From a virus: DNA of 34,519 bases. Positions 1-34,519 of this stretch are shown piece by piece. Where the stretch lies: positions 1-34,519 of the IMG/VR virus record IMGVR_UViG_3300025009_000284; one strand, 5' to 3'. The translations under genes were made by a program, and so were the position numbers. How positions within the stretch are numbered: the stretch's first letter is position 1; every line of letters starts with the position of its first letter. The notes under the pieces are model-generated. The model saw only the letters and a program-made list of their open reading frames with translations, had not been told where the DNA came from and made no database searches.

Positions 1-1
1 C

Positions 2-3000
2 AGCGAGGAAAGAGATGATGATGTATTCAAGAAGGAGATATTTGGAGAGGAAAAGGATTCCAATGTCATTCTTAATAAGATTGAGGATTACAGTAAGGAT
101 GAGTTAAAGGTATTCACCCAAGACTTGAACCAAGAAGAGTTCAGGAACTTGGCTCACAACTCCTATCTATTCAAATCAGGAGTAGGCCTAAGCCATGCCT
201 TGGCAGATCTTTACAGGGATAGCGTAGGAGCCAAGAAGATGTCTCAATTCAAGGTCGGAGATGTAGTAGAAGATATCTGGTGGAACAAAGAGAACGGCCA
301 GTACGGAGGCAGAAGAGAGATATTGGAAATGCCCAAACCAAATAAATCAGGAAAGGGAATAATAGCCGGTAAGGAAAAGGACTTGGAGACAGGAGAGATT
401 ACCGAGTTTGGTAAATACGGAGATGGAGACCAGAGATACATTCTCTCTCCCCAAGGAGTAGCCAAGCCCGAAAAGCAGTATAAGATCACTACATTCGATG
501 TAATACCTACCAGAGAAGGTGGAATATCCACAAGGATTACGGATGAAAGGATTGAGGGTACATTTTCTACTGAGAAGATTAAAGAGTTAGAAGAGGGAAA
601 CAATGAGTTCATCAAACAGTTTTCGGATAAAGAGATCCAACAGTACATAGATATGTATGAGGATAAGAAAACCTATTTTCCTAAGAACACCGAACACGAT
701 AAGGACATGAGAGATCACTACGACAGAATGATCACTGAGTATAAAATGGAACAGGATAGAAGAGCGGAGAGTATAATTAAGCCAAATGTTGAAACAACCG
801 ATCAAGATAGGGAAGGAGCTGATAGATCCGGACAACCAGCCGATATTGTACGAGAAGGCACAGAAGAACAAGCCGGAGCTGGTGAGGCAGTTGAAGTCAG
901 TGGCGGAGAAGTGGCACGAGGGGAATCTGAGGTCAGCGATACTGGCATTAGAGAGCGACTTACAGCACGGATAAGTGATTTTCCTACCGATTTATTGGAT
1001 AAGGCTGAACAAGACTGGCTTGACAACTATGTAGATATTTTTAATAAAGAGAGGAACAATAAACTCAAGGAGGACCTAGAGGGAGCTTTTGTAGCCAAAT
1101 GGCACAGAAAGTCGGTAGCTTATGATGTACCGGTCCAGAAAACAGCCAAGGACCAAGTGGCAATAAATAAACAGGTAGAAGATCTTATTGCCGAGAATAA
1201 AGAAACATACACCGAGACAGAGAAAGATATCCTAAGACAGTATTCAGGAGCCGGAGGGCTAGAGAAGGCCGGAGCAGAGGGCAGAGGGCTTTTAGATGAA
1301 TATTACACGCCTAAACCTATCGTAGACTTCATGTGGAAGAAGGTTAATGAAGTAACCAAGTTTGACGATAGATCGGCAGTTATGGAGCCTTCAGCCGGTA
1401 TCGGAGGTTTTTTGGCTAACGCTCCGAAGGAAGGAAACAAATTTGCTTTCGAAATCAACAAGACCTCCGCAGAAATAATTAGGATACTTTATCCCAATGT
1501 CAGCGTATTCAACCAACCATTTGAAGAGTTTTTTATGGACAGTAGAGGCAATAAGAAGCCATTATTGTTTAATGAAAAAAATCCGGGTTATTCTTTGGTA
1601 ATCGGCAATCCTCCCTATGGAGAACATCGTGGCCGGTATCTAGGACTAGGAGAAGAGCCAAAGATAGTTAAATACGAGGAATACTTTATGAAGAGAGGCA
1701 TGGACCTACTGAAAGAAGATGGTGTAATGGCCTATGTGGTCCCATCAGGATTCCTGAATAGTAGCTGGACCTATGCTAAAGAAGCTATGGGGGCGGAAGG
1801 ATATCTGGTCGATGCCTACCGTTTACCTAATGGTGTATTCGGAACAACATCAATCGGAACCGATGTTCTGATTTTCAAGAAACAATCTCTACCAAAGGAT
1901 GATACGAACACATCTCTTTACAGACTGGCCTTACAAAAGAGGCTGAGTGATATGAGTGATGGAAAGTTCTTTACCGACAATCCGGACAAGGTGTTGGGTG
2001 AGATATCCAAGGGTACCGGTAATTATGGAGCCGATGAAGTTAAGGGAACGCTGGAAAATGCCATACAAAGAGCAGAAGGGAAAGCTACCATTGTAAGAGA
2101 TGAGATACCGGAAGAAGTGGTCCAAGAGAACCAAAATGAGCAGAAAAAGGAAGTTGAGGAAATAAACGAGGCCGTTAAATCCCCTGTAGAGCCTCCGGCC
2201 AATAGGGTGCCTGTATCCAAGACCACCAATGAGATAAACAAAAAGGCTCAAATCGTGCCTAAGAAGAAGTACAAGACACAAAAACTAAGTGCTACGGTTA
2301 AGGCAGATGTCCCCATGTGGTCCTCCGTCAATGTTACCGGAGAGCTTAATAGTCTCTATACAGCTCAGTTCGATCCAAAGACTTTTGTGAATAAGGAAAT
2401 GGCGATCCAAGTTGAGGATGGAGTTGTCAGCTACTACCCGAACATCAACTACTACCAAGGCAATATCTATGAGAAGCTGGACAACCTTGAACTGATGAAG
2501 GACAAGATAAGTCCTGCTCAGTACGAGATTCAGAAGAAAGGACTTGAGGCTATATTACCGGAGAGACAATCACTCGCTGATACGAGACTTCAACCAATAG
2601 CCGATTTTGTAAAGAAGATAAAGCTGGATGATGGCAAGAGGCTCATAGATGGCTTCAGAGACTACCTGAGACCTCTACCTTGGGCCGCTTTCGGTGGCAG
2701 TTCCAGTTGGGAAATAGAGGGATATTTACAGGGAACAATCGTCAATACCGGAGATAAACAGCAGAATATAGAGGTCAGGAAGAGAAGAAGGGATGTCGGT
2801 AACAGTCTATTCAACCGATATTTGAGTACATCACTTACTCAAAAACAGAAGAGTGATATTGAAAATGAGTATAACCGAGCCTTCAATGCCTATTACCGGC
2901 CCGACTACAAGATGGTCCCACTCATAGGAGAAGTAAACGATACTTTCAATCCTAAAGGTAAACCCGGCTCACATCCACTCGAAGTCAAAGCGATTCAGAA

Positions 3001-6000
3001 AGAGGGTGCCGCTTTCTTGGCTACCAAAGGAGCCGGAGCCTTGGCTTATGATGTCGGTGTTGGTAAAACAATGACAGCCATAGTTGCTATCAATGAGGTG
3101 ATGGCAAGAGGATGGGTAAAGAAACCTCTTGTAGTGGTCCCAAATGGCACATACCAGAGTTGGGTGAACGAGATATCGGAGATCATACCGAATGTCAAAA
3201 TAAACAGCCTGATGAACCTTGGAGCCGCTTTCAAGGGAGATCTCAAGAGTTTGGAGATAGAAGATGGAACCCTATCCATCATTACCTATGACGGCTTAGT
3301 CAAGCTAGGCTTCAAAGATGAAACATATCAGGAACTTACCGGAGACCTCCGTGATGTCATGCTTGGCATGAATAACACCAAGAGAGGTGCCGAGAAGGAG
3401 GGAGCAGAGGTAGATAAACAGATAGGAAGAGCTATTAAGGGTACGAGCAACCAGAGATTCTTCGAGGACTTAGGCTTCGACCACATCACCATTGACGAGA
3501 CACACAACTTCAAGAACATCTTTGCCGGAGCCAAGCTGGATAAGGGTACCGGTAATGAGTTTAGGAATGTCAGAGGATCCAGTTCAGCCAGAGGTATCAA
3601 GGCGTATCTCATGGCTCAGTACATCCTCAAGAATAATAATAACCGGAATGTCTTTTTACTCTCAGCTACACCTTTCACCAACTCACCGCTAGAAATTTAC
3701 TCCATTATGTCTCTCATGGGTAAGAAGAGACTGGAACAGTTAGGACTAAAGAATGTCAATGATTTTATGTCCCTCTTCATGGAACTTAAACCCACCTTCC
3801 AAGTCAAAGCAGACCAGAGTGTCAAAGAGGAAGATGTTATCGAGGCTTTTCAGAACCTACAACAGCTACAAAAGATTGTTACCGAGTACATAGATTTCAG
3901 GACCGGAGAAGAAGCAGGAGTAGAAAGGCCGGGCCTCGTCAAAAAGACCATCACCATGTCCATGACACCGCTTCAGGTGGACTACACGACACAAGCACAG
4001 CCACTATTTGCCGACAAAAAGAATGGTGGAGCCATAGTAGCCATTACCGAACTTCAAAACATTACTCTTTCTCCATATCTATCCCGATTCCATCGTGGAG
4101 GGTACAACTACAAAGAGTTTGTTGAGAACTCACCCAAGATCAAGTACGCAGTTGAAGGAGCCAGTCTAACCCTCAAGGCCAATAAAGATGCCGGACAAGT
4201 TATCTATATGCCTCGTGGTGTAGATCGATTCCCCTTGGTAAAAGAATACCTGATTAAAGAAAAAGGCTTCAAGCCGGGAGAGATAGACCAGATAGTAGGA
4301 GGCATGAGCATAGATGCCAAGCAGAAGATAATGAATGACTTTAATTCCGGCAAGGTGAAGATCCTACTTGGTACTGAGGCTATTAAAGAGGGAGTGAACC
4401 TACAAGAGAGAGCTACCGACCTATACTTCCTACACTTACCTTGGAACCCGACAGATATGATTCAGGTCTCCGGAAGAATATGGAGACAGGGTAATATGTG
4501 GGCCAATGTCCGTGTTCACTACCCATTACTGGAAAACTCAGTTGATTCATTCATCTTCCAGAAGCTAGAGACCAAGGAGAAGCGTATCAAGAACCTGTGG
4601 AGCTACAAAGATAAAGTCATAAATGTAGGAGATTTGGATTTTGAAGGCATGAAGCTGGACCTTATCACCGATCCGGTAATCAGAGTGAACGCAGAGAAGA
4701 GCTTTATGGACAAGGTAGAGAGAAGCAAGCTGGAACAGTTGAAAGTGGAGAAGAGCTTTACCGAGACTAAGATATCGAAAATAGTCGAGGCAAAGGACAA
4801 TCTCAAGAACTATCAGGAAAGTCTGAAAGAGGCTGATGAAGATACCTCAGAGTATCGGTCCCAAAATACGATTGACTACTACACCAACAAGGTTAAGAAG
4901 GCTCAGGAGGAAGTAACCATGAGAACATCCGAGTTGGTTAATAAAGGAATAGATATCAAGGACCTTCAGAATAAGTCTGATGAGATGGGAGCAAAAGTAA
5001 AGGCTCAGGAGGATATAGTCAGCAATCTTGATGAAGTATTCAAGGCGAAACTGGAAGTAGCACAGACACAGAAGAACACACTTCAAGCCAAAGAGAATAA
5101 CTTTGCCGCTATCCTCAAACCGATTGTTGATGAAAACAGGACTTTCTTTGTGAAGAGAGCCGGTCAGGAAGCCGTCAGGAGTGCCGACAGCACCTACAAG
5201 ACACCCTCCGGTAACGCAGATATAGGCGGTTACAACTTAGATGTTGAGAGTGCCGAGAGAATGGTAGAGAACATCAAGGCAGTTGAGTTCCCTGAACTGC
5301 TACGCATGGTCCAAAGTCTTACCGGTGATACACCTACTCTTAAATCATTCAAGAGAGCCTTGGGCCGATTCTATGGTAAAGGAGAGGGAATCATCAAGAT
5401 GTCTCCGGAGATATTCAAGGATCCTAAACTTTCAGTAAGAGTATTTGCTCACGAGATAGGACACATGGCAGATTTCTTCCCCGACAAAACACTAGCCAGA
5501 GGGAACATGATCGGCAGGATACACAGCCTAAACAAGTTCCTGAAAGGACACTTCGGAGACAAAGAGGTTACTAACACGAATATCAGGAGTGAGCTTAAAG
5601 AATTGTCTCAGGAATGGAAGCCGTTTAATGAATTGGAGAACCCGAAGTTTACCGGATACCGCTATTCATCTAAAGAGCTTTACTCCGATGCCATATCTGT
5701 CCTGTTCAATGATCCGGCACTACTCAAGGAGAAAGCTCCTACCTTCTACAAAGCCTTCTTCGAAGCTCTCGATACTAAACCGGAGATACTTAAAGAGTTC
5801 AATGACACATGGAACTTAGTCAATGAGGGAGAAGAGGCGGTATTCAATGCCAGAAATGAGGCAATGGACAAGGCATACAAGACAGCAGAGGACAAATGGA
5901 CCGCTAAGACAGTTGAGAAGAAAGCCAGAAAGTTAAACCTGCTACACACTCTTCAGGTCCTATTCGATGATAGGAACGCACCACTTAATCGAAAGGTAAA

Positions 6001-9000
6001 TATTGCCAGAAAGAAAGGCTTACAGATAGACGATAGATTCAATCTCATATCGGAGTATGCCGGACTTAATTACCTTGACGGTAAGCTAAAGAACTTCGTC
6101 AATGACAACTTCACACCTGCCTATGATCTCATGAAAGAGGTAGACGGAGGATGGGAGACACTAGGTAAAGTATTACAGCTTGAAAGATCAGCCAATGAGA
6201 GAGGTGAGCTGGCTAATCCGGGTGGATATTCGCCGGCAACTGCCAATGAACAGCTAGAAGGATTGAAAGCACACACAGTTCCGGAAGATTGGGCCAAGGT
6301 AGAAAAAGCTCTTGGACTATTCCGCTCCGGTATGGAGGCGGTAGTAAAGATGGCGGAGGATGCCGGTTACTACACACCGCAAATGTTGGAGACCATGAAA
6401 GCCAATGAGACCTACGCTACCTTCCAAGTGATTGATTACCTTGATACCTACATCAGTTCAGCCATTCACAAGCAGGTAGGAACTCTCAAAGATGTGGCTA
6501 ATCCGGCAACTTCATCCATTATGAAGGCGATCTCTACCATGAAAGCCATAGAGTACAACAATGCCCGGACAATGGCGGTAGACTTCCATGCCGAGGCTTT
6601 TGCCGATGAACTCACACCGGCTAAGAAGTATCACGATGGTAAGAGATGGCAGATTTTAGATCCAAAGGAGCCGACACAGGGCTTAGTAACCATAATAAGG
6701 AACGGTAAGCCGGAGGGTTATTACATGGAGAAGGAGACAGCCGATACCATAAATAGAACGAATGATAAGACAATCATGTTGGCCGCCAAGCTCTCACAGA
6801 AGCTTACCGCTTCCAAAGTATATCGACCTCTATTTGTCAGCCTGAACTTAGGATTCCAGTCATTCAATGCGGTCCGAGACTTCATGAGGTACTGGAAGAA
6901 CATACCGGATAGGTCTCTGAAAGACGCTATCACCTCATTCCCAAGAGCCTTATACCGCTACAAACAGGCTTCAGGACACGCATGGAACAGAGTAACCAGC
7001 AAACCGGATGCGATTATTAAAGCGATGGAGAACTCCAAGATACTTGGACAAACCTACAATGACACCTTTGGTGATGAAGTAGATCCGGAAGAGAAACAGA
7101 TAGAGAGAGTGATGAATAAGGCAGGAGTAACGGTCAAGGCCAAGAAGAGAGGTTTACTGTCTCCGGTATATATGCTCCTTGATGGAATCGAATTGTTAGG
7201 AAACTACATAGAATCTCTACCCAAGGTGGCAGGATACTTGGAACTTAGGGAGATCATGCCGGAAAAAGAACTGGCACAGTTTATCAGGACAAGAATAGGC
7301 TCTCCGGACTTCCTCACAAGAGGTACATTTACACCGGTAAGTAACAACATCTTCCTTTTCAGTAACGCTATCAAGGAGGGTATGAAAACGGATTACCAGT
7401 CAGCAACAGATCCAAAGACAAGAGGTGGCTTCTGGTGGAAAACAATAATAGCCAATGTACTACCCAAGGTAATCCTGATGGCTATTGGAGCAGGATTATT
7501 CGGTGATTGGTGGAAGAAGAGGCATGATGATATGTCCGAGTACGATAAGACAAACTACAACCCTCTGGTCCTTGGAGTGGATATAAACGGCAAGACTATT
7601 TACCTGAGATTACCGCAAGACGAGACCGGCAGATTTATCGGTGGCCTATTCTACAAACTGGCTACGATGGGTGGAGAGAATGGACTGGATATAACGGACC
7701 TGTTCGATGTATTCTCCTACGGAGCAGGACAAATGCCCAACCTATCCCCTGCCATTACCGGTACTTCAGCTATCCTCTCCTACATGAGTGGTCAGAATCC
7801 CTATGACGAGTTCAGGCACCGCAACATAATACCGGATGCGGCTTTCAAAGCCGGTCCCAAGTATTCATTCCCAATCTTCATGGACTGGCTCATTAAGAAT
7901 CAGGGAGCAGGAGTGATAATGCCAAGCTACACACCGGAGGGAGATCTAACCAATTTGGAGAAACTACTTAATCTTCCGGTAATATCCAACATCTTAGGCA
8001 GATGGGTGAAAGTATCCGATTATGGACAGAGTGAGACCTTGAAGGAAATATCTACACAAGCCGATAAAGAAGCCGCACAGAAAACACTAGAAAACCGTCA
8101 GGCAGTCAATGACGCTATCAAGGTATACAAATCCGGTCCAATGACGGCAGAGAGCCGTATAGAGGCGGAGAAGGCCATGATTAAAGAAAGGCTAGGAGAA
8201 GGCCCATACGACAGTAAGGAGAGAGAATCGGCCAATCGCCTGATCAGTCAATTCAAGGTAGGACTTATCAAAGGTAACGCAGATGCCAATACAGATGCGA
8301 TCATCTATGCCAATACCAATGCCGAGAAGGTCAAGATACTCCAACACATCAAGACAGGAATGGAAGAGGCGGAGTTCAAAGACTTTGTAAACGGCCTACA
8401 CGATAATAAACTCATAAGTGATGAGGTCATTATTGAACTCAAAAAGGCGATACCGGAGACAACTAAACAGGAGAGCCTGTTAAACTTCAAGTTGGTTAAG
8501 GAGGCTTATGCCGCAGAAGATTTGGTTGGAACATACAAGAGCATGACTTGGAGTAAAGATATCCGCACAGGATGGGAGAGATTCTTAGGTGGTGTTCAAG
8601 CCCTGATTCCCGGAGAACAAGCACAGGAGAATCCGATAGAGGGTATTACTGAGAAGCAACTGGTCCAGAGTGATAAGGAAGGGTACTGGAGAGCCATGAC
8701 ATACCTGAAAGCAAAAGAGCCGGGCTGGTACTTCTACAATGTTGGTGAAAAGGTGGAAGAGAGAATATTGGGAGGAAAGCTGAGTGATCCAAAGATAAAG
8801 GAGAAGTTTGGGAGGATAAGTCCATTACCGGAGGTCGCACCTGAGAAAGTTGAAGCTATTACAGCTCCCAAAGAAGAGCCAACAGAAACACCCTCAGTCA
8901 AAAGAGAGGGGAGAGTAACACAGCCAGCCAAGGGTACGCCTCCTATTAAGAATCCCGATAAAGAGATAACCCTACCAAGTGGAGAAAAGGCAACAGTCTA

Positions 9001-9460
9001 CGCCACTCCTTACGATGATTACCTCGATGCTACATTTGGAGACAAGGCAGATGAAGCTAGAAGAGTGCTAAACAATGACGGTTCGTTTGGTGAGAATCCC
9101 TCCTACAATCCCGGCAAGGGTTTTGTGAATCCTGATGGATCGGAGCAGGATATTAACTATGTAGAAGGTCATTGGGGAGAAAAAGGATATGAGAAATATG
9201 TTTCCTCAGTTACCGGAGCCAAGGTTGATAAATCGGATCCTAACGCAGTTGTCAGCAGAGACATGGGACTGATGAGGATAAACAATGGCACTTACTATGA
9301 TTTTATGAATAGAACTAATCGCCGGAAACAGATGGAAGAGATTGGAATAACCAGTATCGAGGACCTGTATGATCCGGAGAAGAATATCAAGGTGGCTAAA
9401 ATCAACTATGACGAGGGTGGATGGGGAAGATGGTATGCGGCACCGGATGACTTAAAATAA
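2..9460 (+). CDS. Giant polyvalent virion-type protein (methyltransferase, helicase, metallopeptidase, lysozyme-like), 5'-truncated
   Basis: The frame is open to the left edge, so the N-terminus is missing; 3152 residues are visible. In order (residues counted from base 2): an N6-adenine methyltransferase with motif I EPSAGIGGF near 462 and NPPYG at 536; an SF2/SNF2-like helicase with GVGKT near 1019, DETH near 1165, SATP near 1221 and a QVSGRIWRQG motif VI near 1488; a coiled coil; a zinc metallopeptidase motif HEIGH at 1817; a long helical region; a hydrophobic segment encoded near 7440-7510; and a lysozyme/transglycosylase-like end with GLMRIN near 3089, with a candidate catalytic Glu in GENPSYNP encoded near 9090. 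This set matches phage polyvalent proteins, which are thought to be injected with DNA to counter restriction and breach the wall. Domain calls rest on visible motifs; activity is inferred. A start at TTG 125 is unlikely because the reading frame is equally protein-like upstream. Confidence 0.88.
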   Translation, partial: SEERDDDVFKKEIFGEEKDSNVILNKIEDYSKDELKVFTQDLNQEEFRNLAHNSYLFKSGVGLSHALADLYRDSVGAKKMSQFKVGDVVEDIWWNKENGQYGGRREILEMPKPNKSGKGIIAGKEKDLETGEITEFGKYGDGDQRYILSPQGVAKPEKQYKITTFDVIPTREGGISTRITDERIEGTFSTEKIKELEEGNNEFIKQFSDKEIQQYIDMYEDKKTYFPKNTEHDKDMRDHYDRMITEYKMEQDRRAESIIKPNVETTDQDREGADRSGQPADIVREGTEEQAGAGEAVEVSGGEVARGESEVSDTGIRERLTARISDFPTDLLDKAEQDWLDNYVDIFNKERNNKLKEDLEGAFVAKWHRKSVAYDVPVQKTAKDQVAINKQVEDLIAENKETYTETEKDILRQYSGAGGLEKAGAEGRGLLDEYYTPKPIVDFMWKKVNEVTKFDDRSAVMEPSAGIGGFLANAPKEGNKFAFEINKTSAEIIRILYPNVSVFNQPFEEFFMDSRGNKKPLLFNEKNPGYSLVIGNPPYGEHRGRYLGLGEEPKIVKYEEYFMKRGMDLLKEDGVMAYVVPSGFLNSSWTYAKEAMGAEGYLVDAYRLPNGVFGTTSIGTDVLIFKKQSLPKDDTNTSLYRLALQKRLSDMSDGKFFTDNPDKVLGEISKGTGNYGADEVKGTLENAIQRAEGKATIVRDEIPEEVVQENQNEQKKEVEEINEAVKSPVEPPANRVPVSKTTNEINKKAQIVPKKKYKTQKLSATVKADVPMWSSVNVTGELNSLYTAQFDPKTFVNKEMAIQVEDGVVSYYPNINYYQGNIYEKLDNLELMKDKISPAQYEIQKKGLEAILPERQSLADTRLQPIADFVKKIKLDDGKRLIDGFRDYLRPLPWAAFGGSSSWEIEGYLQGTIVNTGDKQQNIEVRKRRRDVGNSLFNRYLSTSLTQKQKSDIENEYNRAFNAYYRPDYKMVPLIGEVNDTFNPKGKPGSHPLEVKAIQKEGAAFLATKGAGALAYDVGVGKTMTAIVAINEVMARGWVKKPLVVVPNGTYQSWVNEISEIIPNVKINSLMNLGAAFKGDLKSLEIEDGTLSIITYDGLVKLGFKDETYQELTGDLRDVMLGMNNTKRGAEKEGAEVDKQIGRAIKGTSNQRFFEDLGFDHITIDETHNFKNIFAGAKLDKGTGNEFRNVRGSSSARGIKAYLMAQYILKNNNNRNVFLLSATPFTNSPLEIYSIMSLMGKKRLEQLGLKNVNDFMSLFMELKPTFQVKADQSVKEEDVIEAFQNLQQLQKIVTEYIDFRTGEEAGVERPGLVKKTITMSMTPLQVDYTTQAQPLFADKKNGGAIVAITELQNITLSPYLSRFHRGGYNYKEFVENSPKIKYAVEGASLTLKANKDAGQVIYMPRGVDRFPLVKEYLIKEKGFKPGEIDQIVGGMSIDAKQKIMNDFNSGKVKILLGTEAIKEGVNLQERATDLYFLHLPWNPTDMIQVSGRIWRQGNMWANVRVHYPLLENSVDSFIFQKLETKEKRIKNLWSYKDKVINVGDLDFEGMKLDLITDPVIRVNAEKSFMDKVERSKLEQLKVEKSFTETKISKIVEAKDNLKNYQESLKEADEDTSEYRSQNTIDYYTNKVKKAQEEVTMRTSELVNKGIDIKDLQNKSDEMGAKVKAQEDIVSNLDEVFKAKLEVAQTQKNTLQAKENNFAAILKPIVDENRTFFVKRAGQEAVRSADSTYKTPSGNADIGGYNLDVESAERMVENIKAVEFPELLRMVQSLTGDTPTLKSFKRALGRFYGKGEGIIKMSPEIFKDPKLSVRVFAHEIGHMADFFPDKTLARGNMIGRIHSLNKFLKGHFGDKEVTNTNIRSELKELSQEWKPFNELENPKFTGYRYSSKELYSDAISVLFNDPALLKEKAPTFYKAFFEALDTKPEILKEFNDTWNLVNEGEEAVFNARNEAMDKAYKTAEDKWTAKTVEKKARKLNLLHTLQVLFDDRNAPLNRKVNIARKKGLQIDDRFNLISEYAGLNYLDGKLKNFVNDNFTPAYDLMKEVDGGWETLGKVLQLERSANERGELANPGGYSPATANEQLEGLKAHTVPEDWAKVEKALGLFRSGMEAVVKMAEDAGYYTPQMLETMKANETYATFQVIDYLDTYISSAIHKQVGTLKDVANPATSSIMKAISTMKAIEYNNARTMAVDFHAEAFADELTPAKKYHDGKRWQILDPKEPTQGLVTIIRNGKPEGYYMEKETADTINRTNDKTIMLAAKLSQKLTASKVYRPLFVSLNLGFQSFNAVRDFMRYWKNIPDRSLKDAITSFPRALYRYKQASGHAWNRVTSKPDAIIKAMENSKILGQTYNDTFGDEVDPEEKQIERVMNKAGVTVKAKKRGLLSPVYMLLDGIELLGNYIESLPKVAGYLELREIMPEKELAQFIRTRIGSPDFLTRGTFTPVSNNIFLFSNAIKEGMKTDYQSATDPKTRGGFWWKTIIANVLPKVILMAIGAGLFGDWWKKRHDDMSEYDKTNYNPLVLGVDINGKTIYLRLPQDETGRFIGGLFYKLATMGGENGLDITDLFDVFSYGAGQMPNLSPAITGTSAILSYMSGQNPYDEFRHRNIIPDAAFKAGPKYSFPIFMDWLIKNQGAGVIMPSYTPEGDLTNLEKLLNLPVISNILGRWVKVSDYGQSETLKEISTQADKEAAQKTLENRQAVNDAIKVYKSGPMTAESRIEAEKAMIKERLGEGPYDSKERESANRLISQFKVGLIKGNADANTDAIIYANTNAEKVKILQHIKTGMEEAEFKDFVNGLHDNKLISDEVIIELKKAIPETTKQESLLNFKLVKEAYAAEDLVGTYKSMTWSKDIRTGWERFLGGVQALIPGEQAQENPIEGITEKQLVQSDKEGYWRAMTYLKAKEPGWYFYNVGEKVEERILGGKLSDPKIKEKFGRISPLPEVAPEKVEAITAPKEEPTETPSVKREGRVTQPAKGTPPIKNPDKEITLPSGEKATVYATPYDDYLDATFGDKADEARRVLNNDGSFGENPSYNPGKGFVNPDGSEQDINYVEGHWGEKGYEKYVSSVTGAKVDKSDPNAVVSRDMGLMRINNGTYYDFMNRTNRRKQMEEIGITSIEDLYDPEKNIKVAKINYDEGGWGRWYAAPDDLK

Positions 9461-9467
9461 ATAGGTG

Positions 9468-9479
9468 TAGAATGGATTA
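9468..9479 (+). promoter_or_regulatory. Candidate -10 box for leaderless start of the M23 gene
   Basis: TAGAAT is followed by exactly six bases (GGATTA) and the ATG at 9480. No Shine-Dalgarno is present, and the spacing would put the transcript start at the ATG. An almost identical sequence precedes the inverted lysis cassette at 19040-19054. No clear -35 box is seen. Confidence 0.45.
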
Positions 9480-10208
9480 ATGAGATTTCCGGTAGGAAGT
9501 ACAGGAACTAAAGAAGAATTTGAGAGAGATTGGTATGATGCTCAACCGTTTGGTAGTCAGACGAGTTATGGCTGGCATGAGGGTGCGGATATCAATAAGA
9601 GGACTGGAGGCGATACAGACATAAACCAAGAGCTTAAAGCTATTGCTCCGGGAAGATTGGTCTATTACCACTATCTCACTCATCCCACATCAGGATTCGG
9701 TAGACACTTGGTATATAAGATCAATGGTCCTTGGGGAAGCAGATGGGTGATGTACTCACACATGAGCGAGCTTGATTTCTTAAAGGGTGAACAGGATGTC
9801 AATGAAGGACAGATAGTGGGAAGAATAGGAAAATCCGGAACACCGGTAGCTCATCTTCATTGGTCCATTTACAAAGAGGATCCGGTAGGGTTTGGAATAG
9901 ACAATATAGCCAATAACTTTGATGAGTTGAATCGCTTATGGGAGGATCCGGTCCAGTTTGTGAATACATGGATAGTTGCTCCTGTACCAGTCCCATCACC
10001 GGATATCAGGCTTATTCTATTGGACCAAGCCGGTATTACAGATGAGGGTAAGACTAGAGAAGCCATTGAGAGATACAACAAATGGAATCAGATGATAAAT
10101 GACTTGGACAATACCAGAAACGAGTTGAACACACTCAAAACACAATATGGTAGTTTGAAGAGCAGAATTAGAACCTCGGTCAATACCGCTATCGACCAAA
10201 CCAATTAA
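9480..10208 (+). CDS. M23-family (LytM-like) peptidase, probable endolysin or virion wall hydrolase
   Basis: The 242-residue protein carries the zinc-site pattern of M23 endopeptidases: H33 and D37 in HEGAD, H94 in MYSHM, and H125/H127 in AHLHW. These enzymes cut peptide cross-bridges in peptidoglycan. No signal peptide is visible, so export would depend on a holin or on packaging in the virion. The C-terminal 60 or so residues form a helical, Asn-rich extension. It lies directly after the giant protein, whose own C-terminus looks like a glycan-cutting lysozyme domain, so the two could cleave different wall bonds. The start at 9480 is the first ATG of the frame after the upstream stop. Confidence 0.85.
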   Translation: MRFPVGSTGTKEEFERDWYDAQPFGSQTSYGWHEGADINKRTGGDTDINQELKAIAPGRLVYYHYLTHPTSGFGRHLVYKINGPWGSRWVMYSHMSELDFLKGEQDVNEGQIVGRIGKSGTPVAHLHWSIYKEDPVGFGIDNIANNFDELNRLWEDPVQFVNTWIVAPVPVPSPDIRLILLDQAGITDEGKTREAIERYNKWNQMINDLDNTRNELNTLKTQYGSLKSRIRTSVNTAIDQTN

Positions 10209-10241
10209 CAAATAAGGCTAATCCCCTATCAAGGATTGATT

Positions 10242-10586
10242 ATGGATAAAACTACGCAAGTTATTTTAGACAAGCTAGATACACAAGGAAAAAGACAAGA
10301 CGACATGAGAGTTCAAATGGACAAGGACCGGAGTGGTATAGATCAAAATACAATCGATATTGATTCCATTAAAAAAGGACAGGAAAAAATATTACAGCAA
10401 ATGGCAGACTTTAAGGAGGAAATAAGGCAGATGGTCAAAGATACCATACAGCAAGAGGTCCCAAAGGCCGTCAAAAAGGCTATGGCGAATGAATGGGAGA
10501 CAATGGTCATAGAAAATCCCAAAAAGATCGTAGTCAAAAAGATGGGCCTTATCGAGAGCATTAGAAGAAAGTTTAGAAAAAAATAG
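10242..10586 (+). CDS. Small coiled-coil protein of unknown function
   Basis: The protein has 114 residues, is highly charged and is predicted helical for most of its length, with heptad-like spacing of I/L/M from about residue 40 to 75 and a very basic C-terminal end (IRRKFRKK). It has no signal peptide or membrane segment and no recognised family. The ATG at 10242 is preceded by AAGGA with seven bases of spacing, which is a better start than the TTG two codons upstream. It is the last gene before the 500-base non-coding region and probably shares a transcript with the M23 gene. Confidence 0.7.
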   Translation: MDKTTQVILDKLDTQGKRQDDMRVQMDKDRSGIDQNTIDIDSIKKGQEKILQQMADFKEEIRQMVKDTIQQEVPKAVKKAMANEWETMVIENPKKIVVKKMGLIESIRRKFRKK

Positions 10587-10588
10587 AA

Positions 10589-10635
10589 AAGAGTCGGATT
10601 AAAACTTAACTTGGAGGTTAGTTATCACGACTCTT
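10589..10635 (+). other. Long two-part hairpin just after the coiled-coil gene
   Basis: AAGAGTCG (10589-10596) pairs with CGACTCTT (10628-10635). Inside it, AAC and TAAC (10603-10610, one bulged T) pair with GTTA and GTT (10617-10623) around a six-base loop. No U-run follows, so it is not a simple terminator. It may be an mRNA 3' end structure or part of a structured RNA. Confidence 0.5.
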
Positions 10636-10770
10636 CATCTACGGCTACATGAACCTGAGTAATAATATACCATATTCATAGTACATAAGTAAAATTATTC
10701 TGGATATGCTATTATTAATTTGAAGCCTCGCACATCAGAACAAAAGGAAAGATAGTTTCATTCGACATGT

Positions 10771-10843
10771 ATCAAGTCAGGTCGGCAGGCCACACTTGAT
10801 TCGCACACATTAACCGCCTAGCATACAGGGCGGTTTTTGTTTT
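10771..10843 (+). ncRNA. Candidate small structured RNA ending in an intrinsic terminator
   Basis: ATCAAGT (10771-10777) pairs with ACTTGAT (10794-10800), and inside it GGTC pairs with GGCC around a GGCA loop, separated by a symmetric two-base internal loop. Eleven bases later comes the terminator at 10812-10843. No open frame of useful length covers this stretch. A start point near 10715-10720, after TATTAT at 10710, is possible but weak. It could instead be only the 3' end of the upstream transcript. Confidence 0.3.
10812..10843 (+). terminator. Intrinsic terminator
   Basis: AACCGCC (10812-10818) pairs with GGCGGTT (10829-10835) and is followed by a T-rich run TTTTTGTTTT. It would end transcripts from the giant-protein and M23 region or the candidate small RNA upstream. 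Confidence 0.8.
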
Positions 10844-10877
10844 GGTATATTTAATGCTGGATAACTTTGTGGATCGA

Positions 10878-10900
10878 GTAGACACCATAAGGGTGTTTAC
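10878..10900. other. Nine-base-pair inverted repeat
   Basis: GTAGACACC (10878-10886) pairs with GGTGTTTAC (10892-10900), with one G-T pair and a five-base loop ATAAG. No U-run follows. It could be a DNA operator or an RNA hairpin; it lies between two terminators. Confidence 0.45.
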
Positions 10901-10932
10901 ACTAAAGAGAAACTCGGTTACTCCTTCAAATG

Positions 10933-10956
10933 AAGCCTCTCCGGAGGCTTTTATTT
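10933..10956 (+). terminator. Intrinsic terminator
   Basis: AAGCCTC (10933-10939) pairs with GAGGCTT (10944-10950) around TCCG, followed by TTTTATTT. It is the second terminator within 120 bases and insulates the promoter at 10962 from upstream transcription. Confidence 0.8.
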
Positions 10957-10961
10957 GACCT

Positions 10962-10992
10962 ACTTGACAAGATATGATAATGTTTATTTAGC
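10962..10992 (+). promoter_or_regulatory. Candidate promoter (TACTTGACA type) for the structured leader and 11086 gene block
   Basis: TACTTGACA (-35 TTGACA at 10964-10969) is followed by an AT-rich stretch with a weak -10 such as TATTTA at 10985-10990. The same nine bases open the promoters at 12871 and 25485, and TATGATAAT follows the -35 both here and at 12871. The -10 is ambiguous. Confidence 0.5.
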
Positions 10993-10998
10993 GTAATT

Positions 10999-11085
10999 CT
11001 TTAGCATCAGTCTGTTTTTTAGAGGGGTGGGACAAGGGAGGCTAAAGTCCCACGCTACCCACTCTTCGAAAAAGCAGACTTTTTA
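10999..11085 (+). promoter_or_regulatory. Highly structured 5' leader with possible pseudoknot, ending in a U-run at the start codon
   Basis: AGTCTG (11009-11014) pairs with CAGACT (11075-11080), and the helix continues as T5/A5 (11016-11020 with 11069-11073) and AGAG/CTCT. It is capped by GTGGGAC (11027-11033) with GTCCCAC (11047-11053). The 13-base loop contains GCTAAA (11041-11046), which can pair with TTTAGC (11000-11005) upstream, giving a pseudoknot. The long stem ends at TTTTT immediately before ATG 11086, so the same stem could act as a terminator. This resembles a riboswitch or attenuator, or a free-standing small RNA. No known class is recognised. Confidence 0.55.
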
Positions 11086-11316
11086 ATGAAAGAAACATTT
11101 TGGAAACCAGTAGGAAATAGAGAAATTAGGACCAAACCTAGACGGCATCATAATGTTTTATGCCCATTTTGTTTAGAGAAAAAGAAGAATATCAATCTTC
11201 ATTATCGCCTGTATCATCCGGAAGAAAATGTAAAAGACCAGAGGGCGGTAATGTCTGGAGAAATTGGAGTGATTTATGGTGTTAAATTTTGTGTAACCTC
11301 AAATGGACTGGAATAA
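11086..11316 (+). CDS. Small C2H2-type zinc-finger protein
   Basis: The protein has 76 residues with CPFC followed by HYRLYH, a Cys-x2-Cys and His-x4-His arrangement of the sort seen in small DNA- or RNA-binding fingers. The N-terminal 25 residues are basic. It starts directly at the foot of the structured leader, with no Shine-Dalgarno. Its 3' end overlaps the next gene by 14 bases. As the first gene after a promoter and two terminators, it may be an early regulator; that is inferred from position. Confidence 0.65.
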   Translation: MKETFWKPVGNREIRTKPRRHHNVLCPFCLEKKKNINLHYRLYHPEENVKDQRAVMSGEIGVIYGVKFCVTSNGLE

Positions 11317-11506
11317 GCTAAGAGAGAATAAATGCCCTAAATGTGGCAAGGATATTAAACCGAAGATAGATTTTGGACTGTTCTGGTGTTCCAATACCAT
11401 GTGTAGCTTTAGGATTTCCCCGGAAAGATTTAATGAGATTATCAACAGCCCACCTCGATTCAAAGAGGAGAAGCACTACCGACCAAGAGATGAAGAACCG
11501 GAATAA
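11303..11506 (+). CDS. Small zinc-ribbon protein
   Basis: The protein has 67 residues with CPKC near residue 11 and a second pair of cysteines (WCSNTMC) near residue 29, giving a four-cysteine ribbon. A charged tail follows (KHYRPRDEEPE). It overlaps both neighbours, which indicates translational coupling. No specific family is recognised; nucleic-acid binding is the usual role of such ribbons. Confidence 0.65.
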   Translation: MDWNKLRENKCPKCGKDIKPKIDFGLFWCSNTMCSFRISPERFNEIINSPPRFKEEKHYRPRDEEPE

Positions 11507-11789
11507 ATCAATTAGTGCGACAAATACTCTATCAAAGAAAGAATTTGTAAGTGTAGTTAAGATGCTTAAAAACAGAACTCCTATGAATGTAGTCAAGGAG
11601 GCTTTTATGAACACTCCGGTAGTGCTTACTCCGTTTATGTCAAGAATCATTGAGGAAGATATGTGGTTTATCCCCAATAGTCATTATGCTAAGAAGTACG
11701 AAGACCAAATGATCGATGGTGAAATAGGTGTACTAAACTCCCTTGTTGGTCCCCGAAGAATTATTATAGACAAATATGTAAAGGCATGA
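11490..11789 (+). CDS. Hypothetical protein
   Basis: The start at ATG 11490 (99 residues) is preferred, because the in-frame stretch before it is the shadow of the zinc-ribbon gene in another frame. The product is basic at the N-terminus (MKNRNKS) and mixed helix and strand after that, with no recognisable motif. It overlaps the previous gene by 17 bases and the next by an ATGA junction. Function is unknown. Confidence 0.6.
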   Translation: MKNRNKSISATNTLSKKEFVSVVKMLKNRTPMNVVKEAFMNTPVVLTPFMSRIIEEDMWFIPNSHYAKKYEDQMIDGEIGVLNSLVGPRRIIIDKYVKA

Positions 11790-11986
11790 AGAACCCGATT
11801 AATATCATGGAGAAATACATGAACAAGTTACTGGAGAATCCGGAAGTGGTAGCATGTTTGGCCGCCGGAATTAAATATGAACTTGAGAGTGATGGAAAGA
11901 GTATCAAGTTTAAGACAATCAATCCGGTAATGTTTGTAAGAAATGGCAATGGAGAAATAATAAGTGTAATAGAAAACCATGAATAA
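11786..11986 (+). CDS. Hypothetical small protein
   Basis: The 66-residue product starts in an ATGA overlap with the previous stop. It has a helical N-terminal half and a C-terminal half of short strands (IKFKTINP, MFVRNGNGEIISV). No family is recognised. It is part of the compact block 11086-12482, where every gene overlaps the next. Confidence 0.6.
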   Translation: MKNPINIMEKYMNKLLENPEVVACLAAGIKYELESDGKSIKFKTINPVMFVRNGNGEIISVIENHE

Positions 11987-12482
11987 AAAAAATAAATCGA
12001 GTAGAAAGATGGCTGATGAACTAGGAAATACCCTAGCCACTTTCTATGACCGACAGATGATAAAGATGGCAACCGCCAATGATATCTTTCCACCTGAGAA
12101 GATCGTAGGATATCGCATGGTCCGAGTACCAAGAATATTCCATTTACCAATACCGGTAATTAAATGGCAAACTGATGGAGATTGCTACGAGTGTTACACC
12201 GAGACTGGCATTTTAATCACTTCCGGGACCATTAAGATCCGGCTAGGAAGCAAGATGGAGAGACAACCGATATATGAGAGAGAGAAAGGAAATGGAAGTG
12301 TGATTAAATTCAAGAGATATTCACCCCTAGACCTAATTGGTAAGGTTGAATCGGCTAAGGCAAATGCGGTAAGTGATTACAACAAGATGGGAGAGAAGTA
12401 TTGTGATAGGCCTAGAAAGGCAGTAATAAAGAATGACATTATCTATGAAAGAAAAGCCCGAACAAAGCGACAGCCTCACTAG
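11979..12482 (+). CDS. Hypothetical basic protein
   Basis: The product has 167 residues and is rich in Lys and Arg at both ends (NKKNKSSRK; KARTKRQPH). No catalytic motif is evident. The start overlaps the previous gene by eight bases. It is the last confident gene before the tRNA-like gene. The frame continues past the TAG with protein-like text (see 12483-12735), so the C-terminus may have been longer. Confidence 0.6.
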   Translation: MNKKNKSSRKMADELGNTLATFYDRQMIKMATANDIFPPEKIVGYRMVRVPRIFHLPIPVIKWQTDGDCYECYTETGILITSGTIKIRLGSKMERQPIYEREKGNGSVIKFKRYSPLDLIGKVESAKANAVSDYNKMGEKYCDRPRKAVIKNDIIYERKARTKRQPH

Positions 12483-12735
12483 GGATCCGCAATACTAGCG
12501 GAATATAAAAAGAGGGTGAGAGGTAGGCGAAAGATGTATGCCGGATGGAAAGCTCTAATCCACAGAGCCGCCGACTGTTAAGAGAAGCCAGAAAGCTCAA
12601 CCTTAATAGAACAAGAGAGGATGCGAATAGCCGGAGAGACAACCGAACAAGCTATCTACAGAGAGGTATTTCCCAATACCGGCTCCTAATGTGTCCGGAT
12701 GAAATTTTAAGAGAAAGAAACTCTACCAAAAGTAA
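12483..12735 (+). other. No confident gene; interrupted reading frame
   Basis: Immediately after the TAG at 12480 the same frame reads on with plausible protein (AEYKKR, GWKALIHRA) to a TAA, then again (TLIEQERMRIAG, AIYREVFPN) to a second TAA at about 12687-12689. A frame from 12545 to 12772 is open but is very Arg/Ser-rich and runs into the tRNA-like gene. The stretch could hold short decayed or very small genes; none is well supported. Confidence 0.3.
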
Positions 12736-12821
12736 GGTCCAGATCCGATTCGAACGGATAACCTCCGAATAGAAGCATTTTGTCATCTATTGTCGCTCTA
12801 TCCCACTTGAGCTACTGGACC
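12736..12821 (-). tRNA. tRNA-like gene with abnormal anticodon arm (possibly tRNA-Arg UCU derived)
   Basis: Read on the minus strand, the acceptor stem GGTCCAG/CTGGACC (7 bp), D stem GCTC/GAGC (4 bp) and T arm ATCCG-TTCGAAT-CGGAT are all perfect. Between the D and T stems there are about 12 extra bases, and no five-base-pair stem with a seven-base loop can be formed. One alternative fold pairs AATAGA with TCTATT around a 12-base loop. CTTCTAT is present and would be a normal tRNA-Arg(UCU) loop matching the phage's heavy AGA use, but its 5' stem half is missing. CCA is not encoded. It is either a degenerate tRNA, an unusually spliced one, or a tRNA mimic. Confidence 0.6.
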
Positions 12822-12870
12822 ATGAGACCAGTTTATCACCCTTTTTTAGAACCGGTCCGAAAGGAGGTAC

Positions 12871-12898
12871 TTGACATATGATAATATATCCCTATACT
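12871..12898 (+). promoter_or_regulatory. Promoter, TTGACA-16-TATACT
   Basis: TTGACA at 12871-12876 and TATACT at 12893-12898 are separated by 16 bases. The transcript would start near 12905, giving a leader of about 40 bases before ATG 12948. The -35 lies in TACTTGACA, shared with 10962 and 25483. Confidence 0.75.
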
Positions 12899-12947
12899 AA
12901 TATACAGACAGGTATTAAAAATCAATCATAGAAAGGAAAAACCTAAT

Positions 12948-13175
12948 ATGAAAGTCAGAGAGTTAATAAAACAACTGAGGTATATCGATCCGGAGAATGA
13001 AGTGTTCCTTGGGGAGATCGAGGCGAAGAGAACCGGCAAGATGAAGAAAGTCTACGGAGATATCACCATCAGATTTCACAACATGGTCCAGTTTGGACCG
13101 ATTGACAGCGTGATACTTACCGGCCAGTACGGTAGTGAGTTACACATGAACAAAGGAGGCAAGGATGGACAATAA
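12948..13175 (+). CDS. Small phage hypothetical protein (VRELIxxL type)
   Basis: The 75-residue protein opens with KVRELIKQLRYIDPENEV, a pattern common in short phage and mobile-element proteins that begin with a helix followed by (D/N)PE(N/A)EV and a strand. The function of that group is not established. It is the first gene of the operon driven by the promoter at 12871. Its last 11 bases overlap the next gene. Confidence 0.65.
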   Translation: MKVRELIKQLRYIDPENEVFLGEIEAKRTGKMKKVYGDITIRFHNMVQFGPIDSVILTGQYGSELHMNKGGKDGQ

Positions 13176-13299
13176 ATTCAAAAACAAGAAGGATGCTCAG
13201 GATGTGGCTGATAGCTACAATATGGGAGCGGATTACAGTTTTGCCTCAGTAAAGCAGGACGGTGAGTATTGGGTGGTAGTTATTAAATATTATTCATAA
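13165..13299 (+). CDS. Very small hypothetical protein
   Basis: A 44-residue frame (MDNKFKNKKD to IKYYS) starts at ATG 13165 behind AAAGGAGG, one of the two best Shine-Dalgarno sites in the window. It overlaps the preceding gene and ends five bases before the next. It has a helical N-terminal half and a C-terminal strand (YWVVVIKYY). No family is recognised. Confidence 0.6.
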   Translation: MDNKFKNKKDAQDVADSYNMGADYSFASVKQDGEYWVVVIKYYS

Positions 13300-13304
13300 A
13301 CAAA

Positions 13305-13529
13305 ATGACAGGAACACAGGCACTAAACATTGATAGTCAAACCCTTGATCAATGCTTGAAAACTACTATGAATTTCGGAGAGTTTATCATTCGAAATATA
13401 TGTACCGGACAGGTATATACAATCCCTTTTGGAGGAATGGATTGGGTAATTGCCATAGGATTGTTAGCGGCAGGATTCGGGTTAGTATTAATGTTTTTCG
13501 CAATGGCGATATCGATTATTAAACTATAA
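13305..13529 (+). CDS. Small single-pass membrane protein
   Basis: The product has 74 residues with one strong hydrophobic segment near residues 45-72 (WVIAIGLLAAGFGLVLMFFA) and a polar N-terminal part containing two cysteines. The leader is A-rich without a Shine-Dalgarno. Function is unknown. Its place just before a single-strand-binding-like gene does not suggest a lysis role, although a holin-like protein cannot be excluded. Confidence 0.6.
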   Translation: MTGTQALNIDSQTLDQCLKTTMNFGEFIIRNICTGQVYTIPFGGMDWVIAIGLLAAGFGLVLMFFAMAISIIKL

Positions 13530-13539
13530 ATATAACAAA

Positions 13540-14424
13540 ATGAACGGAGAAGATACATTTAAAGCACTAGGAGAGAAATTAAAGGCAGAAACCGCCGTAA
13601 ACAAACCGAAAGAAGAGTTTGTACCGGTCCGAGAAGCAGAGATGGCTAGTGCGATTATCACTATGGATAGCATAGCGGCCAACCAAGAGCTGGCACGAAG
13701 ATATCAGCAAGCCTCCAAGATGGGTTCTGAGAACTTATCAGGTGGTATGCCGATACTCAAGATACATTCCATTGGCAGAAGCACTAACGAGCTTTCAGAT
13801 GGCTCAGAGCCTAATAATGGATGGTTCTACTACAAGCCGACCAAACAGCAATTCGAGACAGTTGAGTGTCATATCTTAGCGATCAGTAGAGGATTCAACA
13901 CTCCAAAGCTAGGAGGAAAACCCGGAGAGACCAGCTACCAGCATTTATTATCAGGAGTAATGAAAATAGAGGGTGAATACGCACCATTTATTATCTACCT
14001 GAACTCAGCCGGACACCGGAACAAGATGTACGCTTTCGGTAAGCAGATCCACCAGTTCACCCACCAGAGACCGATAGGGATCCCCATGTTCGCCATGACG
14101 GTCAAGCTATTCACGGTCCAAGAGAAGTATGAATTTACCGGAGATGATGGAAAGAAGATGAGCGGTAAGTCATGGGTAATGGACTACGAGTTGAAGCTGA
14201 ATGAGGATGGAACACCGGTGTTGGTCGGAGATGTAAAAGAGTTTGACTTCTTGGAAGAGAGTGTTATCAAGGCTCAGGAGATGATGGAATCAATGATAAC
14301 CAGTAAAGTAGGCGAGGAAGCTCAACCGGCAGTAATGTCAGAAGAGACAGCAGTACAAGGTGAAGAGATTTTTACCGGTAAGTCAGATGATAAGCCTGTT
14401 AATAATGAGGAAATGCCTTTCTAA
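13540..14424 (+). CDS. Probable single-stranded DNA-binding-like protein with acidic MPF tail
   Basis: This 294-residue protein ends in a flexible acidic tail closing with NNEEMPF, the form of C-terminal tip that bacterial and phage SSBs use to recruit replication proteins. The middle (about 75-235) is rich in strands and aromatic residues. It contains a run of conserved-looking text around FIIYLNSAGHRNKMYAFGKQ, compatible with an OB-like fold. An SSB role is inferred from the tail and the size; the fold was not tested. It is followed by a micro zinc ribbon and a second protein with an acidic, aromatic end. Confidence 0.55.
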   Translation: MNGEDTFKALGEKLKAETAVNKPKEEFVPVREAEMASAIITMDSIAANQELARRYQQASKMGSENLSGGMPILKIHSIGRSTNELSDGSEPNNGWFYYKPTKQQFETVECHILAISRGFNTPKLGGKPGETSYQHLLSGVMKIEGEYAPFIIYLNSAGHRNKMYAFGKQIHQFTHQRPIGIPMFAMTVKLFTVQEKYEFTGDDGKKMSGKSWVMDYELKLNEDGTPVLVGDVKEFDFLEESVIKAQEMMESMITSKVGEEAQPAVMSEETAVQGEEIFTGKSDDKPVNNEEMPF

Positions 14425-14429
14425 AGCCT

Positions 14430-14561
14430 ATGAAACTAAAAAAACTAATCTGTAAAAGATGCGGCAATGAGTGGATACCAAGAACGGAAGCTCCAAAGGT
14501 ATGTCCGAAGTGTAAGACACCCTATTGGAATACGCTAAGGAGGGAGGTCGGATCCAAATGA
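14430..14561 (+). CDS. Micro zinc-ribbon protein
   Basis: The product has 43 residues: CKRC near residue 8 and CPKC near residue 25, the standard two-knuckle zinc ribbon of short phage proteins, with a conserved-looking W after the first knuckle. It starts five bases after the previous stop. Its TGA overlaps the next ATG (ATGA). Such micro-ribbons are typically nucleic-acid or protein adaptors; the specific partner is unknown. Confidence 0.7.
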   Translation: MKLKKLICKRCGNEWIPRTEAPKVCPKCKTPYWNTLRREVGSK

Positions 14562-14896
14562 AGATACACAAAGTCCGGTCTCCTTTCATGAGCCGTCTAG
14601 GACAGTTTGAGAGCGGTAAGCAGACACTAGTCATAGGGCTTGATGTGAACGCTCTCAAGGGAACCGATATCTTCCGGTGTTACTTAGGAGCCAATATCAA
14701 GTGCTACTACCAGATAGAAGGTAAGAAGGGCATAGATTTAGCGGTCCAGTACGATTCATTCTGGACCAATCCCAAAGGTAGGCAGGTAGCTATACTACCC
14801 CTCAAGGACTTTGAGAGAGTAGAAGTGAAGCAACCGGAGCCGGTAAAGGAAGTAGAACCGGAAAAAAAAGAAGAGATTAACTTACCCTTATTCTAA
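14558..14896 (+). CDS. Hypothetical protein with acidic C-terminal tail
   Basis: ATG 14558 (112 residues) is chosen because it forms an ATGA overlap and is preceded by GGAGG about 10 bases upstream; the frame is open further upstream but there it overlies the zinc-ribbon gene. The protein is mixed strand and helix. It ends in a Pro/Glu/Lys linker and a hydrophobic acidic tip (EEINLPLF), which recalls the SSB-like tail of the nearby 13540 gene. It may take part in the same replication or repair complex; this is inference. Confidence 0.6.
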   Translation: MKIHKVRSPFMSRLGQFESGKQTLVIGLDVNALKGTDIFRCYLGANIKCYYQIEGKKGIDLAVQYDSFWTNPKGRQVAILPLKDFERVEVKQPEPVKEVEPEKKEEINLPLF

Positions 14897-14898
14897 GT

Positions 14899-15402
14899 AT
14901 GAAACCACTACTAAACTACACTACCAAGATTGAAGTTTCCAAAACGATTATGGAGATTCAAGAACAGCTTGTCACTCATGGAGCCAAGTCAATCATGTCT
15001 AACTATACTGACACTGGAAGCATTGAGGCTTTGTCTTTTACCATTATCACTGCCGAGGGGAAAGTGATAGGAATAAGGTTGCCTTGTGACCCAAATCCAG
15101 TCTTAAAAGTCATGCAGAGTCAAATAAAAGATAGATGGCACACTAAAGGGACAATACCAGCCTCGTTTGTAAACAAAGAACAAGCTCTGCGAACTGCTTG
15201 GCGTATTGTAAAAGATTGGGTTGAAGCACAGATGGCTTTATTAGAAACACAAATGGTGAAAATGGAACAAGTTTTTTTACCTTACGCAATAGTTCGAGAT
15301 GGGAAAACCTTATTTGAATCTATGAAATCTGGTAACTTCGCCCTATTAGATGCCAAAGTCCAGTCTTCACACGCTGAAGAAGGACAATTAGTAGAAGACT
15401 AA
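14899..15402 (+). CDS. Conserved phage hypothetical protein
   Basis: The product has 167 residues. The sequence pattern is familiar from phage and prophage genomes: an N-terminal NYTTKIEVSKTIMEIQ helix, a short sheet with LSFTII and GIRLPCDP, and a helix around AWRIVKDWVEAQMALLETQMV followed by VFLPY. No function has been established for this group as far as I know, and I see no catalytic signature. It is the first gene of the CCGG-free block and lies two bases after the previous stop. Confidence 0.7.
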   Translation: MKPLLNYTTKIEVSKTIMEIQEQLVTHGAKSIMSNYTDTGSIEALSFTIITAEGKVIGIRLPCDPNPVLKVMQSQIKDRWHTKGTIPASFVNKEQALRTAWRIVKDWVEAQMALLETQMVKMEQVFLPYAIVRDGKTLFESMKSGNFALLDAKVQSSHAEEGQLVED

Positions 15403-15405
15403 CCT

Positions 15406-15747
15406 ATGACTAACACAAACTGGAGGAAATTATTTGAGCAGGAGTGGTTTGTAAAGAATGGAGAACTAAGTCCAGAATCGTATTTGAAAATGATGAACTT
15501 CATCCAATCCACCCTAGACTCTGCCCTCCAAGACCAGAAAGATGAGTTGTTGGAGAAGATAGAGAAAAGAAAGCATAAAACATTTAAGTATATGGCAAAC
15601 CCAACTGTAAGTGCTGACTTTACGAGTGTGGGTGGTATGAAGATTACGGCAGGAGTTCCTTATGAAAATACTTCATCACTTTCAGAAAATGAGATTTTGG
15701 ATAACGACTGCCTAGAAATTATTAAGGGGTTAATTAAAGGAGAATGA
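15406..15747 (+). CDS. Hypothetical protein
   Basis: The 113-residue product is helical in the first 65 residues, including a Lys/Glu-rich amphipathic stretch (KDELLEKIEKRKHK), followed by a Gly/Ser-rich part. It opens with MTNTNWRK, similar to the MTNWKYTRK start of the 15943 gene, hinting at copied starts. It ends in an ATGA overlap with the next gene. Function is unknown. Confidence 0.55.
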   Translation: MTNTNWRKLFEQEWFVKNGELSPESYLKMMNFIQSTLDSALQDQKDELLEKIEKRKHKTFKYMANPTVSADFTSVGGMKITAGVPYENTSSLSENEILDNDCLEIIKGLIKGE

Positions 15748-15950
15748 AACTAAAAGTAACACACCTAAAAAGTGAAGATGGTATCGGACAATTAACTGAA
15801 ACTGTTTACAGGTACAAATGTATCAGTTGCGGTAGGGTTTATGACGATAAAAAAGAGTTTAAGGGACATCTTGAAATTGAGCTTGACCAAGCATACGACA
15901 AAGCAGATTGGGCTAATGAACAGTTATTAGAATTAAATCAAAATGACTAA
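15744..15950 (+). CDS. Small protein with C2H2-like zinc knuckle
   Basis: The product has 68 residues. CISC near residue 25 and a GHLEIE histidine about 14 residues later give a partial C2H2-like finger (only one His is obvious). The C-terminal 25 residues are acidic and helical. It overlaps the previous gene by ATGA and the next by eight bases. A nucleic-acid-binding role is possible but not shown. Confidence 0.55.
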   Translation: MKLKVTHLKSEDGIGQLTETVYRYKCISCGRVYDDKKEFKGHLEIELDQAYDKADWANEQLLELNQND

Positions 15951-16401
15951 CTGGAAATACACAAGAAAAGAGTGGTTTGAAAAACATAAAAACGATGTAA
16001 TCCTCACCAGAGCCGACATTAAGGAATTACTCGCCAAGAAGCCCAAGAAAGAGAAAGACCTCAAAACTGATGCTGATTGGGATGAATACTTAGGAGTTCC
16101 CAAAGACCCCACCCCCGACCAGCAGGAGAGATGTGAGTGGTGTGGAAAGTCTGGAGCTAAACTTGACGGAGAACATTGGATGTGTGAGGCTCACCAGCAG
16201 GAGAAAGAATTAAATGATGATTTAGACCGAGAAGAAAGACAAAGGACTGAATTAGCTGACCAGCAGGAAAACAAAGGTGATAAAATAAAAAGGGGAAGCG
16301 TTGGTTTGGAAAATCACTCTACTCTATGCTTGGTTAAAGAGCCTAAGTCCTTATGCGGAAGGCTCTTTTTCCGTATCCGTAAGCTGTTAAAAGAACATTA
16401 A
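15943..16401 (+). CDS. Zinc-ribbon-containing hypothetical protein, 3' end doubtful
   Basis: The 152-residue frame has a basic, helical N-terminal third, then CEWCGKSG and a later C/H pair (WMCEAHQ), forming a four-ligand ribbon near residues 65-85, and a charged helix. The last 35 or so codons look unlike protein and include the intrinsic terminator at 16336-16372. The true end is probably near 16290, where an A-rich stretch (ATAAAATAAAAAGG) could have suffered a one-base slip that removed a nearby TAA. Function is unknown. Confidence 0.5.
   Translation: MTNWKYTRKEWFEKHKNDVILTRADIKELLAKKPKKEKDLKTDADWDEYLGVPKDPTPDQQERCEWCGKSGAKLDGEHWMCEAHQQEKELNDDLDREERQRTELADQQENKGDKIKRGSVGLENHSTLCLVKEPKSLCGRLFFRIRKLLKEH
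16336..16372 (+). terminator. Intrinsic terminator inside the 3' end of an open frame
   Basis: AAAGAGCCT (16336-16344) pairs with AGGCTCTTT (16360-16368), a nine-base-pair stem followed by TTTTT to about 16370. It would end the transcript of the 14899-16290 genes while still inside the nominal 15943 frame. Confidence 0.75.
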
Positions 16402-16455
16402 AACAAGGCAGAGAATTAAATGATATGGGTCAGTATTTATTGTTTACGAATAAAT

Positions 16456-16710
16456 ATGATTAAAATAAACTTACCCAATCCAAACGAGATGAGTATCCCC
16501 AGCTTTTTCGCACAAATGAGGATTGCTATAAAAGCAGCGGAGAAATCTTACGAAGAGATGATGAAAGTTAAAGACCCTGAAGGCGATAGCGACTATCCCT
16601 ATATTCTGTGGAGATTGCCAGACATTCTGATGAACAGAATAGAGGAAACTGAAATTGACCCGACAGATGAGGATTTTCAGAAATTAAGTCTGGAAATAGT
16701 TAGTGATTAG
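16456..16710 (+). CDS. Hypothetical small protein
   Basis: The start at ATG 16456 (84 residues, MIKINLPNPNEMS) is preferred to 16420, because the extra 12 residues are hydrophobic noise and the later ATG has an AT-rich leader. The product is acidic and helical (AIKAAEKSYEEMMKV). It lies just after the terminator at 16336-16372 and shares the CCGG-free composition. No family is recognised. Confidence 0.5.
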   Translation: MIKINLPNPNEMSIPSFFAQMRIAIKAAEKSYEEMMKVKDPEGDSDYPYILWRLPDILMNRIEETEIDPTDEDFQKLSLEIVSD

Positions 16711-16771
16711 TAATTAGCAAACTTGCCCCTATCATCTAGTTCTTTGAATTTAATTAAAAATAATTTATTAA

Positions 16772-16927
16772 ATGAACACAAGTAGATTCTGTGAGTGTGG
16801 AGAATTGAAGGATAGAGACATGATTATGTGTGATAACTGTCGGAGGATAGAGGCTATGTTAGCTTGGAGGAAGTTCAAAAAGACTAAGAAGATATCAGCC
16901 TTCAAGGATTCAGGAGTGAAACTGTAA
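16772..16927 (+). CDS. Micro zinc-ribbon protein
   Basis: The frame of 51 residues has CEC near residue 7 and CDNC near residue 20, then a basic helix (WRKFKKTKK). It is preceded by an AT-rich leader without a Shine-Dalgarno (AATTTATTAAATG). It is the fifth or sixth Cys-pair micro-protein in a 6 kb stretch. A DNA- or RNA-binding role is likely from the form but not proven. Confidence 0.6.
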   Translation: MNTSRFCECGELKDRDMIMCDNCRRIEAMLAWRKFKKTKKISAFKDSGVKL

Positions 16928-16977
16928 GAATAATTTATATAAATGCTTGATAAAAAGGACTAAAATAAATTGTTATC

Positions 16978-18066
16978 ATGGAAAGATTGATAACAAAAAT
17001 AACCTCCGAGGACCTGAAATCCATCCCTGAGCTGAAAAGGCTGGTTCCTGATGAGGATTTTGTTGGATTAATCAAGGAATCAATGGCCGGTGAGCTATTC
17101 GGTCAGGATGAGGCTCTAACTGCTCTTGCCCGATGTGTAGCCCGACACGAAACAGGACTCTCAGATCCCTCCAGACCACTATCTGTACTATTCTTCTTAG
17201 GACCGACAGGCGTAGGCAAGACTGAAGCTTCCTATGCCTTAGCAGACTTCCTATTCATGGGCAAGAAACAGCCTAAAATAATCAATTGTGCCGAGTTACA
17301 AGATCAGACATCTATTACGAGATTTGTTGGTGCCAGTCCTAACTATGTTGGGTATGGTGATCCTACGATCATTACTCCGAATGATTTAATTGGAAGAAGC
17401 ATAATCGTTTTTGACGAGATTGAGAAAGCCCATCCGGATATATGGAAGCTCCTACTTGGAGTAATGGATACCGGTAAATTGATAGTTAGGGCAGGAAGTA
17501 GATATGGAGCAGAGGAGATAGACCTAGATTTCACCAGCTCATACATCATCTTTACCTCAAATGTAGGAGCTAAGGAGGTCAATAAGAAAAGGGGTAAGTT
17601 GGGATTCATCAAGGAGGAAGAGAAGCAGTCCGGTAATCCAGCGATGGGAGCAGTCCTTGAGAAGTTCTCCAATATCCCTGAGTTCTTAGGTAGGATGGAT
17701 GAGTTTATCGTTTTCAAGCACCTAGACGCAGAATGCTACAAGAAGATAATGTGGAAGTTTATTGCCAGGAAGAATATGGACAACTCTTGTAGGGTAAAGG
17801 GATTCCCATTCTTGACGGTCAGTAGCGAGCTGGCGGATTATCTAACCGACCTGTCGGTAGGTAAGGGTAGCTTTGGAGCCAGAGATATGAAGCATACCCT
17901 AGATGCTACCCTATTCCACTCCCTATCCAATGTAATAGGTAAAGCACCATTGGGATCCTGTGTTGTAGGAGACTTGGAGAACGGAAAAATCATCTTCTAT
18001 GTGCTTGAGCCACCGGTCCCTCAGTTACCAGAAGTCATCCCCCCGGATGAGCCACAAATAGAATGA
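16978..18066 (+). CDS. AAA+ ATPase resembling the second (D2) module of ClpB/ClpA unfoldases
   Basis: The 362-residue protein has Walker A GPTGVGKT (75-82), a pore-loop-like NYVGYGD (122-128) that keeps the aromatic residue used to grip substrate, Walker B IIVFDEIEKAH (142-152), sensor 1 FTSNVGA (192-198), the arginine finger in FLGRMDE (R239) and a sensor-2 type GARDMK in the C-terminal domain. This is one complete Clp-type ring module without the N-domain or first ATPase domain of ClpB. The C-terminus is a Pro/Glu-rich tail. It could unfold or remodel proteins in replication or assembly, or act with a host protease; no tripeptide loop for ClpP docking is evident. It ends in an ATGA overlap with a Cys-rich gene. 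Confidence 0.85.
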   Translation: MERLITKITSEDLKSIPELKRLVPDEDFVGLIKESMAGELFGQDEALTALARCVARHETGLSDPSRPLSVLFFLGPTGVGKTEASYALADFLFMGKKQPKIINCAELQDQTSITRFVGASPNYVGYGDPTIITPNDLIGRSIIVFDEIEKAHPDIWKLLLGVMDTGKLIVRAGSRYGAEEIDLDFTSSYIIFTSNVGAKEVNKKRGKLGFIKEEEKQSGNPAMGAVLEKFSNIPEFLGRMDEFIVFKHLDAECYKKIMWKFIARKNMDNSCRVKGFPFLTVSSELADYLTDLSVGKGSFGARDMKHTLDATLFHSLSNVIGKAPLGSCVVGDLENGKIIFYVLEPPVPQLPEVIPPDEPQIE

Positions 18067-18257
18067 AGGAATGTCTTGGGTGTCTCATTAAGTGCTACAC
18101 CAAAGACGAACAAAACGGAGATTGTTTCACGCTTACCTTTGAGGAAATGGCCGCCATGTTTAAGAATCCAAGTGAAGAGTTGCTGGACCATTTATTGTTG
18201 TTGGAGGGTAAGAGCCGGGAAGATCAGTTAAAGGCTATCGGTAGCATCCTTCTTTGA
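18063..18257 (+). CDS. Small Cys-rich protein coupled to the AAA+ gene
   Basis: The product has 64 residues. The N-terminus reads MKECLGCLIKC and a further Cys follows about 10 residues later (GDCFT), a possible four-cysteine metal site; the rest is helical (LLDHLLLLEGK). It overlaps the AAA+ stop by four bases, so it is probably co-translated and may be an adaptor for the ATPase. Its last 30 bases overlap the convergent minus-strand membrane gene. Function is otherwise unknown. Confidence 0.6.
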   Translation: MKECLGCLIKCYTKDEQNGDCFTLTFEEMAAMFKNPSEELLDHLLLLEGKSREDQLKAIGSILL

Positions 18258-18614
18258 AGCATGGATAAAGAGGAATAAGAGGAATCCGTAGGCGAATAAA
18301 GTTACTGCCGAATTAAATAAGAGGAATCGGGTGTCCACGACCAGAGCGTTACTAACATCGGAGAAAAAGGTAAGAGTGTTGAAGTAAATAAATAACAACT
18401 GATCTATGATTGCCGCCAGTAGAATCACCATCATGGCTATCCGGTAAGGTCTCAGGCCATTGATGAAGTGTAGTTTGTCGATAAAGGTCTTGGTAACAGA
18501 TACCAAGATAAGTATTAGAGGAAATAGGCTTATCAATCTCATGAGGCCGGAAAGGAGTATCGGTAAGTGTCCGTGTTCTATATGAAATATGGCGAGTTCA
18601 ATTATTTGGTTCAT
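18228..18614 (-). CDS. Multi-pass membrane protein of the inverted cassette
   Basis: The product has 128 residues and about four hydrophobic segments: near 18-40 (LPILLSGLMRLISLFPLILIL), 58-76 (IAMMVILLAAIIDQLLFIY), 78-100 and 102-118. The C-terminus is short and polar. Its start lies inside the preceding minus gene, 17 bases before that gene's end. Size and topology would suit a holin or holin-like protein; no family signature is recognised. It runs convergently into the Cys-rich gene. Confidence 0.6.
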   Translation of the reverse strand: MNQIIELAIFHIEHGHLPILLSGLMRLISLFPLILILVSVTKTFIDKLHFINGLRPYRIAMMVILLAAIIDQLLFIYFNTLTFFSDVSNALVVDTRFLLFNSAVTLFAYGFLLFLFIHASKKDATDSL

Positions 18615-18816
18615 TTTTTTCTACTACATCCTTTATACCCTTAATAACAATCTCAACCGATCCGGATTCTATTATGAACTTCAATTCCTGATTGAGCTTC
18701 TGGATTTCGGTTTTCTGTTTATCAAGAGCTTTAGCCGTAGAAAATCTAGCCTCTGCTATGGCCTCATCCAGAGGGTTAGGTTTCCGTTTGAATAATTTGG
18801 TAATGAAGTTACACAT
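18598..18816 (-). CDS. Small charged helical protein of the inverted cassette
   Basis: The 72-residue product starts with MCNFITKLFKRKPNP, an amphipathic basic segment, then a long charged helix (AEARFSTAKALDKQKTEIQKL) and a valine/isoleucine-rich helix near the end. There is no true membrane segment, but the N-terminus could sit on the membrane. It overlaps both neighbours (8 and 17 bases), indicating a single transcript. It could be a spanin- or antiholin-like partner; this is only a contextual guess. Confidence 0.55.
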   Translation of the reverse strand: MCNFITKLFKRKPNPLDEAIAEARFSTAKALDKQKTEIQKLNQELKFIIESGSVEIVIKGIKDVVEKNEPNN

Positions 18817-19042
18817 CTCTTTTTGCTTGTGTTAGTAAATCAAGCATCCTTTGGATAGATATTCGGATCTCTGTTAGAGCTTGGACATTGGACATATTAC
18901 CGTTTTGCCAATCTTTAAGTCTCTCTAGCTTTTCGTTGTTAAGTTGCTTGTACTGGTAAACGACAACTGCTCCCAAGATTACGATTATGGCACCTAAGAG
19001 TCCATTTTGTAAAAGAGTAGATATAGCTGAATCTATGGGCAT
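18809..19042 (-). CDS. Single-pass membrane protein, holin candidate
   Basis: The product has 77 residues with an N-out short tail, one membrane helix near residues 12-30 (NGLLGAIIVILGAVVVYQY) and a charged helical C-terminal part. This is the layout of small phage holins of the BhlA/XhlA type. It is the first gene of a three-gene minus-strand unit in an otherwise plus-strand genome. The start at 19042 is six bases after TAGAAT. Holin function is inferred from topology and context. Confidence 0.6.
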   Translation of the reverse strand: MPIDSAISTLLQNGLLGAIIVILGAVVVYQYKQLNNEKLERLKDWQNGNMSNVQALTEIRISIQRMLDLLTQAKRDV

Positions 19043-19054
19043 AAATCCATTCTA
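19043..19054 (-). promoter_or_regulatory. Candidate -10 box for leaderless start of the inverted cassette
   Basis: On the minus strand TGATAGAAT is followed by six bases (GGATTT) and the ATG. The 15-mer TAGAATGGATTTATG differs by one base from the one before the M23 gene at 9468. TG two bases before the hexamer could serve as an extended -10. Only 35 bases separate it from the divergent nuclease gene. Confidence 0.45.
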
Positions 19055-19077
19055 TCATCTCGATGGTAAGATGAAGA

Positions 19078-19461
19078 GTGATAGAAATAACCTTATCCGA
19101 GTACCGGAAAGTAATTGGCAAGAAAAGTAAGTATGGAGCAAAAATCACCGTTTGTAGGCAGAAACACACCCACGACAGCAAAAAGGAGGCTCTACGATGC
19201 TCTGAGTTGACACTCATGGAGAGAGGCCGATTGATTAGTCATCTAAAACAGCAACCTAAATTCGTTTTACTTAAAGGGTTCTGGTGTAGGCATAATAAGA
19301 TTCGGCCCATCTGTTACTTCGCCGACTTCTCCTACAAGATGAAGGGAGAGCTAATAATTGAGGATGTGAAAGGGAAGAGGACAGCCGTTTACCTGATGAA
19401 GAAGAAGATGTTACTGAATCAGATCAAGAACCGGAAACACACCCGATTCATAGAAACATAG
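19078..19461 (+). CDS. DUF1064-type phage nuclease
   Basis: The 127-residue protein matches the layout of the DUF1064 family: KYGAKITV, then a DSKKEALRCSEL helix, a QPKFVL strand, an YFADFSYK strand and IIEDVKGKRT, followed by a basic helix. The family has a restriction-endonuclease-like fold; E in SKKEA, D in ADF, and E/D-V-K in EDVKG are the likely metal-site residues. It may process branched or concatemeric DNA before packaging, which suits its place just upstream of the terminase genes. A GTG start at 19078 is used; the upstream ATG at 19071 is out of frame. Confidence 0.75.
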   Translation: MIEITLSEYRKVIGKKSKYGAKITVCRQKHTHDSKKEALRCSELTLMERGRLISHLKQQPKFVLLKGFWCRHNKIRPICYFADFSYKMKGELIIEDVKGKRTAVYLMKKKMLLNQIKNRKHTRFIET

Positions 19462-19468
19462 CATAGTC

Positions 19469-19474
19469 TATACT
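19469..19474 (+). promoter_or_regulatory. Candidate -10 box before the terminase genes
   Basis: TATACT at 19469-19474 lies in TATACTTAAAAT, nearly the same as TATACTTAAAAC before the 32180 gene. No convincing -35 is present. A transcript start near 19481 gives an A-rich leader of about 33 bases before ATG 19514. Confidence 0.4.
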
Positions 19475-19513
19475 TAAAATATATTAGTTATCGGAACAAC
19501 CGAAACAAAGAAA

Positions 19514-20020
19514 ATGGCTAACCAAAGGCAAATAATCGCAGTTAAAATATTATCGGAAGTTATCAGAAAATCGAAAGGTCAGAAGGGCGTAACGATGGGA
19601 AAGATACTGAGGGAAGCTGGATATTCAGAAAGTACAGCAGAATCACCATCACAAGTAACAGAAAGTAAGGGCTTTAGGGAAATGTTTGATATATTGATAC
19701 CTGATTCTAAGTTGGCAGAGAAGCATGATGAACTCCTAAACGCAGTTGAGATAGACAGTTACCGGATGGATGCCAAGTTGAGTGATGAAGAGATTGAGAA
19801 GATGGTGGAGGCAACCAAAGGATTCAAAGTCCGGAAGATATTAAGGACCAAGGGAGAGCCGACAGTTCTGGTGTATTTTTGGAGACCGGACAATATGGCA
19901 ATAGATCGAGCCTTGGACAAGGGATACAAGATAAAAGGACACTATGCCGCAGAGAAGCAGGAGATAGAGGGGACTATTACCACCGTCAATGTAGTCAAAT
20001 ATGGAGCCAAAAAGGAGTGA
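19514..20020 (+). CDS. terS: Terminase small subunit
   Basis: The 168-residue protein has the small-terminase pattern GKILREAGYSESTAESPSQVTESKGF near 32-57, with an N-terminal helix-turn-helix-like region that would bind the packaging site. The LIPDSKLAEKHDELLNAVEI stretch that usually follows is also present. The C-terminal part ends in a basic tip. It overlaps the large subunit start by 20 bases. The leader is A-rich without a Shine-Dalgarno. Confidence 0.85.
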   Translation: MANQRQIIAVKILSEVIRKSKGQKGVTMGKILREAGYSESTAESPSQVTESKGFREMFDILIPDSKLAEKHDELLNAVEIDSYRMDAKLSDEEIEKMVEATKGFKVRKILRTKGEPTVLVYFWRPDNMAIDRALDKGYKIKGHYAAEKQEIEGTITTVNVVKYGAKKE

Positions 20021-21326
20021 GATCACCTTACCTTATCAGTTCGAACCAAGAGAATATCAATTACCGGTAGTTGAGGCTTTAGATAATGGATTCAAGAGAG
20101 CGGTATGGGTAGCACACAGGCGTTCCGGTAAGGACAAGACCATGATTAACTTCGTGGCAAAGTCCATGTATGAAAGGGTAGGTGCCTATTATTATGTGTT
20201 CCCGACCTACAAACAGGCCAAGAAGGTTATCTGGAACGGAATGGACCGGAGTGGATTCAAGTTCACAGATCACTTCCCAAAGGAACTAAGACGGCGTACC
20301 GATAATGGGGAGATGCTGATCGAGACAAAGAACAACTCTATATTCCAGTTGATAGGATCAGACCATATTGATTCACTCATGGGAGCCAACCCTGTTGGTG
20401 TTGTTTTTAGTGAGTGGTCCCTTCAGAATCCGGCGGCATGGGATTATCTTCGACCTATCCTAGCCGAGAATGGCGGTTGGGCCGCTTTCATCTACACTCC
20501 TAGAGGAAAGAATCATGGCTGGACCACTCTACAAACTGCCAGAGCCTTTCCGGATCAATGGTATTCACTTGTCTCAACGGTAGAAGATACCAAGGCTATC
20601 CCTTGGGATGTACTGGCACAGGAGCGAGAAGAAATACTCAGGAAGGATCCATCAGGTGCCTTATATGAGCAGGAGTATATGTGTTCATTCGAAGTACCAA
20701 TTCAAGGTTCTTACTATGGTAATCAAATGTTGGATGCGGACAAGGAGGGAAGAATCACCGATGTTCCCTACGATATGAATACTTTTGTGAATACGGCATG
20801 GGATTTAGGTATGGATGATTCAATGACGATCTGGTTCTATCAGGTGGCAGGTAGTGAATATCACCTGATCGATTATATGACCGGCTCCGGAGAGGGAATA
20901 AACTACTACATCTCAGAGTTGAATAAGAAACCCTACATTTACGGAGATCATTACGCACCTCACGATATTAGCGTCAGGGAATTGGGTACCGGCAAGAGCC
21001 GCCTAGAGGTCGCTAAAAGCCTTGGGATAGATTTCAAGGTAGTTCCAATGATGCCGGTGGAGGATGGCGTACAGGCGGTAAGGAACATCCTGAATAGGTG
21101 TTGGTTTGATAAGACAGCTTGTGAGAAGGGAATTGACTGTCTTATGAGCTATCACAAAGAATGGGATGACGATAATCAGGTGTTCAAGTCTCACCCGGAA
21201 CATGATTGGGCCTCACACGGAGCAGATTCTTTCCGGTACTTCGCAGTATCTCAGAGGGATATAATTAATTCCGGACAGGGAAATACAATTACGGCAAAGC
21301 ACAATGACGATCCATATGATAGATAA
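20001..21326 (+). CDS. terL: Terminase large subunit (packaging ATPase-nuclease)
   Basis: The protein has 441 residues. The ATPase half has a Walker A-like AHRRSGKDKT (38-47), a Walker B VGVVFSEW (132-139, with S in place of the usual D before the catalytic E138) and a coupling motif FIYTPRG (163-169). The nuclease half has AWDLGMDD (D268), GDHYAPHD around 315-322 and a final HDWASHGADSFRY, the expected acidic residues of the RNase H-like fold. It cuts and pumps DNA into the prohead through the portal. It starts inside the small-subunit gene. Confidence 0.93.
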   Translation: MEPKRSEITLPYQFEPREYQLPVVEALDNGFKRAVWVAHRRSGKDKTMINFVAKSMYERVGAYYYVFPTYKQAKKVIWNGMDRSGFKFTDHFPKELRRRTDNGEMLIETKNNSIFQLIGSDHIDSLMGANPVGVVFSEWSLQNPAAWDYLRPILAENGGWAAFIYTPRGKNHGWTTLQTARAFPDQWYSLVSTVEDTKAIPWDVLAQEREEILRKDPSGALYEQEYMCSFEVPIQGSYYGNQMLDADKEGRITDVPYDMNTFVNTAWDLGMDDSMTIWFYQVAGSEYHLIDYMTGSGEGINYYISELNKKPYIYGDHYAPHDISVRELGTGKSRLEVAKSLGIDFKVVPMMPVEDGVQAVRNILNRCWFDKTACEKGIDCLMSYHKEWDDDNQVFKSHPEHDWASHGADSFRYFAVSQRDIINSGQGNTITAKHNDDPYDR

Positions 21327-21525
21327 AGAGCAGGAGTTCAAACCATATAAAAAGGAAGAAAAGATAATAGTTACCATCAGTAAAAGAGAGGCGGTCCTTC
21401 TAGACAAGCTCAGGAGATATGCCTATGGGAAGTTCGAGATTCACAAAGCCAATGGTGTACTTATCCGGATAGAGATACGAGACAGCCAACTCATTGAGGA
21501 GGATGCTCCCATCAATTTAGAATAG
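21304..21525 (+). CDS. Small hypothetical protein
   Basis: The product has 73 residues and starts 23 bases before the terminase stop (a second ATG four codons later is possible). It is charged, with one helix (KREAVLLDKLRRYAYGK) and a C-terminal strand and acidic tail. No family is recognised. Position suggests translational coupling to the terminase. Confidence 0.6.
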   Translation: MTIHMIDKEQEFKPYKKEEKIIVTISKREAVLLDKLRRYAYGKFEIHKANGVLIRIEIRDSQLIEEDAPINLE

Positions 21526-21528
21526 ATA

Positions 21529-21540
21529 TATAATGATTTT
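21529..21540 (+). promoter_or_regulatory. Candidate -10 box for leaderless start of the 21541 gene
   Basis: TATAAT at 21529-21534 is followed by six bases (GATTTT) and ATG 21541. No Shine-Dalgarno is present. No -35 consensus is seen. Confidence 0.45.
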
Positions 21541-21891
21541 ATGGATGATAAACCGAATCACAAAGGACTGATGAGGATACTGATGATAATGACCTACAAG
21601 AATTATCCCATCTATGTCAGGATGATCGGTAAGAATATCTTTATGTGGGATGTTATCGCCTCAAACCAGCTTTATTCCTCCTATCTCATCATGGATCCGA
21701 AGAAAGGTTCCAAGGTCCTGAATCAGAAAGAAATAAACGAAGTTACCAAGATGTGCTATGCCGGTGCCGCCGCTACCATAGACACCATTTTGGGTATTGA
21801 AATGTCCGATACCGATAAGCAGATAGTCGGCCAGTTTGAAGAGGCCCGGCAGATGGTTGATTCGGAAAAGGAAGATAAAGTATTAAAGTAA
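21541..21891 (+). CDS. Hypothetical protein upstream of portal
   Basis: The 116-residue protein has a compact N-terminal strand and helix region (ILMIMTYKNYPIYVRM) and a helical C-terminal half. It ends directly at the portal start (stop and ATG are adjacent). No motif allows a function to be assigned. Genes at this position often encode minor head or packaging factors, which is only context. Confidence 0.6.
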   Translation: MDDKPNHKGLMRILMIMTYKNYPIYVRMIGKNIFMWDVIASNQLYSSYLIMDPKKGSKVLNQKEINEVTKMCYAGAAATIDTILGIEMSDTDKQIVGQFEEARQMVDSEKEDKVLK

Positions 21892-23940
21892 ATGCCTAAA
21901 CAAAAAAAATATATAGAAACGGTAGATAGTTCTTACAACAAGGAGATCGTCAAGGATTCCAAGGAAGTATCTGATGAGAAGCAGGAAGAATACTCCGATG
22001 ATGGTACAAAGGGTGTTTACAAAGAAGTTGATCTTGAAGGTTTAGTGTCTCAGGTCCAGCATGAATACGATCTGGCATATAAGCACCAGAAACCGAAGAA
22101 AGATGAATTAGCGGTCCGGTTAAAGCTACTCAATAATCAGAAGAGGGAAAAGGGAGCGGTGGGTGATACGACCATGTTCAGTATCTTTCAAACTGTTCTA
22201 GCCTCACTATATGCCGATAGGCTCATTGTGGACTTCAGAGGTAAAGAAGATGGAGATGAGGACACGGCAGATAACCTAAATGCTTTAGCCAAGGCTGATT
22301 ATGATGACATGGAGAAGGATATTATTGATTACAATTGGGATTGGGATACGCTATTTTGTGGTCGTGGTTTGATTCTAATGGAAGAGTTCATCAGGGATAA
22401 CGATAACAACATCTTTATTCCTCTACCGGAGAACATTGATTTTACTTCGTGGTTGAGAGATCCGGCGGCAAAGTCGGTCAATGGAGACCGTTCCGGTAAG
22501 GGTGCCATGAGGTTTGGAGGCAGGGAGATTAAAGTTAGCAAGGATGAGATGGAGAAGCACCCATCATTCATCAAGAACATCAAGTTTGACGAGATTAAAT
22601 ATGGATCGAGTACCTATTCTTTACTGGAAGATGCCAGAGTTGCCAGAGACAACGCACAGAACAATCAGAGTACCAACAAGGATAGTGAAGCCAATTTGGG
22701 AGTGAATGCCGAGTACGCCATAACAGAATGGTTCACCCATGCCAAGGTAGGTGATGAGGTGAAGAAGGTAAAGGTATGGCTTGCCAATGAAAGAACTAAG
22801 GTAGTCGGTCTCAAGGTCCTGAAGAGAGACTACTGGCCTATTCTTGATAGAGCCTTATACCAAAACAGTAATGATTGGGATGGTACCTCCATTCCGGATC
22901 TTACTGAAGATAAGCAGAGAGCTAGAGCGGTAGCACAGAACTTGGGCATGAGAGCCATGAAAGCCGACCTAGAACCCATGTACATCTACGACACCAACAA
23001 GATCAACAATAAATCGGACCTTGATTTTGACTTCAACAAGTTTGTAGGCATAGACGCTAAGCCCGGAGAATCGGTAAGCAACTCAATCTCACCTCTCAAT
23101 AAGGCTAATCCTAATCTGGCACTACTTCAATTCATCTATGAATCCATTGATATATCAGCTCAGAAAGCCGCCGCAGTACCGGATATCAAGATGGGTATTC
23201 AATCGGAGCAGGATAGACCTCTTGGAGAAACAAACCTAATTTCAAGTAATGTTGATACGAGATTCTCTCTATCAGCCAAGGTATTTGGTTGGTCCGAGAA
23301 AAGATTTTGGGGAATCCATTGGTACAATATGTACAAGGATAATTTCGATGATGAAATTGATGAGAAGGTGGTCAGAGTTGTGGGTGCTTTCGGTGCTAAG
23401 TGGAGACCACTCACCAAGTCGGAGATCATTTGTAGACTAGATCCGGATGTATATATCGAATCAACGGTAGTCAGTAGAGCCAAGGATTTAGAGGACCGGC
23501 AGTTACTTACTCCCTTCTACACTCTCGCCTTATCAGAACCGACAGCCAATCGCAGGTATATTTGGAAGGATTGGGCAAGAGTGAGTGGTATGACTAAGGA
23601 CAAGATTGACCGGTTATTCCCTCCAACGGTAGATGAGCGTATTGCCGAACAGCAGAATGATTTATTGAATCAGGACAAGACGGCACCGGTGTTACCGGAA
23701 GATGACCATATGGTTCACTTGGAGATTCACGCTATGGCAAAAGAGACAGATGCTTCAAAGGCCCATATCAAAACTCACATAGAGGCTTTAAGTATCAAGA
23801 AAACCAGACCTGAGCTATTCCCGGTAGATCAGACACAAACTGATATGAATTCTGAAGGACAGCAGAAGGAAATGATGCCCGGAATAAAGGCTCAACCCAT
23901 GAGACCTATCACTCCTAGCATGACTAGCGGACAAAGATGA
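21892..23940 (+). CDS. Portal protein (probable)
   Basis: The product has 682 residues and lies between terminase and scaffold/capsid, the position and size of podovirus-type portals. The N-terminal 45 residues are a charged extension. The core has long helices and a stretch around WDTLFCGRGLILMEEFIR typical of portal clip and wing regions. The C-terminal 80 residues are Gln/Met/Pro-rich and flexible. No catalytic motif is present. The call rests mainly on synteny, length and overall character. It ends in an ATGA overlap with the next gene. Confidence 0.75.
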   Translation: MPKQKKYIETVDSSYNKEIVKDSKEVSDEKQEEYSDDGTKGVYKEVDLEGLVSQVQHEYDLAYKHQKPKKDELAVRLKLLNNQKREKGAVGDTTMFSIFQTVLASLYADRLIVDFRGKEDGDEDTADNLNALAKADYDDMEKDIIDYNWDWDTLFCGRGLILMEEFIRDNDNNIFIPLPENIDFTSWLRDPAAKSVNGDRSGKGAMRFGGREIKVSKDEMEKHPSFIKNIKFDEIKYGSSTYSLLEDARVARDNAQNNQSTNKDSEANLGVNAEYAITEWFTHAKVGDEVKKVKVWLANERTKVVGLKVLKRDYWPILDRALYQNSNDWDGTSIPDLTEDKQRARAVAQNLGMRAMKADLEPMYIYDTNKINNKSDLDFDFNKFVGIDAKPGESVSNSISPLNKANPNLALLQFIYESIDISAQKAAAVPDIKMGIQSEQDRPLGETNLISSNVDTRFSLSAKVFGWSEKRFWGIHWYNMYKDNFDDEIDEKVVRVVGAFGAKWRPLTKSEIICRLDPDVYIESTVVSRAKDLEDRQLLTPFYTLALSEPTANRRYIWKDWARVSGMTKDKIDRLFPPTVDERIAEQQNDLLNQDKTAPVLPEDDHMVHLEIHAMAKETDASKAHIKTHIEALSIKKTRPELFPVDQTQTDMNSEGQQKEMMPGIKAQPMRPITPSMTSGQR

Positions 23941-24263
23941 ACAGACTATTAGACTTTTCTACACCACAGTTGAAAGAAGAAGCCATGGCAGACTTCAAAA
24001 GTTTGCTGGTCCATCCGGGTTGGATAAGATTCAAAGCGATCATGGAAGAGAATATCGAAAAGGTGAAGCAACAGATACTTTCCGGATCGATAATCGATGA
24101 GGACTTGGATACCATAAAACGCCTCAGAGACCGTTTAAGGGTACATACAGAGGCGAAAGATACTCCGGAAACCATGATAAATAGGCTCCAACCGCCTACC
24201 GAGACCATAAACACCCAAGATGATCCCTACGATGTCGTAGAAACAGAGGAACCAAAATCGTGA
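23937..24263 (+). CDS. Hypothetical head-assembly-region protein
   Basis: The product has 108 residues, mostly helical (WIRFKAIMEENIEKVKQQIL; DLDTIKRLRDRLRVHTEA), with a Thr/Asp/Glu-rich C-terminus. It overlaps the portal stop by four bases. A small helical protein between portal and scaffold is common in this phage type; its function here is unknown. Confidence 0.6.
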   Translation: MNRLLDFSTPQLKEEAMADFKSLLVHPGWIRFKAIMEENIEKVKQQILSGSIIDEDLDTIKRLRDRLRVHTEAKDTPETMINRLQPPTETINTQDDPYDVVETEEPKS

Positions 24264-24308
24264 TACTATAAATTATTATTATTACCGGAAAAACCGGATA
24301 TAAAACAT

Positions 24309-24899
24309 ATGCCAGAACCAATAGAAAAAGAGGTTGTTGAGGAAGAAGTAAAAGAGGTTGTTGAGGAAGAAGTAAAAGAGGAAGTACCAACAGAAGAGCC
24401 GGACAAGGAGGAAGAATCACCAGAGGAGGAATCGGATGAGTTTGATGAATCCAATATTGATGAGGATGTGAAGAATTACAAGCCGGAACCCAAGGCGGCA
24501 GAGGATGATGAGGAAATTGATGAGGATGATAAGAAGCGTATCGAGAAGATCGTAGAAAAGAAATACGGTGGTGATATTGAGGCCATGAAGAAGCAGACAG
24601 CCATTACCACTTACTTTTCAGAGCATCCGGAGTATTCCAAATATAAGGGTGCGGCCATGAAATACATGGACCATCCTACCTATTCCGGCATTCCTATTCA
24701 CAATATCGTAGCCATTGTTGCTTCGAAAGACATGATGAAGATAGGTGCGGCTAAAGAGAGAGAGGCACAGAAGAGAGTGGCAGAAACAAAGGTCCCCGGA
24801 AAGACCGTCAGGAAGCCGTCAGGAGGCGGTACGGATTGGTCCAAGGCTACCAAGGAGGAACTAGAGGCACAGAAAGCCAAGATTTACGGAAGAGAATAA
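24309..24899 (+). CDS. Scaffold-like acidic protein
   Basis: The 196-residue protein has a very acidic N-terminal half built on repeats of the type VVEEEVKE, then a long helical region (KKRIEKIVEKKYGGDIEAMKK) and a basic C-terminal end (KKVPGKTVRK-like; PSGGGTDWSKAT). This low-complexity acidic and helical character, together with its place between portal and major capsid, is typical of internal scaffolding proteins. The tandem DNA repeat at 24327-24374 encodes part of the acidic region. Leader: AT-rich, with a CCGG-AAAAA-CCGG mini-hairpin at 24285-24297. Confidence 0.65.
   Translation: MPEPIEKEVVEEEVKEVVEEEVKEEVPTEEPDKEEESPEEESDEFDESNIDEDVKNYKPEPKAAEDDEEIDEDDKKRIEKIVEKKYGGDIEAMKKQTAITTYFSEHPEYSKYKGAAMKYMDHPTYSGIPIHNIVAIVASKDMMKIGAAKEREAQKRVAETKVPGKTVRKPSGGGTDWSKATKEELEAQKAKIYGRE
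24327..24374 (+). repeat. Perfect 24-base tandem duplication in the scaffold gene
   Basis: Two identical 24-base units beginning AAAGAGGTTGTTGAGG occupy 24327-24350 and 24351-24374, with half a unit following. Each encodes eight residues, so the frame is kept. Copy number is likely to vary among relatives. Confidence 0.85.
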
Positions 24900-24917
24900 T
24901 TATTAAATATAAAAACT

Positions 24918-25478
24918 ATGGAAGAAAACAAAACAGAGGTAAAGGAAGAGAAAACACTCAAACAGCTCAAGGAAGAGCTTGTCAGCTTAGGTATGCCGGC
25001 AGATGCGGTGGAATCCTTCAACACCAAGTCTCAACTATTGGCAGTTATCAATACCATGAAGGCTAAGGAAACCGTCAAAAGGGTTGATACTCTTGAAGAG
25101 AAGGAGGATCCCAAAGAAGAGAAGTTGGTAGAGCAGAGATACCGGTCTAAGGCCATCATCATGAGAGATAAGATCATGGCACAACCCACCATCAGGTTCT
25201 TTATTCCCTGTGAGGGAAAAGAGAAGCCGGGAGTAGTTGAGTGGAGAACAGATAAGAATGGTAAGAAGTATCAGTTCGTAGTCTCCGGTACTTATGAAAC
25301 GGTCCAGTTGAGCGGATTCAAATACTTCGTTCCAAAAGGAGTATTTGTAGATGTTCCTCAACAGATAGCAGAAGAGCTTGGAGCATCCCTACATTTAACC
25401 AGCGAAGCCGGAAAGGATAAATTAATGGACCGCACAGATCCACAAACCGGTAGGCCAATAAATGAGGTCATGATGTAA
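24918..25478 (+). CDS. Hypothetical head protein with SAP-like N-terminus
   Basis: The product has 186 residues. The stretch LKQLKEELVSLGMPADAVESFN near 13-35 resembles a SAP or HeH-type helical motif, often seen in small phage proteins. A Glu/Lys linker follows, then a compact strand-rich domain near 90-150 (IRFFIPCEGKEKPGVVEW, FKYFVPKGVFVDVP). It ends six bases before the capsid promoter. It could be a capsid-associated or decoration protein; this is inferred from position. Confidence 0.6.
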   Translation: MEENKTEVKEEKTLKQLKEELVSLGMPADAVESFNTKSQLLAVINTMKAKETVKRVDTLEEKEDPKEEKLVEQRYRSKAIIMRDKIMAQPTIRFFIPCEGKEKPGVVEWRTDKNGKKYQFVVSGTYETVQLSGFKYFVPKGVFVDVPQQIAEELGASLHLTSEAGKDKLMDRTDPQTGRPINEVMM

Positions 25479-25484
25479 CCTTAC

Positions 25485-25513
25485 TTGACAGGCAAAAATT
25501 ATAAGCATATATT
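25485..25513 (+). promoter_or_regulatory. Capsid promoter, TTGACA-17-TATATT
   Basis: TTGACA (25485-25490) and TATATT (25508-25513) are spaced by 17 bases, the best sigma70-like promoter in the window. The nine bases TACTTGACA are shared with the promoters at 10962 and 12869. The transcript would start near 25520. Confidence 0.8.
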
Positions 25514-25544
25514 TATAGGTAAGTAGAGCATTACAGAAAAACTG

Positions 25545-25584
25545 AGGCTCGTCTAGTTAGGCTAGACGGGTCTCTTTTGTTTTT
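25545..25584 (+). terminator. Terminator-like hairpin between the capsid promoter and capsid gene
   Basis: A 12-base-pair stem (25545-25556 with 25562-25573, loop TTAGG) is followed by TTTTGTTTTT. It lies about 25 bases after the expected start of the capsid transcript and 27 bases before the ATG. It may attenuate the capsid transcript, stop readthrough from upstream genes, or define a short RNA of about 65 bases. Confidence 0.7.
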
Positions 25585-25610
25585 CGAATCTATTAATAAC
25601 AAAAAAACAA

Positions 25611-26579
25611 ATGGCTAACACAACCAGAACAGAGATCCCGGTGGAGGTTAATAATTTTTACGACAAGGTTTTGCTAGATAGAGCAATGCCCTCTTTCGTA
25701 TTCAATCGCTTCGCTCAAGTCAGGGATATACCTGCCAACAACGGTACCAATGTTATCAAGTTCCGCAGATACGGTAATTTAACCGCTCAAACCACCGCTC
25801 TTTCAGAGGGTGTTACTCCGGCAGGTTCACAACTTAGCGTTACTGATGTAACCGCTACGGTCCTCCAATACGGTGATTACATTACCCTTACCGACAAAGT
25901 CCTTGTCGAGACCTTTGATCCAATCCTTACCGAAACAGCCGAGATCTTGGGAGACCAAGCCGGTGATTCTTTGGACCAACTCGCAAGAGATGTCATAGTC
26001 GCAGGTACGACCATTCAATACGCTTCAACCGCTACTCAAAATAGCGAAGTCTCTTCAGCCATGAAGTTGAACCGTGATGAAGTCAAGCAAGCCGTCAGAA
26101 CCCTTCGTGGTAACAACGCTAAACCTGTTACTTCCATGATTGATCCTAATACCGGATACAACACAGTCCCGGTTGGTCGTTCATTCATCGGAATAGTTGA
26201 TGAAGATTCAGCTTTTGATCTTGATGATGCTACCGGCTGGATTCCAGTTGAGAAGTATCCTTCAAAATCCGGTGTTATGCCTGATGAAATTGGAGCTTTA
26301 TCAAATGTCCGCTTCTTACTTTCTACCAATGGTTATGTAAACTCAGGAGTAGGAGCCGGAAGTGTTGATGTTCACTACACTCCCATCTTCGGACAAAATG
26401 CTTTTGCTCAAACCAGAATCTCCGGTAAAGCCTTACAGAACATTGTTAAGCCTCTAGGCTCCGCAGGAACCGCAGATCCATTGAATCAGAGAAGCACATC
26501 CGGTTGGGTAGCATGGTATGTAGCTAAGATTCTCAATCAGGGATTCGTAGTTATTGTTAGACACGGTGTATCCGCTTAA
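25611..26579 (+). CDS. Major capsid protein, N4-gp56-like family
   Basis: The 322-residue protein has the pattern of the N4-gp56 family: an N-terminal YDKVLLDRAMPSFVFNRFAQ helix, then KFRRYGNL, LSEGVTP and DYITLTDKV strands of the HK97-type fold, and a conserved region around FIGIVDEDS. It builds the icosahedral shell. It has no Shine-Dalgarno; an A-rich leader precedes the ATG. It follows its own promoter and hairpin, as expected for the most highly expressed gene. Codon choice shifts towards ACC, GCT, CTT and TTC compared with the AGA/GAG-rich left half, as in strongly expressed genes. Confidence 0.9.
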   Translation: MANTTRTEIPVEVNNFYDKVLLDRAMPSFVFNRFAQVRDIPANNGTNVIKFRRYGNLTAQTTALSEGVTPAGSQLSVTDVTATVLQYGDYITLTDKVLVETFDPILTETAEILGDQAGDSLDQLARDVIVAGTTIQYASTATQNSEVSSAMKLNRDEVKQAVRTLRGNNAKPVTSMIDPNTGYNTVPVGRSFIGIVDEDSAFDLDDATGWIPVEKYPSKSGVMPDEIGALSNVRFLLSTNGYVNSGVGAGSVDVHYTPIFGQNAFAQTRISGKALQNIVKPLGSAGTADPLNQRSTSGWVAWYVAKILNQGFVVIVRHGVSA

Positions 26580-26603
26580 TTAATAAATAAATAAAGAAAG
26601 AAT

Positions 26604-26939
26604 ATGGCAGTAACAAGCACACAATCAGCCGCTCCCGCTTCAGTCAATAATGTAGCAGTAGGCAGGTATCTAACCTCTTCGACAGCCGCCGCCTTCGATA
26701 TCACCACAGGCTTCCTACCTCGTTATGTTAAGGTTCAAAACCTTAACGCTAGTGGCTACGCCGCTATGGAATGGTACGAGGGAATGGATGACGCATCCGC
26801 AGTTTTGACCGGAGCAGACGGAGCAATCAGTCTCATCACCTCACTTGGTATCACACCTTCCAGTAGAGGATTCACAGTCGGCCTTCAAACCGATGTCAAT
26901 GTGATAAACGAGCAGTTAAGTTGGATGGCAATAGGTTAA
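26604..26939 (+). CDS. Small virion protein, decoration candidate
   Basis: The 111-residue product is rich in Ala, Thr, Ser and Val, without charged clusters, and predicted mostly as strands (RYVKVQNLNASGYAAMEWYEGM). This is typical of small capsid decoration or head-completion proteins that follow the capsid gene. The family is not named. The leader is AT-only and lacks a Shine-Dalgarno. Confidence 0.6.
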   Translation: MAVTSTQSAAPASVNNVAVGRYLTSSTAAAFDITTGFLPRYVKVQNLNASGYAAMEWYEGMDDASAVLTGADGAISLITSLGITPSSRGFTVGLQTDVNVINEQLSWMAIG

Positions 26940-26957
26940 ATTAAAATTTAAGTTGAT

Positions 26958-26979
26958 CTCCGGCTAGTGGTAGCCGGAG
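26958..26979 (+). other. Perfect nine-base-pair hairpin in the intergenic leader
   Basis: CTCCGGCTA pairs with TAGCCGGAG around GTGG. No U-run follows, so it is not a terminator. An A-rich stretch of 23 bases then leads to ATG 27003. It may stabilise or mark a processed mRNA end. Confidence 0.7.
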
Positions 26980-27002
26980 TGAGACAAGAAAGAAAAAACA
27001 AA

Positions 27003-28025
27003 ATGAGTAGCTATAGCAACGCTTCCGCAGGTAATTTAGAACTAGAAAAAGCCCTAGAAGGTCTTGGAGCCAGTCAAGGCTTACCGGCAACAACCGGTCA
27101 GGTCTACATGGTTATTCCAGCATCCGATTCGGGTTACGAACAGTTCTACGCAGATCACCAGAAATCCTACAAGGATGGTTCGGTCATGATCTATAACACC
27201 ATCGCCGCCGCATATGCCGCCGCAGTTAGTAACCGTCATGATGTCATTCTCTTAAGTGCGAATGCCGCTCATGCTCAGACCTCCATGCTTACGATCTCTA
27301 AGAGCCGTTTACATTTCATCGGTCTTGGATTCAGACCGGGCAGTATTGGAATGGGTGCTAGAGCAAGAGTTACGATGGGAGTTACGACAGCCGCAACTGA
27401 TGTAGCCGTTTTGTTAAACACCGGAGTTGGTAACACCTTCCAAGGGATTAAGTTTGATTCCGGTAATACCAAAGACGAATCTCTCTACTCGGTTATTGAT
27501 TCCGGAGAGTACGCCATTTGGGAGGGTTGTGAGTTCTACAAATCAACTGATCTCGACCAGAATCTAGCCGCAGAAGTTGTAGCCAATGGTGATTCTTCTC
27601 AATTCATTAACTGTACTTTCGGTTCTTTAGCCAATGCTGTAGCTGACAACTGTATCAGACCTAATGTTCTTTGTAGCCGAAACACCGCTCCTTCCGGAAC
27701 TGCCCAACTCAGAGACAATGTATTCCAAGATTGTCTATTCCTAGTTAAAGCAGGTGGAACCGAACCGGTCCGTGTTTACGGAGCCAACGCCGCAGATGTT
27801 GAGCGTATGTTACTCATGAAAAACTGTACCTTCTTCTCCAACGCTCTTGGAGCCGCCACTCCTGCTCACGCAGTAGGTTTTGGATCCGCTCAGACCGAGG
27901 GAAGTGTTCTCTTACAAGATTGTGCTTCAGTAGATCACACAGTTATGGCTCAAGCCTCAGTCGGTATTTATGTAGCCGGATCAGTTGCCACTTTCGCAAC
28001 AACTGGTGTAGCTAAGGCTTCTTAA
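27003..28025 (+). CDS. Beta-helix-type virion protein
   Basis: The start at ATG 27003 (340 residues) is chosen over the GTG at 26967, because the latter would lie across the hairpin and the A-rich leader. From about residue 95 the sequence shows repeated rungs of the parallel beta-helix type: FIGLGF, FQGIKFDSG, WEGCEFYKS, FINCTFGS, FQDCLFLV and LMKNCTFFS, with Cys and Asn at stacked positions. Such folds occur in tail spikes and in capsid-bound fibres. It lies among head genes, so it could be a head fibre rather than a tail spike. No catalytic residues can be assigned. Confidence 0.7.
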   Translation: MSSYSNASAGNLELEKALEGLGASQGLPATTGQVYMVIPASDSGYEQFYADHQKSYKDGSVMIYNTIAAAYAAAVSNRHDVILLSANAAHAQTSMLTISKSRLHFIGLGFRPGSIGMGARARVTMGVTTAATDVAVLLNTGVGNTFQGIKFDSGNTKDESLYSVIDSGEYAIWEGCEFYKSTDLDQNLAAEVVANGDSSQFINCTFGSLANAVADNCIRPNVLCSRNTAPSGTAQLRDNVFQDCLFLVKAGGTEPVRVYGANAADVERMLLMKNCTFFSNALGAATPAHAVGFGSAQTEGSVLLQDCASVDHTVMAQASVGIYVAGSVATFATTGVAKAS

Positions 28026-28040
28026 CATTGAATGATCAAC

Positions 28041-28068
28041 CTACCCTCTTTCAACCGATTGAGGGTAG
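28041..28068 (+). other. Eight-base-pair hairpin in the intergenic leader
   Basis: CTACCCTC (28041-28048) pairs with GAGGGTAG (28061-28068) around a 12-base loop. It lies 32 bases before ATG 28101, a layout like the hairpins at 25545 and 26958. Confidence 0.6.
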
Positions 28069-28100
28069 TTATTGGTAAGTTATTAAAAACACAAAGCAAA

Positions 28101-28247
28101 ATGGCTAAAAAATCAGAACCAAAAAAAGTATCTAAAAAATCAGAATTTATTACTGATATTATTCATGAGGTCCGAGATGGAAAATTGATGGATGTATTTA
28201 TGTCCGGAGATAAAGAAGTCAAGGCCGAAGAAGCAAAGGAGAAATAA
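28101..28247 (+). CDS. Very small Lys/Glu-rich protein
   Basis: The start at ATG 28101 (48 residues, MAKKSEPKKVSKK) is preferred to the ATG at 28032, which would place a hairpin inside the coding region. The product is basic at the N-terminus and acidic at the C-terminus. No family is recognised. It is followed by the next gene after six bases. It may be a minor virion or DNA-condensing protein; this is only inferred. Confidence 0.55.
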   Translation: MAKKSEPKKVSKKSEFITDIIHEVRDGKLMDVFMSGDKEVKAEEAKEK

Positions 28248-28253
28248 ACTCCT

Positions 28254-28724
28254 ATGAATAACTTACTTCCCTTAGATCCTCAAGGACACCCTATTCTCAC
28301 AACCGATTGGGCCGCAAGTGTTGATAAGACTATCGTATTTGATAACGCCACCAACGCCAATGGAGACTTCAATGGTACAGGTAATCCCACGACCCTCTTT
28401 ACAGTTACCGGAACAGTCCTTCTAAGGATCCTAGCCAAGTGTACCGAGAGTTTAACCAGTTCTAGTGGAACCCTAGAAGTAGGAACCGCACTATCCACCG
28501 CCGGTATGATTGCTCAGACAACTGCTTCAGCTATTGATATTAACGAGATATGGCATGATGCCACTCCTGATTCAAGTATTGAAGCGACAACCGTTCTTGC
28601 TCAGAAGATCGTAGCTCAGAATGTTATTCAAACAGTAGCTACTGCCGATATTTCAGACGGAACAATCGTATACACCGCTCTTTGGTACCCCTTATCAGCC
28701 GGAGCAAGTGTTGTGGCGGCATAA
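28254..28724 (+). CDS. Hypothetical structural protein
   Basis: The 156-residue protein is rich in Thr, Ala and Ser and composed mainly of strands (TKTIVF-like, TLFTVTGTVLLRILAKC, GTIVYTALWYPLSAG). It resembles small phage head or tail surface proteins in composition. No motif is recognised. It lies between the capsid genes and the neck candidate. Confidence 0.6.
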   Translation: MNNLLPLDPQGHPILTTDWAASVDKTIVFDNATNANGDFNGTGNPTTLFTVTGTVLLRILAKCTESLTSSSGTLEVGTALSTAGMIAQTTASAIDINEIWHDATPDSSIEATTVLAQKIVAQNVIQTVATADISDGTIVYTALWYPLSAGASVVAA

Positions 28725-28743
28725 GTGAGGGTGTCGGAGGGAC

Positions 28744-28755
28744 TATAATAAATTT
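28744..28755 (+). promoter_or_regulatory. Candidate -10 box for leaderless start of the 28756 gene
   Basis: TATAAT at 28744-28749 is followed by six bases (AAATTT) and ATG 28756. GGAGGG occurs further upstream but is 16 bases from the ATG, too far for a normal Shine-Dalgarno. Confidence 0.5.
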
Positions 28756-29499
28756 ATGACACCTACACAATTCGCTACTTACATCAGATTTAAGACTAGG
28801 ACAAATTCCACCACTTTCACTAATGCTGAAATTCTTTCTTTGATGTTGGTCCGACAAGACGAACTGGCAAAAGACATCTTAGATGTAGATGAAGATATAC
28901 TTTTGATCCCTCAATACACCGATTTAGTGGCTAATCAGCGTGAATATCCAAGGCCACAAGACACTCTAGCTAGTCTAAAAAGGATCGAAGCGAAGCTCGA
29001 TGGTACTAACTTCATTAAATTAGAGGAACTCGATAGTTCGAAGATAAAAACACCCATAAATACTGAGTCAGAGATTACCGGACAGTTTAGTAACTTACTT
29101 GGTGAAGCTTTCTTCGACTTAACCAGAAACTCTATCGTTCTTTATTCCGGAACTATCACAGCAGTAACGGCCGGACTCAAGATCCTAGTCAACACATGGC
29201 CTGCTCCAATCTCAGATCTTAATGGAAGTAACGATATGTCTCAGGATCCTTCCACTACAACTCACGGTATACCAAGAGAGCTACACGAGATATGGGCGAG
29301 AGGAATAATCATTGACTGGAAGAGTAGTCGGGAGAAGCCGATACCCTTAACCGAGAAGGAACTAAGCTACAAGGTAGATAAGATTACCGCTATCAATTCA
29401 CTCAAGCCTCAAAATTTAGATCGTAATGTTGTCGCATCGGTCCCCGGTGTCTCTAATCAGGGAGCCAGTACCATGTGGAACAACGGTCAGGATCTATAA
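28756..29499 (+). CDS. Head-tail connector (neck) candidate
   Basis: The product has 247 residues. The N-terminal helices with FTNAEILSLMLVRQDELAKDI, a middle strand region with REYPRPQDTLASLKRIE, and the C-terminal HGIPRELHEIWARGIIIDWKSS helix form a pattern I associate with phage adaptor proteins that dock under the portal. Length is somewhat above the usual 150-200. The assignment rests on position after the head genes and this layout. Confidence 0.5.
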   Translation: MTPTQFATYIRFKTRTNSTTFTNAEILSLMLVRQDELAKDILDVDEDILLIPQYTDLVANQREYPRPQDTLASLKRIEAKLDGTNFIKLEELDSSKIKTPINTESEITGQFSNLLGEAFFDLTRNSIVLYSGTITAVTAGLKILVNTWPAPISDLNGSNDMSQDPSTTTHGIPRELHEIWARGIIIDWKSSREKPIPLTEKELSYKVDKITAINSLKPQNLDRNVVASVPGVSNQGASTMWNNGQDL

Positions 29500-29541
29500 T
29501 TTGATATTAATAAGTAAAAGGTCTATTATTTAACTAACACT

Positions 29542-29751
29542 ATGATAAAAAACAAGTTCGAAATAGGTGATTTGGTCAAGTTCAAACAAGATAAAGATTC
29601 TGATGCCGGTGAAGTGTTGTCTTTATCCTTCGATGGTAAGAAGTTTACATACAGAATAAGCTCAAAAGAAGTTGATTTGGAAAAGAAAGAGATCATTGAT
29701 GGTATTAAGACTTGCGATGAATCGGAATTAATTAGCGTAAAAGCAAAATGA
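29542..29751 (+). CDS. Small SH3/KOW-like protein
   Basis: The 69-residue product reads IGDLVKFKQDKDSDAGEVLSLSFDGKKFTYRI, the pattern of a small barrel with a GD-V-K start and a turn before the second strand, followed by a charged end. Such barrels bind proteins or nucleic acids; the role here is unknown. It overlaps the next gene by four bases. Confidence 0.55.
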   Translation: MIKNKFEIGDLVKFKQDKDSDAGEVLSLSFDGKKFTYRISSKEVDLEKKEIIDGIKTCDESELISVKAK

Positions 29752-30302
29752 ATAAATCAATTTTCTCAGGTATGAAAGCAAAAGGTTGGACCGAGATGAG
29801 GCTGTTTGATAAAGACGGCAACGCTAAACCACTATTCCAAGTTAATAAGCTATGGATCCTTCTCAAGAAGAAATACAACCTAGATATACAGATTCCTTTC
29901 CTTACCGGCATGTGGTCCTTATCCGGTATCAAGATGAACACCATCACAAGTGTTGGTAAGAAAGCCACCGCAGATCAACTAGGAGGCACTACGACCAGTC
30001 CAGTAACCGCTATCGCTCTTGGAGTAGGTACTCCATCAGCAACCGCTCTAGGATCTGAATCAACCACTAACGGTGGGTCCAGAGGTGCCGCTACAGTATC
30101 TAACACGACCACGACAACTACCGGAGACACCGAACAATGGGTCAAGACCTTCACTTTCACCGGATCTCTAGCATTAACCGAAGAGGGTTTATTTGATAAC
30201 AACACTTCAGGAGGCATCATGCTCGCTTCTCAAACCTTCGCCGCAATAAATGTGGTCGATACCGATACTTTACAGATCACCCATAAAGTCAAAGTAGCCT
30301 AA
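29748..30302 (+). CDS. Tail or fibre-region structural protein
   Basis: The product has 184 residues. A basic N-terminal section of about 60 residues is followed by a Thr/Gly/Ser-rich region (ATVSNTTTTTTGD) and a C-terminal strand domain (VKTFTFTGSLALTEEGLFDN) of a type common in phage tail and baseplate surface proteins. It starts in an ATGA-type overlap. No precise family is named. Confidence 0.6.
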   Translation: MNKSIFSGMKAKGWTEMRLFDKDGNAKPLFQVNKLWILLKKKYNLDIQIPFLTGMWSLSGIKMNTITSVGKKATADQLGGTTTSPVTAIALGVGTPSATALGSESTTNGGSRGAATVSNTTTTTTGDTEQWVKTFTFTGSLALTEEGLFDNNTSGGIMLASQTFAAINVVDTDTLQITHKVKVA

Positions 30303-30340
30303 ACTTTTGGGTCTTATTAACCAATAGGCTATTTTGAACC

Positions 30341-31357
30341 ATGAGCGTACACACAGATTTATCCATAGTAGCAATATCGGCGGCTCCTTCTCCGGCCACA
30401 TCTGGTACTTCTTTAGGTGTAACCGATGCTAATGCCGTCTATCTCCCCAACATTTATCCTTGGTGGGCCTTAGTTAAACCATCAGGAGCTAAACCGACTC
30501 GTGCTAATTCAGAGATACTAAAGGTAACAGCCGGATCTAGTGCGGCAGGTACGACAACTTATACGATAACAAGAGCGCAAGGGTTGCCGGTTACAACAGC
30601 CAGAACAATAATCGTAGGTGATGATATTCTGGAGGTCTTAACAGCACAACAACAAACGGATGTAGAAACCGCTAGTCGTGACGGTTGGAACATTGTCAAT
30701 GAAACCTGGACTTACTCTTCTGTTGACGGACCAACTGGTGTAATTACAATCCCCACAGATGGCACGACTAGATATTCTGTGGGTATGAGAGTTAGATTTA
30801 CTCAGACTACGGTTAAATATGGAATAATTACGGCTATCTCAGCGACTACAGCGACCGTTTATATGGGTACAGACTACACCCTTGCTAATGCGGCAATATC
30901 TGCTATTTCTTATTCAAGTCAAAAAGCTCCTTTTGGTTTTCCATTAAGTCCTGCCAAGTGGACAGTTGAAGTTACAGATACTACCCAAAGATCACAAGCA
31001 AGCCCCGGAGCAGGCACTTGGTATAACTTAGGTACAATAACAATCTCTTTTCCGATTGGTCTTTGGAACATAGACTATGTAGGATTTATACAATTAAACA
31101 AAACAGCTTCGGTAAACGATTTGTTTATCACATTATCTACAGCAAATAATACGGAATCAGATACGGATTTAACCTACAGGTTAACAATTTACGGAGATTT
31201 TACAGGAAATACGGGAGCAAAGAAAAAACTATTGTCAGTAGCATCCAAAACATCTTATTATCTAAATGAAAAAACCGACCAATCAAGTGGCTCAAGTTTA
31301 TACCTAAGAAGCGATTTGGTTAAAACTGTAGTCAGCGCTGTCTGTGCTTATTTATAA
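30341..31357 (+). CDS. Tail fibre-like structural protein, compositionally mosaic
   Basis: The product has 338 residues. The first 80 are Ala/Thr/Ser-rich like its neighbours, with codons and CCGG use typical of the phage. From about residue 80 the DNA becomes more AT-rich and CCGG nearly disappears, and the only two GCGC words in the window (30576, 31334) lie in this gene. The C-terminal 130 residues are strand-rich and end in SVCAYL-like text (SAVCAYL). This would fit a receptor-binding or fibre protein whose distal part was exchanged. Function is inferred. Confidence 0.6.
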   Translation: MSVHTDLSIVAISAAPSPATSGTSLGVTDANAVYLPNIYPWWALVKPSGAKPTRANSEILKVTAGSSAAGTTTYTITRAQGLPVTTARTIIVGDDILEVLTAQQQTDVETASRDGWNIVNETWTYSSVDGPTGVITIPTDGTTRYSVGMRVRFTQTTVKYGIITAISATTATVYMGTDYTLANAAISAISYSSQKAPFGFPLSPAKWTVEVTDTTQRSQASPGAGTWYNLGTITISFPIGLWNIDYVGFIQLNKTASVNDLFITLSTANNTESDTDLTYRLTIYGDFTGNTGAKKKLLSVASKTSYYLNEKTDQSSGSSLYLRSDLVKTVVSAVCAYL

Positions 31358-31364
31358 AAAAACC

Positions 31365-31428
31365 ATGACAACACTAATAAATCAAGATTCCTTTTTTTTT
31401 TAACTTCTAGTGAGAGGAGGGTAGGCTG
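31365..31428 (+). other. Micro-frame with a T10 slippery run before the repeat protein
   Basis: ATG 31365 opens a 12-codon frame that ends at TAA 31401 within a run of ten T (31392-31401). One extra T would extend it to 21 codons ending in TGATG with the start at 31429. It may be a leader peptide, a decayed gene end, or chance. The same T-run could act as a weak termination site. Confidence 0.3.
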
Positions 31429-32163
31429 ATGTACGGAGGAAATGAGTATGGATCTATACCTTATGGCGGTGATGGTGGTCCTTATTCCATAAACTACACC
31501 TCTACGCTTGAAGATACTGTAACTCCTACAGATTCAATAATCAGAGCCGTTACTAGAGTAATATCAGAGACAGCCACAGTAACAGAAACATTCTTTGATT
31601 TTGTTTATGGAAAGGGACTAGCTTTTATGGACACCATTACTCCAAGTGAAGTGTTTAGGCGAGCCATTACGGTAGTAAGGTTAGATACCGCTACTCTTTC
31701 AGAAGTATTTTCTAGAGTGAAGGGATATTTCCGAACCCTAACAGACACCTTCTCCGGTCTTACTGATACTCTTACTCGTATTTACGGTCGGTTTGTAGCC
31801 TTCTTGGAGACCACTACCTTAGCGGAACTATTTACACGATCAGTCGGTAGGTCCAGATCTTTTTCTGATACAGGAACACTTACGGAGGTATTCGGTACAG
31901 TAAAAGGATATTTTCTCACTCTAACAGATACCTTCTCAGGCCTAATAGATACCATGAGAAAAGCAACAACGAGATCTTTATCAGACCTAGAAACTCTTTC
32001 AGATTCAATCCGTAAGTATATTAACGGACTTATCCTTAATGTTTGGACCAAAGTGGCTAAACAATCAGCTACATGGTCTAAGGCGGCCAAGACAACCGAC
32101 ACCTGGACCAAAGTGGCTAAGTCAGTCGCTAGCATCTGGACCAAAGAAGGGAAACCTTATTAA
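31429..32163 (+). CDS. Repeat-containing tail or adhesin-like protein
   Basis: The 244-residue protein has a Gly/Tyr-rich start (MYGGNEYGSIPYGGDGG), then about eight degenerate units of roughly 20 residues built on DT-x-T-x-x-(E/D)-x-F or I followed by R (TVTETFFD, TITPSEVFRR, TATLSEVFSR, TLTDTFSG, TLAELFTR, GTLTEVFG). At the C-terminus are four short W-(T/S)-K-(V/A)-A-K units, with the DNA word TGGACCAAAGTGGCTAA exact twice. It has a good Shine-Dalgarno (AGGAGG, eight bases before ATG). No family is recognised; a fibre or surface role is inferred from position. Confidence 0.65.
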   Translation: MYGGNEYGSIPYGGDGGPYSINYTSTLEDTVTPTDSIIRAVTRVISETATVTETFFDFVYGKGLAFMDTITPSEVFRRAITVVRLDTATLSEVFSRVKGYFRTLTDTFSGLTDTLTRIYGRFVAFLETTTLAELFTRSVGRSRSFSDTGTLTEVFGTVKGYFLTLTDTFSGLIDTMRKATTRSLSDLETLSDSIRKYINGLILNVWTKVAKQSATWSKAAKTTDTWTKVAKSVASIWTKEGKPY

Positions 32164-32167
32164 GCGG

Positions 32168-32179
32168 TATACTTAAAAC
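32168..32179 (+). promoter_or_regulatory. Candidate -10 box for leaderless start of the 32180 gene
   Basis: TATACT at 32168-32173 is followed by six bases (TAAAAC) and ATG 32180. The 12-mer is nearly the same as at 19469. No -35 or Shine-Dalgarno is visible. Confidence 0.45.
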
Positions 32180-33613
32180 ATGGCAACACCGATATTAATA
32201 GGAAATTTTAATCAAGGAGGATTGTCTGATTCTAGGTGGTCTGGAACAAAAGATTCATTCTTCAAACTAACAGGACTAGACCCTCACTCCACTCCCGGAC
32301 TACTCAAGGTTGCTCAGAAGCTCACCAAGATCTCTTCAACGACAGTTACTGCCTTCTGTAAAGAATCGGTAGTCTCATCTAACGGCAAGGTCTATTGGTT
32401 CTCATATACAGACGGCAAGATATGGCAACAGGATCCGTCTGATAACTCATTCACCCTCATCTTCACCACAACGGCGGCCGCAGGCGGTGTAGGCTGTCTT
32501 GGTGCCTTCGAGTATCAAGGATATATCTATTGGGCAACTGAGTCTCGACTTCATAGAATCCTAGCTTCCGGTAATGATACAGGAGCAGAGTGGACCAGTA
32601 ATACCGCTCTTAATTGGGCCACCTTCACTAATACTGATGCTCTCTTTCATCCCATGTTCGAGGTCAATCAGGTTTTATATATAGGAGATGGAAAATATGT
32701 CTCTCAAGTAGATGCCGGAACCTTCACCGCTAACGCCTTAGATATTAAGACACCTCTCAGGGTAAAGTCTCTAGGCAAGATAAACACAGATCTTCTGGTA
32801 GGTACTTGGGTCTCCGATACCATCACTCAAACAGAACTAATTAGATGGAACACCTACTCAGTCTCCTTCTCTACAAGCGATACTATTCCTGAGACCGGCA
32901 TCAACGCCTTCATACCGGCTGATAATTTTGTCTTGGTCCAAGCAGGACTCGCCGGAAACCTCTACACCTACGATGGATCGGTCCTAAACCTGTACAAAAC
33001 AATCCCCGGAGACTACTCACCGACCAAGTATGGCTATGTACATCCCTCATCTGTAGGCAACTTAAACGGCCAACTCCTATTCGGTATGAGTAATGGTACC
33101 GGCAACCCTTGTGATCTAGGTGTTTATAGATTAGCTAGGCACGATATAAAGTACCCTTTCATCATGGACTTCCCTTACCCTATCTCAGAGCGGTCCAGTA
33201 GTGCTTTGGTAACGACAGGGATTGAGATAGGTGCGATAGCGGTCTCTGGATTCAATGTCTACATTGCTTGGAAGAATGGCACGACTTACGGTGTAGACAA
33301 GCTCGATTACTCAAATAAGCTCGATGGAGCGTATTTCGAGACTCGTGTAATGGCCCTAAATCGGGAGATGCTGTCGACAATGGATAACTTCAACCTGAAC
33401 TATTACCAGATCCCGGCCAGTTGTGAGATCAACCTAGCCTATGACAAGAACTACGCCGGTTATGTGAATATGACAGAAGTAAAAGATACGGACCGTTTAA
33501 CTGTTTCATCAGAAGAAGGAGTCGAGGCTTCAGCATTATCAGTTAAAGCCACATTTACAACTTCCAGCAACGATGCTCCGAGTGTAGAGAATGGTTTTGT
33601 TTCTCTAATATGA
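32180..33613 (+). CDS. Large tail structural protein, propeller-like
   Basis: The 477-residue protein shows repeated short strand patterns with aromatic and Gly residues (GKVYWFSYTDGKIWQQD, GYIYWATESRLHRI, NLYTYDGSVLNLY, GVYRLARHD), which suggests a beta-propeller-like fold. Nozzle proteins of podovirus tails contain such folds, but the similarity is only in general character. It ends in an ATGA overlap with the next gene. It has no catalytic motif. Confidence 0.6.
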   Translation: MATPILIGNFNQGGLSDSRWSGTKDSFFKLTGLDPHSTPGLLKVAQKLTKISSTTVTAFCKESVVSSNGKVYWFSYTDGKIWQQDPSDNSFTLIFTTTAAAGGVGCLGAFEYQGYIYWATESRLHRILASGNDTGAEWTSNTALNWATFTNTDALFHPMFEVNQVLYIGDGKYVSQVDAGTFTANALDIKTPLRVKSLGKINTDLLVGTWVSDTITQTELIRWNTYSVSFSTSDTIPETGINAFIPADNFVLVQAGLAGNLYTYDGSVLNLYKTIPGDYSPTKYGYVHPSSVGNLNGQLLFGMSNGTGNPCDLGVYRLARHDIKYPFIMDFPYPISERSSSALVTTGIEIGAIAVSGFNVYIAWKNGTTYGVDKLDYSNKLDGAYFETRVMALNREMLSTMDNFNLNYYQIPASCEINLAYDKNYAGYVNMTEVKDTDRLTVSSEEGVEASALSVKATFTTSSNDAPSVENGFVSLI

Positions 33614-34161
33614 CAGTAAACCCATTCAATGATGTTCAGGATGTACCCATCTTGGGAGCCGTCAATAGCGGTGCTGATCTGCTGACCAATGTTAATGCTC
33701 TTAGGGTTGGTACCGGAGCGAGGACTTTCAAGGCAGACGAATCAGGTATATGGCTAGGAGGCAATACATGGGCCTCAGCTCCTTTCAGAGTAGATATGTC
33801 CGGAAATGTTACCGCTACTTCAGCCTCATTCCCCAATTTAGTAACTCTTACCGTATTCCGGCAAAATGCGGTCCCTACTTCTACGGCAATAGGAGATATC
33901 TGGTTTGATGAGGACAACAATAACAAGATGTATAGGGCAGAAATGGTAGGAGCCGATGCTATATCAGCCGGAGAGTGGGAGCTGGTATCTGATACCGGAA
34001 CTCAGGAGGCAATATTGAAGGCAGTATCAGGACAGACAGTTACCGGTAGTTTTAGTCTCGGAGTTTCGAATGTGTTGATTGATGGAGCAAACAAGAGAAT
34101 CATTATTAATGATGGAACAAATGATCGTATATTGATCGGATATGGTTCAGGTTTATTTTAA
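33610..34161 (+). CDS. Fibre-type structural protein
   Basis: The product has 183 residues. The stretch FKADESGIWLGGNTWASAPFRVDMSGNVTA is of a kind often found in phage fibre or tail-tip proteins, and the final part (VLIDGANKRIIINDGTNDRILIG) repeats short IIINDGTN-type strands as in fibre shafts. It overlaps the previous stop by four bases. The last gene of the window follows after five bases. Function is inferred from sequence character. Confidence 0.6.
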   Translation: MTVNPFNDVQDVPILGAVNSGADLLTNVNALRVGTGARTFKADESGIWLGGNTWASAPFRVDMSGNVTATSASFPNLVTLTVFRQNAVPTSTAIGDIWFDEDNNNKMYRAEMVGADAISAGEWELVSDTGTQEAILKAVSGQTVTGSFSLGVSNVLIDGANKRIIINDGTNDRILIGYGSGLF

Positions 34162-34166
34162 TAAAT

Positions 34167-34519
34167 ATGGCAGAAGATTATGGTCTTAAAATATCTGTCG
34201 AAGGAGTAAGTGTCTTATCGGCTACTGACCTACAAACTGCCTTCAAAAACGATTCCTCTCTTCTTAAAGTGGTCCAGAGCGGTACCGGTACATTTGGTGT
34301 TACAGGAATAGTAACCGTTACTCACAACCTTGGATATGTACCTCAGTTCTTGGTTTTTCAAGAGGTGTCATACGATTTTGGAAATGGTGATGTATCCATA
34401 GTTGCCACCGGAGATGTCTACGATCAAGCCATTGCCGGAGCCGATACTACCACCTTGAAACTCTTAGGTAACAATGGAAAATCTTACCAGTATTATATTT
34501 TTTATGAGAGCGTAGATGG
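34167..34519 (+). CDS. Fibre or tail-tip protein, cut by the right edge
   Basis: The frame from ATG 34167 (MAEDYGLKISVEGVSVL) stays open to the end of the window, 117 codons. It contains TVTHNLGYVPQFLVF, the HNLGYxP strand-turn that recurs in phage tail-tip and fibre proteins. The C-terminus lies outside. It probably belongs to the same late transcript as the preceding genes. Confidence 0.7.
   Translation, partial: MAEDYGLKISVEGVSVLSATDLQTAFKNDSSLLKVVQSGTGTFGVTGIVTVTHNLGYVPQFLVFQEVSYDFGNGDVSIVATGDVYDQAIAGADTTTLKLLGNNGKSYQYYIFYESVD

Follow-up and report, generated by a model that had tools for sequence, protein, structure and literature searches.

The window analysed here is a linear viral contig of 34,519 bases (IMG/VR record IMGVR_UViG_3300025009_000284, positions 1 to 34,519). 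Its genes for a large terminase (20001..21326, +), an SU10/P22-like portal protein (21892..23940, +) and a major capsid protein (25611..26579, +) mark the phage as tailed, with a portal of podovirus type, and late structural or tail-region genes occupy the right edge (32180..34517, +). At the left edge lies a giant frame (2..9460, +) of 3152 residues plus a stop, the 5′ end of which is off the window. Directly after it comes an M23-type peptidase gene (9480..10208, +; Pfam Peptidase_M23, 1.3e-9), the product of which is a probable lysis or wall enzyme.

The giant frame has no internal stop and runs off the left edge, as the preliminary description, which put it at no fewer than 3152 residues, had maintained. 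Over this region the other five frames stay open for at most 142 codons, and 200 shuffles gave a longest open run of 150 codons. Both main modules of the protein also share one frame in full-length relatives on contigs L006 (3440 aa), L008 (3555 aa) and L067 (3381 aa) and in a partial protein on L014 (2974 aa); because these close homologues come from independent contigs, an assembly accident does not explain the frame. The incomplete N-terminal region (residues 1-376; 2..1129, +) gave no match under E 0.1 in the family search, and only its last ~120 residues, starting at residue 260, align with the L006 protein. Since residue 260 pairs with L006 residue 833, we estimate that ~570 residues (~1.7 kb) lie beyond the left edge. 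As judged from its sequence, the giant falls into two parts that can be separated: residues ~377-1580 form a DarB-like methylase-helicase module, and residues 1735-2814 a peptidase/helical chassis. The linker between them (residues 1581-1734; 4742..5203, +), defined by position only, is a possible site of proteolytic release.

The first module opens with an LPD36-type leader and a gamma-class N6-adenine methyltransferase (1130..2071, +), recognized by Pfam and by the motifs YSGAGG (LPD36-type; residue 414, base 1241), YYTP (residue 434), VMEPSAGIGGF (methyltransferase motif I; residue 460, base 1379) and NPPY (residue 536, base 1607). It continues with a SWI2/SNF2-type SF2 translocase (2954..4741, +) in which every diagnostic motif is present and in order, Walker A, DExH, SAT, motif V and motif VI being represented by GVGKT (residue 1019), DETH (residue 1165), LSATPF (residue 1220), EGVNLQ (residue 1463) and GRIWRQG (residue 1491), respectively. 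Pfam matches on the giant include Eco57I (4.7e-9), SNF2 (1.8e-11) and Helicase_C (6e-15). The polyvalent methylase-helicase dyad has been described as an LPD36 GXG(G/A/S), a TP and an NPP(Y/F) MTase followed by a SWI2/SNF2 ATPase (Iyer et al. 2017, PMC5512222); here GXGG, TP, NPPY and the SNF2/Helicase_C motifs occur in that order. They are kept in L006, L008, L067, L014 and the protein of Leptospira phage LE1, with small variations in the helicase motifs such as DEVQN in L006. The LE1 protein, a 'putative methylase' of 1971 aa, is the best phage-record match to this half of the giant (30.5% identity to residues 332-1559 over 1390 columns, E 3e-164), and the same half retrieves P1 DarB and many DarB-like giants in database searches. 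Short peptide patterns taken from it gave zero matches in the viral contigs because such patterns reach close relatives only; the relatives discussed here came through chassis alignment. NCBIfam matches such as DISARM DrmD fell far below their own cut-offs and merely reflect the helicase.

The second module begins with a zincin metallopeptidase domain (5285..5806, +), supported by a conserved motif and by a structural model. The HEIGH motif starts at residue 1817 (bases 5450-5464) and the third zinc ligand is E1892 (bases 5675-5677). Phage-type polyvalent MPTases have a HEXXH, an Asp three residues downstream and a later Glu ligand (PMC5512222), and the giant has H1817, E1818, H1821, D1824 and E1892 at these positions. 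In an alignment of 50-51 relatives E1892 is invariant and the other zincin positions are nearly so. We modelled residues 1735-2814 from an alignment of relatives that left out the row for the Pelagibacter phage EXVC032P Baldr, and obtained a mean pLDDT of 80.5. In VIA-align, zincin domains matched the first ~200 residues of this predicted structure over 138 residues at Z values reaching 7.8; the score is middling and consistent with the HEXXH motif. The remainder forms a helical C-terminal chassis (5807..8443, +), LPD38-like by predicted structure, with one strong hydrophobic helix (residues 2482-2500; 7445-7501, +). Four elements of the preliminary description thus stand: the N6-adenine methyltransferase and complete SF2 helicase by Pfam and motifs, the HEIGH metallopeptidase by its near-invariant residues and fold match, and the membrane segment by this single helix.

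Structure matches of the model in BFVD to phage giants named LPD38 had E-values of 1e-17 to 1e-14 over at least 900 columns, with moderate TM-scores of 0.4-0.5. Pfam LPD38 (PF18857) itself gave no match, a sequence-profile comparison of the last 480 residues was weak, and sequence searches of Pfam, PHROGs, NCBIfam and PDB left the chassis unnamed. Foldseek of the model against PDB returned nothing under 0.001, and VIA-align matched zincin domains only, with no T7 or P22 ejection protein among the matches listed. In hhalign, region 242-765 of the chassis profile matched the C-terminal region of BcepIL02 gp70 with 97% probability and E 5.7e-11, against E 0.23 for a control with the sequence reversed. 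BLAST detected no homology of the chassis to known DarB-like giants, so profile or structure comparison is needed to see the likeness.

Beyond the chassis the giant carries a tail of 338 residues (residues 2815-3152; 8444..9457, +), and within it an SLT-like stretch (about 9236-9397, +). The Pfam SLT match has E = 0.019 on the whole giant and 3.4e-4 on the tail alone, where its 20.6 bits lie below the Pfam cut-off of 21.3; a single-sequence fold of the tail was uninformative (pLDDT 37). All chassis relatives fetched lack this tail, their proteins stopping at the chassis or at most ~100 residues past it. A search with the SLT tail found none in the viral contigs, and phage records gave E 0.4 at best. 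Of the lysozyme-like end proposed earlier, then, an SLT-like signal stands, a weak one that falls short of the Pfam threshold, and we consider the tail a putative transglycosylase, probable but unproven, and an addition particular to the window phage. The same sub-threshold score, and the lack of a wall domain at that place in any fetched chassis relative, make a C-terminal wall domain a poor argument for presence in the virion, for which it had been used. With the M23-type gene adjoining the SLT-like tail, two wall enzymes would stand side by side.

The ~1080-residue chassis (1735-2814) aligns with C-terminal parts of giants encoded on other viral contigs. A profile scan with it found 79 other viral loci, two of which sit on contigs L002 and L003, and one search of bacterial genomes found eight; E-values in all three comparisons apply to candidate stretches only. 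As all eight bacterial loci are on metagenome-assembled genomes, no host can be assigned. In most chassis loci the front half differs: Pfam identified SNF2/Helicase_C, RadC, DnaJ, MutS-I, ART, PBECR3, GGDEF, Zeta toxin and ParB among 35 non-redundant fronts, as well as one clear SLT. Given such varied fronts, the window giant joins a DarB cassette to a chassis which serves other cargo too. The order methylase, helicase, peptidase, chassis is retained in L006, L008, L067 and L014 at 35-57% chassis identity.

The pair L007 and L008 is a natural comparison of the giant with and without the cassette. Their flanking DNA is 94-95% identical, and L008 has an in-frame insert of ~3.8 kb (~1270 residues) encoding a methylase-helicase immediately before the chassis, which L007 is without; a ~190-residue stretch of L007 near the insert site is missing in L008. 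What sets the two apart is the methylase-helicase cassette, gained or lost cleanly and in frame, and near-identical phages with and without it show, in their sequences at least, that the enzyme cassette is swappable in and out. Across the 29 rows of a chassis tree the cassette is patchy and requires at least 3 changes; together with the gain or loss in this pair, that is as expected for optional anti-host cargo. We give about even credence to a broader proposal, that across a small-podovirus clade the conserved chassis is a general delivery vehicle with effectors exchanged in frame upstream, in the style of polymorphic-toxin tips, and that L007 and L008 record a recent exchange of an anti-restriction cassette. 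A short AAAG match was seen at the cassette junctions of this pair.

Gene order places the giant among late genes. In Baldr, tail tubular A and B come before the giant gene and a putative tail fibre gene comes after it, and the order of an ejection-protein gene, after tail genes in a late operon, is found in Baldr, L006, L009, L010 and L007. The junction of tail genes and giant gene in the window itself lies off the edge, the order being known from these relatives. In L009 and L010 homologues of the window's right-edge genes precede the giant, from which at least one gene separates them; in L009, homologues of the genes at 32180..34517 are ~3 kb upstream. From this order, the most probable arrangement is that the two ends of the window flank a gap made up of ~1.7 kb of the 5′ part of the gene and a few kb upstream.

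Polyvalent proteins, the dyad and its peptidase and lysozyme partners have already been described (Iyer et al. 2017, PMC5512222), and the giant, with at least two disparate enzymatic domains on one large polypeptide in a phage context, belongs to this known class, as had been supposed. Its closest counterparts in overall design are giants of Bcep22-like podoviruses. JC1 gp69 (4515 aa), for which MS of the virion gave 51 unique peptides (PMC9144972), and CSP3 orf43, with transglycosylase, helicase and methylase in one protein (PMC10269572), resemble it in joining an adenine methylase and an SNF2 helicase in one podovirus protein, together with a lytic transglycosylase to which the SLT-like stretch of the window would be the putative counterpart, and BcepIL02 gp70 has the C-terminal region homologous to the window chassis. 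In JC1 gp69, CSP3 orf43 and BcepIL02 gp70, however, the transglycosylase is N-terminal (JC1 residues 80-192), whereas the SLT-like stretch of the window is C-terminal; JC1 gp69 further contains LPD3 and LPD38, the latter without a Pfam match in the window chassis. The preliminary description had left open whether this exact domain order was on record: the set of transglycosylase, methylase, helicase and LPD38 is published for JC1 gp69, with the transglycosylase at the other end, and among open-licence papers we found no described case that places an SLT C-terminally, behind peptidase and chassis. The window giant is a further member of this known design, with a permuted putative wall domain.

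Other known proteins resemble one half each. P1 DarB has the LPD36-MTase-SNF2 dyad, sits in the P1 virion and counters the type I enzymes EcoK/EcoB (PMC9024508); unlike the window giant it has a mass of 251 kDa and acts together with five other Dar proteins, and no comparable peptidase or chassis is described in the literature examined. Its capsid signal is N-terminal (PMC9024508), and the N-terminus of the window giant is beyond the edge. The LE1 protein stops ~200 residues past the helicase and has no chassis match. Conversely, the 2329-aa Baldr protein (EXVC031PHodr_020) is a chassis homologue (22%, a weak alignment) with a different N-terminal half and no methylase-helicase match. The N4 virion RNA polymerase is an injected giant, with a C-terminal zincin and a second domain needed for encapsidation (PMC5512222); its cargo is an RNA polymerase, and the likeness is drawn from its description.

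Taken together, we think it likely that the giant is a virion protein of the ejection type from a small podovirus-like phage, in which a peptidase/helical chassis is preceded by a fused DarB-like cassette against restriction. The anti-restriction part of this reading rests on the homology of the methylase-helicase half to the LE1 protein and to P1 DarB, itself virion-borne and active against restriction. The ejection part rests on the position of the giant after tail genes in syntenic relatives, on the match of the chassis to BcepIL02 gp70 and on the presence in the virion of gp69, its JC1 counterpart; the chassis half probably belongs to a protein that small tailed phages inject. Intact catalytic motifs throughout, and a cassette that was gained or lost in a ~95% identical pair of phages, support the combination. 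For the window phage we infer packaging, injection, proteolytic release and anti-restriction activity as follows. The giant would be packed in the particle through the chassis and/or the N-terminus and would enter the cell with the phage DNA or just ahead of it, the SLT-like end and membrane helix helping to open a path across wall and membrane. Next, the HEXXH peptidase would cut the polypeptide and free the methylase-helicase, whose helicase may track along the duplex as it comes in, with the methylase marking or masking adenines so that the DNA escapes cutting by type I-like restriction enzymes.

Late-gene position also fits late expression, and methylation can guard progeny DNA beforehand, so a giant made late might methylate replicated DNA in the producing cell before packaging and stay uninjected, its chassis only localising it to assembling heads. 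Known DarB proteins are virion components, however, and neither a peptidase nor a membrane-helix chassis is needed for that role; we regard this account as unlikely. Quite improbable, in our judgement, is that the chassis ejects a methylase-helicase with some other early job, on host or rival DNA, in nucleoid remodelling or in pulling in DNA: the pair is specifically of the DarB kind, even if a chassis that also bears RadC, MutS-I, DnaJ, ART and GGDEF need not carry anti-restriction cargo. A decaying or accidental fusion, in which a stop was lost between an ejection protein and its neighbours and some modules are functionless, would suit the weakly scoring SLT-like tail found in no relative, but is highly improbable with motifs intact and module order kept at 35-57% chassis identity.

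What is known of polyvalent giants comes largely from computation, and the ejected DarB-like giant proposed here belongs to related phages that share a delivery end and differ in their fronts. We found no description among open-licence papers of a chassis family with changing cargo or of the L007/L008 pair. With that ~95% identical pair, what a phage gains from a DarB cassette can be tested directly, and the common chassis could serve in the study of a natural protein delivery module.

Elsewhere in the window, an AAA_2 (Clp-type) ATPase gene (16978-18066) matches phrog_4871, a phage family named ATP-dependent protease, and a lone minus-strand ORF amid plus-strand genes (18228-18614, -) encodes a small hydrophobic, membrane-like product.
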